Shown here: positions 1 to 64,000 of the stretch, one piece after another | How positions within the stretch are numbered: the first letter of the stretch is position 1 | How the letters are laid out: each line of letters opens with the position of its first letter | Assembly: GCF_947497025.1 (NCBI RefSeq) | Contig: NZ_CANMFC010000004.1 | Location: forward strand, 186,001 to 250,000 | Direction: 5' to 3' | DNA: 64,000 bases | Origin: an uncultured Kushneria sp. | GTDB lineage: Bacteria > Pseudomonadota > Gammaproteobacteria > Pseudomonadales > Halomonadaceae | Notes under the pieces: model-generated | The model's input: only the letters and a program-made list of their open reading frames with translations | Database searches by the model: none | What the model was told of the DNA's origin: nothing | Translations under genes and position numbers: made by a program

Positions 1-1277
1 CCCCGCTGGAAAGCTATCTCAAGCGCCACCCCGACCAGCCTCATCCGCTGATTACACGCGCTCTGCTGCGGTCACTGCAGGGCAATAACGACGCTGCCGA
101 CCAGGACCTTGAGCGCGCGAAGACACTGGATGTCGGGTTGCCGGCCCTCTGGCTGGCTCGCAGCCAGATCGCGCTGGACCGGGAAGATGCCGCCAGGGCA
201 CTTGAATACGCCCGGCGCGGCCATGACCTGGCGCCGGATGATAACCGCTTCATTCTGGCCATGGCACAGGCCAACCTGGCCATGAACGATGTTGATGCCG
301 CCGAAAAGCAGTTCGACCTCCTGATGCAGGAGATGCCGGACAACCTTCAGCTGCGTCTGGCGCTGGCACAGCTTTATCTGCGCAATGACCATGCCGAGTC
401 TGCCAGGCGACTGCTGAAACCGGCACTGGCAGAGGATAGCGCCTCACCCTCGGGCGAGCTTTATATGCTGGCAGGTCTTGCCAGCGAAAGACTCGATGAC
501 ATCGACCAGGCACTGGCACTGTACGCGCGCGTTCCCGAAGGGGAGCACTTCATGACGGCACGTGTACGCGGCGTTCGATTGTTCTCTGAGCAAAAGCGCA
601 TCGATGACGCATTGAGCTGGCTACAGAGCCAGGAAAATGACTATCCCGATCAGTATGCCGCGCTCATGGAGCTCTCCCTGTCATTGCTGGACCAGAACGA
701 TCAGCGTCCGCGCGCCGACCAGCTGCTCGACAGCGCCATCAGAGCACGCGCCCCCGACAACGACAGCCTGCTTTATATACGCGCCGTTCGCGCCATCGAG
801 CATCAGGATCTCAAGGCCATGGAGCGCGACATGCGCACCCTGCTCAAACGCGACCCGGACAATGTCGATGCCCTCAATGCGTTTGGTTATACCCTGACCG
901 AGCAGACCGACCGTCATGAGGAAGCCTTGAAACTCCTTGAGCGCGCCCATCAACTGGCCCCGGAATCGGCACCGGTTGTCGATAGCCTGGGCTGGGCGCA
1001 CTTTCATCTGGGCCACCTCGATCAGGCCGTGGCGCTGCTCAAGCAGGCCTACGCCCTGATGCCGGATGAAGAGGTCGCCGCCCATCTGGCCGAAGCCCTC
1101 TGGGCCAGCGGCGACAGCGAGCAGGCACGACGTATCATTGCCGGGGCGACGGCACGTTTTCGCCAGCACCCTACCATTGATGAGCTGCTGAGCCGCTATC
1201 CGCTGCTGACCCCGCTCAGCCCGCCACCACAGGTAACGAATTCATCCACTGTCACTTCCCAGGAGAACACCCCATGA
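1..1277 (+). CDS. TPR-repeat protein (5' end outside window)
   Basis: The reading frame is open from the left edge (base 3), so the protein starts outside the window; the TTG at 138 is internal. About 424 residues are visible. They consist almost wholly of helical tetratricopeptide-type repeats (for example the segments around NRFILAMAQANLAM and AEKQFDLLM), with a Pro/Ser/Thr-rich C-terminal tail. TPR proteins of this kind are usually periplasmic or lipoprotein scaffolds in gammaproteobacteria; no enzyme motif is visible. The stop overlaps the lolB start by 4 bp (ATGA), which implies translational coupling in a TPR-lolB-ispE operon. Function beyond protein-protein interaction is not known from the sequence. 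Confidence 0.85.
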   Translation, partial: PLESYLKRHPDQPHPLITRALLRSLQGNNDAADQDLERAKTLDVGLPALWLARSQIALDREDAARALEYARRGHDLAPDDNRFILAMAQANLAMNDVDAAEKQFDLLMQEMPDNLQLRLALAQLYLRNDHAESARRLLKPALAEDSASPSGELYMLAGLASERLDDIDQALALYARVPEGEHFMTARVRGVRLFSEQKRIDDALSWLQSQENDYPDQYAALMELSLSLLDQNDQRPRADQLLDSAIRARAPDNDSLLYIRAVRAIEHQDLKAMERDMRTLLKRDPDNVDALNAFGYTLTEQTDRHEEALKLLERAHQLAPESAPVVDSLGWAHFHLGHLDQAVALLKQAYALMPDEEVAAHLAEALWASGDSEQARRIIAGATARFRQHPTIDELLSRYPLLTPLSPPPQVTNSSTVTSQENTP

Positions 1278-1906
1278 CATCAGGCACTGCGATCGGTCGC
1301 ACGCTACAGTTTCTGACCCTCGCCCTGATCGTCCTTCTGGCCGGCTGTGCCACTCAGGCCCCCTCCCAGAAGGAAGACCGCCATCCCGGCGACTGGCGCA
1401 CCCAGCAGTCAAGCCTTGAAGCTCTGGACACCTGGACAGCGGCCGGCAAGGTCGGCATTCGCACCCCGGATGACAGCCAGAGTGCCAACCTCGACTGGAC
1501 CCAGCGTGCCGATCAATATCGCATTTCGGTCAGCGGCCCCTGGGGGACCGGCCGCAATACGCTGAAGGGGAATGGTCGTCAGGTCACACTGACCAACGGC
1601 GATGGCACCTTCCAGGCGCCGACCCCCGAGGAACTAATGGCACAGCAGATGGGCTGGTCGCTGCCGCTCTCCTCACTGGTCTACTGGGTACGCGGCCTGC
1701 CGGACCCACGCGGTCCGTACCGCATGAGTGAAGACGACGTCGGCTTCCCTGCCACGATGGATCAGGCCGGCTGGCATATCGATTATCGCGACTGGCGCCA
1801 GGCAGACGGGCTGTGGCTGCCGCGACGCATTGTCATGACCTATGACGATCTGCGCACCACGCTGGTCATCAATCGCTGGCAGCCGGGACAGGCCGACCTG
1901 CCATGA
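1274..1906 (+). CDS. lolB: outer-membrane lipoprotein receptor LolB
   Basis: LolB takes lipoproteins from the periplasmic carrier LolA and inserts them into the inner leaflet of the outer membrane. The 210-residue protein has a lipoprotein signal peptide with a clear lipobox (LLAGC, Cys25), followed by the LolB beta-sheet fold: the LDTWTAAGKVGIRTP segment, then WTQRADQYRISVSGPWG. Length matches the family. It overlaps the upstream TPR gene and the downstream ispE start (ATGA at 1903), the common lolB-ispE arrangement of gammaproteobacteria. The start is fixed by the overlap and by the signal peptide. Confidence 0.95.
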   Translation: MTSGTAIGRTLQFLTLALIVLLAGCATQAPSQKEDRHPGDWRTQQSSLEALDTWTAAGKVGIRTPDDSQSANLDWTQRADQYRISVSGPWGTGRNTLKGNGRQVTLTNGDGTFQAPTPEELMAQQMGWSLPLSSLVYWVRGLPDPRGPYRMSEDDVGFPATMDQAGWHIDYRDWRQADGLWLPRRIVMTYDDLRTTLVINRWQPGQADLP

Positions 1907-2808
1907 TCGGAGATGCTTCACTGACCCTGCCGGCACCGGCCAAGCTCAACCGCATGCTGCACATCGTGGGCAAACGTGCCGACGGTTATCACGAGCTGCA
2001 GACCCTGTTTCAGTTTCTGGATCACGGCGACACGCTGCATTTTCGTCTGCGCGACGATGACGCCATCACTTTGTCACCACAGATAGAAGGTGTCAGCTTT
2101 GGTGACAACCTCATTGTTCGCGCCGCCCACCTTCTACAGGGCGTTGTTGATCGACCATTACCGGGTGTGGAGATCACCCTGGACAAGAGACTGCCGATGG
2201 GAGGTGGCCTGGGTGGCGGCAGCTCCAATGCCGCTACGGCGCTTCTGGCGCTTGATCATCTCTGGCAACTCGGGCTGGATACGGATCATCTGGCAACGCT
2301 GGGGCTGACACTGGGGGCCGATGTTCCCGTGTTTGTCCGGGGGTTCGCCGCCTGGGGCGAAGGCGTGGGCGAGCGACTGATTCCGGCCCCGCTGGAGACC
2401 CCCTGGTTTGTCGTGGTTCATCCCGGCGTGAGCGTATCGACGGCCAGAGTCTTCGGCCACCCGCAATTGACACGCGACACCCCCTTGATTAGTATGTCGC
2501 GCGCCCTGCAGGGAGGTCATAACGACTGCGAGGCCGTGGTGCGAAGGCTTGAACCGGGTATCGGTGAGGTCATTGACCTGCTTCGCCAGCACGGGCCCGC
2601 CATGCTGACCGGAACCGGCGCCTGCGTTTTCTGCCCCATCGAGGATGAAACGTCAGCGCTTGAACTGGAAAAGGAGATACTCTATGGTATCGCCCGGCAT
2701 GCGTACCCGAATCGCTGGAGCGTTTTCAGGGCACGCGGTTGTAACATCTCTCCTCTGCATCAGGCTCTGAACAGGCTTCGAGTATCCCAGGATACCGGAG
2801 TATCATGA
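1903..2808 (+). CDS. ispE: 4-diphosphocytidyl-2-C-methyl-D-erythritol kinase
   Basis: IspE phosphorylates CDP-methylerythritol with ATP in the MEP pathway of isoprenoid precursor synthesis. The 301-residue protein is a GHMP kinase. It has the N-terminal PAPAKLN motif (Lys14), the glycine-rich ATP loop PMGGGLGGGSSNAAT at about residues 98-112, the LGADVPVF motif with the catalytic Asp, and a C-terminal LTGTGACVF glycine motif. It starts inside the last codons of lolB. The last 20 or so residues run close to the tRNA-Gln gene and are slightly longer than in E. coli. Confidence 0.96.
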   Translation: MIGDASLTLPAPAKLNRMLHIVGKRADGYHELQTLFQFLDHGDTLHFRLRDDDAITLSPQIEGVSFGDNLIVRAAHLLQGVVDRPLPGVEITLDKRLPMGGGLGGGSSNAATALLALDHLWQLGLDTDHLATLGLTLGADVPVFVRGFAAWGEGVGERLIPAPLETPWFVVVHPGVSVSTARVFGHPQLTRDTPLISMSRALQGGHNDCEAVVRRLEPGIGEVIDLLRQHGPAMLTGTGACVFCPIEDETSALELEKEILYGIARHAYPNRWSVFRARGCNISPLHQALNRLRVSQDTGVS

Positions 2809-2842
2809 AGCATTGAACGTCAGCGCTTGCATCAAAGGTTAC

Positions 2843-2917
2843 TGGGGTATAGCCAAGTGGTAAGGCACCGGTTTCTGGTACCGGCATTCCCAGGTTCGAA
2901 TCCTGGTACCCCAGCCA
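2843..2917 (+). tRNA. tRNA-Gln (anticodon CTG)
   Basis: The 75-nt sequence folds as a cloverleaf: 7-bp acceptor stem TGGGGTA/TACCCCA, D arm with AGCC..GGTAAGGC, anticodon stem CCGGT/ACCGG with loop TTCTGGT (anticodon CTG), T arm with GGTTCGAATCC, and an encoded CCA. It closely resembles E. coli tRNA-Gln. It lies between ispE and prs, as is common in this group. Confidence 0.97.
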
Positions 2918-2990
2918 TCTCTTTTCGATGTCACTCACGTTTGACTTCAAACCACCCCGATTTTCTACAAGCGTCCAAAGGTGGCTGCGC

Positions 2991-3932
2991 GTGTCTAAAC
3001 TGATGGTCTTCGCGGGGAACGCCAACCCCGAGCTTGCCCGCAAGGTGGCCGAAAGTCTTGATAATCGTCTGGGTCATGCCACGGTCGGTCAGTTCAGCGA
3101 TGGCGAGATCGCGGTCGAGATCAACGAGAACGTGCGCGGCAAGGACGTTTTTATTCTTCAGTCGACCTGTGCACCGACCAATGACAACCTGATGGAACTC
3201 ATCCTGATGGTGGACGCCCTGCGTCGGGCAAGTGCGACTCGTATCACGGCTGTTGTCCCCTACTTCGGCTACGCCCGACAGGACCGTCGTGTCCGCTCGG
3301 CACGCGTGCCGATTTCTGCCAAGGTTGTGGCCGACATGATGGTCAAGGCCGGCGTGGACCGCGTCATGACCATGGATCTGCATGCCGATCAGATTCAGGG
3401 CTTTTTCGACGTACCGGTCGACAACGTCTATGGCTCACCCATTCTGCTTGATGACATCGAGCGCCAGAATTACGACGACATTGCCATCGTCTCGCCCGAC
3501 GTCGGCGGCGTCGTCCGTGCCCGTGCCATCGCCAAACAGCTCAACGCTGACCTTGCCATCATCGACAAGCGCCGCCCGTCTGCCAATCAGGCACAGGTGA
3601 TGCACATTATCGGTGATATCAAGGACCGCACCTGTGTACTGGTCGACGACATGGTCGATACGGCAGGTACCCTGTGCAAGGCTGCCGAAGCGCTCAAGGC
3701 GCACGGTGCCCGCCGCGTACTGGCCTATGCCACACATGCGATCCTGTCGGGTCCGGCGGTCGACAATATTTCAAAATCCCAGCTTGATGAGCTGGTAGTC
3801 GCTGACACCATTCCGCTGGCCGAGCATGCCCGTCGCAGCGGCAAGATTCGCCAGCTGTCAGTGGCCGGCCTGATCGCGGAAGCCATTCGCCGCGTCAGCA
3901 ATGAAGAATCCGTCAGCGCGATGTTTCACTGA
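2991..3932 (+). CDS. prs: ribose-phosphate pyrophosphokinase
   Basis: Prs makes PRPP from ribose-5-phosphate and ATP for nucleotide, histidine, tryptophan and NAD synthesis. I chose the GTG at 2991 (protein [15 protein letters not shown]..., 313 residues) because it matches the usual 315-residue family length and has AAAGGTGG upstream; the ATG at 2928 would add 21 residues with no counterpart in the family. Visible motifs are the flexible loop [12 protein letters not shown], the metal-binding [11 protein letters not shown], and the PRPP loop [11 protein letters not shown]. The C-terminus [13 protein letters not shown] is typical. The gene stands alone between tRNA-Gln and rplY. Confidence 0.96.
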
Positions 3933-4038
3933 TATTGCGCCGGTAATCGCTTTCGCATGATGCGAAAGCCCGATAAAACGGCACAGGTCTGGTCGCGGGC
4001 CGTGTCGTTTTCGACTTGAACCAATGAGGGTCCAACCC

Positions 4039-4710
4039 ATGAAACATGATTATCAATTGACCGCTGTCGCTCGTACGGCGCTGGGGAAAGGTGCGAGCCG
4101 CCGCCTGCGTCGTGCGAACGAACGTGTCGCGGCCATCATCTATGGTGGCAGCACCGAGCCGCAGCCGATCGCCATCGACAAACCGGCCTTTTACAAGGCG
4201 CTTGAAGAAGAAGCCTTCTTCTCTTCCATCGTCAACATCGATGTTGATGGCAAGAAGGAACAGGTCGTCATCCGTGATCTGCAGCGCCACCCCTACAAGG
4301 AGCTGATCACGCACGCTGACTTCATGCGCGTTGATGCCACGCATGAGCTGACCATCACCGTACCGCTTCACTTTGCCGGTGATGAAGAGTGCAAGGGCGT
4401 TCGCGAACAGGACGGCGTACTGCACGTTCTGGCCAACGACGTTGAAGTCAGCTGCCTGCCGGCCGATCTGCCCGAGTATCTGGAAGTCAATGTCGCCAAC
4501 ATGGAACTGGGTGATACCCTGCACCTGTCCGACATTCCGATGCCGAAGGGTGTCACCATTGTGGCGCTGACCCATGGTGAAGATCACGACACCGGCATCG
4601 TCACGATCACGCATCCAGATCGTGGCACCGATGAAGAAGGTGAAAGCGAGCCGTCCGATGACGCTCCGCGCACCGAAGCCGACAACGGCGGCGAGGGCGA
4701 GCAGGTCTAA
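4039..4710 (+). CDS. rplY: 50S ribosomal protein L25, long (CTC/TL5) form
   Basis: L25 binds 5S rRNA in the large ribosomal subunit. This is the two-domain long form: an N-terminal L25 domain ([12 protein letters not shown]..., then IYGG) and a C-terminal CTC/TL5 beta domain ([21 protein letters not shown]). It ends in an acidic, low-complexity tail rich in Glu, Asp and Gly. The ATG at 4039 is preferred over the ATG at 4024 because GAGGG sits about 8 bp upstream of it and the protein then starts MKHDYQLTA. The gene lies between prs and pth, a common gammaproteobacterial order. Confidence 0.95.
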
Positions 4711-4735
4711 GGATGGCTTCTGCCATCTGATGCCT

Positions 4736-4779
4736 GACGGCCGGTCGGGCCGGGCTCGCGCCCGGCTCGCCCGGCCGTT
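4736..4779 (+). terminator. strong GC hairpin after rplY
   Basis: Two nested inverted repeats, CGGCCGG (4738-4744) with CCGGCCG (4771-4777) and GCCGGGC (4749-4755) with GCCCGGC (4760-4766), form one long hairpin in the rplY-pth spacer. The T-run after it is poor (GTTCTG), so it may be a weak terminator or an RNA-stabilising stem. Confidence 0.5.
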
Positions 4780-4837
4780 CTGATGTATGGCCTGCATGCA
4801 CCGCAGGGCGTTGTGATCACATTAGCGAGAACGCCTC

Positions 4838-5425
4838 ATGAGCGATATCAAAGCGATCATAGGGCTGGGCAATCCGGGCGCCCAGTACACGCAGACCCGT
4901 CATAACGCTGGTTTCTGGCTGATTGACGCCCTGGCCGGCCGATATCACGCCACGCTTCGTTCCGAGCGCAAGCTGCTGGGCCACTACGCCCGCGCGACCA
5001 TCGAAGGCCGGGATATTCATCTGCTGGCGCCTTCGACGTACATGAATCACAGCGGTCAGTCGATCGGCGCATTGGCTGCGTTTTACAAGCTGCCGCCCGA
5101 GTCGCTTCTGGTGGTACACGATGAGCTCGACCTGCTTCCCGGCCAGGCCCGCTACAAACAGGGCGGTGGTCACGGCGGCCACAATGGCCTGCGTGATACC
5201 ATCAACGCCCTGAGCCAGAACAGAAATTTTCACCGCCTGAGGCTTGGCATCGGTCATCCCGGCAGCGCCAGCCAAGTGGTCAATTACGTGCTGGGTGCCC
5301 CGGGAAAGGGAGAGCGTCAGGCCATCGATGACGCCATCGAGGCGTCTCTGGAGACCCTGCCACTGGCGCTCGCCGGTGACTGGGCGCGCGCCATGAACCA
5401 GCTCCACAGTTTCAGCGCCGCCTAG
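4838..5425 (+). CDS. pth: peptidyl-tRNA hydrolase
   Basis: Pth cleaves the ester bond of peptidyl-tRNA released from stalled ribosomes. The 195-residue protein has the family's N-terminal IIGLGNPGAQY motif, the catalytic His22 in TRHNAGF, Asn and Met residues in STYMNHSG, and the HDELDL segment with the catalytic Asp. The GGHGGHNGLRD motif follows. Length and motifs are complete. It sits between rplY and a transporter gene. Confidence 0.96.
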   Translation: MSDIKAIIGLGNPGAQYTQTRHNAGFWLIDALAGRYHATLRSERKLLGHYARATIEGRDIHLLAPSTYMNHSGQSIGALAAFYKLPPESLLVVHDELDLLPGQARYKQGGGHGGHNGLRDTINALSQNRNFHRLRLGIGHPGSASQVVNYVLGAPGKGERQAIDDAIEASLETLPLALAGDWARAMNQLHSFSAA

Positions 5426-5457
5426 CCGCGCGCCCCTCGCCGCAGGAGCTGCCTGTC

Positions 5458-6336
5458 ATGACGCTAGAACGGTTCATACCGCTGGCCTTTATCGGCATCT
5501 GGTCGACCGGATTTATCGCAGCACGGCTGGTTGCCCCCTGGACCGACCCGCTCACCTTCCTGAGCTATCGTTTTTTTCTCAGCGCTTTGGTGTTCATGCT
5601 GATTGCACAGGCGGCAGGTGCCAGCTGGCCACGCGGGCGAGCGGCCTGGGTGCGAGCGCTGGTAGTCGGCATCTTGCTGCAAAGTTTCTATCTGGGTGGC
5701 GTTTTCTGGGCGGTCAATCGTGGTCTGCCCGCAGGTGTGGCGGCGCTGGTGGTTGGGCTGCAACCACTGGCCACGACGCTTTTTGCCACCTCGATGCTCC
5801 ATGAGCGCCCCGATGCTCGACAGTGGCTGGGCGTTTTGATCGGCCTTGTCGGCACACTGCTGGTGCTACTGCCCGGGCTCAAGACGGATTTCGGCGCGAT
5901 TGATCCCATGCCGCTGGCGGCGGTACTGATTGCCATGCTGAGCATTACGCTGGGAACCATCTGGCAAAAACGAACCGGCCCCGGTGCTGATCTTCGCACC
6001 AATGCCGCCATTCAGTTTATTGGTGCCCTGGTGGTGACCCTTCCCCTGGCACTGACCACCGAAGACATGCGTTTTGAGTCGAACTGGCAGGCATGGACCG
6101 GCCTTTTATGGTCGGTGTTTGGCCTGTCGGTAGGCGCCATCTCTCTGCTGCTGGTCATGATACGTCGCGGCCCGGTCTCAAGCGTGGCATCGCTTTTTTA
6201 TCTGGTACCACCGGTAGTCGCTTTTTTGAGCTGGCTTTTATTTGACGAAACGCTCGGGCTTTTGCAGGTCGGCGGAATGCTGCTGGCCGCCTGCGGCGCG
6301 GGTCTTGTCAGCCGCCGAACATCCGCCCTACGGTAG
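5458..6336 (+). CDS. EamA/DMT-family membrane transporter
   Basis: The 292-residue hydrophobic protein has about ten predicted transmembrane segments in two EamA repeats (first repeat starting [19 protein letters not shown], second near [22 protein letters not shown]). Drug/metabolite-transporter family members export metabolites or amino acids; the substrate cannot be read from the sequence. AGGAGCTG lies just before the ATG. It is inserted between pth and ychF, which are adjacent in many relatives. Confidence 0.88.
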
Positions 6337-6431
6337 CGAGGCGACCACGGCAACAGGTAAACTCCGCACCATCTCGACCCGCTCTGCGGATCGAATCAAT
6401 AACATCGCCCTACATTGCAGGATGCACCTCC

Positions 6432-7523
6432 ATGGGATTCAATTGCGGTATTGTCGGCCTCCCCAACGTGGGCAAATCGACCCTCTTCAATGCCCTGACC
6501 AAGTCAGGCATCGATGCAGAAAATTTTCCCTTCTGCACCATCGAACCCAATACCGGTATCGTGCCGATGCCGGACCCCCGCCTCGACCGACTCGCCGAGA
6601 TCGTCAAGCCCGAGAAGGTCATCCCGACCACCATGGAATTCGTGGATATCGCGGGCCTTGTGGCCGGTGCCTCGAAAGGTGAAGGCCTGGGCAACCAGTT
6701 TCTGGCCAATATCCGTGAAACCGATGCGATCGCGCATGTGGTGCGCTGCTTCGATGACGACAATGTCATCCACGTCTCCAACCAGGTCGATCCACGCGCC
6801 GATATCGAGACCATCAATATCGAGCTGGCCCTGGCAGATCTGGATAGTGTTGAGCGCGGCATTCAACGCCTGGCGCGTGTGACAAAGGGCGGCGACAAGG
6901 AAGCACTGACCAGCAAGGCGCTGCTGGAGCGTATTCAGCCCCATGTCGCAGAAGGCCACCCTCTTCGCAGCTTCGGCCTTGATGATGAGGAAAAGAAGCT
7001 TTTAAAGGGGTTTGGATTTCTCACCCTCAAGCCCACCATGTACATCGCCAATGTTCATGAAGAAGGCTTTGACAACAATCCGCACCTGGACGTGGTGCAT
7101 GCCATTGCTGCTGAAGAAGGTGCCGTGGTGGTGCCGGTCTGTAACAAGATCGAGGCCGAAATTGCCGAGCTCGAGGAAGAAGAGCGCGCCATGTTCCTCG
7201 ATGAACTGGGCATGGAAGAACCCGGCCTGGACCGCGTCATTCGCGCCGGCTATGGCCTTTTGGAGCTTCAGACCTATTTCACCGCAGGCGTCAAGGAAGT
7301 TCGCGCCTGGACGGTGCCGGTGGGCGCCACGGCCCCACAGGGTGCTGGCGTCATTCATACCGATTTCCAGAAGGGCTTCATCCGCGCCGAAGTCATCGCC
7401 TATGAAGATTTTGTAGGCCTTGGCGGCGAACAGGGCGCCAAGGAAGCCGGCAAATGGCGCCTGGAAGGCAAGGAATATGTGCTCAAGGACGGCGACGTGG
7501 TGCATTTTCGTTTCAACGTCTGA
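6432..7523 (+). CDS. ychF: redox-regulated ATPase YchF (OLA1 family)
   Basis: YchF is a ribosome-associated P-loop NTPase of the Obg family that prefers ATP. The 363-residue protein has the P-loop GLPNVGKST (residues 9-17), switch region [19 protein letters not shown], and NKIE in place of the GTPase NKxD motif, which explains the ATP preference known for the family. A coiled-coil region follows ([15 protein letters not shown]). The C-terminal TGS domain begins near [11 protein letters not shown] and contains the [18 protein letters not shown] segment. Confidence 0.96.
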
Positions 7524-7540
7524 AAACGCCGGTGCGGGGC

Positions 7541-7569
7541 TTGACGCATTGACGGCCTTTGCGTAGTAT
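7541..7569 (+). promoter_or_regulatory. sigma-70 promoter of tRNA-Met
   Basis: TTGACG (7541-7546) and TAGTAT (7564-7569) are separated by exactly 17 bp and lie 15 bp before the tRNA 5' end, with a GC-rich GCGCTCGCG discriminator typical of stringently controlled stable-RNA promoters. Confidence 0.8.
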
Positions 7570-7584
7570 GCGCTCGCGTTGAAC

Positions 7585-7661
7585 GGCTACGTAGCTCAGC
7601 TGGTTAGAGCACATCACTCATAATGATGGGGTCCCCTGTTCGAATCAGGGCGTAGCCACCA
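7585..7661 (+). tRNA. tRNA-Met (elongator, anticodon CAT)
   Basis: A 77-nt cloverleaf with acceptor stem GGCTACG/CGTAGCC, D arm AGCTCAGCTGGTTAGAGC, anticodon loop CTCATAA (CAT), variable loop and T arm CTGTTCGAATCAG, with encoded CCA. It is nearly identical to E. coli elongator tRNA-Met. The acceptor stem is fully paired, unlike an initiator tRNA. Confidence 0.96.
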
Positions 7662-7667
7662 GATACG

Positions 7668-7698
7668 AAAAAACGGCATCCTCGGATGCCGTTTTTTT
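7668..7698. terminator. bidirectional rho-independent terminator
   Basis: AAACGGCATCC and GGATGCCGTTT form a perfect stem with a 2-nt loop, flanked by A-run and T-run. It can end both the tRNA-Met transcript and the convergent apeB transcript. Confidence 0.9.
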
Positions 7699-7721
7699 AT
7701 GCCTGTACTACAACAGGCTGC

Positions 7722-9029
7722 TCAGGCCAGATGCTCACGATTACAAAACGCCGTCAGTGCCCGGATCAGGTAATCGGGATCATGCGCCCCCGCCGTTTCA
7801 CGAATGGAATGCATCGCCCACTGCGCCAGCCCGATATCCAGCGTGGGCACCCCGGTGCGGGTCGCCGTGAGAGGCCCGATCGTGGTACCACACGGCATAT
7901 CGGCACGACTGACGAAAGTCTGCACCGGCACGTCCGCCTCACGGCATATCTCGCGAAAAAGCGCGCCGGTCGCGGCATTTGTGGCATAGCGCTGACTGGC
8001 ATTAACCTTGATGACCGGCCCTCGATTGAGTGCGGGCTGATGATGTGCATCGTGCTTGTCGGGATAGCTCGGATGCACGGCGTGTGCATTGTCACAGGAA
8101 ATCAGCCGCGATGACTGCAAAAGCCGGACACGCGCTTCGGCACCGCCCTCTCCCCGGGCTTCGACCAGACGTGCCACGACATCCCCCAGCAGCGTGCCCT
8201 GCGCGCCGCCGGTACTGCCACTGCCAATTTCTTCATGGTCGTTGGCAATGAAAAGCGCGCCCTGCGCGCCATCGCTTTCCATCAATGCACGCATGCCGCA
8301 ATAGCACGACAGCAGATTATCCAGGCGCGCTGCGCTGATCATCTCGCCCTCAAGGCCCAGCTGCGAAGGCGGCTGTGCATCGTAAAAACTCAATTCATAA
8401 TCAATGATGCCGATATCATCAGGGTCATATTGATCGGCCAACCAGCGCTTGAGCAGGGATTCGATCGAGGGCGGCGCTTGATCGGGGCCTGCCTGCCAGA
8501 CAACCGGCGCCATTTGCGTCTGGGCATTGAGTGCCTTGCCCTGATTGACGTCGCGATCCAGATGGATGGCAAGACTCGGAATGATGGCGACCGGTTGATC
8601 GACCTGAAAAAGCCGCTCCTTGAGCTGCCCTTCGCCATCGCGCAGATACACCCGACCGGCAACGGCCAGATCACGATCAAACCAGGGCGCCAAAAGCGCA
8701 CCACCATAAACCTCGACCCCCAGCTGCATCCACTGAGCCGACATCTGTACAGGCTGAGGTTTTAAACGCAGCGCCGGGCTGTCCGTGTGGGCGCCGATCA
8801 TGCGAAGCGCCTCCAATGGCCCCTCGGGCAGCTGAAAGGCGACCAGAGCACCACCGGCACGCGTGCAGTAATAACGCTTGCCAGGCACAAGCTGCCAATG
8901 TTCGGTCTCATCCAGTGGCATGAAGCCCGCCCCCTCAAGACGCGACGCCATCCCCCTGACCGCATGCCAGGGTGTAGGGGAATACTTGAGGAAATTGAAC
9001 AAATCAGTAATTGTCGAGGAATGAAACAC
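7722..9029 (-). CDS. apeB: M18-family aspartyl aminopeptidase
   Basis: This zinc aminopeptidase removes N-terminal residues, usually acidic ones, from peptides in the cytoplasm. The 435-residue protein has the metal-site motifs GAHTDSPALRLKP (near residue 80), ANDHEEIGSGSTGGAQG (metal ligand Asp and catalytic Glu) and SCDNAHAVHP, and the closing MPCGTTIGP segment. Length matches the family. It is transcribed towards tRNA-Met and divergently from prc, with 140 bp between the two starts. Confidence 0.94.
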   Translation of the reverse strand: MFHSSTITDLFNFLKYSPTPWHAVRGMASRLEGAGFMPLDETEHWQLVPGKRYYCTRAGGALVAFQLPEGPLEALRMIGAHTDSPALRLKPQPVQMSAQWMQLGVEVYGGALLAPWFDRDLAVAGRVYLRDGEGQLKERLFQVDQPVAIIPSLAIHLDRDVNQGKALNAQTQMAPVVWQAGPDQAPPSIESLLKRWLADQYDPDDIGIIDYELSFYDAQPPSQLGLEGEMISAARLDNLLSCYCGMRALMESDGAQGALFIANDHEEIGSGSTGGAQGTLLGDVVARLVEARGEGGAEARVRLLQSSRLISCDNAHAVHPSYPDKHDAHHQPALNRGPVIKVNASQRYATNAATGALFREICREADVPVQTFVSRADMPCGTTIGPLTATRTGVPTLDIGLAQWAMHSIRETAGAHDPDYLIRALTAFCNREHLA

Positions 9030-9169
9030 GTAATTCTCCCATACTACCTATCGGTGATAAGCACGTCGGGCTGCTACAATGACGGCCCTGCCTGCTGACC
9101 TGCAACAGATCCTTTTAATCTCGTAATAACAGAATATAAAGTGTACATGAACCCGGGAGTGCTTCATTG

Positions 9170-11374
9170 ATGAGCCTGTTTGCCCCAGCCCGCAATATTG
9201 CGGTGTTCGCTCTGTGCCTTTTGACTGCCCTGCCCGCAATGGGTGATGAGGCAATCAAGCCGACCGACGAGGGGCGACAGGCGTCTCGGGAAGTCATTCA
9301 ATCACTGGAATATGGTCACTATGAACCTGTAACGCTCAATAATGGCTGGGCCGACAAGGTTTTCAGCCGCATGTTGAAGCTTCTGGATTCACAGCATGCC
9401 TATCTCACTCGCGAAGATATTGCCCAGTTCAGCGATCTGCGCACAGGCCTTGATGAAATGCTGGTGGAAGGTGATCTGGATCGCGTCTATGCATTCTATG
9501 ATCTCTACCAGGCGCGCCTGGAAAGTCGACTGGAATGGCTGATCGACCGGCTCGAAAACCAGCCCGACTTCGACTTCTCCAGCAATGAACGCCTGCCGAC
9601 CAATCTTGAAGACGCTGACTGGGCAGAAAGTCGAAGCGAGCTGGATGATCTCTGGCGCAGGCGACTCAAAAATGCGGCCCTGACCCTTTCACTGGCACCG
9701 GATACATCGCAGAATCAGCCAGTAGTGGATACCAGCGTGTTGTCCGAAATTGCTACCATCCCGGCTCAGGTCTCCGAGAGCGGCCCGAGCGCAGGCGATA
9801 GCGGCAAAACGATGTCCCCCGAGAAGATTGCCAAACAGCTGGCCGACCGTTACAAGAGCCAGCTGGCCCGCGTGAAACAGACCAACTCCGAAGATGTGCT
9901 GAGCATTGTTCTCAATGCCGCCACGGGCTCCATTGATCCGCACTCGGAATACCTTTCTCCCAGCCGGGGCCAATCCTTTGACATCCAGATGAAGCTTTCG
10001 CTGGAAGGTATTGGCGCCCTGCTCCAGCAGGACAGCGAATACGTTCGCGTTTCAAGTCTGGTGTCCGGTGGCCCTGCCGAGCGCAGCGGCCAGATCAAGC
10101 CGGCCGACCGCATTGTCGCCGTCGGTGATGGCGATAGTGGCGAAATGATCAGCGTTATCGGCATGCGCCTGGATGAAGTCGTTGAGCATATTCGTGGGCC
10201 GAAAGGCTCAAAAGTACGTCTGGAAATCATCCCGGCCAAAGCCGTTGATGTGACCCAGACCCGTACCATCGAGATCACGCGCGACACTGTCAGTCTGGAA
10301 GATCAGGCGGCCAGCAGCCGCGTTGTCGAGTCCCATCGCAATGGAGAAACCCATCGCGTTGGCGTTATCAAGGTACCGGCCTTTTATGTCGATTTTGATG
10401 CCTATCAGGCCGGCGACAAGAACTATCGCAGCTCGACACGCGATGTTGCCCAGCTGATTGAAAAGCTGAAAACACAAAACGTGGAAGGCATTGTGCTCGA
10501 CATGCGTGGCAACGGTGGCGGCGCTCTGCAGGAAGCCAACTCGATGGTGGGCCTCTTCATCGATCGCGGCCCTACCGTTCAGGTTCGCGATGCCCGTGGA
10601 CGCATCAGTCTTTATGGTGACACGGATCGCGGTGCTGCCTACGATGGCCCGCTGGCCGTGCTGGTTGACAGACTTTCTGCTTCCGCCTCGGAAATCTTTG
10701 CCGGCGCCATACAGGATTACGGCCGTGGCCTGGTACTCGGCAACCAGACCTTTGGCAAGGGAACGGTTCAGACGCTCAGCGACCTGAGCCACGGCGAGCT
10801 GAAGCTCACTCGTGCCAAGTTCTATCGAATCTCGGGAGAAAGCACCCAGCTGCGCGGCGTGGAGCCGGATATTGCCTTCCCCAGCCTAATCGACAAGGAT
10901 GAAATCGGTGAAAGCGCGCTTGACTATGCGCTGGCATGGGATACGGTCCGTCCGGTCAGCTATCGCATGTACGGCGAACCCTGGCAATTTGTGGCGCAAC
11001 TCAGGCAAAAACATGAGCAGCGCGCTCAACACAATCCCAACTTCCATTATCTGACGCGTGAAGCGCAGCTGGCCGAGCAATTCCAGGCTCAGAACAATAC
11101 CGTCAGCCTCAATCGAGAACAGAGAAAGCGCGAAATGGAAGCGCAGGAAGCCGAGCAGCTGGCGCTTGAAAATCAGCGCCGCCGCGCACTGGATCTGCCG
11201 GAGATCGAGACATGGACCGATGCACGCGATGAAGCGCTGCAGGCCGGAGAAGATGCGGAGTCCGAATCCCCCATTCAGCAGGCGGCTCTGGATGAAAGTG
11301 CCGAGATTCTACTCGATTACGCCTTGCTGACCGACAAGGGTCGCAAGCCAGAAACCTCGCCCCCCCAGCCCTGA
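9170..11374 (+). CDS. prc: carboxy-terminal (tail-specific) protease Prc
   Basis: Prc is a periplasmic S41 protease that processes penicillin-binding protein 3 and degrades tagged or misfolded proteins. The protein (734 residues from the ATG at 9170, with GGGAG upstream; a TTG three bases earlier is less likely) has a Sec signal peptide (MSLFAPARNIAVFALCLLTA...), an N-terminal helical domain, a PDZ domain near residues 270-370, and the S41 core. The catalytic Ser lies in LSASASEIFAG (about residue 503) and the Lys in NQTFGKGTVQ (about residue 530). The C-terminal region is charged and coiled (REQRKREMEAQEAEQ). A tandem Gln/Ala-rich insert sits near residue 200. Confidence 0.95.
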   Translation: MSLFAPARNIAVFALCLLTALPAMGDEAIKPTDEGRQASREVIQSLEYGHYEPVTLNNGWADKVFSRMLKLLDSQHAYLTREDIAQFSDLRTGLDEMLVEGDLDRVYAFYDLYQARLESRLEWLIDRLENQPDFDFSSNERLPTNLEDADWAESRSELDDLWRRRLKNAALTLSLAPDTSQNQPVVDTSVLSEIATIPAQVSESGPSAGDSGKTMSPEKIAKQLADRYKSQLARVKQTNSEDVLSIVLNAATGSIDPHSEYLSPSRGQSFDIQMKLSLEGIGALLQQDSEYVRVSSLVSGGPAERSGQIKPADRIVAVGDGDSGEMISVIGMRLDEVVEHIRGPKGSKVRLEIIPAKAVDVTQTRTIEITRDTVSLEDQAASSRVVESHRNGETHRVGVIKVPAFYVDFDAYQAGDKNYRSSTRDVAQLIEKLKTQNVEGIVLDMRGNGGGALQEANSMVGLFIDRGPTVQVRDARGRISLYGDTDRGAAYDGPLAVLVDRLSASASEIFAGAIQDYGRGLVLGNQTFGKGTVQTLSDLSHGELKLTRAKFYRISGESTQLRGVEPDIAFPSLIDKDEIGESALDYALAWDTVRPVSYRMYGEPWQFVAQLRQKHEQRAQHNPNFHYLTREAQLAEQFQAQNNTVSLNREQRKREMEAQEAEQLALENQRRRALDLPEIETWTDARDEALQAGEDAESESPIQQAALDESAEILLDYALLTDKGRKPETSPPQP

Positions 11375-11401
11375 GACAGCCATGAAAAAGGACTAATCAG
11401 A

Positions 11402-11596
11402 TTATGCTTGCCGCATGAGTTTTAATATTTTAACAGTATCCTGATGACTCATCCCATAACTCTGCATCAATGCTTCAAGCTCTTCAAGAAAGGCGGGTCT
11501 GGCAGGCTCCTGCTTGTCGAGACTTCTCAGCATCTCGCCAAGCTGATTATCAAGTGACCACTTGTCCTTGATGGACAGGTTTCTCTCGCGAGGCAT
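11402..11596 (-). CDS. small hypothetical protein (64 aa)
   Basis: An ORF of 64 residues convergent with prc. The sequence (MPRERNLSIKDKWSLDNQLGEM...) is charged and predicted helical, with no signal peptide or membrane segment. AGGA lies about 10 bp upstream of the ATG. I recognise no domain. Its composition looks like a real small soluble protein, but there is no further support. It is the last gene before the tRNA-Asn insertion site. Confidence 0.5.
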   Translation of the reverse strand: MPRERNLSIKDKWSLDNQLGEMLRSLDKQEPARPAFLEELEALMQSYGMSHQDTVKILKLMRQA

Positions 11597-12088
11597 TCTT
11601 TTACATTCCTGAAATTATTAATGTTGCGGATGGGCGCAATGCTGCCAAAGAAATAGATAAATAGTGCTGCTAACAAGCAAACGCTGCGCAAAGGATATCG
11701 ACGCTTCACATCAATGCAAAGTGGCAGAGCAGTTCGAGGCCTGTTGATCAACGCCTGGATAAAAAGTCACTAATCGACCATAAATTGAATAATCCGGAAT
11801 ACAATTCATCCGAAATACAATTTTGGAAGTACCAACGGTAAAAGTCACTCTCGACCGCAGACGGATATTTCTTATAACAAACGTCATTTATTGAGTCAAA
11901 CAAGAGCCGACAAGGTATTTCGAAAGGACGTCATTATCTCAAACCAAATAATGCCGATATAGCATCAGGGAAATGGCGACACATAGGGGTTGAATAAATT
12001 TGATCGAGGCGTCGAACTGAAAGGCGAAATCAGGAGAGATGATGCAAGTGCTTTATTACACTTTCTCTTGCCAAATCATGGCAAGTAT
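11597..12088. other. AT-rich intergenic region before tRNA-Asn
   Basis: About 490 bp without a convincing ORF and clearly more AT-rich than the genes to the left. It holds the upstream region of the small gene at 11402 and the 3' flank of tRNA-Asn. I see no repeat or RNA structure in it. Confidence 0.5.
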
Positions 12089-12164
12089 TGGCTCCCTGAG
12101 CAGGACTCGAACCTGCGACCCAATGATTAACAGTCATTTGCTCTACCAACTGAGCTATCAGGGA
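12089..12164 (-). tRNA. tRNA-Asn (anticodon GTT), intact
   Basis: Read on the minus strand, a 76-nt cloverleaf starts TCCCTGATAGCTCAGTTGG, has anticodon loop CTGTTAA (GTT) and T arm GGTTCGAGTCC, and ends with an encoded CCA. It is the chromosomal copy next to the ICE border. Confidence 0.96.
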
Positions 12165-12185
12165 ACAACGAAGTATCAGATTTTT

Positions 12186-12233
12186 TGGCTCCCCGAACAG
12201 GACTCGAACCTGTGACCCAATGATTAACAGTCA
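12186..12233 (-). repeat. ICE attachment site: displaced 3' part of a tRNA-Asn gene
   Basis: This 48-bp segment repeats the 3' half of tRNA-Asn (CCA end, T arm, variable loop and the anticodon arm up to AACAGTCA) and then loses all similarity. It differs from the intact neighbour by two transitions in the T arm/acceptor region and one more nearby, so it comes from another tRNA-Asn allele. A 3' tRNA remnant next to an integrase gene is the classic signature of the distal attachment site. Confidence 0.85.
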
Positions 12234-12396
12234 GTTGGACTATTTGAGTCGGAAAAACCCGAAGTTTCAGTCGCTTAAGAAAAACATGCCTGATATGAAG
12301 TGCTGGCTAATTGCCTACCGCGCCTGCACTACATTGGCATCAGCAATCTTGGATTCCGAGGTGATCATTGTCAAGCTGCCCGCCGCAAGAACGAGC

Positions 12397-12417
12397 GGCC
12401 GTCTCTGGGCCGCCCTT
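12397..12417 (-). terminator. possible hairpin terminator after integrase
   Basis: GCGGCC (12398-12403) and GGCCGC (12411-12416) flank a short loop just downstream of the integrase stop on the minus strand. The following U-tract is weak, so the call is tentative. Confidence 0.3.
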
Positions 12418-12431
12418 TGCTCGCCTAAAAT

Positions 12432-13385
12432 CTAGGGGCACCGACGTTGATTCAGCGCCTTCCTCATGGAGTCAACGCTAGGATGAACATACTCCATGGT
12501 TGTGCGCATACTAGAGTGGTCGAGGATCATTTGGGTGACTCGGATGTTACGATCAGGGTCTTCCATGAGGTCGGTCCCGAGAGTGTGCCTAAACCGATGT
12601 GGTGTGACCCGCGTGCCGCAAAACCCTGACAGCCTCTTAAAGAAATGCTCGACCTGATTTATGTCCATCTCCTTGCGCCGATGCCTACGTGAAAAGCGGT
12701 TTACGTTAAAAAGCTGATCTTCACGTTTGAAACCTTCACGATGCGCCGCAAGCATCAGCTTTGCAATGTAAGGGTACAAGCCATCTGCGATCGGCACTAC
12801 GGACTCAGAATAGGTTTTGGATCCTTCAAACGAAGTCACTAAAATCATTCTCTTGAGATCAACGTCTTTGGCTTTAATATGGAGCAACTGATTCAACCTG
12901 ATACCTGTGAAATAAAAAGCCTCAATAACAGTCTCCCAAAACCAAGCGGGATAGAGCTTCGATGGATCACCTTGCGCGGTTTCGAATCTACGGCATACAT
13001 CCATGACCTCACGCACATACCTGATAGTATACGGCTGTAAGGTTTTCTTAGGCTTGCGAGGCTCCCTGACCCGCACCTGATTAAACGGATTTTCCTCGAC
13101 CATTATGAGTTGATGCTTGATCCCAAAATTGTATAGTGCAGCCAGATGCCTCACATAATTATTCCAGCTAACCTCGACAATGCCACGTGGATTTTCCCTC
13201 GAACGCAATGCCACTTTACGCCAAGCGCATACTTTTTCTCTGGAGAGCATGCTCGGATAAGTTTCCTTTCCGAAGTGACGGCGAGCGGCTCTCACTGCTG
13301 AAGCATAGCTATCAACGGATTTCGGCTTGAGATGTGTGTCGGCACAGTACCTGCTCAGCAACTCCATAAAAGACACATCATTCAT
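12432..13385 (-). CDS. tyrosine recombinase / ICE integrase
   Basis: This 317-residue integrase would excise and insert the ICE at tRNA-Asn. An N-terminal SAM-like core-binding domain (residues 1-100) is followed by the catalytic domain with Arg163 (FTGIRLNQLL), Lys190, the HRFRH box (His263, Arg266), His290 in ILDHSS and the nucleophile Tyr299 in MEYVHPSV. All six catalytic positions can be identified. It overlaps the relaxase stop by 8 bp, so both are probably co-transcribed. A compact XerD-like integrase directly downstream of the relaxase gene is the arrangement of pKLC102/PAPI/PFGI-type elements. Confidence 0.93.
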   Translation of the reverse strand: MNDVSFMELLSRYCADTHLKPKSVDSYASAVRAARRHFGKETYPSMLSREKVCAWRKVALRSRENPRGIVEVSWNNYVRHLAALYNFGIKHQLIMVEENPFNQVRVREPRKPKKTLQPYTIRYVREVMDVCRRFETAQGDPSKLYPAWFWETVIEAFYFTGIRLNQLLHIKAKDVDLKRMILVTSFEGSKTYSESVVPIADGLYPYIAKLMLAAHREGFKREDQLFNVNRFSRRHRRKEMDINQVEHFFKRLSGFCGTRVTPHRFRHTLGTDLMEDPDRNIRVTQMILDHSSMRTTMEYVHPSVDSMRKALNQRRCP

Positions 13386-15219
13386 TCGTTTCGTCCTTAT
13401 CGACTTGGTGTGGAATTAAAGTCAATACCCAATTGTCAGGCGGTATCCGTTGACTCACTTCTCGCGGATCCTTGATCAAGTAACCCTTCAGCAGTCGGGT
13501 CTTGTTCGGCCCCTCGACGGAAACGTTATGAATGTTTTGTCCCTGGCTTCTGATATGCAAACCCAGCTTTTGGAAGCGCTTTTGAACTAACTTCCACTGT
13601 TCTTCATCACCAAGCTCTTTGGTGCTAAAGCGCTTGAATATGCCGGGACTGACCAGAAAATAGGTGCCTTCCACGACATGGATGGGCGCCTTAGTGTCAT
13701 TGATGACGATGGAGTGATCCGTGCCCCCCATCTTCAACCACTGCCAGAACCGCTCACCGAGGTCCGAATTATTATTAACCCCCCGTGTACTCGACTTTGG
13801 TCGAGAACCGACATTTTTATCAGATCTAGATGAATTTGGCTCGGCCGAGCTTTCTTGCCCAGCGGCATTAGCGCTCTGAAGCTGGTCCGAAACTATCTCC
13901 GGCTCAGGATTCACCTCTGGAAAAAGTGTCATGATGTCGTCGTCCAGAGTGTCATTGACGGTGTCAGTCTGAGAAGAAGGCTGTGAGTCGGTGGTTCGCG
14001 GCGGCAGCATCTTGCCAGCCCGTGGCTTGTTCTCTGTGATCGATTCCGATTTGGTTACTGCCACATCTTCTGAGGACGACTTATCTACTGTTACTGCACC
14101 TTCACCTCTGATCGTGATTTTCCCTCGAAAAGGGGCTGGCTTATCCTCTACCCCCCAGATCAAAGTTGGGGGCACCTTGATCATGTTGAAGGACTGTCTC
14201 CAGTCCCCTTCCACGATCTCGCACTTCCACACCGATTTCCCCTCGGTGACTTCCTCGATCAGCCCATGTGACTGCAGCTCACCGTAGAGCCTGTTGAGGT
14301 CTCTTGGGATGCTCTTAACGCCCTGAGCATATAGGTGTGCTTTCAGTTCATTGACCGCACGCGGTGAAACCAGCCAGAGAGCCTCTTCAGTCAGCCAAGC
14401 GACTTCGCCCTTCTTATTGAGCTTGAACTGCTCCTTGACCATCCACCGCAGGCCTTCTGCCAGCTTTCTCTGGATGGACTCCACCGGGGCAGAAAGAGCC
14501 TGAAGCGGATCGCCTCCCAGAGCCTTGGCGACACTGGCGCGATCCGCCTGGTGAATCAGCTGCGCAACGATCCCGCCTCGCTCGGTGTGCCCTGCGATGG
14601 TGTACATGAACAGCGCAAAAAGCTTGGGCTGCGTCATCATCCAGTCGAGCACCTTCGCCCCAAGGACTCGTTCGCATAACAACGGATTAACCGCCGCGTG
14701 AAGGTGATACTCCCGTCCAGCTCGGTACCTGACGCGATAAGGCGCAGGAATGGGGCCGTGCCACAGCCTCCATTCCTGCCCATCCTCAAGATGAATTTCA
14801 ATGTCGACCAGCGTCTTGGCTACGTCGTGCATGAGTGCACCGTAGATGACGGCCGCACTCCAAAGCTCACCTGCTGAACTTTGATCCTCGGGCTTTGCTC
14901 CGGGTGGCAGGAGATGACGCTGACGTAGACGCAGTTCGTAGCAGGCCATCTCCAGGGCATGATCCAGCATACCCCCTGGATAGGCGTGGTGATGTGATTC
15001 CGAGGCAGGGAGCAGTTGGACCAGCTTGGCATACCGGCAGATCGGTTCAAGGAGGTACTCGTCAAAGACCCTCTGGGTCAACGATGTCGCATCCCATAGC
15101 ATTCTGACCATCTGCTGGCGGCGTGGAGTATCGAGCAGTTCCCCACCGCTAAACGGCTGCATGAAGCCTTGCGACGGCCTAGCTTTCTGGGTGGGTCTTG
15201 AGAACAAACGCCGTAGCAT
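13378..15219 (-). CDS. traI: MobH-family conjugative relaxase (TraI-like)
   Basis: The relaxase nicks oriT and pilots the transferred strand in conjugation. The 613-residue protein has the MobH/TraI_2 N-terminal domain with the three-His motif SESHHHAYPGG (His76-78), His87, and an HD pair in GALMHDVAKTL (131-132). A long Ser/Asn/Glu-rich linker occupies about residues 370-490, and the C-terminal TraI_2_C-like domain begins near ERFWQWLKMGG. Family length is about 600-700 residues. Its position upstream of the integrase matches PFGI-1-class ICEs, whose transfer genes are at the right of the window. Confidence 0.93.
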   Translation of the reverse strand: MLRRLFSRPTQKARPSQGFMQPFSGGELLDTPRRQQMVRMLWDATSLTQRVFDEYLLEPICRYAKLVQLLPASESHHHAYPGGMLDHALEMACYELRLRQRHLLPPGAKPEDQSSAGELWSAAVIYGALMHDVAKTLVDIEIHLEDGQEWRLWHGPIPAPYRVRYRAGREYHLHAAVNPLLCERVLGAKVLDWMMTQPKLFALFMYTIAGHTERGGIVAQLIHQADRASVAKALGGDPLQALSAPVESIQRKLAEGLRWMVKEQFKLNKKGEVAWLTEEALWLVSPRAVNELKAHLYAQGVKSIPRDLNRLYGELQSHGLIEEVTEGKSVWKCEIVEGDWRQSFNMIKVPPTLIWGVEDKPAPFRGKITIRGEGAVTVDKSSSEDVAVTKSESITENKPRAGKMLPPRTTDSQPSSQTDTVNDTLDDDIMTLFPEVNPEPEIVSDQLQSANAAGQESSAEPNSSRSDKNVGSRPKSSTRGVNNNSDLGERFWQWLKMGGTDHSIVINDTKAPIHVVEGTYFLVSPGIFKRFSTKELGDEEQWKLVQKRFQKLGLHIRSQGQNIHNVSVEGPNKTRLLKGYLIKDPREVSQRIPPDNWVLTLIPHQVDKDETNE

Positions 15220-15741
15220 TGGTGATCCCTGTCGAATTGCGTGAGCGACAGGTATGACAGGAAGCCAGCAACAGACAAAGCAGAAACGTTAATTCTACCG
15301 CGCCGGCTTTCTCTAGCCCATTGCCATGCAACGTCTTGGCAGTGAACAAGGGGATCGCGTATAAGACGTTATCGCTATTCTGATGCAGCACAAACTAGAT
15401 CATAGATACTGATAGGTAACACCCATTCCTGCTAGCGCAAGGATTTGCGTCGAGAGTCTCGATCAGTCATCGGATAATTGATTTCACATCCAAATCCAGT
15501 AGACCTCTCCCGAGTGAGCTTGAAGAAAAATATTCACATCACATGAAATAAAAAGTAGAAATCGGCGCATCACCCAAAAACAATCACCCAATTAATTTAA
15601 AGGGCATTAAATGCAGGCAGGCGGATAAAAAACGGGCAACCTTACACTATTACCATGAGGAACGCCAAACTCGAACCAACCACATAGCTTCAGCCAAGCC
15701 TTGAAAACGCAAACTTCGCATCATTGGAAACGAAATGGATT
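15220..15741. other. intergenic region upstream of relaxase; possible oriT/regulatory DNA
   Basis: About 520 bp, AT-rich and without a supported gene, directly 5' of the relaxase gene. It contains a perfect 13-bp dyad, TCGAGA-G-TCTCGA, at 15450-15462. oriT sites commonly lie beside the relaxase gene, so this is a reasonable place to look, but I see no known oriT core. Confidence 0.35.
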
Positions 15742-16655
15742 TTAACAACTACCCAGCAGCATCCTTCGATCCAGCATATGCTCTTTTCTTGCCCGGTCGG
15801 ACTGAATAATAGGGTTCCCCGACAGCACCGCAACAACCTCTGTCGGTGTTGGACGAAAGAGAGTCTTATCGGCGATTCCCTTAGGGCAAAACTTACGCGA
15901 CTTATCGGTATTAAGTAGGGCGATCACAGGTACTCCTTAAGCCGTGGCCATGTGCATAGGCCCCGTGTCCGGCGTAATCAATGTGATTACATGAGATAGC
16001 ACAGCCGCAAATTCTCGAATAGGCATCAAGGGCAATATTTGACCCGGGGGGCCACAACACTGTTCCAAGTGCTGACGATAATGTTCCTCTTCGGGACCCA
16101 CCATTACCACATAATTCTCTCCTGTCATATTGAGCTCTCGAATCTGCGCCTGCCAGAAAATTAGTGGCAATCGTTTATCGAGATGACCGCCGACGAATAC
16201 TCCGGCAACGCCGCCCTCAGACGAATGCTTAAAAAGCTCTTTGGCCCTAGCATGTTCTTTTTCACTAACGACCATCCACGGCAATGATTCGCAATGTAAA
16301 CCTAGAGAGTGTGCAATAGCGCTAGGTAGTTCATATGCGTGACTGGTTTTTCCTTCGATAAGCCAATCATAGGTATTCTGCAAGCGCCCTTTTTGACCCA
16401 ATGTTTTCTTTGCGCCACAAAGGTGCGTAAAGGCCCAGCTGGTTAAAGATCCTTCTCCAATCTGGATTGCCAAGTCGTAGTTCTCTCTACGTAGCTCCCA
16501 AATCATGCGCAAAAAAAGCCAAGGCCGATACGAGAAAGTTCGACTGTAGGCATGATAACTTGAGATACCGATTCCTGAAAACAGCTGGACTGTCGTATCG
16601 GTACCCAGATAGTCTATTCGGATTTCCGGTTTATTTTTCGAAAATGCCTCAGCCA
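15742..16655 (-). pseudogene. glycosyltransferase family 9 (heptosyltransferase-like), broken
   Basis: The minus strand encodes most of a GT9 protein: an N-terminal part (EAFSKNKPEIRIDYLG..., ENYDLAIQIGEG), the central VMVGPEEEHYRQ region and the conserved LITPDTGPMHMATA. The frame is cut by a TAA at 15937-15939 and continues in the same frame as GVPVIALLNTDKSRKFCPKG to the true end at 15742. A single TTA-to-TAA change would explain the stop. The first 60 or so residues are missing: the sequence joins a chrA fragment near 16655. GT9 enzymes add heptose or other sugars to LPS core. With both an internal stop and a lost 5' end it is probably inactive. Confidence 0.8.
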
Positions 16656-16912
16656 GCCGCGCCCCAGGGGCCGGCGCGCATCAGCCCTAAAGCGAATCCC
16701 ACCTGACTACTGGCGGGCCCAGGTAGAAACTGGCAGAGCGTCACCAGGTCTGCGTACGCTTGTTCAGAAAGCCAGCGGCGTCGCTCTACGAACTCGCTGC
16801 GAAAGTAACCCAGGTGAGCGATGGGACCACCAAAGGAAGTCAAGCCCAGCAACAGAAAGGCCGCGAAGACCTCTCTAATAAGTCCGGCAGGGCGTGGTGT
16901 CTGATTCTCCAT
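16656..16912 (-). pseudogene. chrA: chromate transporter ChrA, N-terminal fragment
   Basis: The 87-codon ORF starts MENQTPRPAGLIREVFAAFL and carries the first ChrA motif region (GLTSFGGPIAHLGYF, RRWLSEQAYADLVTLCQFLPGPASSQVGFALG), which matches the start of chromate-efflux ChrA proteins of about 400 residues. It ends abruptly after LMRAGPWGAA, where the sequence becomes a glycosyltransferase remnant in another frame. The rest of ChrA is absent, so this is a truncation by rearrangement. The PadR gene next to it may once have regulated it. Confidence 0.8.
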
Positions 16913-16935
16913 CCGGGCTCCTTGCCATGGCTCTC

Positions 16936-17250
16936 TTACAAGGGACTGTCGTCTTTTAAGGCCTCGCCGGACAGCTCTCTCAGCTGGCGTTTGGCCGTTT
17001 CAAGCCCTTCTCGACCTAGATCGGTCGCGCGATAGAACTTACGGCGAACGCTACCCTGATGCGCTTCGCGGGAGATCAGGTATCCCCTGTTCTCCATCGA
17101 GTGCAGCATGGGATAAAGAGTGCCGGGGCTCAGTCGATAGCCGTGACGCGCCAGCTCATCGATCATCCATTGTCCGTTGATTTCATGCTCGGCGGCATGT
17201 TGAAGGACGTGTAGTCTGACCAGGCCCACGAGCAAGTGATGATGCTTCAT
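16936..17250 (-). CDS. PadR-family transcriptional regulator
   Basis: A winged-helix regulator of about 104 residues from the ATG at 17250 (GGAAG lies upstream; the longer frame to 17331 adds 27 unmatched residues). The PadR core is clear: HHLLVGLVRLHVLQHAA, then the helix with YRLSPGTLYPMLHSMENRGYL and the wing RRKFYRATDLG. PadR proteins usually repress a nearby gene in response to a small molecule. It sits 24 bp from the truncated chrA on the same strand, and the chrA/padR pairing suggests chromate or metal response by context only. The ligand cannot be told. Confidence 0.85.
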   Translation of the reverse strand: MKHHHLLVGLVRLHVLQHAAEHEINGQWMIDELARHGYRLSPGTLYPMLHSMENRGYLISREAHQGSVRRKFYRATDLGREGLETAKRQLRELSGEALKDDSPL

Positions 17251-17356
17251 TGTATTGACTTCCGGTCTACCGAAAACGAAGATCGATATCGACTTTCGTT
17301 TTAGCAAGTCTTGCTCCTGATCGCAAGCCAACCCCCTCCTCTCATGGATTAGACAG

Positions 17357-17833
17357 ATGTTGATAGAGAATGCGGTCTTGCTGGTAGCGACCGGCTTTGG
17401 CCTGGGATGGATATCCTGGGCACCGGGGACAATCGGGTCGCTGATCGGTGTGCCGTTGGCCTGGTGGCTGACACATCACTCGCCGCAACGCCGGGTTGTC
17501 ATTCTGTCGGTACTGCTGGTCACGGCAGTGCCAATTTGTCATTGGGCTTCAATCTGGCTCGGCGGCGGAGATCTCTCCCAGATCGTCGCCGATGAGTACC
17601 TGGCGTTTCCGATCGCCATGCTCGGAATCACGGTGGCGCGCCGTGCCTGGACGATGGGAGTGGCGTTCGTGTTATATCGGCTGTTCGATGTCACCAAGCC
17701 ATTGCCCATTGGCTATAGCGAAGCCATCGGTGGCGGCTTGGGTATCGTGCTGGATGACGTTATGGCGGCATTCTTTGCATGTATTGTGCTCTTTGTGGGG
17801 CTTACCCTGTGGCACCGATGGCATTCCAGGTGA
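17357..17833 (+). CDS. pgpA: phosphatidylglycerophosphatase A
   Basis: PgpA removes phosphate from phosphatidylglycerophosphate to give phosphatidylglycerol. The 158-residue protein has three to four membrane segments and the family motifs GTIGSLIGVPLAWWL, the acidic pair in IVADEYLAFPI, and RLFDVTKPLPI..EAIGGGLGIVLDDVMA. Length fits the family. It is divergent from padR and upstream of the copper regulator genes, far from any thiL/ribE context, so it is likely an extra accessory copy. Its link with copper resistance is contextual only. Confidence 0.88.
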   Translation: MLIENAVLLVATGFGLGWISWAPGTIGSLIGVPLAWWLTHHSPQRRVVILSVLLVTAVPICHWASIWLGGGDLSQIVADEYLAFPIAMLGITVARRAWTMGVAFVLYRLFDVTKPLPIGYSEAIGGGLGIVLDDVMAAFFACIVLFVGLTLWHRWHSR

Positions 17834-17960
17834 AGCGATGATCCTGCCACCGTCACGCAAAAAACGGTCGATCGAAATGCCTGAGATGTGGCTTCGGGGA
17901 GGCGTCAGTTGAATGAACACCGAATTGGGATAAATCACGATATCCGGCGCCTTCCGGATT

Positions 17961-17982
17961 TTCAGGAACCATTCAGGAACCG
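17961..17982 (+). promoter_or_regulatory. putative CopR box upstream of response regulator
   Basis: TTCAGGAACC occurs at 17961-17970 and again at 17972-17981, one helical turn (11 bp) apart, about 40 bp before the response-regulator start. OmpR-family regulators bind such direct repeats. A similar TTCAG pair precedes the DUF411 gene (20011). Confidence 0.55.
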
Positions 17983-18022
17983 GCTGTATCTTCGGCAAAC
18001 AGATTCAGTCTCTCGATGAGCC

Positions 18023-18688
18023 ATGAGAATATTACTGGTAGAAGATGATGAGCTGTTGGCGGAAAGTTTGGCAGAGCTTCTAGATGATGCTGGCTACCGC
18101 ACCGACATTTCACCTAGTAGCCTATCGGCGTCCGCACTCTCGGCGAGCGAGGAGTACACGCTGGTCATTCTGGACCTTGGTTTGCCGGACGGCTCCGGGC
18201 TGAATCTCCTCGCCGACTGGCGGGGCGCCAAGTGGTCTGTGCCGATACTGATTCTGACCGCAAGAGATAGCTGGATGGATAAGGTCGAAGGGCTTCGCGC
18301 CGGCGCCGACGACTACCTCACCAAGCCTTATCATGAGGAAGAGTTGCTGGCCCGCCTGCAGGCCTTGTTGCGTCGTCGAGGTAGTCATTTTTCCTTCCTC
18401 TTGGAGATCAACAATCTTCGGCTCGATGAGGCACGCCAGCAGTTCAGTGTGGATCACCAGGAGTGGCAAACACTCACCTCCACCGAATTTCGGCTTCTGC
18501 GCTACCTGATGCGCCACCCTGATCGCGTTCACTCCAAGCGACACTTGCTCGAACAACTTTACGCGCTCGAGCAGGATGCTGCGGCTCCCAATCTCGTCGA
18601 GGTCTATATCGGCAGACTACGTCACCGGCTCGGACGTGAGCGCATCGTGACGCGCCGTGGTGAGGGGTACATGCTTGTCTCGGTTTAG
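18023..18688 (+). CDS. copR: OmpR-family response regulator, CopR-like
   Basis: The 221-residue protein has a receiver domain (acidic pair in LLVEDDELL, phospho-acceptor Asp in LVILDLGLPDGSG near residue 51, Lys in LTKPYHEEEL) and a C-terminal winged-helix DNA-binding domain (TSTEFRLLRYLMRHPDRVHSK, then LVEVYIGRLRHRLG). It is the first gene of the copper cluster. The kinase gene overlaps its end. Copper as the signal is inferred from the genes downstream; quinone- or acid-responsive QseB/PmrA-type regulators have the same architecture. Confidence 0.9.
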   Translation: MRILLVEDDELLAESLAELLDDAGYRTDISPSSLSASALSASEEYTLVILDLGLPDGSGLNLLADWRGAKWSVPILILTARDSWMDKVEGLRAGADDYLTKPYHEEELLARLQALLRRRGSHFSFLLEINNLRLDEARQQFSVDHQEWQTLTSTEFRLLRYLMRHPDRVHSKRHLLEQLYALEQDAAAPNLVEVYIGRLRHRLGRERIVTRRGEGYMLVSV

Positions 18689-19982
18689 CCGGCGAAGCCT
18701 ACGCCTCCGGTTGCTGGGTAGCCTGGGCATTGCGGCGCTGGTCGTCGTCGGGAGTACCTGGGTACTGCATGGCTTGCTGCTGGACCAGTTGGCACGGAAT
18801 TTTCTCGCCGATCGCTTACAGCAGGAATCCGAACTGGTCGTGCGCCGATTGCGACTCGAGGGCCCGGGTGCCCTGTCGCTGCCACCTGATTCCAGCCCCG
18901 CCGAAACCTTTCACCACTTCTATCAGCTGCGGACCAACGGCCGTGTCTACGCGACTCACGATGCGCTCGAGACATTGCCGGCCGGGGATACAGAAGGCGC
19001 ACAACTCTTGCAGTGGCGCGATCATCGACTGCTGCTGTGGCGAACCCGATTGATGCTTGCCGGCGAACCCGCCACATTGACGGTCGGCGAAGACTTCGCC
19101 GGCATCGAGCGAGGACTGACACGCCTTCACTGGTGGATCGGTGCAGCGGCCATGGTACTGCTGTTGCTGTTGATACTGCTCAACCTATTCGCGGTCAATC
19201 ATGCTTTACGCCCGTTCGGGCGGCTATCGCGCCAGCTCATCGAGCTGCAACGCGGCGAGCGCCGGCGCCTGGACATCAAAACCGTCTCCGAGCTGAAAGC
19301 CCCCATCGCTCAACTCAATACCCTTCTCGACGAACATGAACGTCGTCAGCAGCGCTCGCGGGAGTCACTGGCCAACCTTTCTCACGCGATCAGGACGCCA
19401 CTAACGGCGGTCATGCAAGCCCTTCGCTCAAAACGAGCCCTGGATGATCAACGTCGTATGCAGATTCTGGCTCGTCTCGACGACATCGATGAAAAACTGG
19501 AGAGCGAACTACGCCATTCGCGTATCGCCGGCCAGTCTACAGGACAGCAACATACCGGCATGGCAGAAGTCATTTCCATGCTGGAAATGTTTCGTACCCT
19601 CTACCCCGATCGCGTCTTCGTTCTCGATGACACCGCCGTTGTCGATTTCCGGATACCGCTGGAGCGTCAGGACGGCATGGAGATGCTGGGTATCGTGCTC
19701 GACAACGCCGGGAAGTGGGCGCGCCGACGCGTCGAGCTTACGCTACTCCACACGCCCTATTGCCTAAGGCTCGAGGATGATGGCCCGGGGGTGCCGGATA
19801 TCATGCTCGAGCGCCTGGGCCAGCGAGGCGTCAGGCTCGATGAACAACATCGTGGACACGGCCTGGGGCTCTCCATTCTGTCACAGCTCACCGAACGCTA
19901 CGGCGGTCGTGTGACCTATGGCCGTTCACGACTGGGCGGGCTGCGGGTCGAAATCACGTTACACCCTGGCTCGGCACCGTGA
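18675..19982 (+). CDS. copS: sensor histidine kinase, CopS-like
   Basis: A membrane sensor kinase of about 435 residues. I favour the TTG at 18675 because GAGGGG lies 8 bp upstream; a GTG at 18657 is possible. It has TM1 near residues 10-30 (LLGSLGIAALVVVGS), a short periplasmic sensor domain, TM2 (WWIGAAAMVLLLLLILLN), a HAMP linker, the phospho-acceptor His in LANLSHAIRTPLTAV, the N box VLDNAGKWARRR, and G boxes EDDGPGVPD and GHGLGLSIL. It overlaps the regulator gene, so the pair is translated together. Its periplasmic domain is not a Met/His-rich copper site that I can recognise. Confidence 0.88.
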   Translation: MSRFSRRSLRLRLLGSLGIAALVVVGSTWVLHGLLLDQLARNFLADRLQQESELVVRRLRLEGPGALSLPPDSSPAETFHHFYQLRTNGRVYATHDALETLPAGDTEGAQLLQWRDHRLLLWRTRLMLAGEPATLTVGEDFAGIERGLTRLHWWIGAAAMVLLLLLILLNLFAVNHALRPFGRLSRQLIELQRGERRRLDIKTVSELKAPIAQLNTLLDEHERRQQRSRESLANLSHAIRTPLTAVMQALRSKRALDDQRRMQILARLDDIDEKLESELRHSRIAGQSTGQQHTGMAEVISMLEMFRTLYPDRVFVLDDTAVVDFRIPLERQDGMEMLGIVLDNAGKWARRRVELTLLHTPYCLRLEDDGPGVPDIMLERLGQRGVRLDEQHRGHGLGLSILSQLTERYGGRVTYGRSRLGGLRVEITLHPGSAP

Positions 19983-20010
19983 AGATACTTTTCTCGTTTT
20001 GGCGGATCCA

Positions 20011-20030
20011 TTCAGCCTCTTTTCAGCTTA
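20011..20030 (+). promoter_or_regulatory. putative CopR box upstream of copper genes
   Basis: TTCAG at 20011-20015 and 20022-20026 is repeated with the same 11-bp period seen at 17961. It lies about 50 bp before the DUF411 gene, so the two-component system may control both its own operon and the structural genes. Confidence 0.5.
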
Positions 20031-20078
20031 CCCACGTTTACTGTTGGCGAAGGCTCATGAACGCTCCGGAGATTCGTC

Positions 20079-20534
20079 ATGCCAAGCAGAAACATCGCAT
20101 TGTTGTTATCCGCAACATTCATGCTGGGTGCCCAAGTGGCCCACGCTTCACTGCCCGACCAGGCGACACTCTATAAAAGCCCTTCCTGCGGTTGCTGTGC
20201 CGCTTACGGCGATTATCTGAAGGAACGTGGTGTCGATGTCAAAGTCGTGGAAACCACCAACCTCGGCGAAATCAAAGAACGCCTTGACCTTCCTCATGGA
20301 CTCGGGAGCTGCCACACCCTCGAGATGGGGGGCTACGTTGTCGAGGGCCATGTCCCCGGCGCAGCGCTCGATCGGCTTTTTGCCGAACGTCCAAGCGTTC
20401 GCGGTATAGCCCTGCCCGGCATGCCGGCTGGCACACCGGGGATGCCCGGCGATCAGGTTCGGGCCTTGAACGTGCATCAGTTCGACGGTAACGAAACTCA
20501 AGTGTTCATGACCCTGCCGATATCGGCAGGTTGA
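20079..20534 (+). CDS. DUF411 periplasmic metal-binding protein
   Basis: The 151-residue protein has a Sec signal peptide (MPSRNIALLLSATFMLGAQVAHA) and a DUF411 domain with the CxxC-like motif in SPSCGCCAAYGDYL, a further Cys in GSCHTLEMGGYVVEGHVP, and a closing GIALPGMPAGTPGMPG segment. DUF411 proteins (CopG in some copper operons) occur with copA/copB and are thought to bind or handle copper in the periplasm through the cysteines. AT-rich spacers separate it from copS (96 bp) and the cupredoxin gene (100 bp). Confidence 0.9.
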   Translation: MPSRNIALLLSATFMLGAQVAHASLPDQATLYKSPSCGCCAAYGDYLKERGVDVKVVETTNLGEIKERLDLPHGLGSCHTLEMGGYVVEGHVPGAALDRLFAERPSVRGIALPGMPAGTPGMPGDQVRALNVHQFDGNETQVFMTLPISAG

Positions 20535-20634
20535 TTCTGGCACCCGGCAATCTGGTTTTGGTATCCGCCGGCCTCGATCAGCGGGCGAAAACATCATTTT
20601 TAAATATCCTTTCTCATAACAGCGGAGCTTTTTG

Positions 20635-21138
20635 ATGAAATTTCTGTTTTTGCTTTTTACCCTTGCTGCTGTCACCACCTCGGCACTGGCAGACACCGGC
20701 CACGGTCAGTCACAAAAAAAAGAGCCCGAACCCAGTCGGACGATCGATATTCAGGCCGGCGGCATGTGGTTCGACCCTGATGAACTGCAGATCGAGCCGG
20801 GCACGACGGTACGTTTTCGCATCGAGAACGTTGCCATGATCCCTCATGAGTTCACCATCGGTAACAGCCGCATGCAGCAGATGCACCGCGAGATGATGCA
20901 ACAGGGCGGCGACCACCATGGCGCTGAAGGCAACGGCAACATGATGAGCGATCATCACGACGGCATGATGGATCACGGTGAGACCCAAAGCGCAGCCGTC
21001 ACCATAGCGCCGGGCGAGACCGAGACACTGATTTGGACCGCGCCCGAGCAGGGCGACGTCATCGAGTACGCGTGCTTCCTTCCCGGCCATTACGAAGCCG
21101 GGATGAAAGGAACCGTCACCTTGAATTCGAACGCTTGA
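20635..21138 (+). CDS. cupredoxin-like copper protein (CopI type)
   Basis: The 167-residue protein starts at ATG 20635 with GGAGC upstream, has a signal peptide (MKFLFLLFTLAAVTTSALA), then a plastocyanin-like fold: GGMWFDPDELQIEPGTTVRF, IPHEFTIG with the first His ligand, a His/Met-rich insert (HREMMQQGGDHHG... DHHDGMMDHGE), and the C-terminal YACFLPGHYEAGMKG segment carrying the Cys, His and Met of a type 1 copper site. Its place before copA fits the CopI proteins that confer copper tolerance in periplasm. Confidence 0.88.
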   Translation: MKFLFLLFTLAAVTTSALADTGHGQSQKKEPEPSRTIDIQAGGMWFDPDELQIEPGTTVRFRIENVAMIPHEFTIGNSRMQQMHREMMQQGGDHHGAEGNGNMMSDHHDGMMDHGETQSAAVTIAPGETETLIWTAPEQGDVIEYACFLPGHYEAGMKGTVTLNSNA

Positions 21139-21192
21139 ACCTTGGTCATGCGCACCGCACGCGCTCCTAGGTGATCTCACGCACGTTGGGGA

Positions 21193-23196
21193 ATGAAATC
21201 CATGAAACATCGCTCGATCGATAATGATCGTCGTCGACTTCTGATCGCACTGGCCGGAACCGGCGCCCTGGCAGGACTGGAGTCACTGCTACCCAGCTAT
21301 GCCCGAGGCGAGGCGCTCTCTTCGCAGAGTGGGGTCGCGGCGCTGGTTGCGGGCGGCTCGCCCCGCCCTGTCTCGCTGGATCTCGACGTGCGTCGAGAAC
21401 GGGTTGCCATCGCCGGTGGCCATGGCAGCGGTATCACCATCAATCGTTCGATTCCCGCGCCGCTAATCGAACTATGGGAGGGGCAGACCGCACGCCTGCG
21501 CATTCACAACCATCTCGATGAAGATACCTCTATTCATTGGCATGGTTTGCTCTTGCCGTTCGAGATGGATGGCGTGCCAGGTGTGTCGTTCCCCGGCATC
21601 GCACCTGGCGAAAGTTTTGAGGCGGCATTCCCCGTGCGCCAGAGCGGCACCTATTGGTATCACAGCCACTCCGGCATGCAGGAGCAGATCGGTCTGACCG
21701 GCCCGCTCGTCGTGCACCCTGCAGCCCCCCATCGGATACAGGTCGATCGCGAATACGTGATCATGCTCAACGACTGGACCTTTGAAGATCCGCATAGAGT
21801 GATGGCACGGCTGAAAAGTCAAAGCGACTACTACAACTACAACGAACGCACGGCGAGCGATTTTTTCGAGGCCGTGGAGAAGCATGGTTGGAAAGCCACG
21901 CTACAAGACCGTCTGGCGTGGAACAATATGCGCATGAGTCCCAGAGACATTGCCGATGTGACAGGGTCGACGTACACCTACTTGATGAACGGCCGTCATC
22001 CGGCGGCTGGCTGGGAAGGACTCTTTCAACCGGGAGAGAGGATACGGCTGCGGGTCATCAATGCCTCGGCAATGACCTACTTTAACTTCCGCATTCCCGG
22101 CCTGGCCATGACGGTGGTAGGCGCCGACGGCGAGGAAGTGGAGCCGGTAGAAACCGACGAGTTTCAGATCGGTGTCGCAGAAACCTATGACGTTATCATC
22201 GAGCCGCGAGCAGACACTGCCTACACGCTGATGGCGGAATCAATGGACCGCAGTGGTTTCGCCTTGGGCACTTTGGCGCCTCGCGCTGGCATGCGCGCGG
22301 CGGTACCCCCGTTGAGAGAGCCACCGCAGCGCACGATGGTGGATATGGGTATGGATATGTCGCACGGCGCCATGGGCGGCATGGCCGCCGGTGAGATGAG
22401 TGGCATGAGCGATGGCAGCATGTCGATGAACCACGGCTCCATGAATGGCATGGGCGATGGTGGCATGTCGGGTATGAACCACGGCTCCATGAATGGCATG
22501 AGCGATGGTGGCATGTCGGGTAGGAACCTCGGCTCCATGAATGGCATGGGCGATGGCAGCATGTCGGGTATGAATCACGCCGGCGGCAACCACAACGCCA
22601 TGGCCGGAATGGCCGGAATGGCCGGAATGGGCGCAGAGGATGCCGGCCCGGTCGTGGCACGCCATGAGCAAGGCGGCCACGGACCCGGCAACATCAACGT
22701 CGCCGAGGTTCAGCGCAACCGGCTCGGTGAACGTGGGACCGGTCTCGAGACTGTCGATCATCGCGTGCTCACCTATAGTCAGCTACGCAACATCAAGCCC
22801 ATCCGCGACCGACGCCCGCCGTCACGCACGATCGAGCTGCACCTGACCGGCAATATGGATCGCTACATGTGGTCATTCGACGGCGTGAAGTATTCCGACG
22901 CCGAGCCAATCGACATCGTGCTGGGAGACCGTATTCGTCTGGTGCTGGTCAACGACACCATGATGGAGCATCCCATCCACCTACATGGCATGTTCATGGA
23001 GCTGGAGAACGGACAGGGGGAACACCTACCGTTCAAACACACGCTCAGCGTCCTGCCGGCCTCGCGTGCGTCATTACTTCTCACTGCCGATGAACCGGGT
23101 CGCTGGGCTTTCCACTGCCATTTGTTGTACCACATGGATGCCGGGATGTTCCGGGTAGTCAGAGTCGCTCCGGCGGAGGCGTTCGACAATGTTTAA
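21193..23196 (+). CDS. copA: multicopper oxidase CopA, copper resistance
   Basis: A periplasmic laccase-type oxidase thought to oxidise Cu(I) and bind copper. The 667-residue protein has a twin-arginine signal (DRRRLLIALAGTGALAG) and three cupredoxin domains with all copper motifs: SIHWHGLLLP, YWYHSHSGMQ, HPIHLHGMFM and FHCHLLYHMDAGM. Between domains 2 and 3 (about residues 375-485) lies an unusually long Met/Gly/His-rich segment built from 16-residue repeats. GGGGAATG gives a weak ribosome site; an internal ATG at 21202 is an alternative start. The stop overlaps copB. Confidence 0.95.
   Translation: MKSMKHRSIDNDRRRLLIALAGTGALAGLESLLPSYARGEALSSQSGVAALVAGGSPRPVSLDLDVRRERVAIAGGHGSGITINRSIPAPLIELWEGQTARLRIHNHLDEDTSIHWHGLLLPFEMDGVPGVSFPGIAPGESFEAAFPVRQSGTYWYHSHSGMQEQIGLTGPLVVHPAAPHRIQVDREYVIMLNDWTFEDPHRVMARLKSQSDYYNYNERTASDFFEAVEKHGWKATLQDRLAWNNMRMSPRDIADVTGSTYTYLMNGRHPAAGWEGLFQPGERIRLRVINASAMTYFNFRIPGLAMTVVGADGEEVEPVETDEFQIGVAETYDVIIEPRADTAYTLMAESMDRSGFALGTLAPRAGMRAAVPPLREPPQRTMVDMGMDMSHGAMGGMAAGEMSGMSDGSMSMNHGSMNGMGDGGMSGMNHGSMNGMSDGGMSGRNLGSMNGMGDGSMSGMNHAGGNHNAMAGMAGMAGMGAEDAGPVVARHEQGGHGPGNINVAEVQRNRLGERGTGLETVDHRVLTYSQLRNIKPIRDRRPPSRTIELHLTGNMDRYMWSFDGVKYSDAEPIDIVLGDRIRLVLVNDTMMEHPIHLHGMFMELENGQGEHLPFKHTLSVLPASRASLLLTADEPGRWAFHCHLLYHMDAGMFRVVRVAPAEAFDNV
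22429..22572 (+). repeat. three tandem 48-bp units encoding Met-rich repeat in CopA
   Basis: Units at 22429-22476, 22477-22524 and 22525-22572 encode variants of NHGSMNGMGDGGMSGM. A fourth partial unit follows and a degenerate one precedes. The third unit has diverged (R, L in place of M, H). Met-rich segments bind Cu(I) in CopA-type oxidases. Confidence 0.9.
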
Positions 23197-23971
23197 CAGC
23201 AAATTCACCTGTCGCGGAACACTCCTCCTCGCGGCTCTATGCTTGCCAGTCGCCGCTATCGCCGACAACCATGGCCGTGCCAATGTGGACGAAGTCGTCC
23301 CTGGCGGGCCTCTGAACGCCCACAGCGGCTCTCCCGCCGAGTGGAACGAACCGGTACACGATGACGCGCTGTTCAGCCAGATACTCCTGGATCGGTTCGA
23401 GTATCGCGACACAAACGGCGCCCCCAACGCCTGGCTGTGGGATGCCCAAGGCTGGATTGGAAACGACATCAACCGTTTCTGGTGGAAAAGCGAGGGAGAA
23501 GGGCCAATCAATGGAGGAAGTCCCGAAAGCAGCGATCTTCAGTTGCTCTATAGTCGCGCAATAACCTCGTTCTGGAACTTGCAGACGGGCGTGCGTCAAA
23601 GCTTCAATCCAGACCCTGATCGACGCTTCGCTGTCGTTGGCTTTCAGGGCCTGGCACCTTTGATGATGGAAACCGACACTGCGTTATTCGTCAGTGACGA
23701 GGGTGATGTCAGCGCTAGCACCGAATTTGAATATGAAATGCTCATCACTCAACGACTGATTCTTCAGCCTCGGCTGGAGCTCTCGGCATCGCTTCAAGAT
23801 GTGCCGCAATATAACCTGGAGCAAGGCCTCAACAGCAGCGAGGTTGGGCTGAGGCTAAGTTATAGCCTGATACGGGAGATCAGCCCTTACGTGGGGATCA
23901 GTCATGAACGCAATTACGACGAGGATGAATCGACTACTGCATGGGTAGTGGGGCTGCGAGCCTGGTACTGA
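23189..23971 (+). CDS. copB: outer-membrane copper resistance protein CopB
   Basis: The 260-residue protein has a signal peptide (GTLLLAALCLPVAAIA) and the CopB domain: DDALFSQILLDRFEYR, AWLWDAQGWIGNDINRFWWKSEGE, and a series of amphipathic beta strands ending in aromatic YEMLITQ... and a C-terminal VVGLRAWY, typical of outer-membrane barrels. It lacks the Met-rich N-terminal region of plasmid CopB. Its start overlaps copA by 8 bp, so both come from one mRNA. CopB is thought to bind or export copper at the outer membrane. Confidence 0.93.
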   Translation: MFNSKFTCRGTLLLAALCLPVAAIADNHGRANVDEVVPGGPLNAHSGSPAEWNEPVHDDALFSQILLDRFEYRDTNGAPNAWLWDAQGWIGNDINRFWWKSEGEGPINGGSPESSDLQLLYSRAITSFWNLQTGVRQSFNPDPDRRFAVVGFQGLAPLMMETDTALFVSDEGDVSASTEFEYEMLITQRLILQPRLELSASLQDVPQYNLEQGLNSSEVGLRLSYSLIREISPYVGISHERNYDEDESTTAWVVGLRAWY

Positions 23972-24002
23972 GTCTCTCTTGTGGGGAGGAGGAAGCATCA
24001 CG

Positions 24003-24557
24003 ATGGCATTTTTACCCGTGAAGGACACACCTGATCGCTACGGCAGAATCAGCCGATGGTTACACTGGGGAATCGGCGCACTGCTGCTTTGGCAACTTGG
24101 CGGGATGGCAGCAAAAATATTGTGGGGACACCCCCAGTGGGTACAAGCCTGGCTTTCGACCCATCAACCCCTGGGCACGCTGTTGATGGGCTTGATTGTA
24201 CTTCGCGCACTTTGGGCACTGTTCAACTTACGCCACCGCCCGGCTCACGTCGGCAAGTTGGCCAAAATCGCGACTTTTTCGCACTTATTGCTCTATCTGC
24301 TAATGCTGGGAATACCGGCTCTCGGGCTCTACATGACCTGGCTCGGTGGTCAGCCATTCGCACCTTTCGGCATACCTCTATTCGACGGCCAAAGCGCCCA
24401 GGGCCCTCGGATGATGCTGGCTCGTCAGTGGCATGTCTGGCTGGGCTGGGCCCTGCTGGCACTGATTGTCGGTCATGCCGGTATGGCACTGCTTTGGCAC
24501 GGTCTGATACGCCGTGATGGAACTCTTAGCCGCATAGCCGGGGCCCGGCGCCGCTGA
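24003..24557 (+). CDS. cytochrome b561 family protein
   Basis: A four-helix membrane cytochrome of about 184 residues, starting at ATG 24003 behind GGAGGAGGAA. It has His residues in SRWLHWGIGALLLWQLGG, LSTHQPLGTLLMGLIVLR, ATFSHLLLYLLMLGIPALG and RQWHVWLGWALLALIVGHAG, suitable as heme b ligands. CybB-type b561 proteins accept electrons from or donate electrons to quinol and periplasmic partners. As the last gene of the copper cluster it could supply redox balance to periplasmic copper oxidation; this role is inferred from context. Confidence 0.88.
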   Translation: MAFLPVKDTPDRYGRISRWLHWGIGALLLWQLGGMAAKILWGHPQWVQAWLSTHQPLGTLLMGLIVLRALWALFNLRHRPAHVGKLAKIATFSHLLLYLLMLGIPALGLYMTWLGGQPFAPFGIPLFDGQSAQGPRMMLARQWHVWLGWALLALIVGHAGMALLWHGLIRRDGTLSRIAGARRR

Positions 24558-25355
24558 TCTAGCGTCAGTTCGAAGCAAGATTTCGGAAATATTCGGATGA
24601 AATAATTGGTGAAGCTCCCTGTTTTCCAATCTTTTGATCTTCTTGAAGAGTCGATGGATCGGACCGAAAATACTTGTTGGACTCAGGGAGACTCATGCTG
24701 GAAACCATGAATGCCGTCTCATCGTCATAGGTGTGACGTATCCATCGGGGTTTGAGGGATTCTAGTCGGTGTCCTTTATAATTCGATAGCTTGCATATGG
24801 ATCCCCCGCGATCGTGTTAGACAGCACGGCCTTCCCCGATCCTTATGTTCGTCGAAATGCAGCTATCATTCGGAAACCGGAAGATCCACTCACCAAATAC
24901 GCTAACCAGTGCCAGCTCTGCTGGCCGGTTCTGCAAGATTTATCTGCTGGCAACACGGCATCCCTCTACCAGCCATAGAAGTATCATTTCCTATACACCA
25001 AACCTGTTCAGGCGTTTTAAACACCGCTAGTGGCCTCGACCTTCGAGCAGATTCGAGAAACGCTCGGAATACAGAGAAGCGATAAAGAAACAGAGTTTAA
25101 CATAAGTGGTGCTTTCAAAGGTCTGACGAGGTGTAGTGGCATGAACATCTGAAGATCTATCTAATTTGGCGGGAGGGTTGCGATGCAATAGAACAAGCAG
25201 AACCGCAAAGTAAACATTCATTTAGTGCAATAGACTTACGCCACCCCATTACCGGATTCGCTTTTCAAGTTCATCCATAAATATTCGTATTATTTTCAGC
25301 TCCAGTTCAGATTCGTCACACATACTTAGACTGTACCAACTTTTAGGAGATTGTC
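24558..25355. other. non-coding or decayed region between copper cluster and orphan secreted gene
   Basis: About 800 bp with no ORF I can support. An open stretch of about 50 codons beginning near 24814 has no start signal or recognisable domain. Composition is more AT-rich than the copper genes. It probably holds remnants of rearranged DNA. Confidence 0.4.
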
Positions 25356-25769
25356 ATGAACCGTGGAATTCAAGCATTGACCTTAGCGCTTGCCGTGGCT
25401 ATTACAGCCCCCGCCTTTGCGGCTCCAGGACATCAAGATACAGCGAACAAGATATTACAAGAGGGTATCTCTTCTACCCAGCAGTTAGCGAGCACCTCCG
25501 TTCGCTACCAAGTCCCGGTTAATCGCGCTGGGAAGCTTTACTTAAGCAGCGAACACCTTGCCGGCGATTCAGGCCAACCAATGGTAATCAAAGCTGCATT
25601 ATATAACTCTGCTGATCAGCTACTAGCTAGCGACACTGACAACAGAGGACACTTCATGATCACCGAGGACGTAACACCGGGGCAGTATTACCTTGAGATA
25701 AAAGGTTCTGCACTGGGCAGTGTCAACGAGTCAAACAGTCGTTACAATATACACATGGGGTTTGAATAA
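25356..25769 (+). CDS. secreted protein of unknown function (137 aa)
   Basis: The protein has a clear Sec signal peptide (MNRGIQALTLALAVAITAPAFA), then a small beta-rich domain: VRYQVPVNRAGKLYLSSEH, IKAALYNSADQLLASDTDNRGHF, VTPGQYYLEIKG. This pattern resembles bacterial pre-peptidase C-terminal (PPC)-like beta sandwiches. TAGGAG lies before the ATG. It stands alone, flanked by long spacers, and no partner suggests a function. The PPC resemblance is by eye only. Confidence 0.65.
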   Translation: MNRGIQALTLALAVAITAPAFAAPGHQDTANKILQEGISSTQQLASTSVRYQVPVNRAGKLYLSSEHLAGDSGQPMVIKAALYNSADQLLASDTDNRGHFMITEDVTPGQYYLEIKGSALGSVNESNSRYNIHMGFE

Positions 25770-25908
25770 CCAACAGAAAAACAATAACCAAATCAACGCA
25801 CCAGGCCCTAAACAAATGGCTTGGCCGTCACGTTATTTGGTAAATTCTTTTGCAAAATAACAGTCAAAAAAGTATCCATGTACGTGATGCAGCCTAAGAA
25901 ACAGTAGA

Positions 25909-26867
25909 CTAAGCTCTTTCCAGATAATGAACACTAAACAGAGCGGCGTCATCGACCCACTGAGCTCTCGCTGGAAAGCCCGCACGCACAGCTAAAACCT
26001 GGAATCCCTCGATCGTGTATTTATAGGAATTCTCAGTATGTAGCATCTCTCCCGTCTCGAAACGGAAAATTTCGCCAGCCACCTCGATCTCCTGGGCAAT
26101 ATCGCTGACCAAGTGCATCTCGGTACGCGATTGCGCTTCGTTGTAAAACGCCAGAGGCGAAAATGAACTGCGGATCGAGATCGGCCTCGACTTCGCGGCA
26201 CGGCCGCTCGAGCAGATTGAGGTTGAGGGCCGCCGTTACCCCCGCTACATCGTTGTAGGCAGCATTGAGGGTTTTGGTGTCCTTGATCAGATCGACGCCG
26301 ATCAGCAAACCACTATCCACAGGCAGCAATGAGTGCAGGCTGTGCAGAAATGACTCCGTTTTCTGCGGTGTGAAGTCACCGATGCTCGAGCCGGGAAAGA
26401 AAGCCACCGGATGATCGCACGCCAGCCCCTTGGGCATCGCCACGCGCTGCGAAAAGTCAGCACAAGCAGCATGAAGGATAGTCAGCGGCGAGACGTCGCG
26501 TACTATCCAGCAGGAAATCACGGGAAATATCCATACCCAGATAGCTCGTCGGTCGCACCGCCTCGAGCAACAGGCGAACCTTGCGGCTCGCTCCGCTACC
26601 CAGTTCGATCAGCGTGGCATCCCGGCCCACCACATTGGCGATGTCATCGGCGGCATCGCGCAGGATCGCTTCTTCCGCGTGTGGGATAATACTCAGGCTG
26701 TACGCAGATCTGGTCGAACAGCTCCGAACCACGCCGATCGTATAAAACAAGGGCGATGCCATCTTGGGGGCCGACCTCAGGCCTCGAAGCAACTCGTCGC
26801 GTAGCGATTTAAAGGCAACCGGAGGTTGCTGATCGTGGAAACGCACGGCTGTTGCCGTGTTCGACAT
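25909..26867 (-). pseudogene. egtD: decayed copy of egtD (ergothioneine methyltransferase)
   Basis: Segments in different frames together cover EgtD: start MSNTATAVRFHDQQPP (26867), IELGSGASRKVRLLLEAV, then after frame changes HAACADFSQ, FFPGSSIGDF, LLIGVDLIKD and finally TENSYKYTIEGFQVLA and SVHYLERA. Compared with the copy at 28654-29659 there are a 1-bp and a 2-bp deletion near 26690-26750 that partly cancel, and at least two more frame breaks near 26500 and 26120. EgtD trimethylates histidine. This copy cannot make a normal protein. Confidence 0.85.
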
Positions 26868-26872
26868 TATGG

Positions 26873-27165
26873 TCACGCCTCCCTTGCCAGGCGAAATCCC
26901 GAGAATGCCCAGCGGGCATGAGGCGGGAAGAAGTTGCGATAGGTGACGCGGACGTGATCGGCCGGCGTCGTACAACAGCCGCCTCGCAACACCATCTGGC
27001 CGGACATGAACTTGCCGTGGTATTCCCCCAGACTGCCCGGCAACTTGCGAAACCCCGGATAGAGACGATAGGCGCTGCCCGTCCACTCCCAGACATCGCC
27101 GAACACCTGTCCCGGGGCGCCTGTGTCCCCGCCAGCGGCGACCCGGCGCCTATGGTGGCAAGCCG
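26873..27165 (-). pseudogene. egtB: 3' fragment of egtB
   Basis: About 95 C-terminal codons of EgtB are present ([54 protein letters not shown]), ending 5 bp before the decayed egtD start. Upstream of about 27165 the sequence turns into an IS3 transposase remnant, so the first 340 or so codons are gone. It is a direct duplicate of the 3' end of the intact egtB at 29662. Confidence 0.85.
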
Positions 27166-27255
27166 GCGGTCGTGTCTCCCCAACCGTCTAGATCGCCGAT
27201 TTGACGTAACGGCACCCAATGTTGTTTGGGTCACCGACATCACCTACATCCGCAC
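27166..27255 (+). pseudogene. IS3-family transposase OrfB remnant
   Basis: About 30 codons read [26 protein letters not shown], the start of the DDE integrase core of an IS3-group OrfB (the Asp of WVTDITYI). It differs from the OrfB of the complete element next to it and is cut by that element's left end, so it belongs to an older, different IS. Confidence 0.8.
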
Positions 27256-27318
27256 TGACCTGCCACGGGATTTTTCCTCCATCGTCAACTAGAGTCCGAC
27301 CTAACCAGAGGACGGACC

Positions 27319-27585
27319 ATGAAACGCGCGAGATTCACCGAAGAACAGATTATCGTCATCCTGGCCGAGCACGAGGCAGGGGCGAAGTGTGCTGACCTGT
27401 GCCGCAAGCACGGCATGTCTGAGGGCACCTTCTACAACTGGAAAGCCGGGTTCGGTGGCATGACCGTATCGGAAGCCAAACGGCTGAAAACGCTCGAAGA
27501 CGAGAATGCCAGGCTGAAGAAACTACTCGCCGAGCAGATGCTCGACCTGGCGGCGATGAAGGAGCTGGTCTCAAAAAAGTGGTGA
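27319..27585 (+). CDS. IS3-family transposase OrfA
   Basis: The 88-residue protein has a helix-turn-helix ([36 protein letters not shown]) and a C-terminal leucine-zipper-like helix ([20 protein letters not shown]), as in IS407-group OrfA. It binds the IS ends. Its last codons contain the heptamer AAAAAAG at 27573-27579, a classic -1 slippery site that would let ribosomes shift into orfB to make the OrfAB transposase. Confidence 0.92.
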
Positions 27586-28448
27586 CGCCCGCCCAGAAGC
27601 GTGACGCCGTCTCGCATTTGAAGCGATCGCTCAGGTTTTCCGAGCGTCGGGCCTGTCGGCTGGTCGGAGCGGATCGCAAGATGGTCCGCTACCGATCTCG
27701 GCGAGCTCCGGATACGTCGCTACGCGATCGGTTGCGAGAGCTGGCCAACGAGCGTCGCCGGTTCGGCTATCGGCGCCTCTTCGTCCTGCTGCGTCGCGAG
27801 GGTGAGCTCTCCGGCATCAATCGTATCTATCGGCTCTATCGCGAAGAAGGGTTAACGGTGCGCAAGCGAAAAGCTCGGCGCAAGGCGATCGGTACCCGAG
27901 CGCCCATTCTGGTCGAAGCGCGCGCCAATGCGAGATGGTCACTGGACTTTGTTCATGATCAGCTGGTGTACGGACACCGCTTCCGGGTTCTCAACATCGT
28001 CGATGACGTGACACGGGAATGCCTTGCCGCGATCCCCGACACCTCGATATCCGGGCGACGCGTGGCGCGGGAACTGACGGCATTGATCGAGCGGAGAGGC
28101 AAGCCCGGCATGATCGTCTCAGACAACGGCACGGAACTGACATCGAATGCGATCCTGCACTGGTGTGCCGAGCACCTGATCACGTGGCACTACATCGCAC
28201 CGGGCAAGCCCATGCAGAATGGCTTCGTGGAGAGCTTCAATGGCAGGATGCGGGATGAGCTTCTCAATGAGACCGTGTTCCATAACCTGGCCCACGCGCG
28301 AGCCGTCATCACGGCTTGGGCGAATGACTACAACACCGAGCGTCCGCACTCGGCACTGGGCTACGAAACGCCAGCCGCTTATGCGCGGGCACTCACAGGC
28401 GTGCCCATTGGCACGAAAACTGATCGGACTCCAATAGCCGTTGGATGA
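27579..28448 (+). CDS. IS3-family transposase OrfB (DDE)
   Basis: The 289-residue catalytic part of the transposase overlaps orfA. It has an HTH_21-like N-terminal segment ([15 protein letters not shown]) and the DDE core: Asp in [10 protein letters not shown], Asp in [12 protein letters not shown], Glu in [14 protein letters not shown]. It is mainly produced as an OrfA-OrfB fusion by -1 frameshifting; the GTG at 27579 is only the formal start. The frame is intact, so the IS may be active. Confidence 0.92.
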
Positions 28449-28466
28449 AAGTTCGGTGGCAGGTCA

Positions 28467-28602
28467 CCGAAACCTGAACGTCGGAAACGCCTTTCAAGCG
28501 TTCCACCGCACCACGGATCTTACCGGCACAGCTTGGACAGTCCATGCCTTGAACGGTCCACTGGTATGTGTTACCGGATGCTTCGGTATGTGTAGCTGGC
28601 AT
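28467..28602 (-). pseudogene. 5' stub of a heavy-metal P-type ATPase gene
   Basis: About 45 codons from the ATG at 28602 encode MPATHTEASGNTYQWTVQ, the metal-binding motif GMDCPSCAGKI and the start of an HMA ferredoxin-like domain, as in ZntA/CadA-type Zn/Cd/Pb exporters. The IS3 element's right end cuts it at 28466, and no other part of the ATPase is in the window. A MerR-type promoter lies directly upstream. Confidence 0.8.
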
Positions 28603-28634
28603 GAAAAGTTACCTAGTTCAATTTCTCTGCTCAA

Positions 28635-28665
28635 ACTCTAAACCTTCTAGTGGCTATAGAGTCAA
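28635..28665 (-). promoter_or_regulatory. MerR-family (CadR/ZntR/PbrR-type) promoter-operator
   Basis: On the minus strand TTGACT (28665-28660) and TAGAGT (28640-28635) are 19 bp apart. The long spacer holds the dyad CTATAGCCACTAGAAGG, the layout of metal-responsive MerR-family promoters. It points at the truncated HMA-ATPase gene and overlaps the last codons of egtD. Confidence 0.75.
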
Positions 28666-29659
28666 ACCGCATCGTCTTACTGGTAAGGAGGCATGCGAGG
28701 CCAGATAGTGCACGCTAAACAAGCCTTGAGTATCAGTCCAGCAGGAAATCGCTTCAAATCCTGCACGATCTGCCAGTGCCTGAAAGCCCTCGACCGTATA
28801 TTTGTAGGAATTTTCTGTATGGATGGTCTCGCCTTTCAGAAAGCGGAAACGCTTTCCTTCAATAGTGACAACTTGAGGCAACCGGCTGACCAGGTGCATC
28901 TCGATGCGGGATTGCGCCTCGTTGAAGAAAGCCCGGTGGGCGAAATGCCCGGGATCGATTGCGATGGTTAGCTCCTCGCGCAGCCGATCCAGCAAGTTCA
29001 GGTTGAACGCTGCCGTCACACCCGCCGCATCGTTGTAGGCAGCTTCGAGTGTCGCCTTGTCCTTGAGCAGGTCGACACCTATCAACAACCCGTTGCCTAT
29101 GGGCAGCAAGAAGCGCAAGCCGCGCAGGAAATCTTCGGCGGCTTGGGAATTGCCGATGCTCGATCCCGGAAAGAAGCCGACCGGCTGTTCGTAGTCCAGC
29201 CCCTCCGGCAGGACCATGTTGCAAGAGAAGTCGGCACAGGCGGCGTGCACCTCGAGCCATGGATAGTCTGCAGCCAGACGGCGCGTGCTTTCGAGCGGGA
29301 AATCACGGGGGGATATCGATACCCAGATAGCTCATCGGCCGCACCGCCTCGAGCAACAGGCGAACCTTGCGGCTCGCCCCGCTACCCAGTTCGATCAGCG
29401 TGGCATCCCGCCCCACCACATTGGCGATGTCATCGGCGGCATCGCGCAGGATCGCTTCTTCCGTGCGTGTAGGATAATACTCAGGTTGTACGCAGATCTG
29501 ATCGAACAGCTCCGAACCACGCCGATCGTATAAAAACTTGGGCGATGCCGTCTTGGGGGTCGACCTCAGGCTTTGAAGCAACTCGTCGCGTAGCGACATG
29601 GAGGCAACCGGAGGTTGCTGATCGTGGAAGCGCACGGCCGTTGCCGTGTTCGTCATCAT
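28654..29659 (-). pseudogene. egtD: egtD (histidine N-alpha-methyltransferase), full length but with a +1 frameshift
   Basis: EgtD trimethylates histidine to hercynine, the first step of ergothioneine synthesis. The gene starts at ATG 29659 (GGGAGG upstream), 2 bp after the egtB stop. The N-terminal half has FLYDRRGSELFDQIC, EYYPTRTEEAIL and the SAM loop IELGSGASRKVRLLL. It then reads into a stop in MSYLGIDIPP because the G run at 29307-29312 has six bases where five would keep the frame. With one base removed the protein continues DFPLESTRRLAADYPWLEVHA, FFPGSSIGN, AYNDAAGVTAAFNLNLL and TENSYKYTVEGF to 28654, about 334 residues. The C-terminal tail (SHASLPVRRCGLTL) differs from the other copy (HYLERA) and runs into a MerR operator. 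It may be a real mutation or a sequencing error. Confidence 0.85.
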
Positions 29660-29661
29660 GG

Positions 29662-30969
29662 TCACGCCTCCCGTGCCAGGCGAAATCCCGAGAATGCCCA
29701 GCGGGCATGCGGCGGGAAGAAATTGCGATAGGTCGCTCGGATATGGTCTTGCGGCGTTGCGCAACAGCCGCCGCGCAGCACCATCTGTCCCGACATGAAC
29801 TTGCCGTTGTACTCGCCCAAGCTCCCTGGCAGTTTTTTGAACCCGGGATAGGGCCGATAGGCGCTGCCGGTCCACTCCCAGACGTCACCGAACATCTGCC
29901 TTGGTACATCGACGGACGCAGCCGATGCAGCCGCGACCGGCTGCAGGTGGTCCTGCTCGATGAAATTACCCTGCATGGGTACGTCACGAGCTACCGTTTC
30001 CCACTCGGCTTCGGTAGGCAGGCGCGCCCCGGCCCACTGGGCATAGGCATCGGCTTCATAGAAGCTGACATGGCATACCGGCGCACTGCTGTCGACCGGC
30101 ACCAGACCGCCCAGGGTATAGTGGTGCCAGACACCGTCCCGCTCGATCCAGTAAAGCGGTGCTTTCCAGCCCTCGGCCTTGACCGTGGCCCAGCCATCCG
30201 ACAACCAGTAGTCGGGCTTGTCGTATCCCCCCGCCTGCATGAACGCGAGAAACTCGCCGTTGGTCACCGGGCGGTCGGCGATCTGGAAAGCCTCGACGAA
30301 CTGGCGGTGGCGCCCCATCTCGTTGTCATAGGCAAAGCCCTCCTTGGTTTCGTCGTGGCCGATGTACCGAACGCCGGCCGGATAGACATGCCAGCCGAGC
30401 GCAGCGACGTCATGCGCGGGCGTCAGCGCCAGGTCGTTCCGGTAGGCCGGGCACAACGGGTTCTGAGCCAGGATGTGCTTGATATCCATTAGCAGCAGCT
30501 CCTGATGCTGCTGTTCGTGCGGCAGGCCCAGCTCGAGACGTCGGAGAATCTCCTGGAGATGTTCCTGCGGTGGATCGCTGAGCAGCGCTTCCATGGCCCG
30601 GTCGACGTGAGCGCGATAGCGATAGACATCGTCCACGGTCGGCCGCGAGATCATGCCGCGTTCGGGCCGGGGGAACGGCGTGCCGTGGGTCACGTAATAG
30701 GAGTTGAAGAGGTGATCGTACGCGGGGTCGAGGGTCTGGTAGGCGGGCAGGAACGGTTTCAGGATGAAGGCTTCGAAAAACCAGCTGACATGGGCGATGT
30801 GCCATTTCGGCGGGCTGACATCCGGCATGCTCTGCACCATGTAGTCTTCCTTGTGCAGAGGCGCACAGATGGCCTCGGTGGCGGCACGAATCCGCTGGTA
30901 CGCGCGCAGCCACTCCTTGGCGTGCAGGTTGTCTGGCGTTTCGATGGCCAAACCTTGAGCAGGTGACAT
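29662..30969 (-). CDS. egtB: ergothioneine biosynthesis sulfoxide synthase EgtB
   Basis: EgtB is an iron enzyme that joins hercynine and a thiol donor using oxygen. The protein (435 residues from the ATG at 30969 behind AAAGGAG; the frame to 30993 is less likely) has an N-terminal DinB-like domain with the iron ligands: His in KWHIAHVSWFFE and the HxxxH of LPHEQQHQELL. A C-terminal formylglycine-generating-enzyme (FGE-sulfatase) domain has [20 protein letters not shown] and the closing [20 protein letters not shown]. It lies 63 bp after the complex-I-like nuoN on the same strand and 2 bp before egtD, so it may belong to the same transcript. egtA, egtC and egtE are not in the window. Confidence 0.93.
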   Translation of the reverse strand: MSPAQGLAIETPDNLHAKEWLRAYQRIRAATEAICAPLHKEDYMVQSMPDVSPPKWHIAHVSWFFEAFILKPFLPAYQTLDPAYDHLFNSYYVTHGTPFPRPERGMISRPTVDDVYRYRAHVDRAMEALLSDPPQEHLQEILRRLELGLPHEQQHQELLLMDIKHILAQNPLCPAYRNDLALTPAHDVAALGWHVYPAGVRYIGHDETKEGFAYDNEMGRHRQFVEAFQIADRPVTNGEFLAFMQAGGYDKPDYWLSDGWATVKAEGWKAPLYWIERDGVWHHYTLGGLVPVDSSAPVCHVSFYEADAYAQWAGARLPTEAEWETVARDVPMQGNFIEQDHLQPVAAASAASVDVPRQMFGDVWEWTGSAYRPYPGFKKLPGSLGEYNGKFMSGQMVLRGGCCATPQDHIRATYRNFFPPHARWAFSGFRLAREA

Positions 30970-31032
30970 AAATGACTCCTTTCTCAGTATCACTCCATTG
31001 ACGTGGATCCGGCAGGCCAGGCCCGCCGGGGC

Positions 31033-32442
31033 CTACAGGGCAAAGCGTATCGATTCTGTAAACAGCGAGAGCGCTTCCGCGCCGAGTCCTCCGACGATCA
31101 GCAGCACGCCCGCCACGGCCATCGTGGCACGCGCCCACTGGCCCGACAGCACATGCACGGCGGACCGATGATTGCCGAACATCATCGGCGCGACGATGCG
31201 CAGGTAATAGAACAGCGAGACGACGGTGTTGATTGCCGCCACGAGCGCCAGCCAGGCGTAACCGCCGTCGAGGGTGACGCGAAACAGCATCAGCTTGCCG
31301 AAGAAGCCGACCAGCGGCGGGATCCCCACCAGGGACAACAGCGACACGATCAGTATCGTGGCCGCGATCGGTGCGTGTCGGGCCAGCCCCCGGTAATCGT
31401 CCAGTGCGGTACGTCCCCGCAGGTGCGTGACCACGGCGAAGGCAGCCAGGTTGGCCGTGGCATAGCTCGCCAGGAAGAACACCAGTGCCGGCAGGGCCTG
31501 ATCGCTGACACCCAGCACCACGATGGCCATCAGGGCATAGCCGGACTGGGAAACCGATGACCAGCCCAGCAGGCGGCGCACGTCCGTCTGTCGCAACGCC
31601 GCCACGTTACCCAGCGTCATGGTAGCGACGGAGATCAATGCCACGATCGCCCGCGAGGCGACGTCCGGCGGCAGCAGGGAGACGAAACGGGCCAGCGCCA
31701 CTGCGGCACCGACCTTGGGAATGACAGTCAAGAAGGCCGCCGCCGGTACTGGCGAGCCCTGCGCCACGTCCGGCATCCAGGCGTGAGCCGGAAACGCCGC
31801 CAGCTTGAAGGTCAGGCCCAGCACAACGCAGGCCGTGGCAATGGTAAGCGCCAGGCGGTCGCTGTCCGTGGCAAGCGTTTGGGCGATGTCCGGATACCCG
31901 GTACTGCCGGTCAGGCCGAACAGCACCACCACCCCGATCGTCAGCAACGTATTGGTCAAGGCGCCGATCAGGAAATACTTCATCCCGGCTTCCAGCGCGG
32001 GCGCCCAGCCACGGTGATAGGCGGCCAGCGGGTAACTCGCCACCGATGACAGCAGCACGCCCAACACCAGTTCCATGGTATCGCTGGCCGATGCCATCAT
32101 GATGACGCCCAGCAGGGCGAACAGCACCAGCGCGTAGTACTCGCCATGGCGGCGATCGGTCCGCATCCATTCAGGCGACATCGCGACAACCAGCGCACCG
32201 GCGACCAGCACCACCAGCTTGCTGGCGAGCGCCACGCCATCCAGGGCCCAGACACCGGAAAACGTCAGCCGCGGCGCCCCGCCCCATTGCGCGACGGTCA
32301 ACCCCGCGCCGAGGCCGATGGCGAGCAGGGCCAGCACGGCTGCCCAGTGATGCTGCCGCTGACGGACGAAGCTGGCGAACAGGACGATCGCCACGGCACC
32401 CAGCGTCAGGCTGATTTCCGGCAGTACGTCACCGATAGGCAT
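31033..32442 (-). CDS. nuoN: complex I-like antiporter subunit NuoN homologue
   Basis: A 469-residue protein with about 14 membrane helices and the proton_antipo_M domain. It starts at ATG 32442, overlapping the nuoM stop (TGATG); the longer upstream frame is a shadow of nuoM. Conserved features are LLSSVASYPLAAY with the helix that normally carries Glu/Asp and Lys, AFPAHAWMPDVAQGSPVPAAAFL and LLGWSSVSQSGYALMAI. It is the last of eight overlapping genes. In complex I, NuoN pumps protons when driven by the quinone site. Here no electron-input subunits are present, so its driving force is unclear. Confidence 0.9.
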   Translation of the reverse strand: MPIGDVLPEISLTLGAVAIVLFASFVRQRQHHWAAVLALLAIGLGAGLTVAQWGGAPRLTFSGVWALDGVALASKLVVLVAGALVVAMSPEWMRTDRRHGEYYALVLFALLGVIMMASASDTMELVLGVLLSSVASYPLAAYHRGWAPALEAGMKYFLIGALTNTLLTIGVVVLFGLTGSTGYPDIAQTLATDSDRLALTIATACVVLGLTFKLAAFPAHAWMPDVAQGSPVPAAAFLTVIPKVGAAVALARFVSLLPPDVASRAIVALISVATMTLGNVAALRQTDVRRLLGWSSVSQSGYALMAIVVLGVSDQALPALVFFLASYATANLAAFAVVTHLRGRTALDDYRGLARHAPIAATILIVSLLSLVGIPPLVGFFGKLMLFRVTLDGGYAWLALVAAINTVVSLFYYLRIVAPMMFGNHRSAVHVLSGQWARATMAVAGVLLIVGGLGAEALSLFTESIRFAL

Positions 32443-33929
32443 CAGCGACCTCCCACCAGCAGCGTCGCCGATGCCTCGACCAGGGTCAGCAGAAACGCCG
32501 GCGCCACGCCGATGATCACGAAGCCTGCCGACAGCACCGCGAGCACGCCCCACTCGATGGGACGCAGATCCTCGAACTGCGCCCAGCGCTCCGGCATCGC
32601 CCCGAAGAACACCTTCTGCAGCATCTGCAGAAACAGCGCCGCCGTCACCAGGATGCCCAGCACACCGATGACGGCGAGCCATGGATAGACACCGAAGGTG
32701 CCGGCAAAGATATGGAACTCCGCCACGAAACCGGCCAAGCCGGGCAGGCCCAGGCTGGCAAAGGAGGCGAGCACGGCGAAGGCGGTCAGCCACGGGGCCT
32801 GACGAAGCAGACCACCGTAGCTGTCCAGGTCATACTCCTCGGTACGCTGCCAGAACGAGCCACAGATCAGGAACAGCGCCCCGGTAATCAGGCCGTGCGC
32901 CACCATTTCCATCGTGGCCCCCACCAGGGCCAGCTCGCGGGCATATCCGGTGTCCTGGATCAGGGCACCGGCGGCGGCGATACCCAGCACCGTGTAGCCC
33001 ATGTGATTGATCGACGTGTAGGCGATACGTCGTTTCAGGTTGCTCTGACCAAGCGCCACGAAAGCCCCGTAGAGAATCGACGCGACCGCGAACAGCGCAA
33101 TGACCAGGGCATAGCGTGAGAACGTCTCCGCCATCATGGCGAACGGAATGCGGATGATTCCGTAAGTACCCATCTTGAGCAGCACCCCGGCGAGAATCGC
33201 CGAGACCGGCCCCGGGGCATCGACATGCGCCTGGGGCAGCCAGGTATGCACGGGCACCACCGGTGTCTTGATGGCGAAGCCGAGCATGAGGGCGAGGAAC
33301 ACCAGGCCGGCCGTCATGCCCGCGCCCGCCAGCGGTTGCTGCTCGATGAGCACGCGCATGTCGAAGGTATGCGGTTCGACCGACAGATAGAGTCCGATGA
33401 TCGCTAACAGCAGCAACAGCGAGCCGCAGAAGGTGTATAGAAAAAACTTGAACGCGGCGAACTGCGCCTGGCCATGCCCCCAACGGCCGATCAGGAAGAA
33501 CATCCCCACGAGGCTCAGGTCGAAAAAGACATAGAAGAGCAGCAGGTCCAGCGCCAGAAAGACACCCAGTGACACGGACTGCAGAAAGAGCATCCAGGCG
33601 TAGTACTGGCGAGGCTGATGCTTCGTGTCCACGGGGTAGGCGATGCTGGCCGAGAAGACTAGCGCACTCATCGTCGCGACAGCCAGCGCAATGCCATCCA
33701 CGCCCAACCTGTAGCTCATGCCCAGGCTGGGTACCCAGGGCACCTCCTCGACGAACTGGAATAGCGCACCTTGCGGATCGAACTGTCGCCACGCCCAGGC
33801 CAGCAACAACACCGGCAACACCGAGACCGCGATGGCAAACCGGCGAGCCGTGGCCTCGGTCCAAAGGCTTGAAACGGCGAGTGCGAGAGCCCCCAGCATG
33901 GGAAGCCCCAAGGCTGCAGTCAAAATCAA
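32442..33929 (-). CDS. nuoM: complex I-like antiporter subunit NuoM homologue
   Basis: The 495-residue protein has about 14 membrane helices and NuoM motifs: FYVFFDLSLVGMFFLIGRWG, KTPVVPVHTWLPQAHVDAPGPVSAILAGVLLK, AYTSINHMGYTVLG and MVAHGLITGALFLICG. The start is the TTG at 33929, overlapping the nuoL stop by 3 bp, with AGGAG upstream; no ATG lies before residue 12. The usual essential Glu of TM5 is not obvious, since the helix reads FFDLSLVGMF rather than FWELML. An altered charge set would fit a transporter that has drifted from complex I. Confidence 0.9.
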   Translation of the reverse strand: MILTAALGLPMLGALALAVSSLWTEATARRFAIAVSVLPVLLLAWAWRQFDPQGALFQFVEEVPWVPSLGMSYRLGVDGIALAVATMSALVFSASIAYPVDTKHQPRQYYAWMLFLQSVSLGVFLALDLLLFYVFFDLSLVGMFFLIGRWGHGQAQFAAFKFFLYTFCGSLLLLLAIIGLYLSVEPHTFDMRVLIEQQPLAGAGMTAGLVFLALMLGFAIKTPVVPVHTWLPQAHVDAPGPVSAILAGVLLKMGTYGIIRIPFAMMAETFSRYALVIALFAVASILYGAFVALGQSNLKRRIAYTSINHMGYTVLGIAAAGALIQDTGYARELALVGATMEMVAHGLITGALFLICGSFWQRTEEYDLDSYGGLLRQAPWLTAFAVLASFASLGLPGLAGFVAEFHIFAGTFGVYPWLAVIGVLGILVTAALFLQMLQKVFFGAMPERWAQFEDLRPIEWGVLAVLSAGFVIIGVAPAFLLTLVEASATLLVGGR

Positions 33930-35821
33930 AGGAGCGCTCCTATGCTCAGGATGATCAGGATCGCGGCGAGTCCTGCCGCGATACCGGTGTAGTAGTGATG
34001 CATCTGCCCAGTGTGCACCCGACGTGCCACTTGCCCCGCCCAATCGACACCCTTCGCGAGCTGGTTCGTGGCCCCATCGAACGCGCCTTCGCCACGCCGC
34101 TCTCCCAGCCTGGCCAACCACGCACCGAAGCGGGCACTGCCCCGGATCCCGGCATCCACGGCGCGATCGTCGAAGCGTGCCAGGCCATGGCTGAAAATCA
34201 GCACGGCATTCGCACCACATGCTGCCAGCCTCGGCAGGCCCAGCCAGTCCGCCACGCCGGTTCGCGTGGCGCCAGGTCGGCGCGCCCCCGTCACTTCACG
34301 ACGCACCGCCCAGACGCCCAGGCCCATGCCCAGCGCCACCAGCAGTAGCGACAGGATGAGTTCCCACGGCCTGGTCCCGGGAAAGTGCACGGACAGCCAA
34401 TCGGCGAGACCATTTCCGACACCGGGCCACCAGAGTAGCGACAGTGCCAATGTGCCTGCCGCCAGCAGGTAGAGCGCGGCGGCTTCCGCCCGGGAGTGGC
34501 CGGGCCGGGAGACAGCCTCGCTCATGCGGTCATGCCGCCCCCGCCCGAACGCCAGCAGCTGAAAGCGCGTGGCGTACAGCGCACTGAGCCCTGCCGCCAC
34601 GGCGACGATCACGGCCAGCCAGGGCGCCTGATGGCCGGCGGCCGTGACGATCTTCTCCTTGCTCCACGCCGCACTCAGCGGAACGACGCCCGCCAGCGCC
34701 AGGCTGGCCACCATGCTGGCTGCCGCGACGCCAGGAAGCAGGCGACCCAGGCGCATCGCCGTCAGCGAATAGCTGTCGACATGGCGTTCGGCGATGCCGG
34801 CGGCCAGGAACAGCGCCGCTTTGGTGAATGCATGCGTGACGAAGTGCACCAGGGCGACGCCGGGAAAGCCCGCCCCTGCCGCCAGCCACATCAGGCCATA
34901 CTGGGCCGATGTCGAGGCGGCCAGCAGCTTCTTGGCATGGCCCTGAAGACAGGCCACGAGCCCCCCTGACAGGGCAGTGGTCAACCCCAGCGTGATGGCG
35001 ACCGGCGCAAACCAGGCGACGGCGGAGAGTTCCGCATGCAGCCGGACCACCAGATAGATCCCCGCCGCGACCATGGTCGCCGCATGGAGCAATGCCGACA
35101 CCGGTGTCGGCCCGGACATGGCGGCAAACAGCCAGGGAGAGAACGGCACCTGGGCGGATTTCGCGGCGGCGGCCAGCACGACGCCGGCAACGAACACGTC
35201 CAGCCGCCACCCATCGAGTTGGGCCAGGTCTGCAAAGGCAAACGAGCCCGTGCCGGCGAACGCTGCCGCCGCGGCGATGTACAGCCCCAGATCCCCGAAG
35301 CGAGTGACCAGGAACGCCCAGGCGGCATCCCGCAGGTTGCCGGCCTTCTGCCATTCATGGGCGATCAGCGCCCACGAGCATGCCCCGACCAGTTCCCAGG
35401 CGATCAGCAGGGTGACGAAATCCTCGGCCAGGACGAGCAGTTCCATCGCGCCGACGAACGCCGTCAGCAGCACCATCAGTCCGACGGGTGGGCGCGCCGT
35501 TCCCCCGCCACTGACCGGCGATGCTTCATGGTAGGCGCTGTAGACGATGATCGGCGCGGCGATCAGTGGCACGACGATGGCGAACACGGCGCTCGCGGAC
35601 GTCATCCCGAGCGACAGAACGACTCGGGAACTCCAGCGATAGGTGCCGCTCCAGTCCACCGTGACCGCGACACTCACGAGCAGCAAGGTAGCGACCGTGA
35701 TCGCCACCCCCGCCAGGGTCAGCATGGCACGGCCCCTGTCGTCGCCCGGCCAACGCTTGCCGACCCCATGGATGACGAGGGCCGCCAGCAGCGGCACGAG
35801 AGGAACGGACCACAGCATCAA
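33926..35821 (-). CDS. nuoL: complex I-like antiporter subunit NuoL homologue
   Basis: The 631-residue protein has an N-terminal NADHQ_Ox5-like segment, the antiporter core (LLIAWELVGACSWALIAHEW with the TM5 Glu, FSPWLFAAMSGPTPVSALLHAATMVAAG, LLAASTSAQYGLMWLAAG), and a long C-terminal extension with a predicted lateral amphipathic helix followed by a final membrane helix, as in true NuoL. This extension separates it from single-domain MrpD-type antiporters. It starts at ATG 35821, overlapping nuoK. NuoL in complex I is the distal proton channel. Confidence 0.92.
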   Translation of the reverse strand: MMLWSVPLVPLLAALVIHGVGKRWPGDDRGRAMLTLAGVAITVATLLLVSVAVTVDWSGTYRWSSRVVLSLGMTSASAVFAIVVPLIAAPIIVYSAYHEASPVSGGGTARPPVGLMVLLTAFVGAMELLVLAEDFVTLLIAWELVGACSWALIAHEWQKAGNLRDAAWAFLVTRFGDLGLYIAAAAAFAGTGSFAFADLAQLDGWRLDVFVAGVVLAAAAKSAQVPFSPWLFAAMSGPTPVSALLHAATMVAAGIYLVVRLHAELSAVAWFAPVAITLGLTTALSGGLVACLQGHAKKLLAASTSAQYGLMWLAAGAGFPGVALVHFVTHAFTKAALFLAAGIAERHVDSYSLTAMRLGRLLPGVAAASMVASLALAGVVPLSAAWSKEKIVTAAGHQAPWLAVIVAVAAGLSALYATRFQLLAFGRGRHDRMSEAVSRPGHSRAEAAALYLLAAGTLALSLLWWPGVGNGLADWLSVHFPGTRPWELILSLLLVALGMGLGVWAVRREVTGARRPGATRTGVADWLGLPRLAACGANAVLIFSHGLARFDDRAVDAGIRGSARFGAWLARLGERRGEGAFDGATNQLAKGVDWAGQVARRVHTGQMHHYYTGIAAGLAAILIILSIGALL

Positions 35822-36123
35822 TGTTTCAGCCCGGTCAGCGATTCGGTCATGTCGGCCTGTTTACCGCGAAAGACCGCGACCACCAGGGCGAACCCCATCG
35901 CCATCTCGATGGCCATCACGGCCATGACGATGATCGTCAGCAGTTGGCCTTCCGGTGCTCCGGCCCCGCTGAAGGCCCAGAAAGCCACCGCCGCCAGCAT
36001 GACACCGTTGAGGATCAGCTCCAGTCCCATCATCAACATCACGAACGACTGCTGGGAAAGCGCGCCATAGATCCCGATACCGATCAGTGCCGCTGCCAAT
36101 AGCAAAAGTGTGGCGAGTGTCAT
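35818..36123 (-). CDS. nuoK: complex I-like subunit NuoK homologue
   Basis: A 101-residue protein with three membrane helices. It keeps the two membrane Glu positions of NuoK: MLMMGLELILNGVML and MAVMAIEMAMGFALVVAVF. Length equals that of E. coli NuoK (100). It overlaps nuoL by 4 bp. NuoK/MrpC-type subunits form part of the proton path at the base of the membrane arm. Confidence 0.93.
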   Translation of the reverse strand: MTLATLLLLAAALIGIGIYGALSQQSFVMLMMGLELILNGVMLAAVAFWAFSGAGAPEGQLLTIIVMAVMAIEMAMGFALVVAVFRGKQADMTESLTGLKH

Positions 36124-36150
36124 GCAAGCCTCCCTGCCTGTCTGTCCCGC

Positions 36151-36786
36151 TCAGTGATGATGGTGATGATGGTGATGCTCGCCCTCGCCCGCTTCGTCCT
36201 CCTCGGGCTTGCCTGCCGGGTCGCCGCCCGGTTCCAGCCCCGGCGGCATCGAGCCCTCCGCCGCTGCGCCATAGCGCCCGCGATGGCTCGACAGCACCAC
36301 CACGCCGATCATGGTGGTCAGCAGCACGAGACCCGCCGATTCGAAAATCAGCATCGAATCACCGAGCATTTCGTTGCCTAGTGATCTGACGGGTTCGAGG
36401 TCTGCCGGCACCGGCTGATCGGGAAATACCGCCAACAGGGCCATGGCGCCCAGTATCAGAAAACCGGCGATGCCGGCCCCGATGGCGATACGTTCCTGGT
36501 GGACCATGTTCATGGGATTCAGGCCGGCCGGGTTCATCATGAACATGACCATGAACAGCGCCATGACCGTCATTTCCACGGCCATCATGAAGAACATGGC
36601 AACACCCAGGTATTCCGCCGCCAACAGGATCATGATCACGCCCACGGCGATGAACGACACCAGCAGAAAGAAGGAGGCCCGTACCATCGAGTCGGTGCGA
36701 AACACGCGCCACCCGGTAACCACCGCCAGCGTGGCCAGCAGCAGAAACGCGATATCGACACCGATGCCGTCATTCATGCTCTCCAT
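36151..36786 (-). CDS. nuoJ: complex I-like subunit NuoJ homologue with polyhistidine tail
   Basis: The 211-residue protein starts at ATG 36786 (overlapping the nuoH stop) and has five membrane helices with the NuoJ region LAAEYLGVAMFFMMAVEMTVMALFMVM; complex I NuoJ has EYVGAVMVLFLFVVMM here. The C-terminus is a Gly/Glu/Pro-rich linker ending in eight consecutive His residues, a natural poly-His tail that could bind metal ions. It is followed by 27 bp and then nuoK. Confidence 0.9.
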   Translation of the reverse strand: MESMNDGIGVDIAFLLLATLAVVTGWRVFRTDSMVRASFFLLVSFIAVGVIMILLAAEYLGVAMFFMMAVEMTVMALFMVMFMMNPAGLNPMNMVHQERIAIGAGIAGFLILGAMALLAVFPDQPVPADLEPVRSLGNEMLGDSMLIFESAGLVLLTTMIGVVVLSSHRGRYGAAAEGSMPPGLEPGGDPAGKPEEDEAGEGEHHHHHHHH

Positions 36787-37709
36787 CACAACAGCGCTCC
36801 TATCCCGGCCCACACCAGATCGATAAACGACAGCGGCAGCAACACGACCCACATCAAGGTGACGCAGCGCTCCGGCGCCAGTCGCGGCAGTAGCCGCCCG
36901 AGCAACAGCAGCACGCTCAATACCGCCAGCATCTTGAGGGACATCCATAACGGGCCGGGCAGCCAGGGCCCCAGCCCCCCCCCCAGGAAGGCAGTCGCTG
37001 CCACGCCGCTGAACGCAACCAGCATGGCCGCCCGGGCCATGTCCCAGACCAGCCGTGGCGGTCCCGAGATCTCCGAGGCCGTGCCGCCGGCCAGATCCGT
37101 CGAATCGGCCAGGTTCAGCGGCCCCCAGAAGGTCATGCCCAGGCCGACGATGAGAAACAGCGGCAGCCCCAGCGGCTGGCGAATGACGTTCCACAGCCCT
37201 TCCTGCGAAGCCACCACCTGGGTGAACTGCAGCGATTCGGCCGGCAATGCCACGCCGATCAGCACGAACATGCTGATCAGGATGTAGGAGAGCCCCAGCG
37301 CCACGTACCGGTACCCGCCGATCAAGGCCAGTAACGAATTCGCCGACCAGCCATGCAAGAAGATGACGACGGTCGCCAGCGCTTCCACGCTGCCCCACAG
37401 CACCACGCTGGTGACCAGATCCGTGGCGACCAGCGATGCCGACCATGGCACCACCGCCAGCCCGCCCGCCGCCAACGCCAGATACAGGGCTGGTGCCAGC
37501 CGCCAGGCTCGCCAGTCAGGCGCTTCGGTGGCATTGGCGTGCTGGATCAGCAACCAGGCTCCGCGCGCTATCGGCGCCAGCCAGATACCTCCGGCCTGGG
37601 GGGTGCCAAGCGCGCTGGCAACCAGGCGATCGAGCACGGCAACGGCATAACCGCCGACAACCAACATGAAGATCACCATGAGAACCGGCAGAAACAGCTC
37701 GCTAAACAT
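36786..37709 (-). CDS. nuoH: complex I-like subunit NuoH homologue
   Basis: A 307-residue membrane protein with about eight helices. The start is the ATG at 37709, which overlaps the end of the B/D-like gene. The region that in NuoH forms the quinone chamber (AESELVSGF...EYS) reads DLAGGTASEISGPPRLVWDMARAAM here: a Glu and an Asp remain, but most of the acidic cluster is lost. NuoH joins the membrane arm to the quinone-binding subunits; a degenerate chamber agrees with the loss of redox residues in the B/D-like protein. Confidence 0.88.
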   Translation of the reverse strand: MFSELFLPVLMVIFMLVVGGYAVAVLDRLVASALGTPQAGGIWLAPIARGAWLLIQHANATEAPDWRAWRLAPALYLALAAGGLAVVPWSASLVATDLVTSVVLWGSVEALATVVIFLHGWSANSLLALIGGYRYVALGLSYILISMFVLIGVALPAESLQFTQVVASQEGLWNVIRQPLGLPLFLIVGLGMTFWGPLNLADSTDLAGGTASEISGPPRLVWDMARAAMLVAFSGVAATAFLGGGLGPWLPGPLWMSLKMLAVLSVLLLLGRLLPRLAPERCVTLMWVVLLPLSFIDLVWAGIGALL

Positions 37710-39012
37710 CGTTCCCGGTGCCTCCCCGTACCGCCCGGGACTCGCCGGATGGCCGTGTGCCGACAGGTTGATCGGCCACCCCCGCGACATCCAGGCTGGC
37801 GACCGTCGCCAGGGCATCGCCCCACTCCAGCCCGGGTAACAGCTCGTCGAAGAGCGCGCTCGCATCCGCCGGCCGCCGCGCCGACCAGGGGCCACGCGGT
37901 GTCTCGACGCTGCCTGTTCGCTCCGTGTGTACCCTGTCGCGTTCGGCCAGACGGGCCAGATGGAGGGACTGATCGATTTCGTCCAGAAGCTGCCGCCAGC
38001 GAGCATGGGTATCGCCCGCAGTCTGACAGACGGGAGAGAACCCCAATCGTCGATAGCCGGCATCCTCCGAGCGTAGGTCATCAGCCATTCCGGCAGCTCG
38101 AGCGGCGGACCCACCGATCATGCGCGCCTGCTCGGGGCCGAGCACGCCGCCGCCCGCCGTCAGGCGAAAGAAGCCGCTACGTGATAGTGCGCGCCGCAAT
38201 CCATCGAGGGTACTCGACGTCGACAATCCATGCGCCAGACGCAAGGTCCGCAGGCTCACATTCTCCAGACCCGCCAGGTGCAATGCATGGAACAGCCGGT
38301 GAAGGTGATGGCGGGCCCGGGCAAGCTCGACCTCCGCAATGGGGACGGGGCGCTCGCGAGCGTTGAAAAAGATATCGTCGAGAGATTGTGGATATGGCGC
38401 AAATTGCGTTTGCCATGTCTGCACGAGATCCCCCTGCAGGGTGATCTCCGCCGCCATGCCGGGCGGAAACGCGAAAAAGAACGGCCCCAGCCGGAAAGTC
38501 AGTGAATCCAGCGTCAATCCGTCGCGGATGTCATCTGCCATGTTCATGGCCATGGGTCGCCCGTAGGGCACCCCGCCCATCATGCCTTCACCGCCCTGGC
38601 CGAAATCGCCCTCGCCTTCCCAAGGGTTGGGCGGCTCGTCCGGCAGGAGACGATGGGTACTGCCGCGGCAGCCTTCCATCAATTCGAGATGCGCCGTGAC
38701 CAGTGCGCCGGGCAGGTCGTCGAGATCGTCGATACGGGCCACGCGTTCCAGATGAGGCCAGGGTTCGCTGCGAAACCACAGCGTCGTGAAGGGGTATGGC
38801 AATTGGTCATGCACCCGACGCAGGGGCTCGAAGCGGTCGGCCGGAATCTCCCCCGCCACCAGCAACACACTGGCGTGGCGCGGCGAGTCGACCAGTTCGA
38901 TTTGCGGAGAAAGCGCGAGATGCCGCAGCGCGCCATCACCCTGCTTGCCCAGCACGGGAAACACAGGAACGCTGCCACGCGAGGCGAGTTTGTGCAGCCA
39001 GTTCACTGCCAC
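37702..39012 (-). CDS. fused NuoB-like/NuoD-like protein without redox residues
   Basis: The 436-residue protein (GTG start 39012, inside the nuoA end) begins with a NuoB-like part (VNWLHKLASRGSVPVFP, then SPRHASVLLVAGEIPADRFEPLRRVHDQLP, residues 1-80). A Gly/Met-rich stretch follows (residues 125-165), then a NuoD/hydrogenase-large-subunit-like part (LTFRLGPFFFAFPPGMAAEITLQGDLV, helix bundle with RARHHLHRLFHALHLAGLE, C-terminal DVAGVADQP). Only two Cys occur (about 115 and 338) and there is no CC pair, so cluster N2 cannot be bound. The quinone-site GPxHPxxHG of NuoD is replaced by GPFFFAFPPG. It probably keeps a structural or conformational role only. The assignment rests on motif alignment by eye and on gene order. 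Confidence 0.75.
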   Translation of the reverse strand: MAVNWLHKLASRGSVPVFPVLGKQGDGALRHLALSPQIELVDSPRHASVLLVAGEIPADRFEPLRRVHDQLPYPFTTLWFRSEPWPHLERVARIDDLDDLPGALVTAHLELMEGCRGSTHRLLPDEPPNPWEGEGDFGQGGEGMMGGVPYGRPMAMNMADDIRDGLTLDSLTFRLGPFFFAFPPGMAAEITLQGDLVQTWQTQFAPYPQSLDDIFFNARERPVPIAEVELARARHHLHRLFHALHLAGLENVSLRTLRLAHGLSTSSTLDGLRRALSRSGFFRLTAGGGVLGPEQARMIGGSAARAAGMADDLRSEDAGYRRLGFSPVCQTAGDTHARWRQLLDEIDQSLHLARLAERDRVHTERTGSVETPRGPWSARRPADASALFDELLPGLEWGDALATVASLDVAGVADQPVGTRPSGESRAVRGGTGNDV

Positions 39013-39350
39013 TTGAACACCCCCTCACGCCAGGCATAGACGATGCCCACCGACAGGATGGCGAGAAACATGCCCATCTCCATCATGGCCTTCTTGCCCG
39101 TCTCGACGAACACGACCGCCCACGGGTACATGAACATCATCTCCATCTCGAAGGCGATCAACAGCAGCGTCATGGAGTAGTAGCGAACGTGGTAGCGGCT
39201 CCAGGCGTGGCTGTCGGGCGTCCCCCCGCCCAGAAACGGCACGCGCTGGGACCATCTGGGCCGAGGCTGATGACGCATGGGCAGCCACTGCACCAGCAGC
39301 CCGGCGCCCAGTACCACGATCAGAATGATGAGAAGAGCGAACAGCTCCAT
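39003..39350 (-). CDS. nuoA: complex I-like subunit NuoA homologue
   Basis: A protein of 115 residues with three membrane helices and the NuoA motifs YYSMTLLLIAFEMEMMFMYPWAVVF (complex I: F..LFVIFDVEALFLYPW). Start at ATG 39350 behind AGGGA gives normal length. An ATG at 39488 behind AAGGAG in the same frame would add 46 residues with no family match; which is used is open. It is the first gene of the eight-gene operon, and the promoter should lie between 39351 and 39560. Confidence 0.88.
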   Translation of the reverse strand: MELFALLIILIVVLGAGLLVQWLPMRHQPRPRWSQRVPFLGGGTPDSHAWSRYHVRYYSMTLLLIAFEMEMMFMYPWAVVFVETGKKAMMEMGMFLAILSVGIVYAWREGVFKWQ

Positions 39351-39488
39351 GCGGATCCCTCGCGTCGCTGATTCAAACGAACCTGGGCCAGAGACAATGA
39401 CCGCGGGTCCCAGTCCCTTCGCTGATAACCAGCCCTTTATCGAAGGGTAGGCGGCTGACCTGAACGCAAACTGAATAAGCGTCCTCAT

Positions 39489-39840
39489 TTAGCTCCTTGG
39501 ATAAAGTAGGTCAACAATAGCCAAGGTGCGAGGCAGAGTCGGCCGTCACGCAGCCAGCGGCATCGGGTCATGCGGAAGTTACGGTCGGCTGGAACGGCAA
39601 GGTGTGAACGACAGGAAGAGGCAGCAAGGCAGAGCTGACAGTACTTTCTGACAAAACTTGCAGATCGAGTAGGAGAGGGCGTCACCGCACTAGTCCTCTC
39701 TTCAGATTCTACCTCGCGATGGACACCTTTGCGGTTCAGCTAGTGATTCCCCTTGCCGGGCCCACAGAGGACTTGCACCTCCAAGTCGTCCGTGCGGCCA
39801 CTACGGCGGGTCGGGACAGCGTCATGCCCGGCGCACACAT
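39489..39840. other. intergenic region between complex-I-like operon and ICE backbone
   Basis: About 350 bp without a supported gene. It separates the cargo operon's 5' end from the 3' end of the helicase gene and is probably the promoter region of the nuo-like operon plus the cargo insertion border. TTGACC (minus strand, near 39520) is a possible -35 element. Confidence 0.4.
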
Positions 39841-39864
39841 AAAAAACCCCTCCGAAGAGGGGTT
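39841..39864 (-). terminator. rho-independent terminator after helicase gene
   Basis: On the minus strand AACCCCTC, loop TTCG and GAGGGGTT form a perfect 8-bp stem followed by TTTT. It lies 16 bp after the helicase stop and ends the 42-47 kb ICE operon. Confidence 0.9.
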
Positions 39865-39880
39865 GGGGTAAACCTGATCG

Positions 39881-42107
39881 TCACGCGACCAGCTGACGAG
39901 CCAGCTCCACTTCGACCGACTCGCCGTCGCTGTTGAGCGCATCGAGCCCGGACTCGGGGATATCCCCGGATGTGCTTTGCGCCACGGCGATCTTGGCTGC
40001 CATCAGCCGCAGACAGGCGATCTGTGACGTTTCGGCGTAGCCGAAGAACACCACACGCACCGCCCGGTGCTGACCAATACGCCAGGATCTTCGCGCCGCC
40101 TGCTGGAGCGTGTAGACGTTCCAACCGGTCTGCATGAACGCGATCGTCGGGAAGTCGAGAAGATCCAGCCCGGTTTTGACCAGCTCCGGATTGGTGATCA
40201 GGACATCGATCCCCTTCTCGACCTGATCCGCGATCCAGTCTTCCCGCCGACTGGTGTCGACACTCGAGCGCAACACGGCCACTTTGAGGCCCTCTTGCTC
40301 GAGCACGCGCTTCAGGCGACCCGTGGTATCGCGCTTGCCGGTGTAGGTGGAGTAGACCAGCACCTTGCGGCCCTGGGCCTTCTCCGATCGGCATAGCTCG
40401 ACCAGCTCGTCCTCCTTCGGCATCGTCGACGCTTCGTCGAAAATCGACTTGGCGAAGCTGATCAGTGCCCGCGAACGCGGGTGCTTGACCGCTTCCGGTC
40501 GAAAACAGCAGTCAGGCCACGCCAGCAGCACATTGAGCACCACACCCAGCAAGGTGGTGTCCTTGTGTGCCAGCGCTTCCCGCAACGCCTGTGTCAGCTC
40601 TCCAGAGAGCTTGTCATAGGCACTGGCCTGAGCAGACGACATCGGCACTTCCACGAACTCCTCGTCATACGGCGGCAGTACATCGCCGCCGATGTCCTTG
40701 AGCTTGAGGAAGACCGTGAAGGGCAACACGTAGCGCAGGATGCCCTTGGGGCCGAAACCCGGTGCCTTAACCGTGCGCACCGAGGTTTTCCGCCCCTTCG
40801 CCGTCTTGTGTCCAGCGCCCTCGCGTTCCGAGTAGATATCCTTGAGGATACCGTGCTCGCGCATGAAGGCCATGGACGCCGCACCCAGTGAATTGCGCTG
40901 GGGACGATAGCCGTCTTCGATCATCACCGGTGTCAGGATCCGGAAGAGCAGATAGAACAGGTCGTCGGCGTAGCCGCCCATCAGCGTGCCAGTCAACAAA
41001 AGCGTCTTGCGTGCCTTCGCTGCCAGTACACCCATGGCCTGACCCTGGGCCGACCCCGCGTTCTTGTACTCATGCCCTTCGTCGACGATCAGCAGGTCGA
41101 AGAATTGGTCGGGGAGATAGCGCTTTATGAACTCGCTCGGCTGGAACCCCCCCTTCACCGAAGCCGAATTCGATGTTGGCCATCGCCCGTTCCATTCTCG
41201 TTGCCTGTCGATCGTTGAACACCAGGTCGCCGTTCTCGTCCATCAGGTTGATGAAATCGTGCGCGTTGTCGGCGAGCATCGACGACAGAAAAGCCTCGCC
41301 GAATCGGTCGATCAGCTTGTCGGCAGTCACCTTGCCGATGGTTGGAATGCGCTGCAGCGCCTTGAGCACCGAACGACGGCGGGCATCCCCTTCGGGCTGC
41401 CGCTGTCGTATGAGTGTCCAGAGCTGACCACCGCATCCCGCGCACGCCTGCTGACGCTCGGTCTGCTGGAACGACTCGAACCGGACCGGCTCATTGTCGT
41501 TATCGAGGATCATGCGGCCGCAGTCCGGACACGCCGCGAGGCGGCCGGACAGGGTGCGCCTGGGAGTGGCCACCGGTACCCAGTGAAACCCCATCCGCAT
41601 CCGTACACGACCCAGCACGAAGAACTCCGGCCGGCCATCATCTGGCTGCCCCAACTGCTCGCGCAGCTTGAGTAATTTCGCCAGCGTATCCGGTCCGTTG
41701 AGTACCCAGACCCGAGCTTGGGGCACCGTCTCAAGGATCTCGCGCCGCCACTTGTAGACCAGGTGTGGCGGAGACACGATCAACGATCGACGATAGCCCT
41801 CGGTCGCCATCACGGCTGCGACGGCAATCGCCATCATCGTTTTGCCGGTTCCCATCTCGGCGTTGATCACGCCGGCACGCTCGTTCTGATCCAGTAGCAG
41901 CGCGCAGATCGCGTGAACGACATCTGCCTGTGCCGGGAACGGTTGGCGTGCCAGAGCGTTCATTACCGCCTGTCGCGCCGGATTCCCGCGACCGTCATAG
42001 ACCGGGGGATGGGTGTGGTTGAGCGTATCCAGAAGCCCGTCGCCGAACTCATCGATAAAATCGTTGAGCGCGATGACGTTATCCGGTGCTATGCAGAGCA
42101 TGTTCAT
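39881..42107 (-). pseudogene. SNF2/DEAD-like ICE helicase with a +1 frameshift
   Basis: Two overlapping frames together make a superfamily 2 helicase of about 740 residues. The N-terminal part (ATG 42107, GGAGA upstream) has Walker A INAEMGTGKTMMA, SLIVSPPHLVYKW and two CxxC zinc pairs (CPDCG, CAGCGG). The second part has the DEGHEYKN box, TGTLMGGYADDLFYLLF and the helicase C domain (VYSTYTGKRDTTGRLKRVL, VLITNPELVKTGLDLLDF, RSWRIGQHRAVRV). The C run at 41147-41153 has seven bases; six would join GEGG to FQPSEFIKRYLP in one frame. Such helicases are conserved in PFGI-1-class ICEs. It is either a real frameshift or a homopolymer sequencing error. Confidence 0.88.
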
Positions 42108-42126
42108 GTCCGTCTCCAATGAAAAC

Positions 42127-42168
42127 GGGCAGAACACGCCCCTACGGACGAAGTTCTGCCCGTAGGGG
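42127..42168 (-). repeat. two interleaved inverted repeats in helicase leader
   Basis: GGGCAGAAC (42127-42135) pairs with GTTCTGCCC (42153-42161), and CCCCTACG (42139-42146) pairs with CGTAGGGG (42161-42168). The arms alternate (a b a' b'), so the RNA can form either hairpin or a pseudoknot, 20 bp before the helicase start. Confidence 0.8.
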
Positions 42169-42198
42169 TTGGCACGCTCCATGAGCGCGCTTGGTGGT

Positions 42199-43377
42199 CT
42201 ATGCCGTCTCGGCGTCCGAATCAGCAGGTTCAGATGGTGCCGGCGCATCCAGTGCCGGCGTCGAGGTGATCTTGAACAGTCGCCCCTTGTCGGGTGAGCC
42301 CGGGGTCACGTCCCAGGCCATGATGGCCGGCACGAAACGATCGGTCAGGATTCGACGCTCGCTGATGTTGCCATCGGCGTCTTCGTCGAACTCGACCTTC
42401 GAGGACTTCTCCTTGAAGGTATCGCCCTTCACGACCAGTTGACGCCCTGACCGCGAGGTCACGATGCCCGATATGCCCCCTGCTGCCAGCGACAGCGCGA
42501 GGTGCCAGCTGGAAAGCCGGCGCAGCGGACGTCGCTGCGTGCCCCCATCGGTCCAGAACGCGAGGTTGAAGTCGGGCCATAGCCCGCCCAGCTGATCTAT
42601 TTCCTGCCCCAGCTGCTCGGGTTCCAGCGACATGCGGTAACAGTGAGGTGTGTTACCGATCGCCGGCGGCACGTCATACAGACCATCACACCAGATCTCG
42701 GGCAACGGCTCGGGTTTGAACTCTTCCAACCCGATTTGCTGCAACATCTGTCTGATCGTTTTGGCCCTGTCGTTGGCCAGTAGTGCATTGCGCTTCGTGC
42801 GAACGCCGAAGACGACGACCTGCTTGAAGGTATCGACCGCGGCCTCGAACACAGTGACGTGATCGAAGTGTTGGCTGACCCAGCTAGACAGCTCATCGTC
42901 GAAGACGTAGTGCGGCACGATCATCACCAGGATCCCGCCGTACTGCAGCAGGTGAACACAGCGCTGGTAGAACAGCTTTTCCAAACGCTGCCGGCCTTTG
43001 CCCGCGTATCCCTTGCTCCCGCCGGTCTCGCTGACGAGATCGCCGTAGGGTGGATTGAAGAACATCATGCCAAACGAGCGCGGCGATATGACGGTATCCA
43101 TCAGATCCGACTGGATGCCGACATCGACCAAGCCCTGCATGTGACGCGCTCGCTCGAGATCGAACTCGATGCCATAGGCGTCAGTTCGATCCCGGCCCAG
43201 CCGGTGGGCGCTTTCAAGGATCGCATGGCCTTCGCCGGCACACGGGTCCAGAATGCGCACCCGCTGGTCGTGCGAGGTGCCCAATGCCTGAAGAGCACGT
43301 TCGATCGTGTCCTCGTCGGTCGGGTAGTAGCCGTTCTTTGCGAAGTTGCGCGCCAGGCGTGGAAACATCAAAGCCAT
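42199..43377 (-). CDS. ICE-encoded SAM-dependent DNA methyltransferase-like protein
   Basis: The 392-residue protein has the SAM-binding motif ILDPCAGEGHAILE (residues 42-55) and the amino-methyltransferase motif FFNPPYGDL (NPPY 108-111), followed by a YGGILVMIVP strand and a unique C-terminal half. It resembles the DUF6094-type methylase-like proteins conserved in ICEs next to the SNF2-like helicase. It may protect or modify the element's DNA during transfer; the target sequence is unknown. It lies between the helicase gene (92-bp spacer with inverted repeats) and another ICE gene (15 bp). Confidence 0.85.
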   Translation of the reverse strand: MALMFPRLARNFAKNGYYPTDEDTIERALQALGTSHDQRVRILDPCAGEGHAILESAHRLGRDRTDAYGIEFDLERARHMQGLVDVGIQSDLMDTVISPRSFGMMFFNPPYGDLVSETGGSKGYAGKGRQRLEKLFYQRCVHLLQYGGILVMIVPHYVFDDELSSWVSQHFDHVTVFEAAVDTFKQVVVFGVRTKRNALLANDRAKTIRQMLQQIGLEEFKPEPLPEIWCDGLYDVPPAIGNTPHCYRMSLEPEQLGQEIDQLGGLWPDFNLAFWTDGGTQRRPLRRLSSWHLALSLAAGGISGIVTSRSGRQLVVKGDTFKEKSSKVEFDEDADGNISERRILTDRFVPAIMAWDVTPGSPDKGRLFKITSTPALDAPAPSEPADSDAETA

Positions 43378-43392
43378 GGTGGCCTCCCAGGT

Positions 43393-43989
43393 TCATTGCG
43401 TGGCGAGATCGCCGGCGTGGATGAGCTGACCGATGGCGTCCTGGACGCTGGCCAGCGAGAGATCGATCCAGACGCCGGAAAGGCGCTCGGACGTCTGGTC
43501 GAGCATGCGGATCGCTCCGTGCTCGAGGAGCAGTTGGACGACCGAGGGTCGCCATTGATCCAGCAGCGGAAACGCAGCGAGATCTCGCAGACGTGACCAG
43601 AGCATCGCGCTTTTGTCCTGTCGCGAGTCGTGTTCGTTGAAGATGGCGTAGCACTGACGATTGGCACGATCCGGATCCTGACAGCGTTGATCGAACAGCC
43701 AGAGGTTCAGCAGGCTGCCGAACCGCGTCTGCCGATAGGTTCGCGTCGTGCGTTTGGCCAGGCGTTCACGATCCAGCTGTAGAGAGACTGACTGACCGTC
43801 TCGCTGGAGCGTGATCCCCGTCCAGCCGCCTTCGGCGATGGGCAGGGTCAGCTTGGCCATCAGTTCGTGAATGGCGGTGTCTCGCCCCCAAAGGGACAGA
43901 AAGACCGAACGGTCGCCATCGGCGACATAGCTATCCAGAAAAAGCTCTGGCGCCTCCTCGAGACGCCAGAGCGGGGTTGCAGGTGACAT
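43393..43989 (-). CDS. conserved-type ICE protein of unknown function (198 aa)
   Basis: The start is ATG 43989 behind GGAGGCAG; the longer frame to 44040 is unlikely. The protein (MSPATPLWRLEEAPELFLDSYV...) has a beta-rich N-terminal half and a helical C-terminal half with DQWRPSVVQLLLEHGAIRMLDQ. I recognise no catalytic motif, signal or membrane segment. Its place in the helicase-methylase operon, 15 bp from the methylase gene, suggests a role in element maintenance or transfer. Confidence 0.75.
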   Translation of the reverse strand: MSPATPLWRLEEAPELFLDSYVADGDRSVFLSLWGRDTAIHELMAKLTLPIAEGGWTGITLQRDGQSVSLQLDRERLAKRTTRTYRQTRFGSLLNLWLFDQRCQDPDRANRQCYAIFNEHDSRQDKSAMLWSRLRDLAAFPLLDQWRPSVVQLLLEHGAIRMLDQTSERLSGVWIDLSLASVQDAIGQLIHAGDLATQ

Positions 43990-44019
43990 GCTGCCTCCAT
44001 TGACAAGGATGGGGACGAG

Positions 44020-44052
44020 CTGCCCCCTAGGGGCAGACATCGCCCCCGGGGG
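44020..44052 (-). repeat. paired GC hairpins in ICE spacer
   Basis: CTGCCCC (44020-44026) pairs with GGGGCAG (44030-44036), and CCCCCGGGGG at 44043-44052 is a perfect palindrome. Both lie in the 75-bp spacer before the 198-aa gene. Confidence 0.75.
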
Positions 44053-44064
44053 TTGAGTGTTGAA

Positions 44065-44343
44065 TCAGGCCGGCACGAAACGACGCGAGTATGGGTCGTA
44101 ACGCCAGGCGTCACGCTCGAGACGAATCGGGGTATGCCCGTCGAGGTAGATCGTGGTGAGGTATCGATCGCGATAGGTCAGTGCTTGCCGCGCCGAGACT
44201 TCGGGTATGCCCTCCGAGATGAAGAATTCAATCAGCTCCTCATCTGATGAGGATTCATCGTTGGCGAGCAGATCTTCGATCGTGTGGAGCTGGGTCTCGG
44301 TTAGTGCCGAGAACGCCGGCGCCATGGGGTGAGTGGTCGACAT
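44065..44343 (-). CDS. small ICE protein of unknown function (92 aa)
   Basis: ATG 44343 has GGAGGA 7 bp upstream. The protein (FSALTETQLHTIEDLLANDESSSDEELIEFF...) is acidic in its first half and has a C-terminal segment ALTYRDRYLTTIYLDGHTPIRL ending in RYDPYSRRFVPA. No known domain is visible to me. It lies 15 bp downstream of the ArdC-like gene in the same operon, so co-expression is likely. Confidence 0.75.
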   Translation of the reverse strand: MSTTHPMAPAFSALTETQLHTIEDLLANDESSSDEELIEFFISEGIPEVSARQALTYRDRYLTTIYLDGHTPIRLERDAWRYDPYSRRFVPA

Positions 44344-44358
44344 GATGTCCTCCAGGTT

Positions 44359-45510
44359 TCAAGCCGCTGCAGCTGCCGAATAGGTCCATGTCTGTGTCGT
44401 GGCATCGAATCGATAGCCCATCTGCTTCAGGCGAGTGACCTGGGCACGGAAAGTACCCCGATCGACCGTGGAATCCAGCTTGACGCTGTCACCCAGCGGC
44501 CATTGATGCCCGAAGAGCTCGATGTCCTGATCATCCGCCTGCGGTCGGCGCTTCGGCTTTGCCTCGGCGCTCTCCTTCAGCGGTTGATCGGTCGATGCCG
44601 ACGTGCGGTTTTCCTCGTGCGTTTGCTTGAGGAATTCCGCTGCCAGACGTGCCGCGCCCGTGGCGCGAAAGATGGCTTTCTTGTCTGCTTGCATCACACT
44701 GATCCAGTGGGCGATGTAGGCAGCGTCGAAGGCCTCGTTGCGAATACCGAAGTGTCCGCACAGAAAGGCAGAGCCCAGCTGAGCGACCAGTTCCTCGAGC
44801 GCGTAGCGGTCGGAACCGAACGGCTTGGGGTCGGTGATCCCGATGCGAGCCAGGCGTGATTCGTGTCCGGTGGCATGGGTCAATTCATGCAGTGCCACGC
44901 TGTAGTAGCTGTCCGCATCGTGGAAACGCTCCTTGGCTGGCATCAACACCCTGTCCTGCCGGGGGTAATACCCTGCGATCTCGCGATCCAGCGAGTGCGT
45001 GACCTTGATGCCACAGCCGTCGATGAAGTCGTCCAGCGCGTTCACGCTGTCGAATCCCTCGACCGCCTTCGCCGGCGGAGTCGTGACCTCATCGGGCAGC
45101 CCGTCACACTGATCCACGTTGAACAGATTGAAGCCCCTCAGAATCGCGAAGTGCTTCTCCTTGGGGTTGCCCTCGTCGTCGAGCACCGGCTCGCCGGCGT
45201 CATCGACGATCTCGCGCTTCATGGGCTTGTAGAAGCACGCGAGCGTGCTCTTCGCACCCTTGCGTACCGTACCCCCGGCTTCTTTCGCCTGACGAAAGGT
45301 GAGCCAACGGTCCTGGGAAAATCCTCGACCCTCGGCCTCGCCCCAGAGCAGTGGCACATTGATGCCGCTGTACTGGCGACCGGAGACGGCATTACAGGGT
45401 ATGAGTGGCGTTCGGCGGGACGGATCCCAGGGCCGTCCGATACCGGGGAGATGCCCCTGCTCGAGACTTTCCAGAATCCGATCTGTGATCGCCTGATAGA
45501 TGTCGACCAT
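44359..45510 (-). CDS. ArdC-like antirestriction protein / zincin metallopeptidase
   Basis: The 383-residue protein has an N-terminal ArdC-like ssDNA-binding domain (DIYQAITDRILESLEQG, VSGRQYSGINVPLLWGEA, WLTFRQAKEAGGTVRKGAK) and a metallopeptidase-like domain with HELTHATGH (residues 208-216) and a downstream ALEELVAQLGSAFL helix providing an acidic ligand. A charged C-terminal region ends in a small domain (LFGHQWPLGDSVKLD). ArdC-type proteins of conjugative plasmids protect incoming ssDNA from restriction and degradation. It is part of the ICE leading-type operon. Confidence 0.88.
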   Translation of the reverse strand: MVDIYQAITDRILESLEQGHLPGIGRPWDPSRRTPLIPCNAVSGRQYSGINVPLLWGEAEGRGFSQDRWLTFRQAKEAGGTVRKGAKSTLACFYKPMKREIVDDAGEPVLDDEGNPKEKHFAILRGFNLFNVDQCDGLPDEVTTPPAKAVEGFDSVNALDDFIDGCGIKVTHSLDREIAGYYPRQDRVLMPAKERFHDADSYYSVALHELTHATGHESRLARIGITDPKPFGSDRYALEELVAQLGSAFLCGHFGIRNEAFDAAYIAHWISVMQADKKAIFRATGAARLAAEFLKQTHEENRTSASTDQPLKESAEAKPKRRPQADDQDIELFGHQWPLGDSVKLDSTVDRGTFRAQVTRLKQMGYRFDATTQTWTYSAAAAA

Positions 45511-45541
45511 CGTCGAAACCTCATGATGACGACCGAGATGC

Positions 45542-45599
45542 CCCCACCGGGAGCGAATCCCGGTCGGGGTAGAAGAGAAAAGCCCGCCGAAACGGGCTT
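45542..45599 (-). terminator. hairpin plus rho-independent terminator in ICE operon
   Basis: On the minus strand AAGCCCG, loop TTTCGG, CGGGCTT and then TTTCTC form a terminator (45580-45599). A second hairpin follows: ACCGGGA (45546-45552) pairs with TCCCGGT (45558-45564), extended by CCCC/GGGG. They lie between the 132-aa gene and the ArdC-like gene, so read-through may be regulated. Confidence 0.7.
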
Positions 45600-45621
45600 A
45601 TGGAGGTGGAATAGCGTGTGT

Positions 45622-46020
45622 TCAGGCAGCCAGACGATCTCGCCCGGACAGCGAGAACACCAGCGCCTGCTTGCCAAGCTGATGCTCCAGCTCGACATGG
45701 ACACCGACGAACAGCGGTAGCAGTAAGCCACCAGTGCGATGCGGTGCCGGTATGTCGAGATCGAGCGATCGACTTCCAGCAGGCGCCTTTATCAGCTCGT
45801 CTCGAGCCTGTGCCAGAAACGCATCGAGGCGTTCGATCCAGTGCAGGTCCTCAAGAGCCGGATGCGATGTGCCAGCCATCTCGAAGAGCGCAACCACCTC
45901 GTTGATGAGGGGCTGCTCCATCTGCACCATCGCGTCGCGACGATCGGGGCAAAGCCCCAAACGCTGCGCTTTGGCAGTGAGATCGATACGGACGTTGGCG
46001 TTGTGCGTGTTGCGATTCAT
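45622..46020 (-). CDS. ICE protein of unknown function (132 aa)
   Basis: The protein (MNRNTHNANVRIDLTAKAQRLGL...) has a predicted helical middle (WIERLDAFLAQARDELIKAP) and a C-terminal beta part. No domain or motif is recognised with confidence; its size and location match small conserved ICE proteins. GAGGAG lies before the ATG but is placed inside an inverted repeat (46023-46057), which may control translation. Confidence 0.75.
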   Translation of the reverse strand: MNRNTHNANVRIDLTAKAQRLGLCPDRRDAMVQMEQPLINEVVALFEMAGTSHPALEDLHWIERLDAFLAQARDELIKAPAGSRSLDLDIPAPHRTGGLLLPLFVGVHVELEHQLGKQALVFSLSGRDRLAA

Positions 46021-46022
46021 GG

Positions 46023-46057
46023 GTGCTTCTCCTCGGGAACAAAAAAAGGGGAAGCAC
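46023..46057 (-). promoter_or_regulatory. inverted repeat that can hide a ribosome-binding site
   Basis: GTGCTTCTCC (46023-46032) and GGGGAAGCAC (46048-46057) pair with one mismatch (G-U in RNA). On the minus strand the downstream arm contains GGAGA, the ribosome-binding site of the 132-aa gene, 3-8 bp before its ATG. Confidence 0.6.
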
Positions 46058-46061
46058 CTCG

Positions 46062-46091
46062 CCCCATGGGGAAGGAAACTTCCCCATGGGG
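46062..46091 (-). repeat. perfect 13-bp inverted repeat with GAAA/TTTC loop
   Basis: CCCCATGGGGAAG (46062-46074), loop GAAA, CTTCCCCATGGGG (46079-46091). Each arm is itself built on the palindrome CCCCATGGGG, so several structures are possible. It sits in the 86-bp spacer of the ICE operon. Confidence 0.9.
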
Positions 46092-46106
46092 TGGATACCG
46101 CTTGGT

Positions 46107-46643
46107 TTATGCCGACAGAACGTGTGCCTTCCAGGTATGGCGATGTGTGTTCACCTGACGGTGATCCACCACCTTGCCCTGGTCATTGCGAACCGGCTCC
46201 TTGACCACAACCGCTTCACGCCCGAGAAACTCGAGCGCGACGGCATCGCCAACGGCCAGCGGGGTCTCATGCGCCACGCGTTTGAGATCGATCCCCCACA
46301 CGGTCTTGTCGTCACCACGCTCGGGCCGCAGCGTGATGTAGTAGCTGAGGCGGTTGGCCTCATCGAACTGATAGGGCGCGCTGCCATGGGCAACGATCTC
46401 TCCCTGGTGAGTCGCGCCACGGCGATGAGATGTCGATCCCGTCTTGACGGAACCTGACGCTTCATTCTCATTGCCGGCCGCGCCGCTGCCGAAGCCAAAG
46501 CTAATGAGGCCAAGGCGCTTAAGCACTGCAAGAGCGACAAGCGTCAGCCAGATCCACCGAAGCGGCTCGGGCATGACATCAGGCAGCATGATCGGAATCA
46601 GAACGGAGAACAGCAGGGCTCGAGAGCCTTGGAAAGGATTCAT
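46107..46643 (-). CDS. ICE membrane protein with a KfrB/TraI-type C-terminal domain
   Basis: The start is ATG 46643 (GGAG upstream), giving 178 residues. One or two N-terminal membrane helices (ALLFSVLIPIMLP, WIWLTLVALAVLKRLGLI) precede a soluble domain with the pattern TVWGIDLKRVAHE...VGDAVALEFLGREAVVV. This pattern resembles the WGVDLERA...VGDxVxLxxLG domain of plasmid KfrB/relaxase-associated proteins. It is the first gene of the 40-46.6 kb ICE operon. Function is not known. Confidence 0.75.
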   Translation of the reverse strand: MNPFQGSRALLFSVLIPIMLPDVMPEPLRWIWLTLVALAVLKRLGLISFGFGSGAAGNENEASGSVKTGSTSHRRGATHQGEIVAHGSAPYQFDEANRLSYYITLRPERGDDKTVWGIDLKRVAHETPLAVGDAVALEFLGREAVVVKEPVRNDQGKVVDHRQVNTHRHTWKAHVLSA

Positions 46644-46683
46644 GGTGCAGCTCCAGTGGATCGGGTCCGGGAGATACACCATC

Positions 46684-46715
46684 CCCATCCGGGGAAAGTG
46701 ATTTCCCCGGATGGG
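46684..46715 (-). repeat. perfect 14-bp inverted repeat with GTGA loop
   Basis: CCCATCCGGGGAAA (46684-46697), loop GTGA, TTTCCCCGGATGGG (46702-46715), about 40 bp upstream of the ICE operon's first gene on the minus strand. It shares GGGGAA/TTCCCC with the repeat at 46062. Confidence 0.9.
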
Positions 46716-47200
46716 TGGTTCGGCGGGAGGCCGAGTATTCGGAAGTGGCATCCAGCTCAGGTGAGCGCCGTCTTTCGGGATGCGTTAACGGCTTCGGGAG
46801 TTGCCCGAAGGCAAAGGGCGTCACTGATGACCGTCAGTGACCAGCGGCTAGCATCTCGAGGATAGCTGGACCTGATCCAAAGCTGCAAGAGCCAGTAATC
46901 GAGCTAGCACTGCCCTGCCTTCGCTTGATACCACGGGCGGTCTCGGACTGATGCCATGGTCGTAGTGACTGGCACTTCAGAAAACATTAATTTACATTAT
47001 TAACATTCAGCAATGAGCATGGGATGGCTTGTCCCCCACGAGATGCAATGGCTGATGAGCTGCATTGGCGAGGGCCGCTTTCGACCCAAAGCGGACGTGG
47101 CGAATGACGAACTCCGCAGAAGTCATCGCGACTAAGCAATAAACACCTAGTGCAATAGGATCTCATCCCTACGGTAGAATCATGCAGATTTGAGGGTGCC
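46716..47200. other. border between ICE operon promoter region and defence island
   Basis: About 480 bp without a supported gene. It should hold the promoter of the minus-strand ICE operon and that of the AAA ATPase gene. It contains the hairpin motif GCCGCTTT-CGACCC-AAAGCGG (47074-47094), copies of which occur at 50711 and in part at 52061 and 52662. An AT-rich stretch (46983-47010) lies beside it. Confidence 0.5.
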
Positions 47201-49288
47201 ATGTCCGACTATGAAGTTGTTATCAAGAACTGCAACAGTATCGACACGGCAAAGATCGTCTTGAAAAGAGAGTGTCTGAATATAAAATTTGGACCCAACG
47301 GGTTAGGTAAAAGCACAATCGCCAAGGCAATCGTAAGCCACGCCCGAAATGACGGCACTTTAGCGGAACTTGTGCCTTTCAAGAATCGTAGAAAAGTAGA
47401 TGCCGCACAGCCAACAGTTAGTGGAATTGATGGCTTTGATTCAGCGCTTGTCTTTGATGAGGCATACGTAAATTTATTTACCTTTCAGCAAGATGAGGTT
47501 GTGAAAAACAGCTTTGATATTTTCGTCAAAACGCCAGAGTACGACACGGCAATGGACGAAATTGAAAAGCTCTTCGACGGCATCAAAAAGGCCTTTGCGG
47601 ATAGGCCGGAAATAGAACAGGTAACTAAAGACCTCAGAGACCTAAGAGATGCGTTCGGGAAGCCAAACAAAGATGGTTCAATCGCGAAATCCAGCAAAGT
47701 ACTCAAAGCGTTCGGCTCAGGTAATAAGATTGAAAATATTCCGGATGCATTGATGCCGTTCGAGACATTTGTGAAGAGTGAAAACCCATCAAAATGGATA
47801 GGCTGGCAAATTAAAGGCAAAGAGTTTTTAGATTTAGGTGACGCCTGCCCCTATTGCGCAACAGCATTGCCGAATCCTGAGCAAAAAGAAACAGCTCTGG
47901 CCGTGGCCAAGGAGTATAATTCGACAGACATCGCCCACCTTAACTCTCTAAAGGAAGTCATTCAGCGCTTAGGTACGTATTTTAGCGCCGGTTGCCAAGA
48001 GAGTTTAGAAAAGATAACAAAGGCAAAGACAGAGCTGACCGCACCACAGAAGAGCTTCCTGAACGACCTAAAAAATAGCATCGAGGCGTTGATTCAGCAG
48101 TTGGATGGTTTGAGAAATATATCATTCTTCTCCCTCCGCGACGTGGACGAGATCGATAAAAAGGTTTCGCTCCTAAAAATTGATCTTAGCATGATTGATA
48201 AGCTCGATTCCGATCAAACTCGAGCTGTCACCGATCCGATAAACGCGCAACTAGATAAGCTCATCGAACAAGTTGGAAATCTCAAAGGTCAGATTGGTAA
48301 GCACAAAGCAAAAATCAGGAAAAGCATCGAAGAAAACCAAGGCAGCATCAATGGCTTCTTGAAGTCTGCGGGCTATAAATACTCCGTTAGGATCATATCC
48401 GAACCCGATTCCTACAAGATGAAGCTAGTTCACGACGACCTAACGGAATTCGTCGAGTCGGCCTCTACACATCTAAGTTACGGTGAGAAAAACGCTTTTG
48501 CATTGGTTCTCTTCATGCACCAAGTAATAAGCGAAGACCCTGACATTGTTATTTTGGACGATCCGATCTCGTCGTTCGATAAGAACAAGAAATTTGCGAT
48601 CCTTCATCAGCTTTTCCGAGGCAAAGATAGCCTTCGGAATCGCACGACATTGATGCTTACACACGACATTGAGCCAGCTATCGATGTGGTTAAAAGCATG
48701 GCTCACAAGTTCCAAGCCTCGAAGCCATCAGCAACTTTCCTCTCGTGTAGGAAAGGCGAGGTTAAGGAAACGCCAATCACGAGCGAAGACATTCGAACGT
48801 TTGCAAAAATCTGCAAGGATGTCATTGCCGAAAGCATCGACGACGTTATCAAAACTATCTATCTTCGCAGGCATTACGAAATTATGGATAATGTTGGCTT
48901 GGAGTACAACCTCCTGGCGAGTTTGCTGCATGGGCACAAGGTTCCAAACCTCAAAGCTGAAGGTCGCGATATGAGTGCCCAAGAGAAAACTGACGCAGAG
49001 ACCCAAATAAAAGAAATGATGCCTTCGTTTGATTATGAAACCCTCGTGCAGCAAATTGAAGATGATGAGGTGATGATAGCAAAGTTCCTTGAAACTGATG
49101 TTGGATACGAAAAAATTCAACTTTTCAGGATCATTAAAGGAGCTCACCAGGACGACATTATTTCAAAATTCATTAATGAGTCATACCATATCGAAAATGA
49201 GTATGTCATGCAGCTCAACCCTCACAAGTTTGAGAGCGTACCAGAATATGTCGTTGAGGAATGTTCTAGGCTCTTGCAAGACGAGTAA
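47201..49288 (+). CDS. AAA_13-type ATPase with zinc-hook-like motif (RloC/PrrC-like), putative defence
   Basis: The 695-residue protein is an SMC/ABC-type ATPase: Walker A FGPNGLGKSTI (31-40), signature THLSYGEKNAFAL (about 423-435), Walker B DIVILDDPISSFD (about 448-460) and an H-loop in LMLTHDIEPA. Between the halves lie coiled-coil segments and CPYCATALPNPEQ (Cys216, Cys219), like the zinc hook of RloC. The C-terminal domain has RRHYE (Arg-x3-Glu) and a later LLHGH, which might correspond to the anticodon-nuclease triad of PrrC/RloC, although the spacing is shorter. GAGGGTGCC lies before the ATG. Codon use is more AT-rich than the ICE backbone. The RES-type gene follows after 5 bp. Nuclease activity is inference. 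Confidence 0.85.
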   Translation: MSDYEVVIKNCNSIDTAKIVLKRECLNIKFGPNGLGKSTIAKAIVSHARNDGTLAELVPFKNRRKVDAAQPTVSGIDGFDSALVFDEAYVNLFTFQQDEVVKNSFDIFVKTPEYDTAMDEIEKLFDGIKKAFADRPEIEQVTKDLRDLRDAFGKPNKDGSIAKSSKVLKAFGSGNKIENIPDALMPFETFVKSENPSKWIGWQIKGKEFLDLGDACPYCATALPNPEQKETALAVAKEYNSTDIAHLNSLKEVIQRLGTYFSAGCQESLEKITKAKTELTAPQKSFLNDLKNSIEALIQQLDGLRNISFFSLRDVDEIDKKVSLLKIDLSMIDKLDSDQTRAVTDPINAQLDKLIEQVGNLKGQIGKHKAKIRKSIEENQGSINGFLKSAGYKYSVRIISEPDSYKMKLVHDDLTEFVESASTHLSYGEKNAFALVLFMHQVISEDPDIVILDDPISSFDKNKKFAILHQLFRGKDSLRNRTTLMLTHDIEPAIDVVKSMAHKFQASKPSATFLSCRKGEVKETPITSEDIRTFAKICKDVIAESIDDVIKTIYLRRHYEIMDNVGLEYNLLASLLHGHKVPNLKAEGRDMSAQEKTDAETQIKEMMPSFDYETLVQQIEDDEVMIAKFLETDVGYEKIQLFRIIKGAHQDDIISKFINESYHIENEYVMQLNPHKFESVPEYVVEECSRLLQDE

Positions 49289-49293
49289 AATGC

Positions 49294-50643
49294 TTGGCCA
49301 GCTACATACCGGACCCTAAGACGTTCAATAAATGCGAGGCCCGACAAGTATCTATGATTTGCGTTGATTGCGTGACACCGACCCCACTCAAGCAATTGGT
49401 CGACATACACGGGGCGGAGGGTAGCTGCAAGTACTGCGGCCGTCATGGGCATGCTATAGAGTCGAAGCAGCTATTCGATTACGTTTACGAGCGCGTTGCG
49501 GAGAATGTTGCCGGCAAGGATGACCTGTCCCACTACGAGCTCGGCTTGCTATATCACTGTGGATCTGACTTCGTTGCCGTTTCAACTATCGATATCGTCC
49601 TCTCGGAGTGGTTTGAGCTCGGCGACGAACCTTACTTTGAGGATCTCTGCGGCGCCGTTCCACATGAGTTCAAGGTGGATGACGCGGGGGACGAAACGCA
49701 TTTTTACATCGATGATGGCACGTTGGAGCAGAACATCTACGATGCCCGCTGGAAGAAGTTCGTTGAGGATGTCTACTACACACACCGCTACTTCAATGCC
49801 GGAGCCGACCAGTTCCTCCATTCCGTTTTTTCGGTGCTGGTGACCGACGGCAATCAGCTAAAGCCGGAGGTAGAGCGGATCATAGCCCATGGCGAGCTGC
49901 TCTACCGGGCACGCCATGCCCAGAACCAAAAGCAGGCGGAAGAAATCATCGGTAATCCTACCAGTCAGTTCGGGCTCACGCCAAAGCATCTGGCCAGCAG
50001 CCAACGGATGACCCCGAGTGGCATCTCCGCCCTATATTGCGCATTGGAGCGAGAGACCTGCCTCAGCGAAATCCGCTCCATCACCGGGGACCATGTGGTC
50101 AGTGTCGCCCTAACACCCATCAGCGAGCTCAGACTTCTGGACCTCACTGCGCTGGATCGCGTAGAGCCACCGGCGCTCACGATGCTGGACGAAGGGTTCC
50201 GCGAGTCACTACACCAGAAAGTGTTCCTAGGCTCGTTGGTCAAGAAGATGTCCCGGCCCAAGGTGCGCAATGACAAGTTGAGCTATTTGTCGACGCAGGT
50301 GGTCTTCGAGTATTTGCGGCTGCGGTTCGGCAAGTACGTGGATGGTCTGGTGTTCCCCTCCGTCCAAACGGGCGAGGCAGGAACCAACGTTGTCCTCTTC
50401 CCTGAAGCCAGCCGACTCTGCTACGTGCCTCCGACCGATCCTGATCCGGCGGACGGGCCTGCCCCGATCGCAGTACCACCGGAGAACCCATTTGGGCCGC
50501 CGGCCAAACTGGCCGTCGTGGCTGACTCCCTCCGGTTCCACAAGGTCACTGCGATTGAAACTAAGGCCAAGCAGTACAAACATATCGAAGGCCTATTCAT
50601 GAGTGACTTGAATCGTAAGCGCCTGGGTTCGAAATTCGAATAA
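49294..50643 (+). CDS. zinc-ribbon/HEPN-RES N-terminal domain + RES-domain protein
   Basis: The 449-residue protein starts at TTG 49294 (or ATG 49354). An N-terminal zinc ribbon (CVDC at 23-26 and CKYC at 45-48) is followed by a helical region of the type called HEPN/RES N-terminal domain 1. A C-terminal RES domain spans about residue 205 to 400 (GELLYRARHAQ with the key Arg, TPSGISALYCALERETCLSEIR with Tyr/Glu positions, FLGSLVKKMSRP, FPSVQTGEAGTNVVLF). RES domains of toxins cleave NAD+ or ADP-ribosylate targets. With the ATPase 5 bp upstream it could be the effector of a two-gene immune system. The GC-rich second half contrasts with the AT-rich ATPase gene. Confidence 0.85.
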   Translation: MASYIPDPKTFNKCEARQVSMICVDCVTPTPLKQLVDIHGAEGSCKYCGRHGHAIESKQLFDYVYERVAENVAGKDDLSHYELGLLYHCGSDFVAVSTIDIVLSEWFELGDEPYFEDLCGAVPHEFKVDDAGDETHFYIDDGTLEQNIYDARWKKFVEDVYYTHRYFNAGADQFLHSVFSVLVTDGNQLKPEVERIIAHGELLYRARHAQNQKQAEEIIGNPTSQFGLTPKHLASSQRMTPSGISALYCALERETCLSEIRSITGDHVVSVALTPISELRLLDLTALDRVEPPALTMLDEGFRESLHQKVFLGSLVKKMSRPKVRNDKLSYLSTQVVFEYLRLRFGKYVDGLVFPSVQTGEAGTNVVLFPEASRLCYVPPTDPDPADGPAPIAVPPENPFGPPAKLAVVADSLRFHKVTAIETKAKQYKHIEGLFMSDLNRKRLGSKFE

Positions 50644-50908
50644 GCGAGGTGATGGAGAAGGTTTTGGCTTCTGCTAGGAGAGGACCTATCCATAGGGCCA
50701 GTTATGGACGTCCGCTTCTCGCCGAATGCGACCCAAAGCGGTCATGCTGGAAAAGGCTATATCCTCGTTTATTGGTGTTATATAGCCATGTCGACGAAAG
50801 TGCACATAAAAATCGATGAGTTGGTGCCACGGTACAAGAATGTTGAACGCGCGGGCTCGTTCAAGTCAATCAACTAACGCGCTGTCTATTACCTGTTAGG
50901 TTTTCATC
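50644..50908. other. spacer with repeats and a 29-codon ORF before the CHAT gene
   Basis: It contains the CCGCTT...ACCCAAAGCGG motif (50712-50741), a perfect inverted repeat GGCTATAT (50755-50762)/ATATAGCC (50780-50787), and TTGGTGTTATATAGC (50772-50786), nearly repeated after the CHAT gene. An ORF MSTKVHIKIDELVPRYKN... of 29 codons (50788-50877) may be a remnant. GTTAGGT at 50896 has the form of an integron core site. Confidence 0.5.
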
Positions 50909-51967
50909 ATGTCTATCGAAACATTACGTAATCGAATAGCTCAACTCGAGAGAGAAAAAGCCAACTTCGAGAGATCGTTGAGTCGCGAGCAAGAAAACGC
51001 GCGCAAGAAGCAGGCCGAAATTTCTCAGATTAGCCGCTCGATTAACAAAAATACGTCGGTAAGCTCGCTCTCCTCGAAGCAACGGCAAATTGAGTCCAAA
51101 CAACGCCAGCTGAGTGGCTACGAAAAAAAAGCTGCTGATTTACAGAGTAAGGTGGCAGGAAAGAATGCTGAGCTTCTTAAGAAGCTTAGCGAGGTTGGGA
51201 GAGCTGAGAAACAGGAGCAACGTCGTAATGACCAAGAGGAAAAGAAACGCCAGGGTCAGCAGCTCAGCCACTCGAAGCATGTGACAAGGGAGCTAGAAAG
51301 GCAGGCCCAAATCCATCGTCAATTATCTTCTGCTCCGATCGTAGTACAGTTTGCGGATTTGCCAAAGAAAATTACGGTTCTTTTTATTGCCTCGAACCCA
51401 ACGGACCAAACACAGCTAAGACTAGACGAAGAAATACGTGCCATTACTAAGAAAATTCGCGAATCTGAGTACCGGGATGCTGTCGAACTCAAATCTTTGT
51501 GGGCCACTCGGCCCGATGATTTGCTCCAAGCCCTAAATGAATACAAACCGACGATTGTTCACTTCAGTGGTCACGGCTCCGACCTAGGCGAACTCGTCCT
51601 TCAAGACGACTCGGGGCATACAAAGTTGATTTCACTCGAGGCTATCGTCCAACTCTTTACGGTAATGGCTTCGGGGATTGAGCTTATTGTCTTCAATGCG
51701 TGCTTTTCTTATGCTCAAGCTGAGCGAGTGACAAGTCACGTCAAGGCAGCCATTGGCACGAACGATTCGGTAGGCGATGAAGCCGCTCGAGTGTTTGCGG
51801 CTCAGCTCTATTCGGCCATCGGGTTTGGTAAAAGTGTTCGAGAAGCATTTGCTCAGGCAAAAGTCGCACTTCAGCTCGAGGGCATCAAGGAAGAAGATAT
51901 TCCCGAGCTATATGTTGCGGAGGATATCGACGATGAGAGTTTGGTTCTTGTGCGACCAGAAACCTAA
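50909..51967 (+). CDS. CHAT-domain (caspase-like) protease with N-terminal coiled coil
   Basis: The 352-residue protein has a charged coiled-coil N-terminal half (residues 1-140: LRNRIAQLEREKANFERSL..., ESKQRQLSGYEKKAADLQSK) and a C-terminal CHAT domain. The catalytic His lies in IVHFSGHGSD (about 222) and the Cys in LIVFNACFSYAQ (about 266), preceded by the KITVLFIASNP strand. CHAT proteases are effectors in several immune and cell-death systems, usually activated by a sensor through their N-terminal part. No ribosome site is visible and no partner gene is adjacent, so it may act alone or be a mobile cassette. The stop lies inside an attC-like sequence. Confidence 0.88.
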   Translation: MSIETLRNRIAQLEREKANFERSLSREQENARKKQAEISQISRSINKNTSVSSLSSKQRQIESKQRQLSGYEKKAADLQSKVAGKNAELLKKLSEVGRAEKQEQRRNDQEEKKRQGQQLSHSKHVTRELERQAQIHRQLSSAPIVVQFADLPKKITVLFIASNPTDQTQLRLDEEIRAITKKIRESEYRDAVELKSLWATRPDDLLQALNEYKPTIVHFSGHGSDLGELVLQDDSGHTKLISLEAIVQLFTVMASGIELIVFNACFSYAQAERVTSHVKAAIGTNDSVGDEAARVFAAQLYSAIGFGKSVREAFAQAKVALQLEGIKEEDIPELYVAEDIDDESLVLVRPET

Positions 51968-52040
51968 CAAATCGCTGCAGTTGACCGCCCAAATCGCTGC
52001 CGCGCTTCGGCCGGCAACTGAGCGTTGGCGTTATATCAGC
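51962..52040 (+). repeat. attC-like imperfect palindrome after CHAT gene
   Basis: ACCTAAC (51962-51968, containing the CHAT stop), then CGCTGCAGTTG (51973-51983) pairing with CAACTGAGCG (52015-52024) with one unpaired G, an inner GCCG/CGGC stem, and GCGTTGGCG at the end. The layout resembles an integron attC site with an extrahelical base, but the last core (GTTGGCG) departs from GTTRRRY. Confidence 0.5.
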
Positions 52041-52149
52041 TCTGACTGAATGTCCCCTTCTGGCCGAAAGCGGACGACTCAAAAGCCGCAGTTGTCGGTT
52101 AAAAGCTACCACCGCGACAGGGGTGGTCTGTTTCATGAGTGTGCTATTC

Positions 52150-52557
52150 CTATTGCGACATGTAACGCTGCTCAAGCAGAGGGAGGACAAGGTCATGGGT
52201 CAGTGGAGCTAGCTCTAGGCCGCAGGAATCTGATGCTGATATCCAAGCTATCTCATCGATTTCAGCAGCTGGAGTCGCCACATCTTCTGGTTTCGTTTCC
52301 ACCCGGTATAGATCGCAATTGACGGTGAATCCCGGCTCGTTGGCGGCAGGAGCCTTGTAATTGCCAAGAAAAAACGCATCGTTTGGGTCAATGACTAAAC
52401 CTAGCTCTTCTCGTAGTTCTCGCACGAGAGCATCCTGTGATCTTTCACCGTTATCTATTTTTCCGCCAGGTTGCATAAATGTCGAGGTGCCGCGTTTACG
52501 CACCACGAGCATTTGCTGCCGTTCATTGATCAGGACGGCTGCTGCTATATGGATCAT
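52150..52557 (-). CDS. Nudix hydrolase
   Basis: The 135-residue protein starts at ATG 52557 (MIHIAAAVLINERQQMLVVRKRG); the frame to 52626 adds unmatched residues. The Nudix box is complete: GGKIDNGERSQDALVRELREELGL. Nudix enzymes cleave nucleoside diphosphates linked to another group (NADH, ADP-ribose, dinucleoside polyphosphates, oxidised nucleotides). Its substrate is unknown. Placement between two RES-domain proteins, which act on NAD+, makes an ADP-ribose or NAD-type substrate worth considering, by context only. Confidence 0.88.
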   Translation of the reverse strand: MIHIAAAVLINERQQMLVVRKRGTSTFMQPGGKIDNGERSQDALVRELREELGLVIDPNDAFFLGNYKAPAANEPGFTVNCDLYRVETKPEDVATPAAEIDEIAWISASDSCGLELAPLTHDLVLPLLEQRYMSQ

Positions 52558-52875
52558 ACGTATCAATGTACAAAGCCCCCTTAGTTTATGAGCTGTTACC
52601 TTGCAACGAAGCGGTTTCTGGAACAAATAAATTGCTAACCGCTATAGCGCTTGTCTATCAATGGCCGAAAGCTGACACTGAAGGTGAGCCTGAGTCACTT
52701 GGCCAACCCGAACCGGAAGACTCTCAGTAGCAACTATCCGTGGAGCTGCCCTTTGGCCCTTTCCCTCGTCCGGCCCTTTGGGGTTGTCATGTTCAAACAA
52801 CCGGATAACCCCCTTCCCCTTACTCCCCCTTCCCTTCCTATCCTTTTGCCGTAGGCTTTTCCTTTTCGGGAGGGC
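52558..52875. other. spacer between Nudix gene and RES toxin gene
   Basis: About 320 bp, no supported gene. It holds TGGCCGAAAGCTGAC (52662-52676), a variant of the motif at 52061, and a strongly pyrimidine-rich stretch (about 52800-52860) rich in CCCTT/CCTTTT. It may end two convergent or tandem minus-strand transcripts. Confidence 0.4.
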
Positions 52876-53394
52876 CTATATCCAAGAGCTCGAATCACGC
52901 GGCAGTTGGCCATGAGGGTCGTAGGCAACGAGTCTATCCGTGTCGGTCAGCGCTTCGGTAAAAAGAACCAGGTTCGTGCCCTCGGGCTTCGCTTGGGAAG
53001 GAAAGAGAGCACCCTTGCCGCCGGTTTCAAGAATCGCATCACCAATAAGCCAGGACGGCGGCTCGACTCGCTGGTTGAACCAGATACGGCGCCAATCACA
53101 GTAGAGTTCCTGCCACAAAGGATCCCAGGCTCTGCTGTAGCCCTGCCGGAAGTCGACCAAGTCAGTGACCTCCAATTCATAGCTCACGATCAGGCCCGGC
53201 GGCATGAGCGCTGACAGCTGCTTGTATTCGGCGATAGCCGTAGCCTCATCAATCGCTAGATAGAGCGCCGGCAACCCTACCCTGTTCAACCTTCCTCCGT
53301 GCTCTCCCGCGCCTGCACCGCTCGTCGGCATGAATGACCATTTGGGGTCATGAACGCGGTAAGTCACCGACGTGAACTGTGCGAGCCTGATCAC
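52876..53394 (-). CDS. RES-domain toxin
   Basis: The 172-residue protein is a single RES domain: TYRVHDPKWSFMPTSGAGAGEHGGRLNRVG (Arg), ALYLAIDEATAIAEYKQL (Tyr, Glu), WLIGDAILETGGKGALFPS and GTNLVLFTEAL. RES toxins of type II systems (MbcT, Res, ParT) deplete NAD+ or modify proteins. Its ATG overlaps the end of the Xre/ParS-like antitoxin gene, so antitoxin and toxin are made from one mRNA in that order. Length (about 150-175) matches toxins of this family. Confidence 0.92.
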   Translation of the reverse strand: MIRLAQFTSVTYRVHDPKWSFMPTSGAGAGEHGGRLNRVGLPALYLAIDEATAIAEYKQLSALMPPGLIVSYELEVTDLVDFRQGYSRAWDPLWQELYCDWRRIWFNQRVEPPSWLIGDAILETGGKGALFPSQAKPEGTNLVLFTEALTDTDRLVAYDPHGQLPRDSSSWI

Positions 53395-53819
53395 CCGACT
53401 ACCCCAGCCTGCAGGGCTCGGATGTAACGCAGCAGATCTTCGCTCCGCCCATCGCTGACCAACTGCTCCGCAGTCTGGTAATCGAAGGTGCTGATAGGCT
53501 CGTTGCGGAACCAGAACAAGGCATCGTGGAAATTGCCGTTAATATCGGTCGCTGCTGCAAGTACGCGAATGGCATCGCGCAGAAAGGTTTGGAGCTTTTC
53601 CGCACCCGCCGCGCGAGCGATGGTCGTGCGGTGAACGTGCGCTCGGCTGGCCAGTACCTGGACGTCCATGCTGAGAGCGCTGGCGAATAGGCGCGGGCTG
53701 ATGATGGGTTGCCCGCCGGGGCGCGCCGCCGTCCTGAGATCCTCGACAAAACGGTCAAAGCTGTCCGGTGCCCGGTAGGCGCTCGGCTCGGTAGGCTCAC
53801 GCAGGGCTTCGGTACCCAT
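53391..53819 (-). CDS. Xre/MbcA/ParS-family antitoxin
   Basis: The antitoxin of about 142 residues starts at ATG 53819 with AAGGAG 6 bp upstream (the ATG at 53849 has none). It has an Xre-like HTH segment (ISPRLFASALSMDVQVLASRAHVHRTTIARAAGAEKLQTF) and a C-terminal DUF2384-type toxin-binding domain (ALFWFRNEPISTFDYQTAEQLVSDGRSEDLLRYIRAL). It binds and neutralises the RES toxin and should repress its own promoter, where a tandem operator is visible at 53851. Confidence 0.92.
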   Translation of the reverse strand: MGTEALREPTEPSAYRAPDSFDRFVEDLRTAARPGGQPIISPRLFASALSMDVQVLASRAHVHRTTIARAAGAEKLQTFLRDAIRVLAAATDINGNFHDALFWFRNEPISTFDYQTAEQLVSDGRSEDLLRYIRALQAGVVG

Positions 53820-53850
53820 GGCACTCTCCTTGGCGTTTTGGTGCGCCATA

Positions 53851-53870
53851 AATGCATCACAAATGCATCA
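53851..53870 (-). promoter_or_regulatory. tandem operator of the RES/Xre operon
   Basis: AATGCATCA occurs at 53851-53859 and 53862-53870, one helical turn apart, each with the palindromic core ATGCAT, about 30 bp upstream of the antitoxin start. It is a likely site for antitoxin autoregulation. Confidence 0.6.
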
Positions 53871-53978
53871 TAACAGCTTCCCGCCGATTCATCAGGTCCG
53901 TGGCTTTTCTAACAAATTGCACTGGAACAGCGACAGCGCTACTGTGTAGCTATTGCAACTCTATCCATGGAGGCTCCA

Positions 53979-54317
53979 ATGGGTCTCAAAAAATTGCTCT
54001 GGAACGACAACGCACGTGAGCTGTTCGCCGCTCGAGAGGCGCGCAGCGGCGGTGGCCTACGTGCGGCTTCTGAATCCCGTGGCACGGACCAGGCAAGAAA
54101 ACTGGCCAGGGGTTCGGTAGCGTTCACGTCTGCCCTGCTGTTTGGGGCCAATGAGTCTCAGGGACTGTTGCGGACGTTGGCCCAGCCATCACCCGACCGG
54201 AAAGACAGCTCAGGGCTGGGATCCGTATTTGCTCCAGCAGAAGCTGAACTCGACGACCCACGCACAAACGAAATTTTTGGCGATTACTACGACAGTTTGG
54301 GTCGAAAAATTGAGTGA
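53979..54317 (+). CDS. hypothetical protein (112 aa)
   Basis: ATG 53979 has GGAGG 5-9 bp upstream; the ATG at 53967 lies just before this site. The protein (MGLKKLLWNDNARELFAAREARSGGG...) is soluble, with basic N-terminal and acidic C-terminal halves ending DYYDSLGRKIE. A short hydrophobic part (GSVAFTSALLFG) is too weak for a signal. I recognise no domain. It is on the plus strand, convergent with the TraG-like gene, at the edge of the ICE transfer module. Confidence 0.6.
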   Translation: MGLKKLLWNDNARELFAAREARSGGGLRAASESRGTDQARKLARGSVAFTSALLFGANESQGLLRTLAQPSPDRKDSSGLGSVFAPAEAELDDPRTNEIFGDYYDSLGRKIE

Positions 54318-54360
54318 TAACTGGGGCTCGACATTTACATGAGCCCCTGTGATCGGCATT

Positions 54361-55863
54361 TCACAGCGCTTTGTTTTGGACCTTATCTGCGGCTTGCCCC
54401 CCTGCCTTTTTCGATGCAGCCGATGCGTCAGAGATACCTTTCCCAACAGCGTTACCTGCCCCAGCACCAGCCCACGCCATTGTTCCGACCCAGATCCCGG
54501 GTAGCACCAGGAACATCATTCCGTTAACGAACCGCAGCACCATCTTGTCATTGCCGTTCTCCACGCCGGCTAGCCAGCTCATCTTGGCGGCGTCACTGCC
54601 GTACATCAGGTCGATCAGGTGTGAGTCGAGCCATCTGGCCAGCTCCCACCAGAACGTCAGGAAGAACAGTCCGAACAGGCCAAACATCGCGAGACCCGCG
54701 ACCTTCACCGAGTAGCCCGACGCTACCGAAACGAACGGCAGGCAGATAATGATGGCCATCAGCATGATGCCCTGAATCATGGGCAGTGACTGTCTCAGGC
54801 TATCCATGCCCGCCTGGAACGGAATGGTGCCGAGCGCGTTACCGACCATGGCAGCCGCCGACGAGACGTCATCCGTAATTCCACCGTCCAAACTGCGATA
54901 GCCGATCGAGGCCTGTTCGGTGTTGCCGTTGGCCGCGCCCGAACGAGGGCTCACCATGCGGCGAATCATGTACTCCTCGGCGGAGGACCCGGTAGGGAAG
55001 AAGCTCTGCATCCGCGACCACAGCGACGTATCGACCTGATTTTTGAGTCGAGAGGCGAGGCCTGCGGCGTCATCGTTCCACCACTCTCGGCAGCTCGGGT
55101 ATCCCGGTTGCCCGGGACCGGTGCTGGGGCGTGCTTGATCCCGGCTCGCCTGGTAGGGAAAGCCCGGCATTGGACGGGGCGCGTAGAAGCTATCGTAGTA
55201 CCCACCGGTGTCGAGGAAGTAATCCGATCCGATCCAGTCAACGTCTTCGCTCGCTGCCTGATCCAGTGTCGTGCCGCTCTGGAACAGCTTGTTGCGGGCT
55301 GGCCCGAAACAGGCGAGCTGGAATTCACCCACCTCGCGCTTGAGACCAGGGTCCGAGATCGAGGTCAGATCGAGGGCGGTACGCACGGATTGATAGTCAG
55401 TGGAACAGGGGATTTTTGAGACGGCGACATTGGTGATCCCCTTGGAGATCGAGTGGGTCAGCGCCCACCACATGGGCACTCTCGGCTGCTGACCGTCGAT
55501 CGAGGTCATGGTCGACTCGCCCCACTGGCCGGACGACATCATGACCGTACCGCATTGATCAGCGTGCTCCTGGTTCACGTTCACCGGATTCACGTTTAGG
55601 GTAAAAACGGGTACGCAGGTGAAGGCAAGCACCAGCAGCATGACGTAGAGCCGAGACTCGATCCGGTTGAGCGAAAGGACACCCTTGTTCCCCTCGTCAT
55701 CCCCTTCCTGACGTGCCCGGAACCACTCGCCGGCGACGAGCGCGATGAACGGGACGACCGCAATGCCGGTCGAGGTCAGTGCATCCCAGATGCCGTTGTT
55801 CACTACCCACCCCAGGGTGAGCATGGTGCCTTCCATGTAGTCATTGACCGCAAACGTCGCCAT
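54361..55863 (-). CDS. traG: TraG N-terminal-like ICE conjugation protein
   Basis: The 500-residue membrane protein has several N-terminal membrane segments (WVVNNGIWDALTSTGIAVVPFIALVAGEW, LYVMLLVLAFTCVPVFTLNV), a large periplasmic part with Cys residues (NQEHADQCGT, IPCSTDYQSV), then a second set of helices (MIQGIMLMAIIICLPFVSVASGY, LFGLFFLTFWWELARW) and an Ala/Lys-rich tail. It matches the TraG-N type proteins of PFGI-1-class ICEs, thought to act in mating-pair stabilisation and entry exclusion. It is the last gene of the minus-strand transfer operon. Confidence 0.88.
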   Translation of the reverse strand: MATFAVNDYMEGTMLTLGWVVNNGIWDALTSTGIAVVPFIALVAGEWFRARQEGDDEGNKGVLSLNRIESRLYVMLLVLAFTCVPVFTLNVNPVNVNQEHADQCGTVMMSSGQWGESTMTSIDGQQPRVPMWWALTHSISKGITNVAVSKIPCSTDYQSVRTALDLTSISDPGLKREVGEFQLACFGPARNKLFQSGTTLDQAASEDVDWIGSDYFLDTGGYYDSFYAPRPMPGFPYQASRDQARPSTGPGQPGYPSCREWWNDDAAGLASRLKNQVDTSLWSRMQSFFPTGSSAEEYMIRRMVSPRSGAANGNTEQASIGYRSLDGGITDDVSSAAAMVGNALGTIPFQAGMDSLRQSLPMIQGIMLMAIIICLPFVSVASGYSVKVAGLAMFGLFGLFFLTFWWELARWLDSHLIDLMYGSDAAKMSWLAGVENGNDKMVLRFVNGMMFLVLPGIWVGTMAWAGAGAGNAVGKGISDASAASKKAGGQAADKVQNKAL

Positions 55864-55864
55864 G

Positions 55865-56224
55865 TCAGGCCCCCCACCAGGTGAATAGGTTGTATCCTTC
55901 GATCAGCACCACGACGATCAAAATCACGCGCTCGAGCTTGTGCAGGAGCAGCCGGCCCTGCTTGCCGCCGTCACGATCATCGGCCACGCGCTCGAGCAAA
56001 CGCCGGCGTCCAATGCGGATCCAGAGGAAGACGAGCGAGCCATAGAAGACCAGGCGCCAGACCAGCAGCCAGTAGCGATGCTCGCCCAACGCGTTCTGGA
56101 ACTCCTGAATGCCCCCATAGAGCCGCATGCCCACGGAGACGACGACACCACCGACGATGAAAGCGGCAACCAATCCGACCAGGCCCAACAGGAGTGGGTG
56201 GCGTTTGAGCATCGACATCATCAC
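55865..56224 (-). CDS. small ICE membrane protein (119 aa)
   Basis: The protein has about three membrane helices (LLLGLVGLVAAFIVGGVVVSVGM, YWLLVWRLVFYGSLVFLWIRI, ERVILIVVVLIEGYNLF) separated by basic loops. It begins ATGATGATG; the exact start is uncertain by one or two codons. It lies 1 bp before the TraG-like gene and 5 bp after the PFL_4711-like gene, so it is part of the transfer operon. A role in the mating-pair channel is inferred from context. Confidence 0.82.
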   Translation of the reverse strand: MMMSMLKRHPLLLGLVGLVAAFIVGGVVVSVGMRLYGGIQEFQNALGEHRYWLLVWRLVFYGSLVFLWIRIGRRRLLERVADDRDGGKQGRLLLHKLERVILIVVVLIEGYNLFTWWGA

Positions 56225-56229
56225 GCCCC

Positions 56230-57654
56230 TTACTCGGTGTCGACGGGCGCGCCGCGACCGTCCAGCTGACTGCGTGGCGAGCTGTACTCGTCCTGCACCG
56301 CGCCACTGGCCCGGTTGGAGGCACGACGGAGTGCGGACATCGCGGCACTGCTGGCCAGCGATTTGCGGATCTCCATCTCACTCTGCAGCAGCTCGATATC
56401 GCGGTTAAAGGCATCGACCTTGCGGTCCAGCGCGGTCATGCCCTCGGGATTACCTTCGATGCCGGGTTCACTGGATCCCGCGATCAGCGCGCGTCGGGCC
56501 CACATGGCCTTGGTCAGGGTGCGAGCCAGCGCCATCTCGCTTGAGAGGCGCTGGGCCAGCAGCGGCCCCTGGGGATCGCTACGCATGGCCTCGATCACGC
56601 CGCGCGATACGGCCAGGCCATTGCCGGCGGAGACGTCGTTGAGCTTCGACTGGGTGATCTCGCCACCGTTGAGCATGCCGACCAGCGTCTCGTGAATATC
56701 GCTCTGCTCGTCCTCGAGTTCTCGAATCAGCCCGGTACCGGCGATGGTCTCGGACTTCTCGCAGCCGTCGCAGGAGCGCAGCTCGGTATCACCGACGATC
56801 TTCTTGGTCCACTCGGCGGCATCGCCGGGCGATCCCCAAACCGTACACATGCCGCCCTGACAGTCGTTACCGCTACCACCTGAAGCGCCATTGCCGCCGG
56901 CGATGCCACCACCGCCGACCCAATCCCCGCTCGAGGTCGCCACCGATCCCCAGCCATCGCCCCCACCGGATACTGACTCGTCGCTCGTGGGATCGGTGCG
57001 ACCGTACAGCAGGTTGTATCCCGCTTTGGCCGTATCCTCGACCACCCGCATCGGCTGCTGACCACTGCCGCCACGCTTCTGACCGCCGACCCAGGTCCGT
57101 CCGGAGTTTCCGGCCTGGGCTTCGGCTTGCTCCTGGGCTGAGACGGCATCCGTGTTGCCGGCCGCAATGTCCTGCCAGTTCTCTGCCATCGCCGCTTGCT
57201 GCATCTGGCCACCGATCGTGGCATCGGCCAGCTGCTCGGACATGCGCTGACAGGAGAGCTTCGATTTGTCGAAGTCGAGCCGGCCCTGCATGACGCCGTT
57301 GGTCAGCAGGTCGTAAAGCGCCGGATTGGAGCGCTGGATGATCATCGCGGGCAGGCTGGCCACCGCGCCAGTCGCGTTGGAGACCACGCTGCCCATCATG
57401 TTCTGGAAGCCGTTGGTGACGCCGTTGAGCTGATTGCTCACCGTCGATCCCACGTCGAAGTTGCCGCAGGTGGCATTGACGTCCCAACTGACACCGAGTC
57501 CCTGTGCTCTGGGGCCATGTCCCAGCCCTGCCGAGGCACCAAACGGAGCGGCACCACCGATGTCGTAATAGAGACTGTCCGCGGACTGCGCCTGAGCCAG
57601 CAGCGGTGTCGCGAGAGCTACCGAGAGGGTCAGCGGAATTAGGGTTCGTTTCAT
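56230..57654 (-). CDS. integrating conjugative element protein, PFL_4711-like
   Basis: The 474-residue exported protein has a signal peptide (MKRTLIPLTLSVALATPLLAQAQ), a conserved N-terminal domain (DSLYYDIGGAAPFGAS, CGNFDVGSTVSNQLNGVTNGFQNMM, LDFDKSKLSCQRM), and a low-complexity Gly/Ser-rich middle, followed by CQGGMCTVWG and CDGCEK. It resembles the PFL_4711 (TIGR03755) family that follows TraU-like PFL_4710 in PFGI-1-type ICEs. The role in the conjugation pore is not defined. It lies 3 bp from the next upstream gene. Confidence 0.85.
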   Translation of the reverse strand: MKRTLIPLTLSVALATPLLAQAQSADSLYYDIGGAAPFGASAGLGHGPRAQGLGVSWDVNATCGNFDVGSTVSNQLNGVTNGFQNMMGSVVSNATGAVASLPAMIIQRSNPALYDLLTNGVMQGRLDFDKSKLSCQRMSEQLADATIGGQMQQAAMAENWQDIAAGNTDAVSAQEQAEAQAGNSGRTWVGGQKRGGSGQQPMRVVEDTAKAGYNLLYGRTDPTSDESVSGGGDGWGSVATSSGDWVGGGGIAGGNGASGGSGNDCQGGMCTVWGSPGDAAEWTKKIVGDTELRSCDGCEKSETIAGTGLIRELEDEQSDIHETLVGMLNGGEITQSKLNDVSAGNGLAVSRGVIEAMRSDPQGPLLAQRLSSEMALARTLTKAMWARRALIAGSSEPGIEGNPEGMTALDRKVDAFNRDIELLQSEMEIRKSLASSAAMSALRRASNRASGAVQDEYSSPRSQLDGRGAPVDTE

Positions 57655-57657
57655 GGC

Positions 57658-58611
57658 TTACTCTCCGGTGAAGTACAGCAGTTCCTGGCCGCGTTTCTTG
57701 CAACAGCGATAGGGCCGCCACAGCGCCCAGGCGTAGTCGCCCGGTTCCTGCAGCTGATCGTTCTCGCCACCGTCGGGAAAGGTCGAGCACGACATGCGCA
57801 TGTTGGGTGCCAGCTCCTGCCACTCGTGGGTCTCGGCATCACCCTCCTTGACCGGATCCGGCCCCCAGATGCCGTTGCTCTCGGAATGCCGGGCGATGAG
57901 GGGCTGATAGACGTGAGGCTGTCCGCTACGCGTCACGACGTCGGCAGCACGCTGTGCCGCCGTCGCCGCAACCTTGTAGTCGTGGGTCTGGGAGACGAAG
58001 CCACTGCGCGGATAGATCGGGCTCCACAGATCGCCCACACTGCCCATCTCTCGCATGCCCGGTGTCAGCGCTTCGGGGTAGGCCATCTCCGGCACGCCAG
58101 AGCGCCAGGCCAACGCATCGAGGGTCGAGATGAAGTACGGCATCAGTGGTTGCGAGTTGCTCTCACAGAACCAGCCGAAGCCGCTGGCAAACCGATAGAA
58201 CAGCTCCGAGGGATGGCCGATCGCGTCGACATTCTTGAAATGCGTGTTCGAATGCTGCTGCGCGACGGACTCGCGCGCGGATCCACCGCCTAGGGCGTCA
58301 CCCGTCGGGGGCGACAGCATCGCGATCTCGGTCCAGGGGTTATCACCGGTGTTCTCGTAGGCGCTGACGACCAGTTCGGGAATGTAGTGCTTCACCCGGA
58401 TCGAGGTTCGTACCGTGCAACCCCAGGCCGAGCAGTAGAGCCAGGCGCACATGCCGATGACCTGGTAGTCGAGGCACTGGGTGCTCATCGACGACTGGAG
58501 GATCTCGGGCGTCGTGATCGCCTGCGCACGGGGAGCGCTCGTCATGCTGGCCAGCCCGACAATCAGCGCGAAGGCAACGGCAACAGGCAATGTCGTGAGA
58601 GACCGCTTCAT
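57658..58611 (-). CDS. TraU-like integrating conjugative element protein, PFL_4710-like
   Basis: The protein of 317 residues starts at ATG 58611 (overlapping the upstream gene's stop); the longer frame is a shadow. It has a signal peptide (VAVAFALIVGLASMTSAPRAQA) and a cysteine-rich TraU-like body: CLDYQVIGMCAWLYCSAWGCTV, GWFCESNSQPLMPYF, MSCSTFPD and the C-terminal YRCCKKRG. TraU proteins act in periplasmic assembly of F-type conjugation systems and need disulfides, which the DsbC-like protein of the same operon could form. The order fits PFGI-1-class elements. Confidence 0.88.
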   Translation of the reverse strand: MKRSLTTLPVAVAFALIVGLASMTSAPRAQAITTPEILQSSMSTQCLDYQVIGMCAWLYCSAWGCTVRTSIRVKHYIPELVVSAYENTGDNPWTEIAMLSPPTGDALGGGSARESVAQQHSNTHFKNVDAIGHPSELFYRFASGFGWFCESNSQPLMPYFISTLDALAWRSGVPEMAYPEALTPGMREMGSVGDLWSPIYPRSGFVSQTHDYKVAATAAQRAADVVTRSGQPHVYQPLIARHSESNGIWGPDPVKEGDAETHEWQELAPNMRMSCSTFPDGGENDQLQEPGDYAWALWRPYRCCKKRGQELLYFTGE

Positions 58612-59036
58612 GGTTGCTCTCCCCTCGCCTGTTCGATCTCCTCGAGCGCGCGTGAGATGTCCGGCTCGCCGTACACCACGTAATGGCTGTCGACCACCAC
58701 GGCCGGCACTCTCTCGATGCCCAGCATCCAGGCACGAGCTACCCCCTGATAGAGCTCGCCATAGTCCTGCAGTGTCCGCTGCCACTCAGGGTCGTTCATG
58801 CGCGATTGCAGCATCTGCTTGGCCCGTGACGGGTCAGCGGGAAGATCCTGTGACAGCCGAGCGTCGAGACGCGCCGGCGCATCCAGCTCGACCACGGCAG
58901 CGGATGCCGGCACATTGACGACCGGCTCTCCCGCAATCGTAAACACCTCGACGCCGGCGACAGCGGTCTGGCCCCAGGCCAGCAGGCAGAGCGATGACAG
59001 CACGACAAGTGGGCGCAGTTGAGGAAAGGAGGACAT
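58608..59036 (-). CDS. integrating conjugative element protein, PFL_4709-like
   Basis: The 142-residue protein has a signal peptide (LRPLVVLSSLCLLAWGQTAVA) and a thioredoxin-fold-like C-terminal part with IERVPAVVVDSHYVVYGEPDISRALEEIE, without an active CxxC. It matches the small PFL_4709 (TIGR03757) family encoded before TraU in PFGI-1-type ICEs, related to TrbC/TraW-type proteins. It overlaps the TraU-like gene start by 4 bp. Confidence 0.85.
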   Translation of the reverse strand: MSSFPQLRPLVVLSSLCLLAWGQTAVAGVEVFTIAGEPVVNVPASAAVVELDAPARLDARLSQDLPADPSRAKQMLQSRMNDPEWQRTLQDYGELYQGVARAWMLGIERVPAVVVDSHYVVYGEPDISRALEEIEQARGEQP

Positions 59037-59146
59037 GGTCGGGCTCCCGAGTGTAGGTATTGTTCAGAGGCTGACATCTGGGAGGAGGTGAATCGTCGGA
59101 AAACGTTAAACGCGTGCAGCATGTTTCCCGACGCGGAATGATTGAG

Positions 59147-59326
59147 TCAGGGTTCAGGATGAGTGTGACGTTTCAGCTCTTCGGGAACACGGTAGCTCGG
59201 CCATTCGCGCTGAAGAGACTCCCAATCCCCCTCAAGCCATAACCGCAGGAACGTGGCCGGTTCGTCGTCATTGATCGCAAACTGCATGGCGTCGATGAAT
59301 ATCTGTCGCTGTCGCATCGGATTCAT
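59147..59326 (-). CDS. small ICE protein (59 aa)
   Basis: The ORF MNPMRQRQIFIDAMQFAIND...RHTHPEP starts at 59326 inside the stop of the DsbC-like gene (ATGA overlap), a clear sign of coupling. The protein is acidic and helical with ATFLRLWLEGDWESLQREWPS. It has no signal peptide or known domain. Its position in an unbroken operon between dsbC-like and PFL_4709-like genes makes it likely real although short. Confidence 0.7.
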   Translation of the reverse strand: MNPMRQRQIFIDAMQFAINDDEPATFLRLWLEGDWESLQREWPSYRVPEELKRHTHPEP

Positions 59327-60096
59327 GAGCTGGATCTCCCGATCGCCTGAATCAACTGTCGCGCGGGCACGTAGCCCTCTCCCATCTCGCCATTGGGGAG
59401 CACGATGGAGGGTGTCCCTTGCACCCCGAACTGCTGTCCCAGCGAAAAACCGTCATCAACGGCTGACTGGCAACTCTTCGACGGTCTGGACGCGAGAGCT
59501 TTGTCATGAAATGCACGGGTCATGGCATCAGTGGGAGACTCTGAACAAAGTACCTGAGCCAGTTGATTGGCCGCCGGAGAGTGGCTGCCGGCACGAGGAA
59601 ACGGCACGTAGCGCACCGTGATGCCGGCTTGTGTCAGCTGATCGATCTCTTGATGCAGCTTCTGGCAGTAGGGACAGGTCGTATCGGTGAAGACGGTGAT
59701 GCGTCCGATCTCCTCGCCCTTGGCGGGATAATCCACCGTGCCCCCCTCTGGAATGGCATTGAGCTGGTCCAGCCGCTCCTGACGGTCATGCTGCTCGGTG
59801 ACGTTGATGAGCCCGTCGGGGCCGTTGTCGTAAAGGCTCCCCACGACCATGTGACGTCCCTGAGCGTCGCTGTAGAACGTGTCACCGTTTCGCAGCCGCA
59901 CCTCGTAGATTGGTCCCTCCAGCTCGACCCGCCGAATGGAGTCCGTCGTCACGGGCTGGCCGTTGATTGCCAGGTCTTGCAGCGCAGCGGGAGGCGTCGT
60001 GTTCGGCACATCAGGCACCGGAATACCGGTGGCCTGCGCTGATACGGGCATCATCAGGGTCAGTCCGACAGCGTAAAGCAGGTTGGGAGCTTTCAT
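59323..60096 (-). CDS. DsbC-like thiol:disulfide isomerase of the conjugation system
   Basis: The protein of 257 residues starts at ATG 60096 (GGAGG upstream) with a signal peptide (APNLLYAVGLTLMMPVSAQA). An N-terminal dimerisation-like domain (YEVRLRNGDTFYSDAQGRHMVVG) precedes a thioredoxin domain with CPYC in TDTTCPYCQKLHQEID (about residue 140), a second Cys pair region (VLCSESPTDAM, SKSCQSAVD) and the cis-Pro loop GVQGTPSIVLPNGEM. DsbC/TrbB proteins of conjugation systems fold disulfide-rich transfer proteins such as TraU. It overlaps the next upstream gene by 4 bp. Confidence 0.9.
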   Translation of the reverse strand: MKAPNLLYAVGLTLMMPVSAQATGIPVPDVPNTTPPAALQDLAINGQPVTTDSIRRVELEGPIYEVRLRNGDTFYSDAQGRHMVVGSLYDNGPDGLINVTEQHDRQERLDQLNAIPEGGTVDYPAKGEEIGRITVFTDTTCPYCQKLHQEIDQLTQAGITVRYVPFPRAGSHSPAANQLAQVLCSESPTDAMTRAFHDKALASRPSKSCQSAVDDGFSLGQQFGVQGTPSIVLPNGEMGEGYVPARQLIQAIGRSSS

Positions 60097-60755
60097 CGCA
60101 GTGCCTCCAGGCATTCATGGACGGTGTCTCCGCCGTAGGTATCGATGGTCCAGCAATCCCCCAGGGTGATCGCCGGCAGTTCGAGTGACTCGTGGATATC
60201 CAGGTAGCGACAGCCATCCCGCAATGCTTCGCTGACGTGGGCACGCCGGCTTGGCGAAAAGCCCTGCCGCTTGAGACGAGAAAACCGGTTACGCCCGATC
60301 TCGGGCGCGGCGTGTTCCTCAGTGGCAAACTCGCTCTGCGCCCACCAGTTGGCGATATCCATCGACCAGGTGTTTCCACTCCCCTCCTCGAACACCAGGT
60401 CGAGCCGGTGCGTGATCTGGAAGTGACCGGGCGGCAACGCCGAGACGTCCACAGTCCAGTGGAAAGTCACTTCACCGGCCTGCTGCCCCTCTGGCAGCGT
60501 GATGAAGTGACCCAGATGGCAGTCGTCGGATCCACCGACGAAATACAGTCGATTGGGATACGGCTGACGAAGTGTCCAGCCCGTCGCAGGAATGACGGGC
60601 ATGTCGAGCCAGCTCGCCGATACCGACAGGGTGATGTCCTCGAGCGCGACACCATCGAAGGGATCGACCTGCAGGGCCGGGAGTAGATGCAGCGTGCGCG
60701 CTCTCGCGTCGAGGTTCATCGTGCTCACCGCGTCGTCGATCTGGAGTTGTTGCAT
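60093..60755 (-). CDS. integrating conjugative element protein of unknown function (220 aa)
   Basis: The first 150 residues are beta-rich (LHLLPALQVDPFDG, ITLSVSASWLDMPVIPATGWTL, GEVTFHWTVDVSALPPGHFQI). The last part has a thioredoxin-like look (SEALRDGCRYLDIHESLELPAITLGDCWTIDTYGG), as in the DUF-type proteins often found beside traC in PFGI-1 ICEs. There is no signal peptide. It overlaps the DUF2726 gene (31 bp) and the DsbC-like gene (4 bp). A cytoplasmic or membrane-proximal role is likely; I cannot name it. Confidence 0.75.
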   Translation of the reverse strand: MQQLQIDDAVSTMNLDARARTLHLLPALQVDPFDGVALEDITLSVSASWLDMPVIPATGWTLRQPYPNRLYFVGGSDDCHLGHFITLPEGQQAGEVTFHWTVDVSALPPGHFQITHRLDLVFEEGSGNTWSMDIANWWAQSEFATEEHAAPEIGRNRFSRLKRQGFSPSRRAHVSEALRDGCRYLDIHESLELPAITLGDCWTIDTYGGDTVHECLEALR

Positions 60756-61306
60756 GTAACCGATCCTTCTTTCGGGGTCGTGAGGTAAGGCATCAGACGC
60801 TCCTGAATCTCCCGCGCGTCATAGCGACCGCTGGCCGGAAAACGCAACAGCGGCACGCCCGCCGACGCGAAGGCGTCGTCAACGAAACGGTCACGCCGCT
60901 TACGATCGCGACGGCGATGACTGCGGTCATCGAGCTCGATCGCGGCGAGAATTCGCCTACCGCGTGGCTCGCACACCACGAGATCGACATGCTTCGAACT
61001 GATCAGCCGGAAGTAGCGCCACCACCGCTGATCGCGGCCATGGCGCTTGCGAAAGCGCACCTGCAGCACGTCGGCGATCCGAACCTTGCAGGCAATCAAC
61101 GCTGTCGAGCCGGCGGCCCGATGAACAGCGGCGTAGAAAGCCTGCTCGGTTGGGGTATTCAGTGAAGCCTGGGGAATATAGGGGAGTGAACGACCACGCC
61201 GGCCGGACAGGACAGCCAGAATGGCCCCAATAATCCCGAGGGCCAGTAGCCCTGCCACGACCACGCCGACGAGACTCATCACTTCGTTGATGCCATTCTG
61301 ACTCAT
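60725..61306 (-). CDS. DUF2726-domain membrane protein
   Basis: The protein of 193 residues starts at ATG 61306, overlapping the TraC stop (ATGA). It has one N-terminal membrane helix (VGVVVAGLLALGIIGAILAVLSG) and a DUF2726 nuclease-like domain: LNTPTEQAFYAAVHRA, VRIADVLQVRF, KHVDLVVCEPRGRRILAAIELDDRSH and FASAGVPLLRFPASGRYD. The Asp..Glu-x-Asp pattern recalls PD-(D/E)xK-type domains. It is commonly encoded beside traC in such ICEs. Confidence 0.85.
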   Translation of the reverse strand: MSQNGINEVMSLVGVVVAGLLALGIIGAILAVLSGRRGRSLPYIPQASLNTPTEQAFYAAVHRAAGSTALIACKVRIADVLQVRFRKRHGRDQRWWRYFRLISSKHVDLVVCEPRGRRILAAIELDDRSHRRRDRKRRDRFVDDAFASAGVPLLRFPASGRYDAREIQERLMPYLTTPKEGSVTCNNSRSTTR

Positions 61307-64000
61307 ACCGCCACATCCTCGTCCCGCTGAGCCAGACCGCCGGACTCGAACGCGGCTTCGTCGATGAAGCCACGCTTGGCGTCCATCTCCTTCGCGATAT
61401 GAATGGCCGCTTCCAGCTCGGAACAACGCTTCTCGAGCATGATGCTGCGGCGTGCCTTCTTCTCGTCCCCCTCGGTACCCGAGAGCGCGAGATAGAGGCT
61501 TGGCTGCACGACGCGAAACAGCGATTCCACCGCCGAGGCGAGCACCACGCCCTCGGTGTACTTCTTGGAGATCTTCGATGCCGAGAGCAGCAACTCCTCC
61601 TGCGCCGGCGACAGCGACTTGAAGCGCTTGATCTTCTGCACCTCGTCGGGCGGCATCACCAGACAGATCCAGAATTCGATCATGTTGAGCAGCTTCTCGG
61701 CGGCGTCCGGGAAATCTTCCACGTTCTGGGTGGCGAACCAGAGCCAGTACATGAGCTTACGGCCCATCTTGCCCACCTTGACGAAGAACGGGCTCAGCAG
61801 CGGATTGACCGTTACGACGTGACTTTCGTCGATGATCTGCACGATATGACGACCGTCGTACTGGGTCCGCTCGGCCAGGTTGGTGATCATGTTGGTGATC
61901 GAGATGACCGACAGTGCTAACTGCGCGCCATAGCCCTCGCGGGCATAGGTCGCGAGATCGACCAGTGTGACGTCACACTCCGGCCAGGGATCGCCGGTCG
62001 AGTTGAACACCTCGCCATCGAATCCATCGCAGAACAGGCCGATATTCATGCCCATCTCGTTGGCGCGGCGCTGGGTCTCCTCGTGAACGTCAGGATCCCG
62101 GGAGATCGCGAAGAAGGCCTCCCGCACGTCCTCGGTCTTGCAGGGGCGTGCCTCCTCGAAGGTCAATCGTGCGGCACGCATAATGGCATCGCGCACCATG
62201 CGTCGATCGGCACGCCGGAAGCGCCGCTCCTCTTCTTCCTCACCACCGGTGATCATCAACCGTGCGGTGATCTCCATTTCGCCGAGTAGATCACGCTTGT
62301 CCTCGTCGAGATCCTCCTCCTCGTCGTCATCCTCGATCGGTGCGGGCAGCGCGTCGTCGACGCTCTCCCCTCGTGCACGCGCTTCGGCATCCTCGGCAGC
62401 GCGACGGCGGGCGTGTTCGTCCTCGAGCAACCGGTGGGCTTCCAGAAACGGCGCCAGTGACACCCCGGAACCCGGCGACAGTTTGACCTTGTTGACGCTC
62501 AGGCCGTTGCGCTCGAAGTAGTCGGCGAGCAGCCCAAAGCTGTTACCGACCTCTAGAATGAACAGACGTGGCCGACGCACCGCCATGAGCTGGGCACACA
62601 TTGCCGTCAGCGATGCCGACTTGCCCGCCCCCGTCGGTCCACTGATGAAGGCGTGGGCGTTCTTCTCGCGATCGGCCAGATGGAAGGGGTCGAAGGAGAG
62701 CGTTTCGCCGCCACGATTGAACATCGTCAGTCCCGGACGACCGGTGCCTCGAGCCCGTCCGAAGAACGGGCTCAGATTGGCCAAGTGCTGGACGTAGTTG
62801 TAGGCCGTGTACCAGCGGTTGCGCGCGTCCTTGTCAGGATCGAACGCCATCGGCATCCAGCGCAGATAGGTATTGAGCGAAGCGATCTCGTCTTCCGGCT
62901 CCACCGGTTTCAGGCTCGACTGATACAGCTTGGTGCTCAGTGCCTGACACTTCTGTCGCAGATCCGTCTCGTCCTCGCCACGCACGTAAAACACCAGCGA
63001 CGACTGATACAGGTAATGGCGCTCGGCCATGAACTCCTTGGCCTTCTCGCAGTCCCGACGCACGCTGACCGCGAGCACGCTATCCCCGTGAGCCTTGTCC
63101 TTGAGCCGATTGATATGATCCTCGAGCGGCTCTTGCGGTGACGCGACAATGGTCAACACCATCACGGTTCCCTCGGGGAGCACGTCCATCAACGCGTTCG
63201 AGACCTTGGATTTGCTACCCTGACGCTTGACCTCGCCGGTGATGTGACCAATGTCCGGACGTCGGCGCAGCTCATCAACCACCAGGCAGCGGTGCGGCAG
63301 ACCGTCGAAATACCACAGGCCCTTGTCGGCGTCGGACTCGGGGGCGTTGAAGAGCACGTCGCCGCCCAGGTCATAGTCATAGGGCAAATTGTCGTCGCCC
63401 GGGTACTCCACCAGGTCATAGAACGCCTGCGGATCCTCGGGAGACATGGCCGGTCGCGGATTGAGCCAGACCACCATCCAGCGATGGAAGTCGCGTCCGT
63501 CGTAACGCCGCAGTGTGAGGCCCACACCCTCGAGCGCCGACGCCAGTCGGTCATAGACCATGTTGGCCTCTTCCTCGGGCGTCAGCGGCTGACCGCGGCC
63601 GGACTGTGCCTGCTTGTTGAGACGGCGATACAGCACCAATCGTGTGCGCCGGGTCTGACCCTTCCACTGCGTCTGCGTCACCACGTCATCGTGAAAAACG
63701 CCCCCCTCCTGGGAGATGGACTTGAGGTGGCGCTCGAACTGCCCCAGCCACTCCTGGGTGTAGGCCGTCTCCAGCAGCCCGCTGGAGGCCCGGGTCGACT
63801 CCGGATCTGGACAGTCGATATAGGCTTTCAGACGCTCCATGATGTCGCGGTAGTCGACCTCATCCTGCGCGTAGATCTGAGCCACCCAGGGAGAGTTGTC
63901 GTGCTGCGGGAGCGCGTCCTGAAACGCCCCCTCGATCAGGTCACGCTTGGCGGTCAGCCACTCCTCGGAGCGCCCCTCGGTGGCCAGCGGCACGATCTCG
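61303..64000 (-). CDS. traC: conjugative transfer ATPase TraC/VirB4-like, PFL_4706 family (5' end outside window)
   Basis: About 899 residues are visible; the frame is open to the right edge (…EIVPLATEGR) so the start is outside, and the GTG at 63993 is internal. It has Walker A FISGPTGAGKSASLTAMC (about residue 450 of the visible part) and Walker B HIVQIIDESHVVTVN (about 715). An acidic insert lies between them (EDDDEEEDLDEDKRD). VirB4/TraC ATPases power pilus assembly and DNA transfer; family members are about 950 residues. It heads the visible transfer operon. Confidence 0.93.
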   Translation of the reverse strand, partial: EIVPLATEGRSEEWLTAKRDLIEGAFQDALPQHDNSPWVAQIYAQDEVDYRDIMERLKAYIDCPDPESTRASSGLLETAYTQEWLGQFERHLKSISQEGGVFHDDVVTQTQWKGQTRRTRLVLYRRLNKQAQSGRGQPLTPEEEANMVYDRLASALEGVGLTLRRYDGRDFHRWMVVWLNPRPAMSPEDPQAFYDLVEYPGDDNLPYDYDLGGDVLFNAPESDADKGLWYFDGLPHRCLVVDELRRRPDIGHITGEVKRQGSKSKVSNALMDVLPEGTVMVLTIVASPQEPLEDHINRLKDKAHGDSVLAVSVRRDCEKAKEFMAERHYLYQSSLVFYVRGEDETDLRQKCQALSTKLYQSSLKPVEPEDEIASLNTYLRWMPMAFDPDKDARNRWYTAYNYVQHLANLSPFFGRARGTGRPGLTMFNRGGETLSFDPFHLADREKNAHAFISGPTGAGKSASLTAMCAQLMAVRRPRLFILEVGNSFGLLADYFERNGLSVNKVKLSPGSGVSLAPFLEAHRLLEDEHARRRAAEDAEARARGESVDDALPAPIEDDDEEEDLDEDKRDLLGEMEITARLMITGGEEEEERRFRRADRRMVRDAIMRAARLTFEEARPCKTEDVREAFFAISRDPDVHEETQRRANEMGMNIGLFCDGFDGEVFNSTGDPWPECDVTLVDLATYAREGYGAQLALSVISITNMITNLAERTQYDGRHIVQIIDESHVVTVNPLLSPFFVKVGKMGRKLMYWLWFATQNVEDFPDAAEKLLNMIEFWICLVMPPDEVQKIKRFKSLSPAQEELLLSASKISKKYTEGVVLASAVESLFRVVQPSLYLALSGTEGDEKKARRSIMLEKRCSELEAAIHIAKEMDAKRGFIDEAAFESGGLAQRDEDVAV

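Follow-up and report, generated by a model that had tools for sequence, protein, structure and literature searches.

A redox-free complex I-like operon associated with copper resistance genes: a candidate proton-driven Cu(I) exporter

An operon of complex I-type genes carried on a mobile element of an uncultured Kushneria sp. belongs to a family that has lost the redox ligands, largely keeps the proton-channel residues, bears invariant methionines and metal-binding-type segments, and is linked to copper genes. Copper handling by this redox-free complex is well supported by the sequence comparisons, and the lost electron-handling parts, taken with the gained methionines and metal-binding-type segments and the proximity of copper genes, suggest that it probably moves copper by proton flow rather than respiring. 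We give about an even chance to the specific reading that the operon encodes an exporter of Cu(I) (or Ag(I)) that was built from complex I and is driven by the proton motive force.

Operon anatomy and loss of the redox parts

The operon occupies positions 31033-39350 on the minus strand of the window (the whole stretch of 64,000 nucleotides analysed), and its eight genes, homologues of A-BD-H-J-K-L-M-N, agree in Pfam family and coordinates with the preliminary description of this DNA. They are a nuoA-like gene (39003..39350, 115 aa; PF00507, 4e-23), a gene for a fused B/D-like subunit (37702..39012, 436 aa), and nuoH-like (36786..37709, 307 aa; PF00146, 3e-37), nuoJ-like (36151..36777, 208 aa; PF00499, 2e-19), nuoK-like (35818..36123, 101 aa; PF00420, 1e-15), nuoL-like (33926..35818, 630 aa; PF00361, 3e-42), nuoM-like (32442..33929; PF00361, 3e-64; TIGR01972 above the cut-off; its TTG start overlaps the end of the L gene) and nuoN-like genes (31033..32442, 469 aa; PF00361, 5e-58). 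Directly 3' of nuoN, on the same strand, lies egtB of ergothioneine biosynthesis (29662..30993; TIGR03440, 582 bits against a cut-off of 360), which takes the same position in 16 gammaproteobacterial loci and is also annotated after nuoN in Halomonas sp. KO116. The survey of gene order that had been proposed for this operon returned an identical order in 74 of the 74 complete genome loci holding all eight genes (window included), more than chance would give, with members in both Proteobacteria and Actinomycetota.

The electron-input side is missing. Searches with E. coli NuoC, D, E, F, G and I (E <= 1e-3) found no homologue of NuoC, E, F or I in the window, as had been described, and none of NuoC, D, E, F or I in any of 99 loci (the window and 98 related ones); as a positive control, NuoI was detected in 28/28 canonical loci. 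The NuoG query gave two matches at ~20% identity among the 99 loci, one of them annotated as formate dehydrogenase. The fused protein has two Cys in 436 residues, no CC pair and the sequence GPFFFAFPPG, all of which had been noted earlier. This holds for relatives too: the most frequent Cys column is filled in 21 of 79 family BD members, eight proteins are Cys-free, and the first and second quinone-loop His are lost in 77/79 and 79/79, respectively. Of the features that mark membership of complex I, the N2 ligands and co-encoded electron-input subunits are absent and the quinone-site His almost wholly so.

The proton-channel side is largely intact, key lysines included, at the positions of K, L, M and N that are key in the E. 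coli literature. Eight of the ten positions checked in L are invariant, D400 being E in 73/74 and the H334 position H in 71/74, and E142, K220, H245, K333 and K387 are kept in 74/74. Seven of the eight positions checked in M are invariant (one as D for E) and E108 is changed, with D138, K222, K253 and E405 kept in 71/71. In N the key lysines are retained (K213 in 70/72) and the E133 and H305 positions are altered; K keeps E35 in 77/77, while at its E73 (also numbered E72) 69 of 77 sequences have E and the other eight D. The position of E. coli E157 in H is I or M in 71/77. The earlier proposal of a redox-free, complex I-like and probably ion-translocating machine is supported, and it withstood both of the refuting checks named for it, on subunit genes beside homologous operons (99 loci) and on intact Fe-S and quinone residues in relatives (79 family members).

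The operon is an additional system rather than the host's respiratory complex I, since canonical nuoJ adjoins nuoI in all 28 genomes checked and in the window's own genome, whose canonical nuoH-I-J-K stretch lies on a separate contig. Like complex I (NDH-1), it has homologues of every subunit from A and B/D through H to J-N in a similar gene order, and its K, L, M and N keep most of the key proton-channel residues. It differs in the absence of C, E, F, G and I and of the N2/quinone ligands, in the fusion of B and D around a metal-binding-type linker, and in its Met-rich A, J and K. Ehr (energy-converting-hydrogenase-related) complexes are hydrogenase-like, with a catalytic-subunit homologue that lost its metal ligands, and keep the membrane arm; the present operon may be akin to them in ligand loss and retained arm, but has complex I-type A, L, M and N, a fused BD, new metal-type segments and a copper linkage. 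Mrp (CPA3) Na+/H+ antiporters are likewise redox-free with complex I-type antiporter subunits, whereas the operon combines full L/M/N with A, BD, H and J, unlike the MrpA-G composition without B/D/H subunits, and no gene named MrpE/F/G occurs in the annotated plasmid regions. A functionless, decaying remnant of complex I would explain the lost redox subunits and the few disrupted copies (locus L065, and Martelella plasmids in which a transposase follows the B part), but it is contradicted by the invariant residues and by the gene order kept across phyla, and we regard it as scarcely credible.

Metal-binding-type segments and methionines

In the profile search that had been suggested for the fused subunit, the B half matched MbhJ best among solved structures (E 3e-6; NuoB homologues weaker, 2e-4 and up) and the D half matched NuoD homologues (1e-4 and up), PF00346 (49-kDa family) covers residues 285-355 (6e-7), and an AF2 model (pLDDT 87.9, linker low-confidence) resembles complex I 49-kDa chains (Foldseek best 8e9h_D, E 4e-6). 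The linker between the halves carries a segment of metal-binding type that comes in three forms: the GMMGG/PMAM motif, two to five Pfam HMBD domains, or Met/His-rich runs. The window-type linker (residues 127-169; 38506..38634, minus strand; PPNPWEGEGDFGQGGEGMMGGVPYGRPMAMNMADDIRDGLTLD) is hyper-conserved and forms a putative Cu(I)/Ag(I) site; the conservation of GMMGG across 80 genome loci is partly circular because the genome scan was seeded with GMMGG[VT]PY and DxPPNPW[EK]G, while a whole-protein BD search was independent of these seeds. That search kept 42 of 45 genomes, G045, G080 and G105 being dropped for weak matches (E 1e-7 to 1e-4). In sister subtypes the window-type linker gives way to one of the other two forms: Pfam HMBD was found in 5/5 scanned BD proteins that carried the HMBD annotation, and Met/His-rich runs in three of four actinobacterial BD proteins, the fourth being short as annotated. 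Outside the linker, H68 of BD is conserved in 78/79 family members.

Methionine makes up 8.9-9.5% of A, J and K vs 2.2-3.1% of H, BD, L, M and N. The methionines proved specific to the family in J and K, the two subunits compared with canonical sets (NuoJ and NuoK). Nine Met of J are invariant in 86/86 family sequences vs 0/29 canonical NuoJ, 28 of which come from genomes with both systems. These residues (M31, 64, 65, 69, 72, 76, 80, 81 and 89) are present in 77/77 close members (window included), 4/4 actinobacterial and 5/5 HMBD-type sequences, and also in 12/12 loci fetched from a J profile search of 369 gammaproteobacteria, in which 17 were positive; the corresponding BD profile search gave 211 matches, many of them short and weak and to NuoB- or NuoD-like stretches, and was not used as a count. 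Seven lie in the methionine-rich TM3 of J (36535..36588, minus strand), where M64, 65, 69, 72, 76, 80 and 81 stand in place of canonical V, Y, V, L, V, L and V/I/L; an AF2 model of J (pLDDT 66, low-confidence and used for helix limits only) places this helix at 55-80. Five of the seven fall in a sector of 80 degrees; all seven together gave 0.16 against random, not significant, and a methionine stripe on a single face of TM3 was discarded. J further carries H93 in 77/77 and, in the window, a C-terminal His8 tail (36154-36177, minus strand). M29 and M70 of K occur in 85/85 family vs 0/28 canonical sequences, with M74, M31 and M67 in most, and in A, Met 60, 69, 71, 74, 92 and 94 and His 48 and 54 are invariant in 75 sequences, Met 72 being kept in 74/75; its TM2 reads FEMEMMFMYPW.

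An unlikely alternative is a copper-gated or copper-supported energy device: metal would bind at BD/J and so switch the proton path on or off, as a valve or to adjust pH or pmf when copper is in excess, but would not itself cross the membrane. In its favour, the metal-type segments adjoin the BD part where quinone chemistry drives complex I and the key proton residues are retained. Against it, the nine invariant methionines of J, of which seven lie within a single transmembrane helix or at its end, together with those of K and A, seem excessive for a gate, and copper exporters adjoin the operon.

Linkage to copper resistance and spread

Of 80 loci, 38 have a copper marker within ~10 kb of BD, whereas none of 39 control stretches does (Fisher 8e-9); in this comparison the marker proteins were drawn from the operon's neighbourhood, related genomes are not independent and several matches are weak (DUF411, CsoR and a four-helix protein, 61-96 bits). 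No marker was found within this distance in 42/80 loci, or 39/80 once a Csp3 search was added, and the surroundings of the marker-free loci looked at are mostly housekeeping genes. A listed copper gene is likewise lacking in 3/18 plasmid regions. CopB lies within 15 kb of BD in at least 16 of 42 genomes, with ~0.4 expected by a rough estimate, and is present, among the matches listed, in 35/42 BD genomes vs 96/233 others. In two loci a gene of Csp3 type (match to solved CSP3, E 5e-30) precedes nuoA by 78 and 91 bp on its strand, and such a gene occurs in six further loci of the 80. Two other genes on the nuoA strand stop just short of it: one for a heavy-metal P-type ATPase, 81 bp away in Curtobacterium, and one for a copper-binding protein, 73 bp away in Rubrobacter tropicus. 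The window itself holds, on the plus strand and 7-13 kb from the operon, a CopR/CopS-type two-component system (18023..19982; PF00072+PF00486, PF02518) with 65% and 49% identity to the pair adjoining a multicopper oxidase and copB in locus L041, a DUF411 protein and a Met/His-rich cupredoxin (20079..21138; PF04214, 7e-23; PF00127, 7e-11), and a copper-resistance-type multicopper oxidase with CopB (21193..23971; PF07732/PF07731/PF00394; PF05275, 4e-71). CueR-like operators upstream of nuoA are not clearly enriched (7/81 vs 16/243 background) and CopR-like ones (25/81 vs 11/243) were counted with intergenic base composition uncontrolled; the enrichment being unconvincing, operators were dropped as evidence. 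The preliminary description had passed over both copper resistance as a recurrent partner and the Met and metal-binding-type segments as a recurrent innovation.

The carrier in the window is a PFGI-1-class ICE with MobH/TraI relaxase (TIGR03760, 4e-72), a match to the conjugation ATPase of this class (TIGR03744, E 0), TraC, TraU and TraG, in line with the carriage proposed earlier. Plasmids of Arthrobacter, Pseudonocardia, Rhodococcus and Curtobacterium carry homologues too, and two of these hosts are recorded as coming from soil; the earlier suggestion of a machine for a halophile is not supported. An antiporter of Na+/H+ or K+/H+ for salt or pH tolerance, or a DabAB-like anion/DIC device, with the copper linkage due to hitch-hiking on resistance islands, would accord with L/M/N belonging to the Mrp/complex I antiporter family and with the many marine or halophilic hosts. 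It does not account, however, for the invariant Met specific to the family or for the HMBD and Met/His segments, and the family is present in soil actinobacteria and its copper linkage recurs in two phyla and on plasmids of many genera; a salt or halophile function was rejected as the main reading and is improbable. We consider still less probable a Cu(I) importer or cuproenzyme loader, working inward or delivering from the membrane to a multicopper oxidase or cytochrome oxidase. Multicopper oxidase, cytochrome c and DsbD/DsbA-type genes are nearby in some loci, but the neighbours are mostly those of detoxification (CopB, a CusA-type pump, P-type ATPase, CueR and Csp3).

The same copper linkage and metal-type sites could also serve a copper-redox-driven pump, in which Cu(I)/Cu(II) cycling delivers electrons to a periplasmic multicopper oxidase or cytochromes and protons move outward. 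Cytochrome c and multicopper oxidase genes occur in several neighbourhoods, and conserved His could suit copper redox (H68 of BD, 78/79; H48/H54 of A, 75/75; H93 of J, 77/77). Against it, the BD subunit has neither conserved Cys nor a quinone site, no C/D/E/F/I subunit is nearby in 99 loci, and methionine favours Cu(I) holding over redox cycling; we hold such a pump to be unlikely, to the same degree as the gated device. It is what the authors of PMC8233155 suggest for their own Marinobacter atlanticus cluster, a NuoADHJKL cluster inside a copper-resistance operon with which it is co-expressed, their idea being copper-driven pumping. In that report the cluster lacks nuoM/N and its NuoL is short. 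The family had been called perhaps not yet described, and this is nearly right: no description of the redox-free operon family or of its metal-site anatomy was found in the literature, although the similar Marinobacter cluster is mentioned in PMC8233155.

Proposed mode of action and significance

If the operon is a Cu(I) exporter, the BD linker would capture cytosolic Cu(I) and hand it to the former quinone cavity, from which methionines in A, J and K could pass it over the membrane, with energy supplied by proton influx through K, L, M and N. The complex would then act as a Cu(I)/H+ antiporter of many subunits, working in the export direction. CusA/HME-RND exporters are unlike the complex I-type operon in fold and subunit make-up. 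The proposed mode would nonetheless resemble theirs, with proton drive and a methionine ladder on an unrelated scaffold; such a Cu(I) ladder and proton-driven export are proposed for CusA in PMC7558416. At slightly less than even odds, we suggest that this is the first metal transporter of the complex I superfamily, a Cu(I)/Ag(I) exporter powered by the proton motive force, with the quinone cavity and E-channel turned into a Met-lined path, interchangeable capture modules (GMMGG, HMBD, Met/His) in place of the redox subunits, and spread by ICEs and plasmids in two phyla. Were this so, the long-range coupling of complex I, from a cytosolic site to distant proton channels, would work without electrons and with a metal ion instead, providing a natural test case for the coupling of the Q-site to proton pumping. 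It would also add a further kind of copper export beside P-type ATPases and RND pumps, and the annotation 'NADH-quinone oxidoreductase' on resistance plasmids would need correcting.

A complex-I-derived operon and its carriers

The eight minus-strand genes that the preliminary description placed at 31033-39350, encoding A, a fused NuoB/NuoD-like subunit (BD), H, J, K, L, M and N, are borne out by gene calls and Pfam; adjacent genes overlap, by 1 to 10 bases, at all junctions but two: H-J, with a gap of 8 bases, and J-K, with one of 27. Pfam matches are strong for A, H, J, K, L, M and N, and a 49-kDa family match lies within BD. Since only one K model and one M model reach NCBIfam cut-offs among the matches listed, the operon represents a divergent set. 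Comparison of the BD profile with solved chains (best 60 of 87) identified an MbhJ/NuoB-like part at residues 36-77 and a NuoD-like part at about 265-390; an AF2 model of BD from 61 homologues (mean pLDDT 87.9, pTM 0.86) retrieved complex I 49-kDa chains in Foldseek (best 8e9h_D, E 4e-6). The order A-BD-H-J-K-L-M-N holds in 74/74 loci containing all eight genes (window counted), a count that leaves aside seven additional loci without some of them.

The genome scan gave 96 relatives, among them alpha-, beta- and gammaproteobacteria as well as actinobacterial MAGs, and 80 of these were retained; plasmid searches added named Actinomycetota. Among 369 gammaproteobacterial species genomes a J profile detects the family type in 17, one of them the window's. 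Of 275 Halomonadaceae genomes searched with the whole BD protein, 45 gave a match, a strong one (E below 1e-90) in 42. The window copy is, as had been claimed, cargo of an integrative element, a PFGI-1-class ICE. Beside it on the ICE lies a pair of neighbouring ORFs (39881-42248) whose products have SNF2-related and helicase C-terminal domains, and then a DUF6094 methyltransferase gene (42199-43377). Two divergent operon copies (loci L039 and L046) stand about 40 kb apart on Salinicola peritrichatus contig 19, and genome G445 carries two copies on separate contigs.

Redox ligands and proton-channel residues

In the quinone loop GPxHPxxHG the first His is gone in 77 of 79 aligned family members (mostly L or F; two retain His) and the second in 79/79 (P in 78). 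Cys occurs in at most 21 of the 79 aligned BD proteins at any column, and eight proteins have none. The reported absence of redox subunits was confirmed for NuoC, E, F and I: at E <= 1e-3 the E. coli proteins, like NuoD, matched nothing across the window, 80 loci from genomes and 18 from plasmids, some of which are short. For NuoG it stood apart from two weak homologues, one annotated as formate dehydrogenase, in the window and these 98 loci. In this search, with NuoC, D, E, F, G and I as queries, NuoI was detected at 28/28 canonical loci as a positive control. The system is an addition to complex I and not a substitute, because canonical NuoJ is also present in 28/28 searched genomes with the system, and nuoH-I-J-K lies on a separate contig of the genome that the window comes from.

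At the key proton-channel positions (E. coli numbering), the machinery of L, M, N and K is largely retained. In L, eight of ten are invariant in 74/74, D400 is replaced by E in 73 and the H334 position is kept in 71. M has K222, K253, E405, H229, H310 and H346 in 71/71, with D in place of E144 and mostly T at the E108 position. N retains K243, K383, E101 and H220 in 72/72 and K213 in 70/72, the exceptions being E133 to L and H305 to Q (each 72/72). K keeps E35 in 77/77, the E73 position being D in eight. The E157 position of H is M, I or L in 75/77, and the Tyr59 position of J is Met in 77/77.

Methionines and metal-binding-type modules

Methionine content is 9.4% in A, 8.9% in J and 9.5% in K, against 2.2-3.1% in BD, H, L, M and N. 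Family-specific methionines were sought against canonical sets for J and K, which in complex I link the Q-site to the pumps. In J, nine positions (31, 64, 65, 69, 72, 76, 80, 81 and 89) are Met in 77/77 close family members, 4/4 actinobacterial and 5/5 HMBD-type proteins vs 0/29 canonical NuoJ (28 from genomes carrying the system, plus E. coli); all nine recur in the 12/12 J loci fetched, out of 18 places (window counted), by the gammaproteobacterial profile search. The M91 and M142 positions are Met in 13/29 and 1/29 canonical NuoJ. K positions 29 and 70 are Met in 85/85 vs 0/28 canonical proteins, and positions 31, 67 and 74 in most family copies; K M32, J M78 and J M156, Met in most canonical proteins too, were left out of the tally. 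Seven of the nine J methionines fall in or at the end of a helix at 55-80, with limits from a low-confidence model; five share one face, and a single face for all seven was not significant.

The insert between the B and D parts of BD is of three kinds in the relatives read, apart from a short protein of an actinobacterium and the broken locus L065: a GMMGG/PYGRPMAM-type motif; two to five Pfam HMBD (metal-binding) domains with His/Met runs (Rubrobacter marinus, two Sulfitobacter, Thioclava and Nitratireductor); and Met/His-rich runs (Arthrobacter, Rhodococcus and Curtobacterium). Motif conservation among the 80 loci partly reflects the search seeds, whereas the Halomonadaceae search relied on the entire BD sequence. 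The linker motif is of low confidence in the single-chain BD model. The J C-terminus is often a His-rich tail (His8 in the window).

Copper neighbourhood and proposed function

The window carries CopRS-type regulators, DUF411, cupredoxin, multicopper oxidase (MCO) and CopB genes at 18.0-24.0 kb. One or more copper markers occur no farther than about 10 kb from the BD gene in 38/80 loci vs 0/39 controls (Fisher 8e-9), and in 30/54 loci of at least 20 kb vs 0/39 (Fisher 7e-10), P values that are optimistic because the genomes are related; controls were 20-kb stretches from system-carrying genomes (20 Halomonadaceae, 19 others). The positives comprise 19/37 Halomonadaceae/Pseudomonas-type, 8/8 Salinisphaera-type and 11/35 other loci, six of the 38 (L046, L061, L063, L081, L107 and L108) through weak markers alone. 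A gene for a Csp3-type cytosolic copper-storage protein, identified via solved CSP3 (E 5e-30), occurs in 8/80 loci, backs the weak matches of L046 and L063 and, through three otherwise markerless loci, raises the total to 41/80. It lies 5' of nuoA on the same strand in L039, L046, L047, L054, L056 and L062, at 78 bp in L062, 91 bp in L054 and 296 bp in L039; the L047 gene is split across two frames. CopB, the family chosen for the linkage count, is no more than 15 kb away on the same contig in at least 16 BD genomes out of 42 (a rough estimate puts the expectation at about 0.4) and is present in 35/42 BD genomes vs 96/233 others.

Copper or heavy-metal genes are listed in 15 of 18 plasmid regions (an uncontrolled count), one of which, from Pseudonocardia, has only a heavy-metal ATPase, an HMA protein and regulators; none was found among the genes listed for the Thioclava, Paracoccus and Rhodococcus regions. 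On the same strand, a heavy-metal P-type ATPase gene in Curtobacterium, a copper-binding protein gene in Rubrobacter tropicus and an MCO gene in Arthrobacter sp. FB24 end 81, 73 and 87 bp 5' of nuoA, respectively. Copper linkage is thus common and not obligatory, since among 20 proteins near mostly markerless loci the Pfam-matched ones are mainly housekeeping or general transport proteins, including an RND pump (L083) and products of cytochrome oxidase genes (L060). On two Martelella plasmids (L137, L140) the annotated operon stops after nuoA and the B part, before an ISL3 transposase gene, and adjoins a CueR/P-type ATPase/MCO cluster. Three HMBD-type loci on Sulfitobacter and Paracoccus plasmids (L133, L141, L142) share upstream genes for a sigma-70 family protein, a DUF6629 protein and an additional 'proton-conducting transporter', possibly a separate regulon.

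Directly after nuoN, in the window and 16 other loci, lies egtB (TIGR03440); ergothioneine binds copper, so egtB may be part of the same stress response. Within 26457-29875, next to the operon, the window egtD looks broken, its start (29303-29875) and end (28654-29250) lying in separate frames, both with TIGR03438. The egtB-end/egtD-start stretch has a second copy at about 26.5-27.1 kb (89% over 596 bases), and an IS3-type transposase pair (27319-28448) lies between the two.

PMC8233155 describes Nuo-like genes inside a Marinobacter copper operon and reports nuoM and nuoN as missing. No other mention of the system was seen among matches listed in open-licence full texts; it is unmentioned in passages of a complex I survey (PMC12361115; no occurrence of copper), a study of Alteromonas copper genes (PMC8478169; none of NADH or nuo) and PMC6305408. 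The nearest functional analogue of the proposed exporter is CusA, a proton-driven RND copper exporter whose methionine ladder and proton antiport are described in a review (PMC7558416).

In the proposed mechanism, BD would capture cytosolic Cu(I), which would pass via the methionines of A, J and K, driven by inward protons. The system is real, widespread, misannotated and derived from complex I. Its sequences and loci show lost redox ligands, largely retained key proton residues, family-specific methionines in J and K, metal-type modules at one place in BD and copper linkage. It very probably handles copper or silver; that it acts as a Cu(I)/H+ exporter is a proposal we consider evenly balanced.
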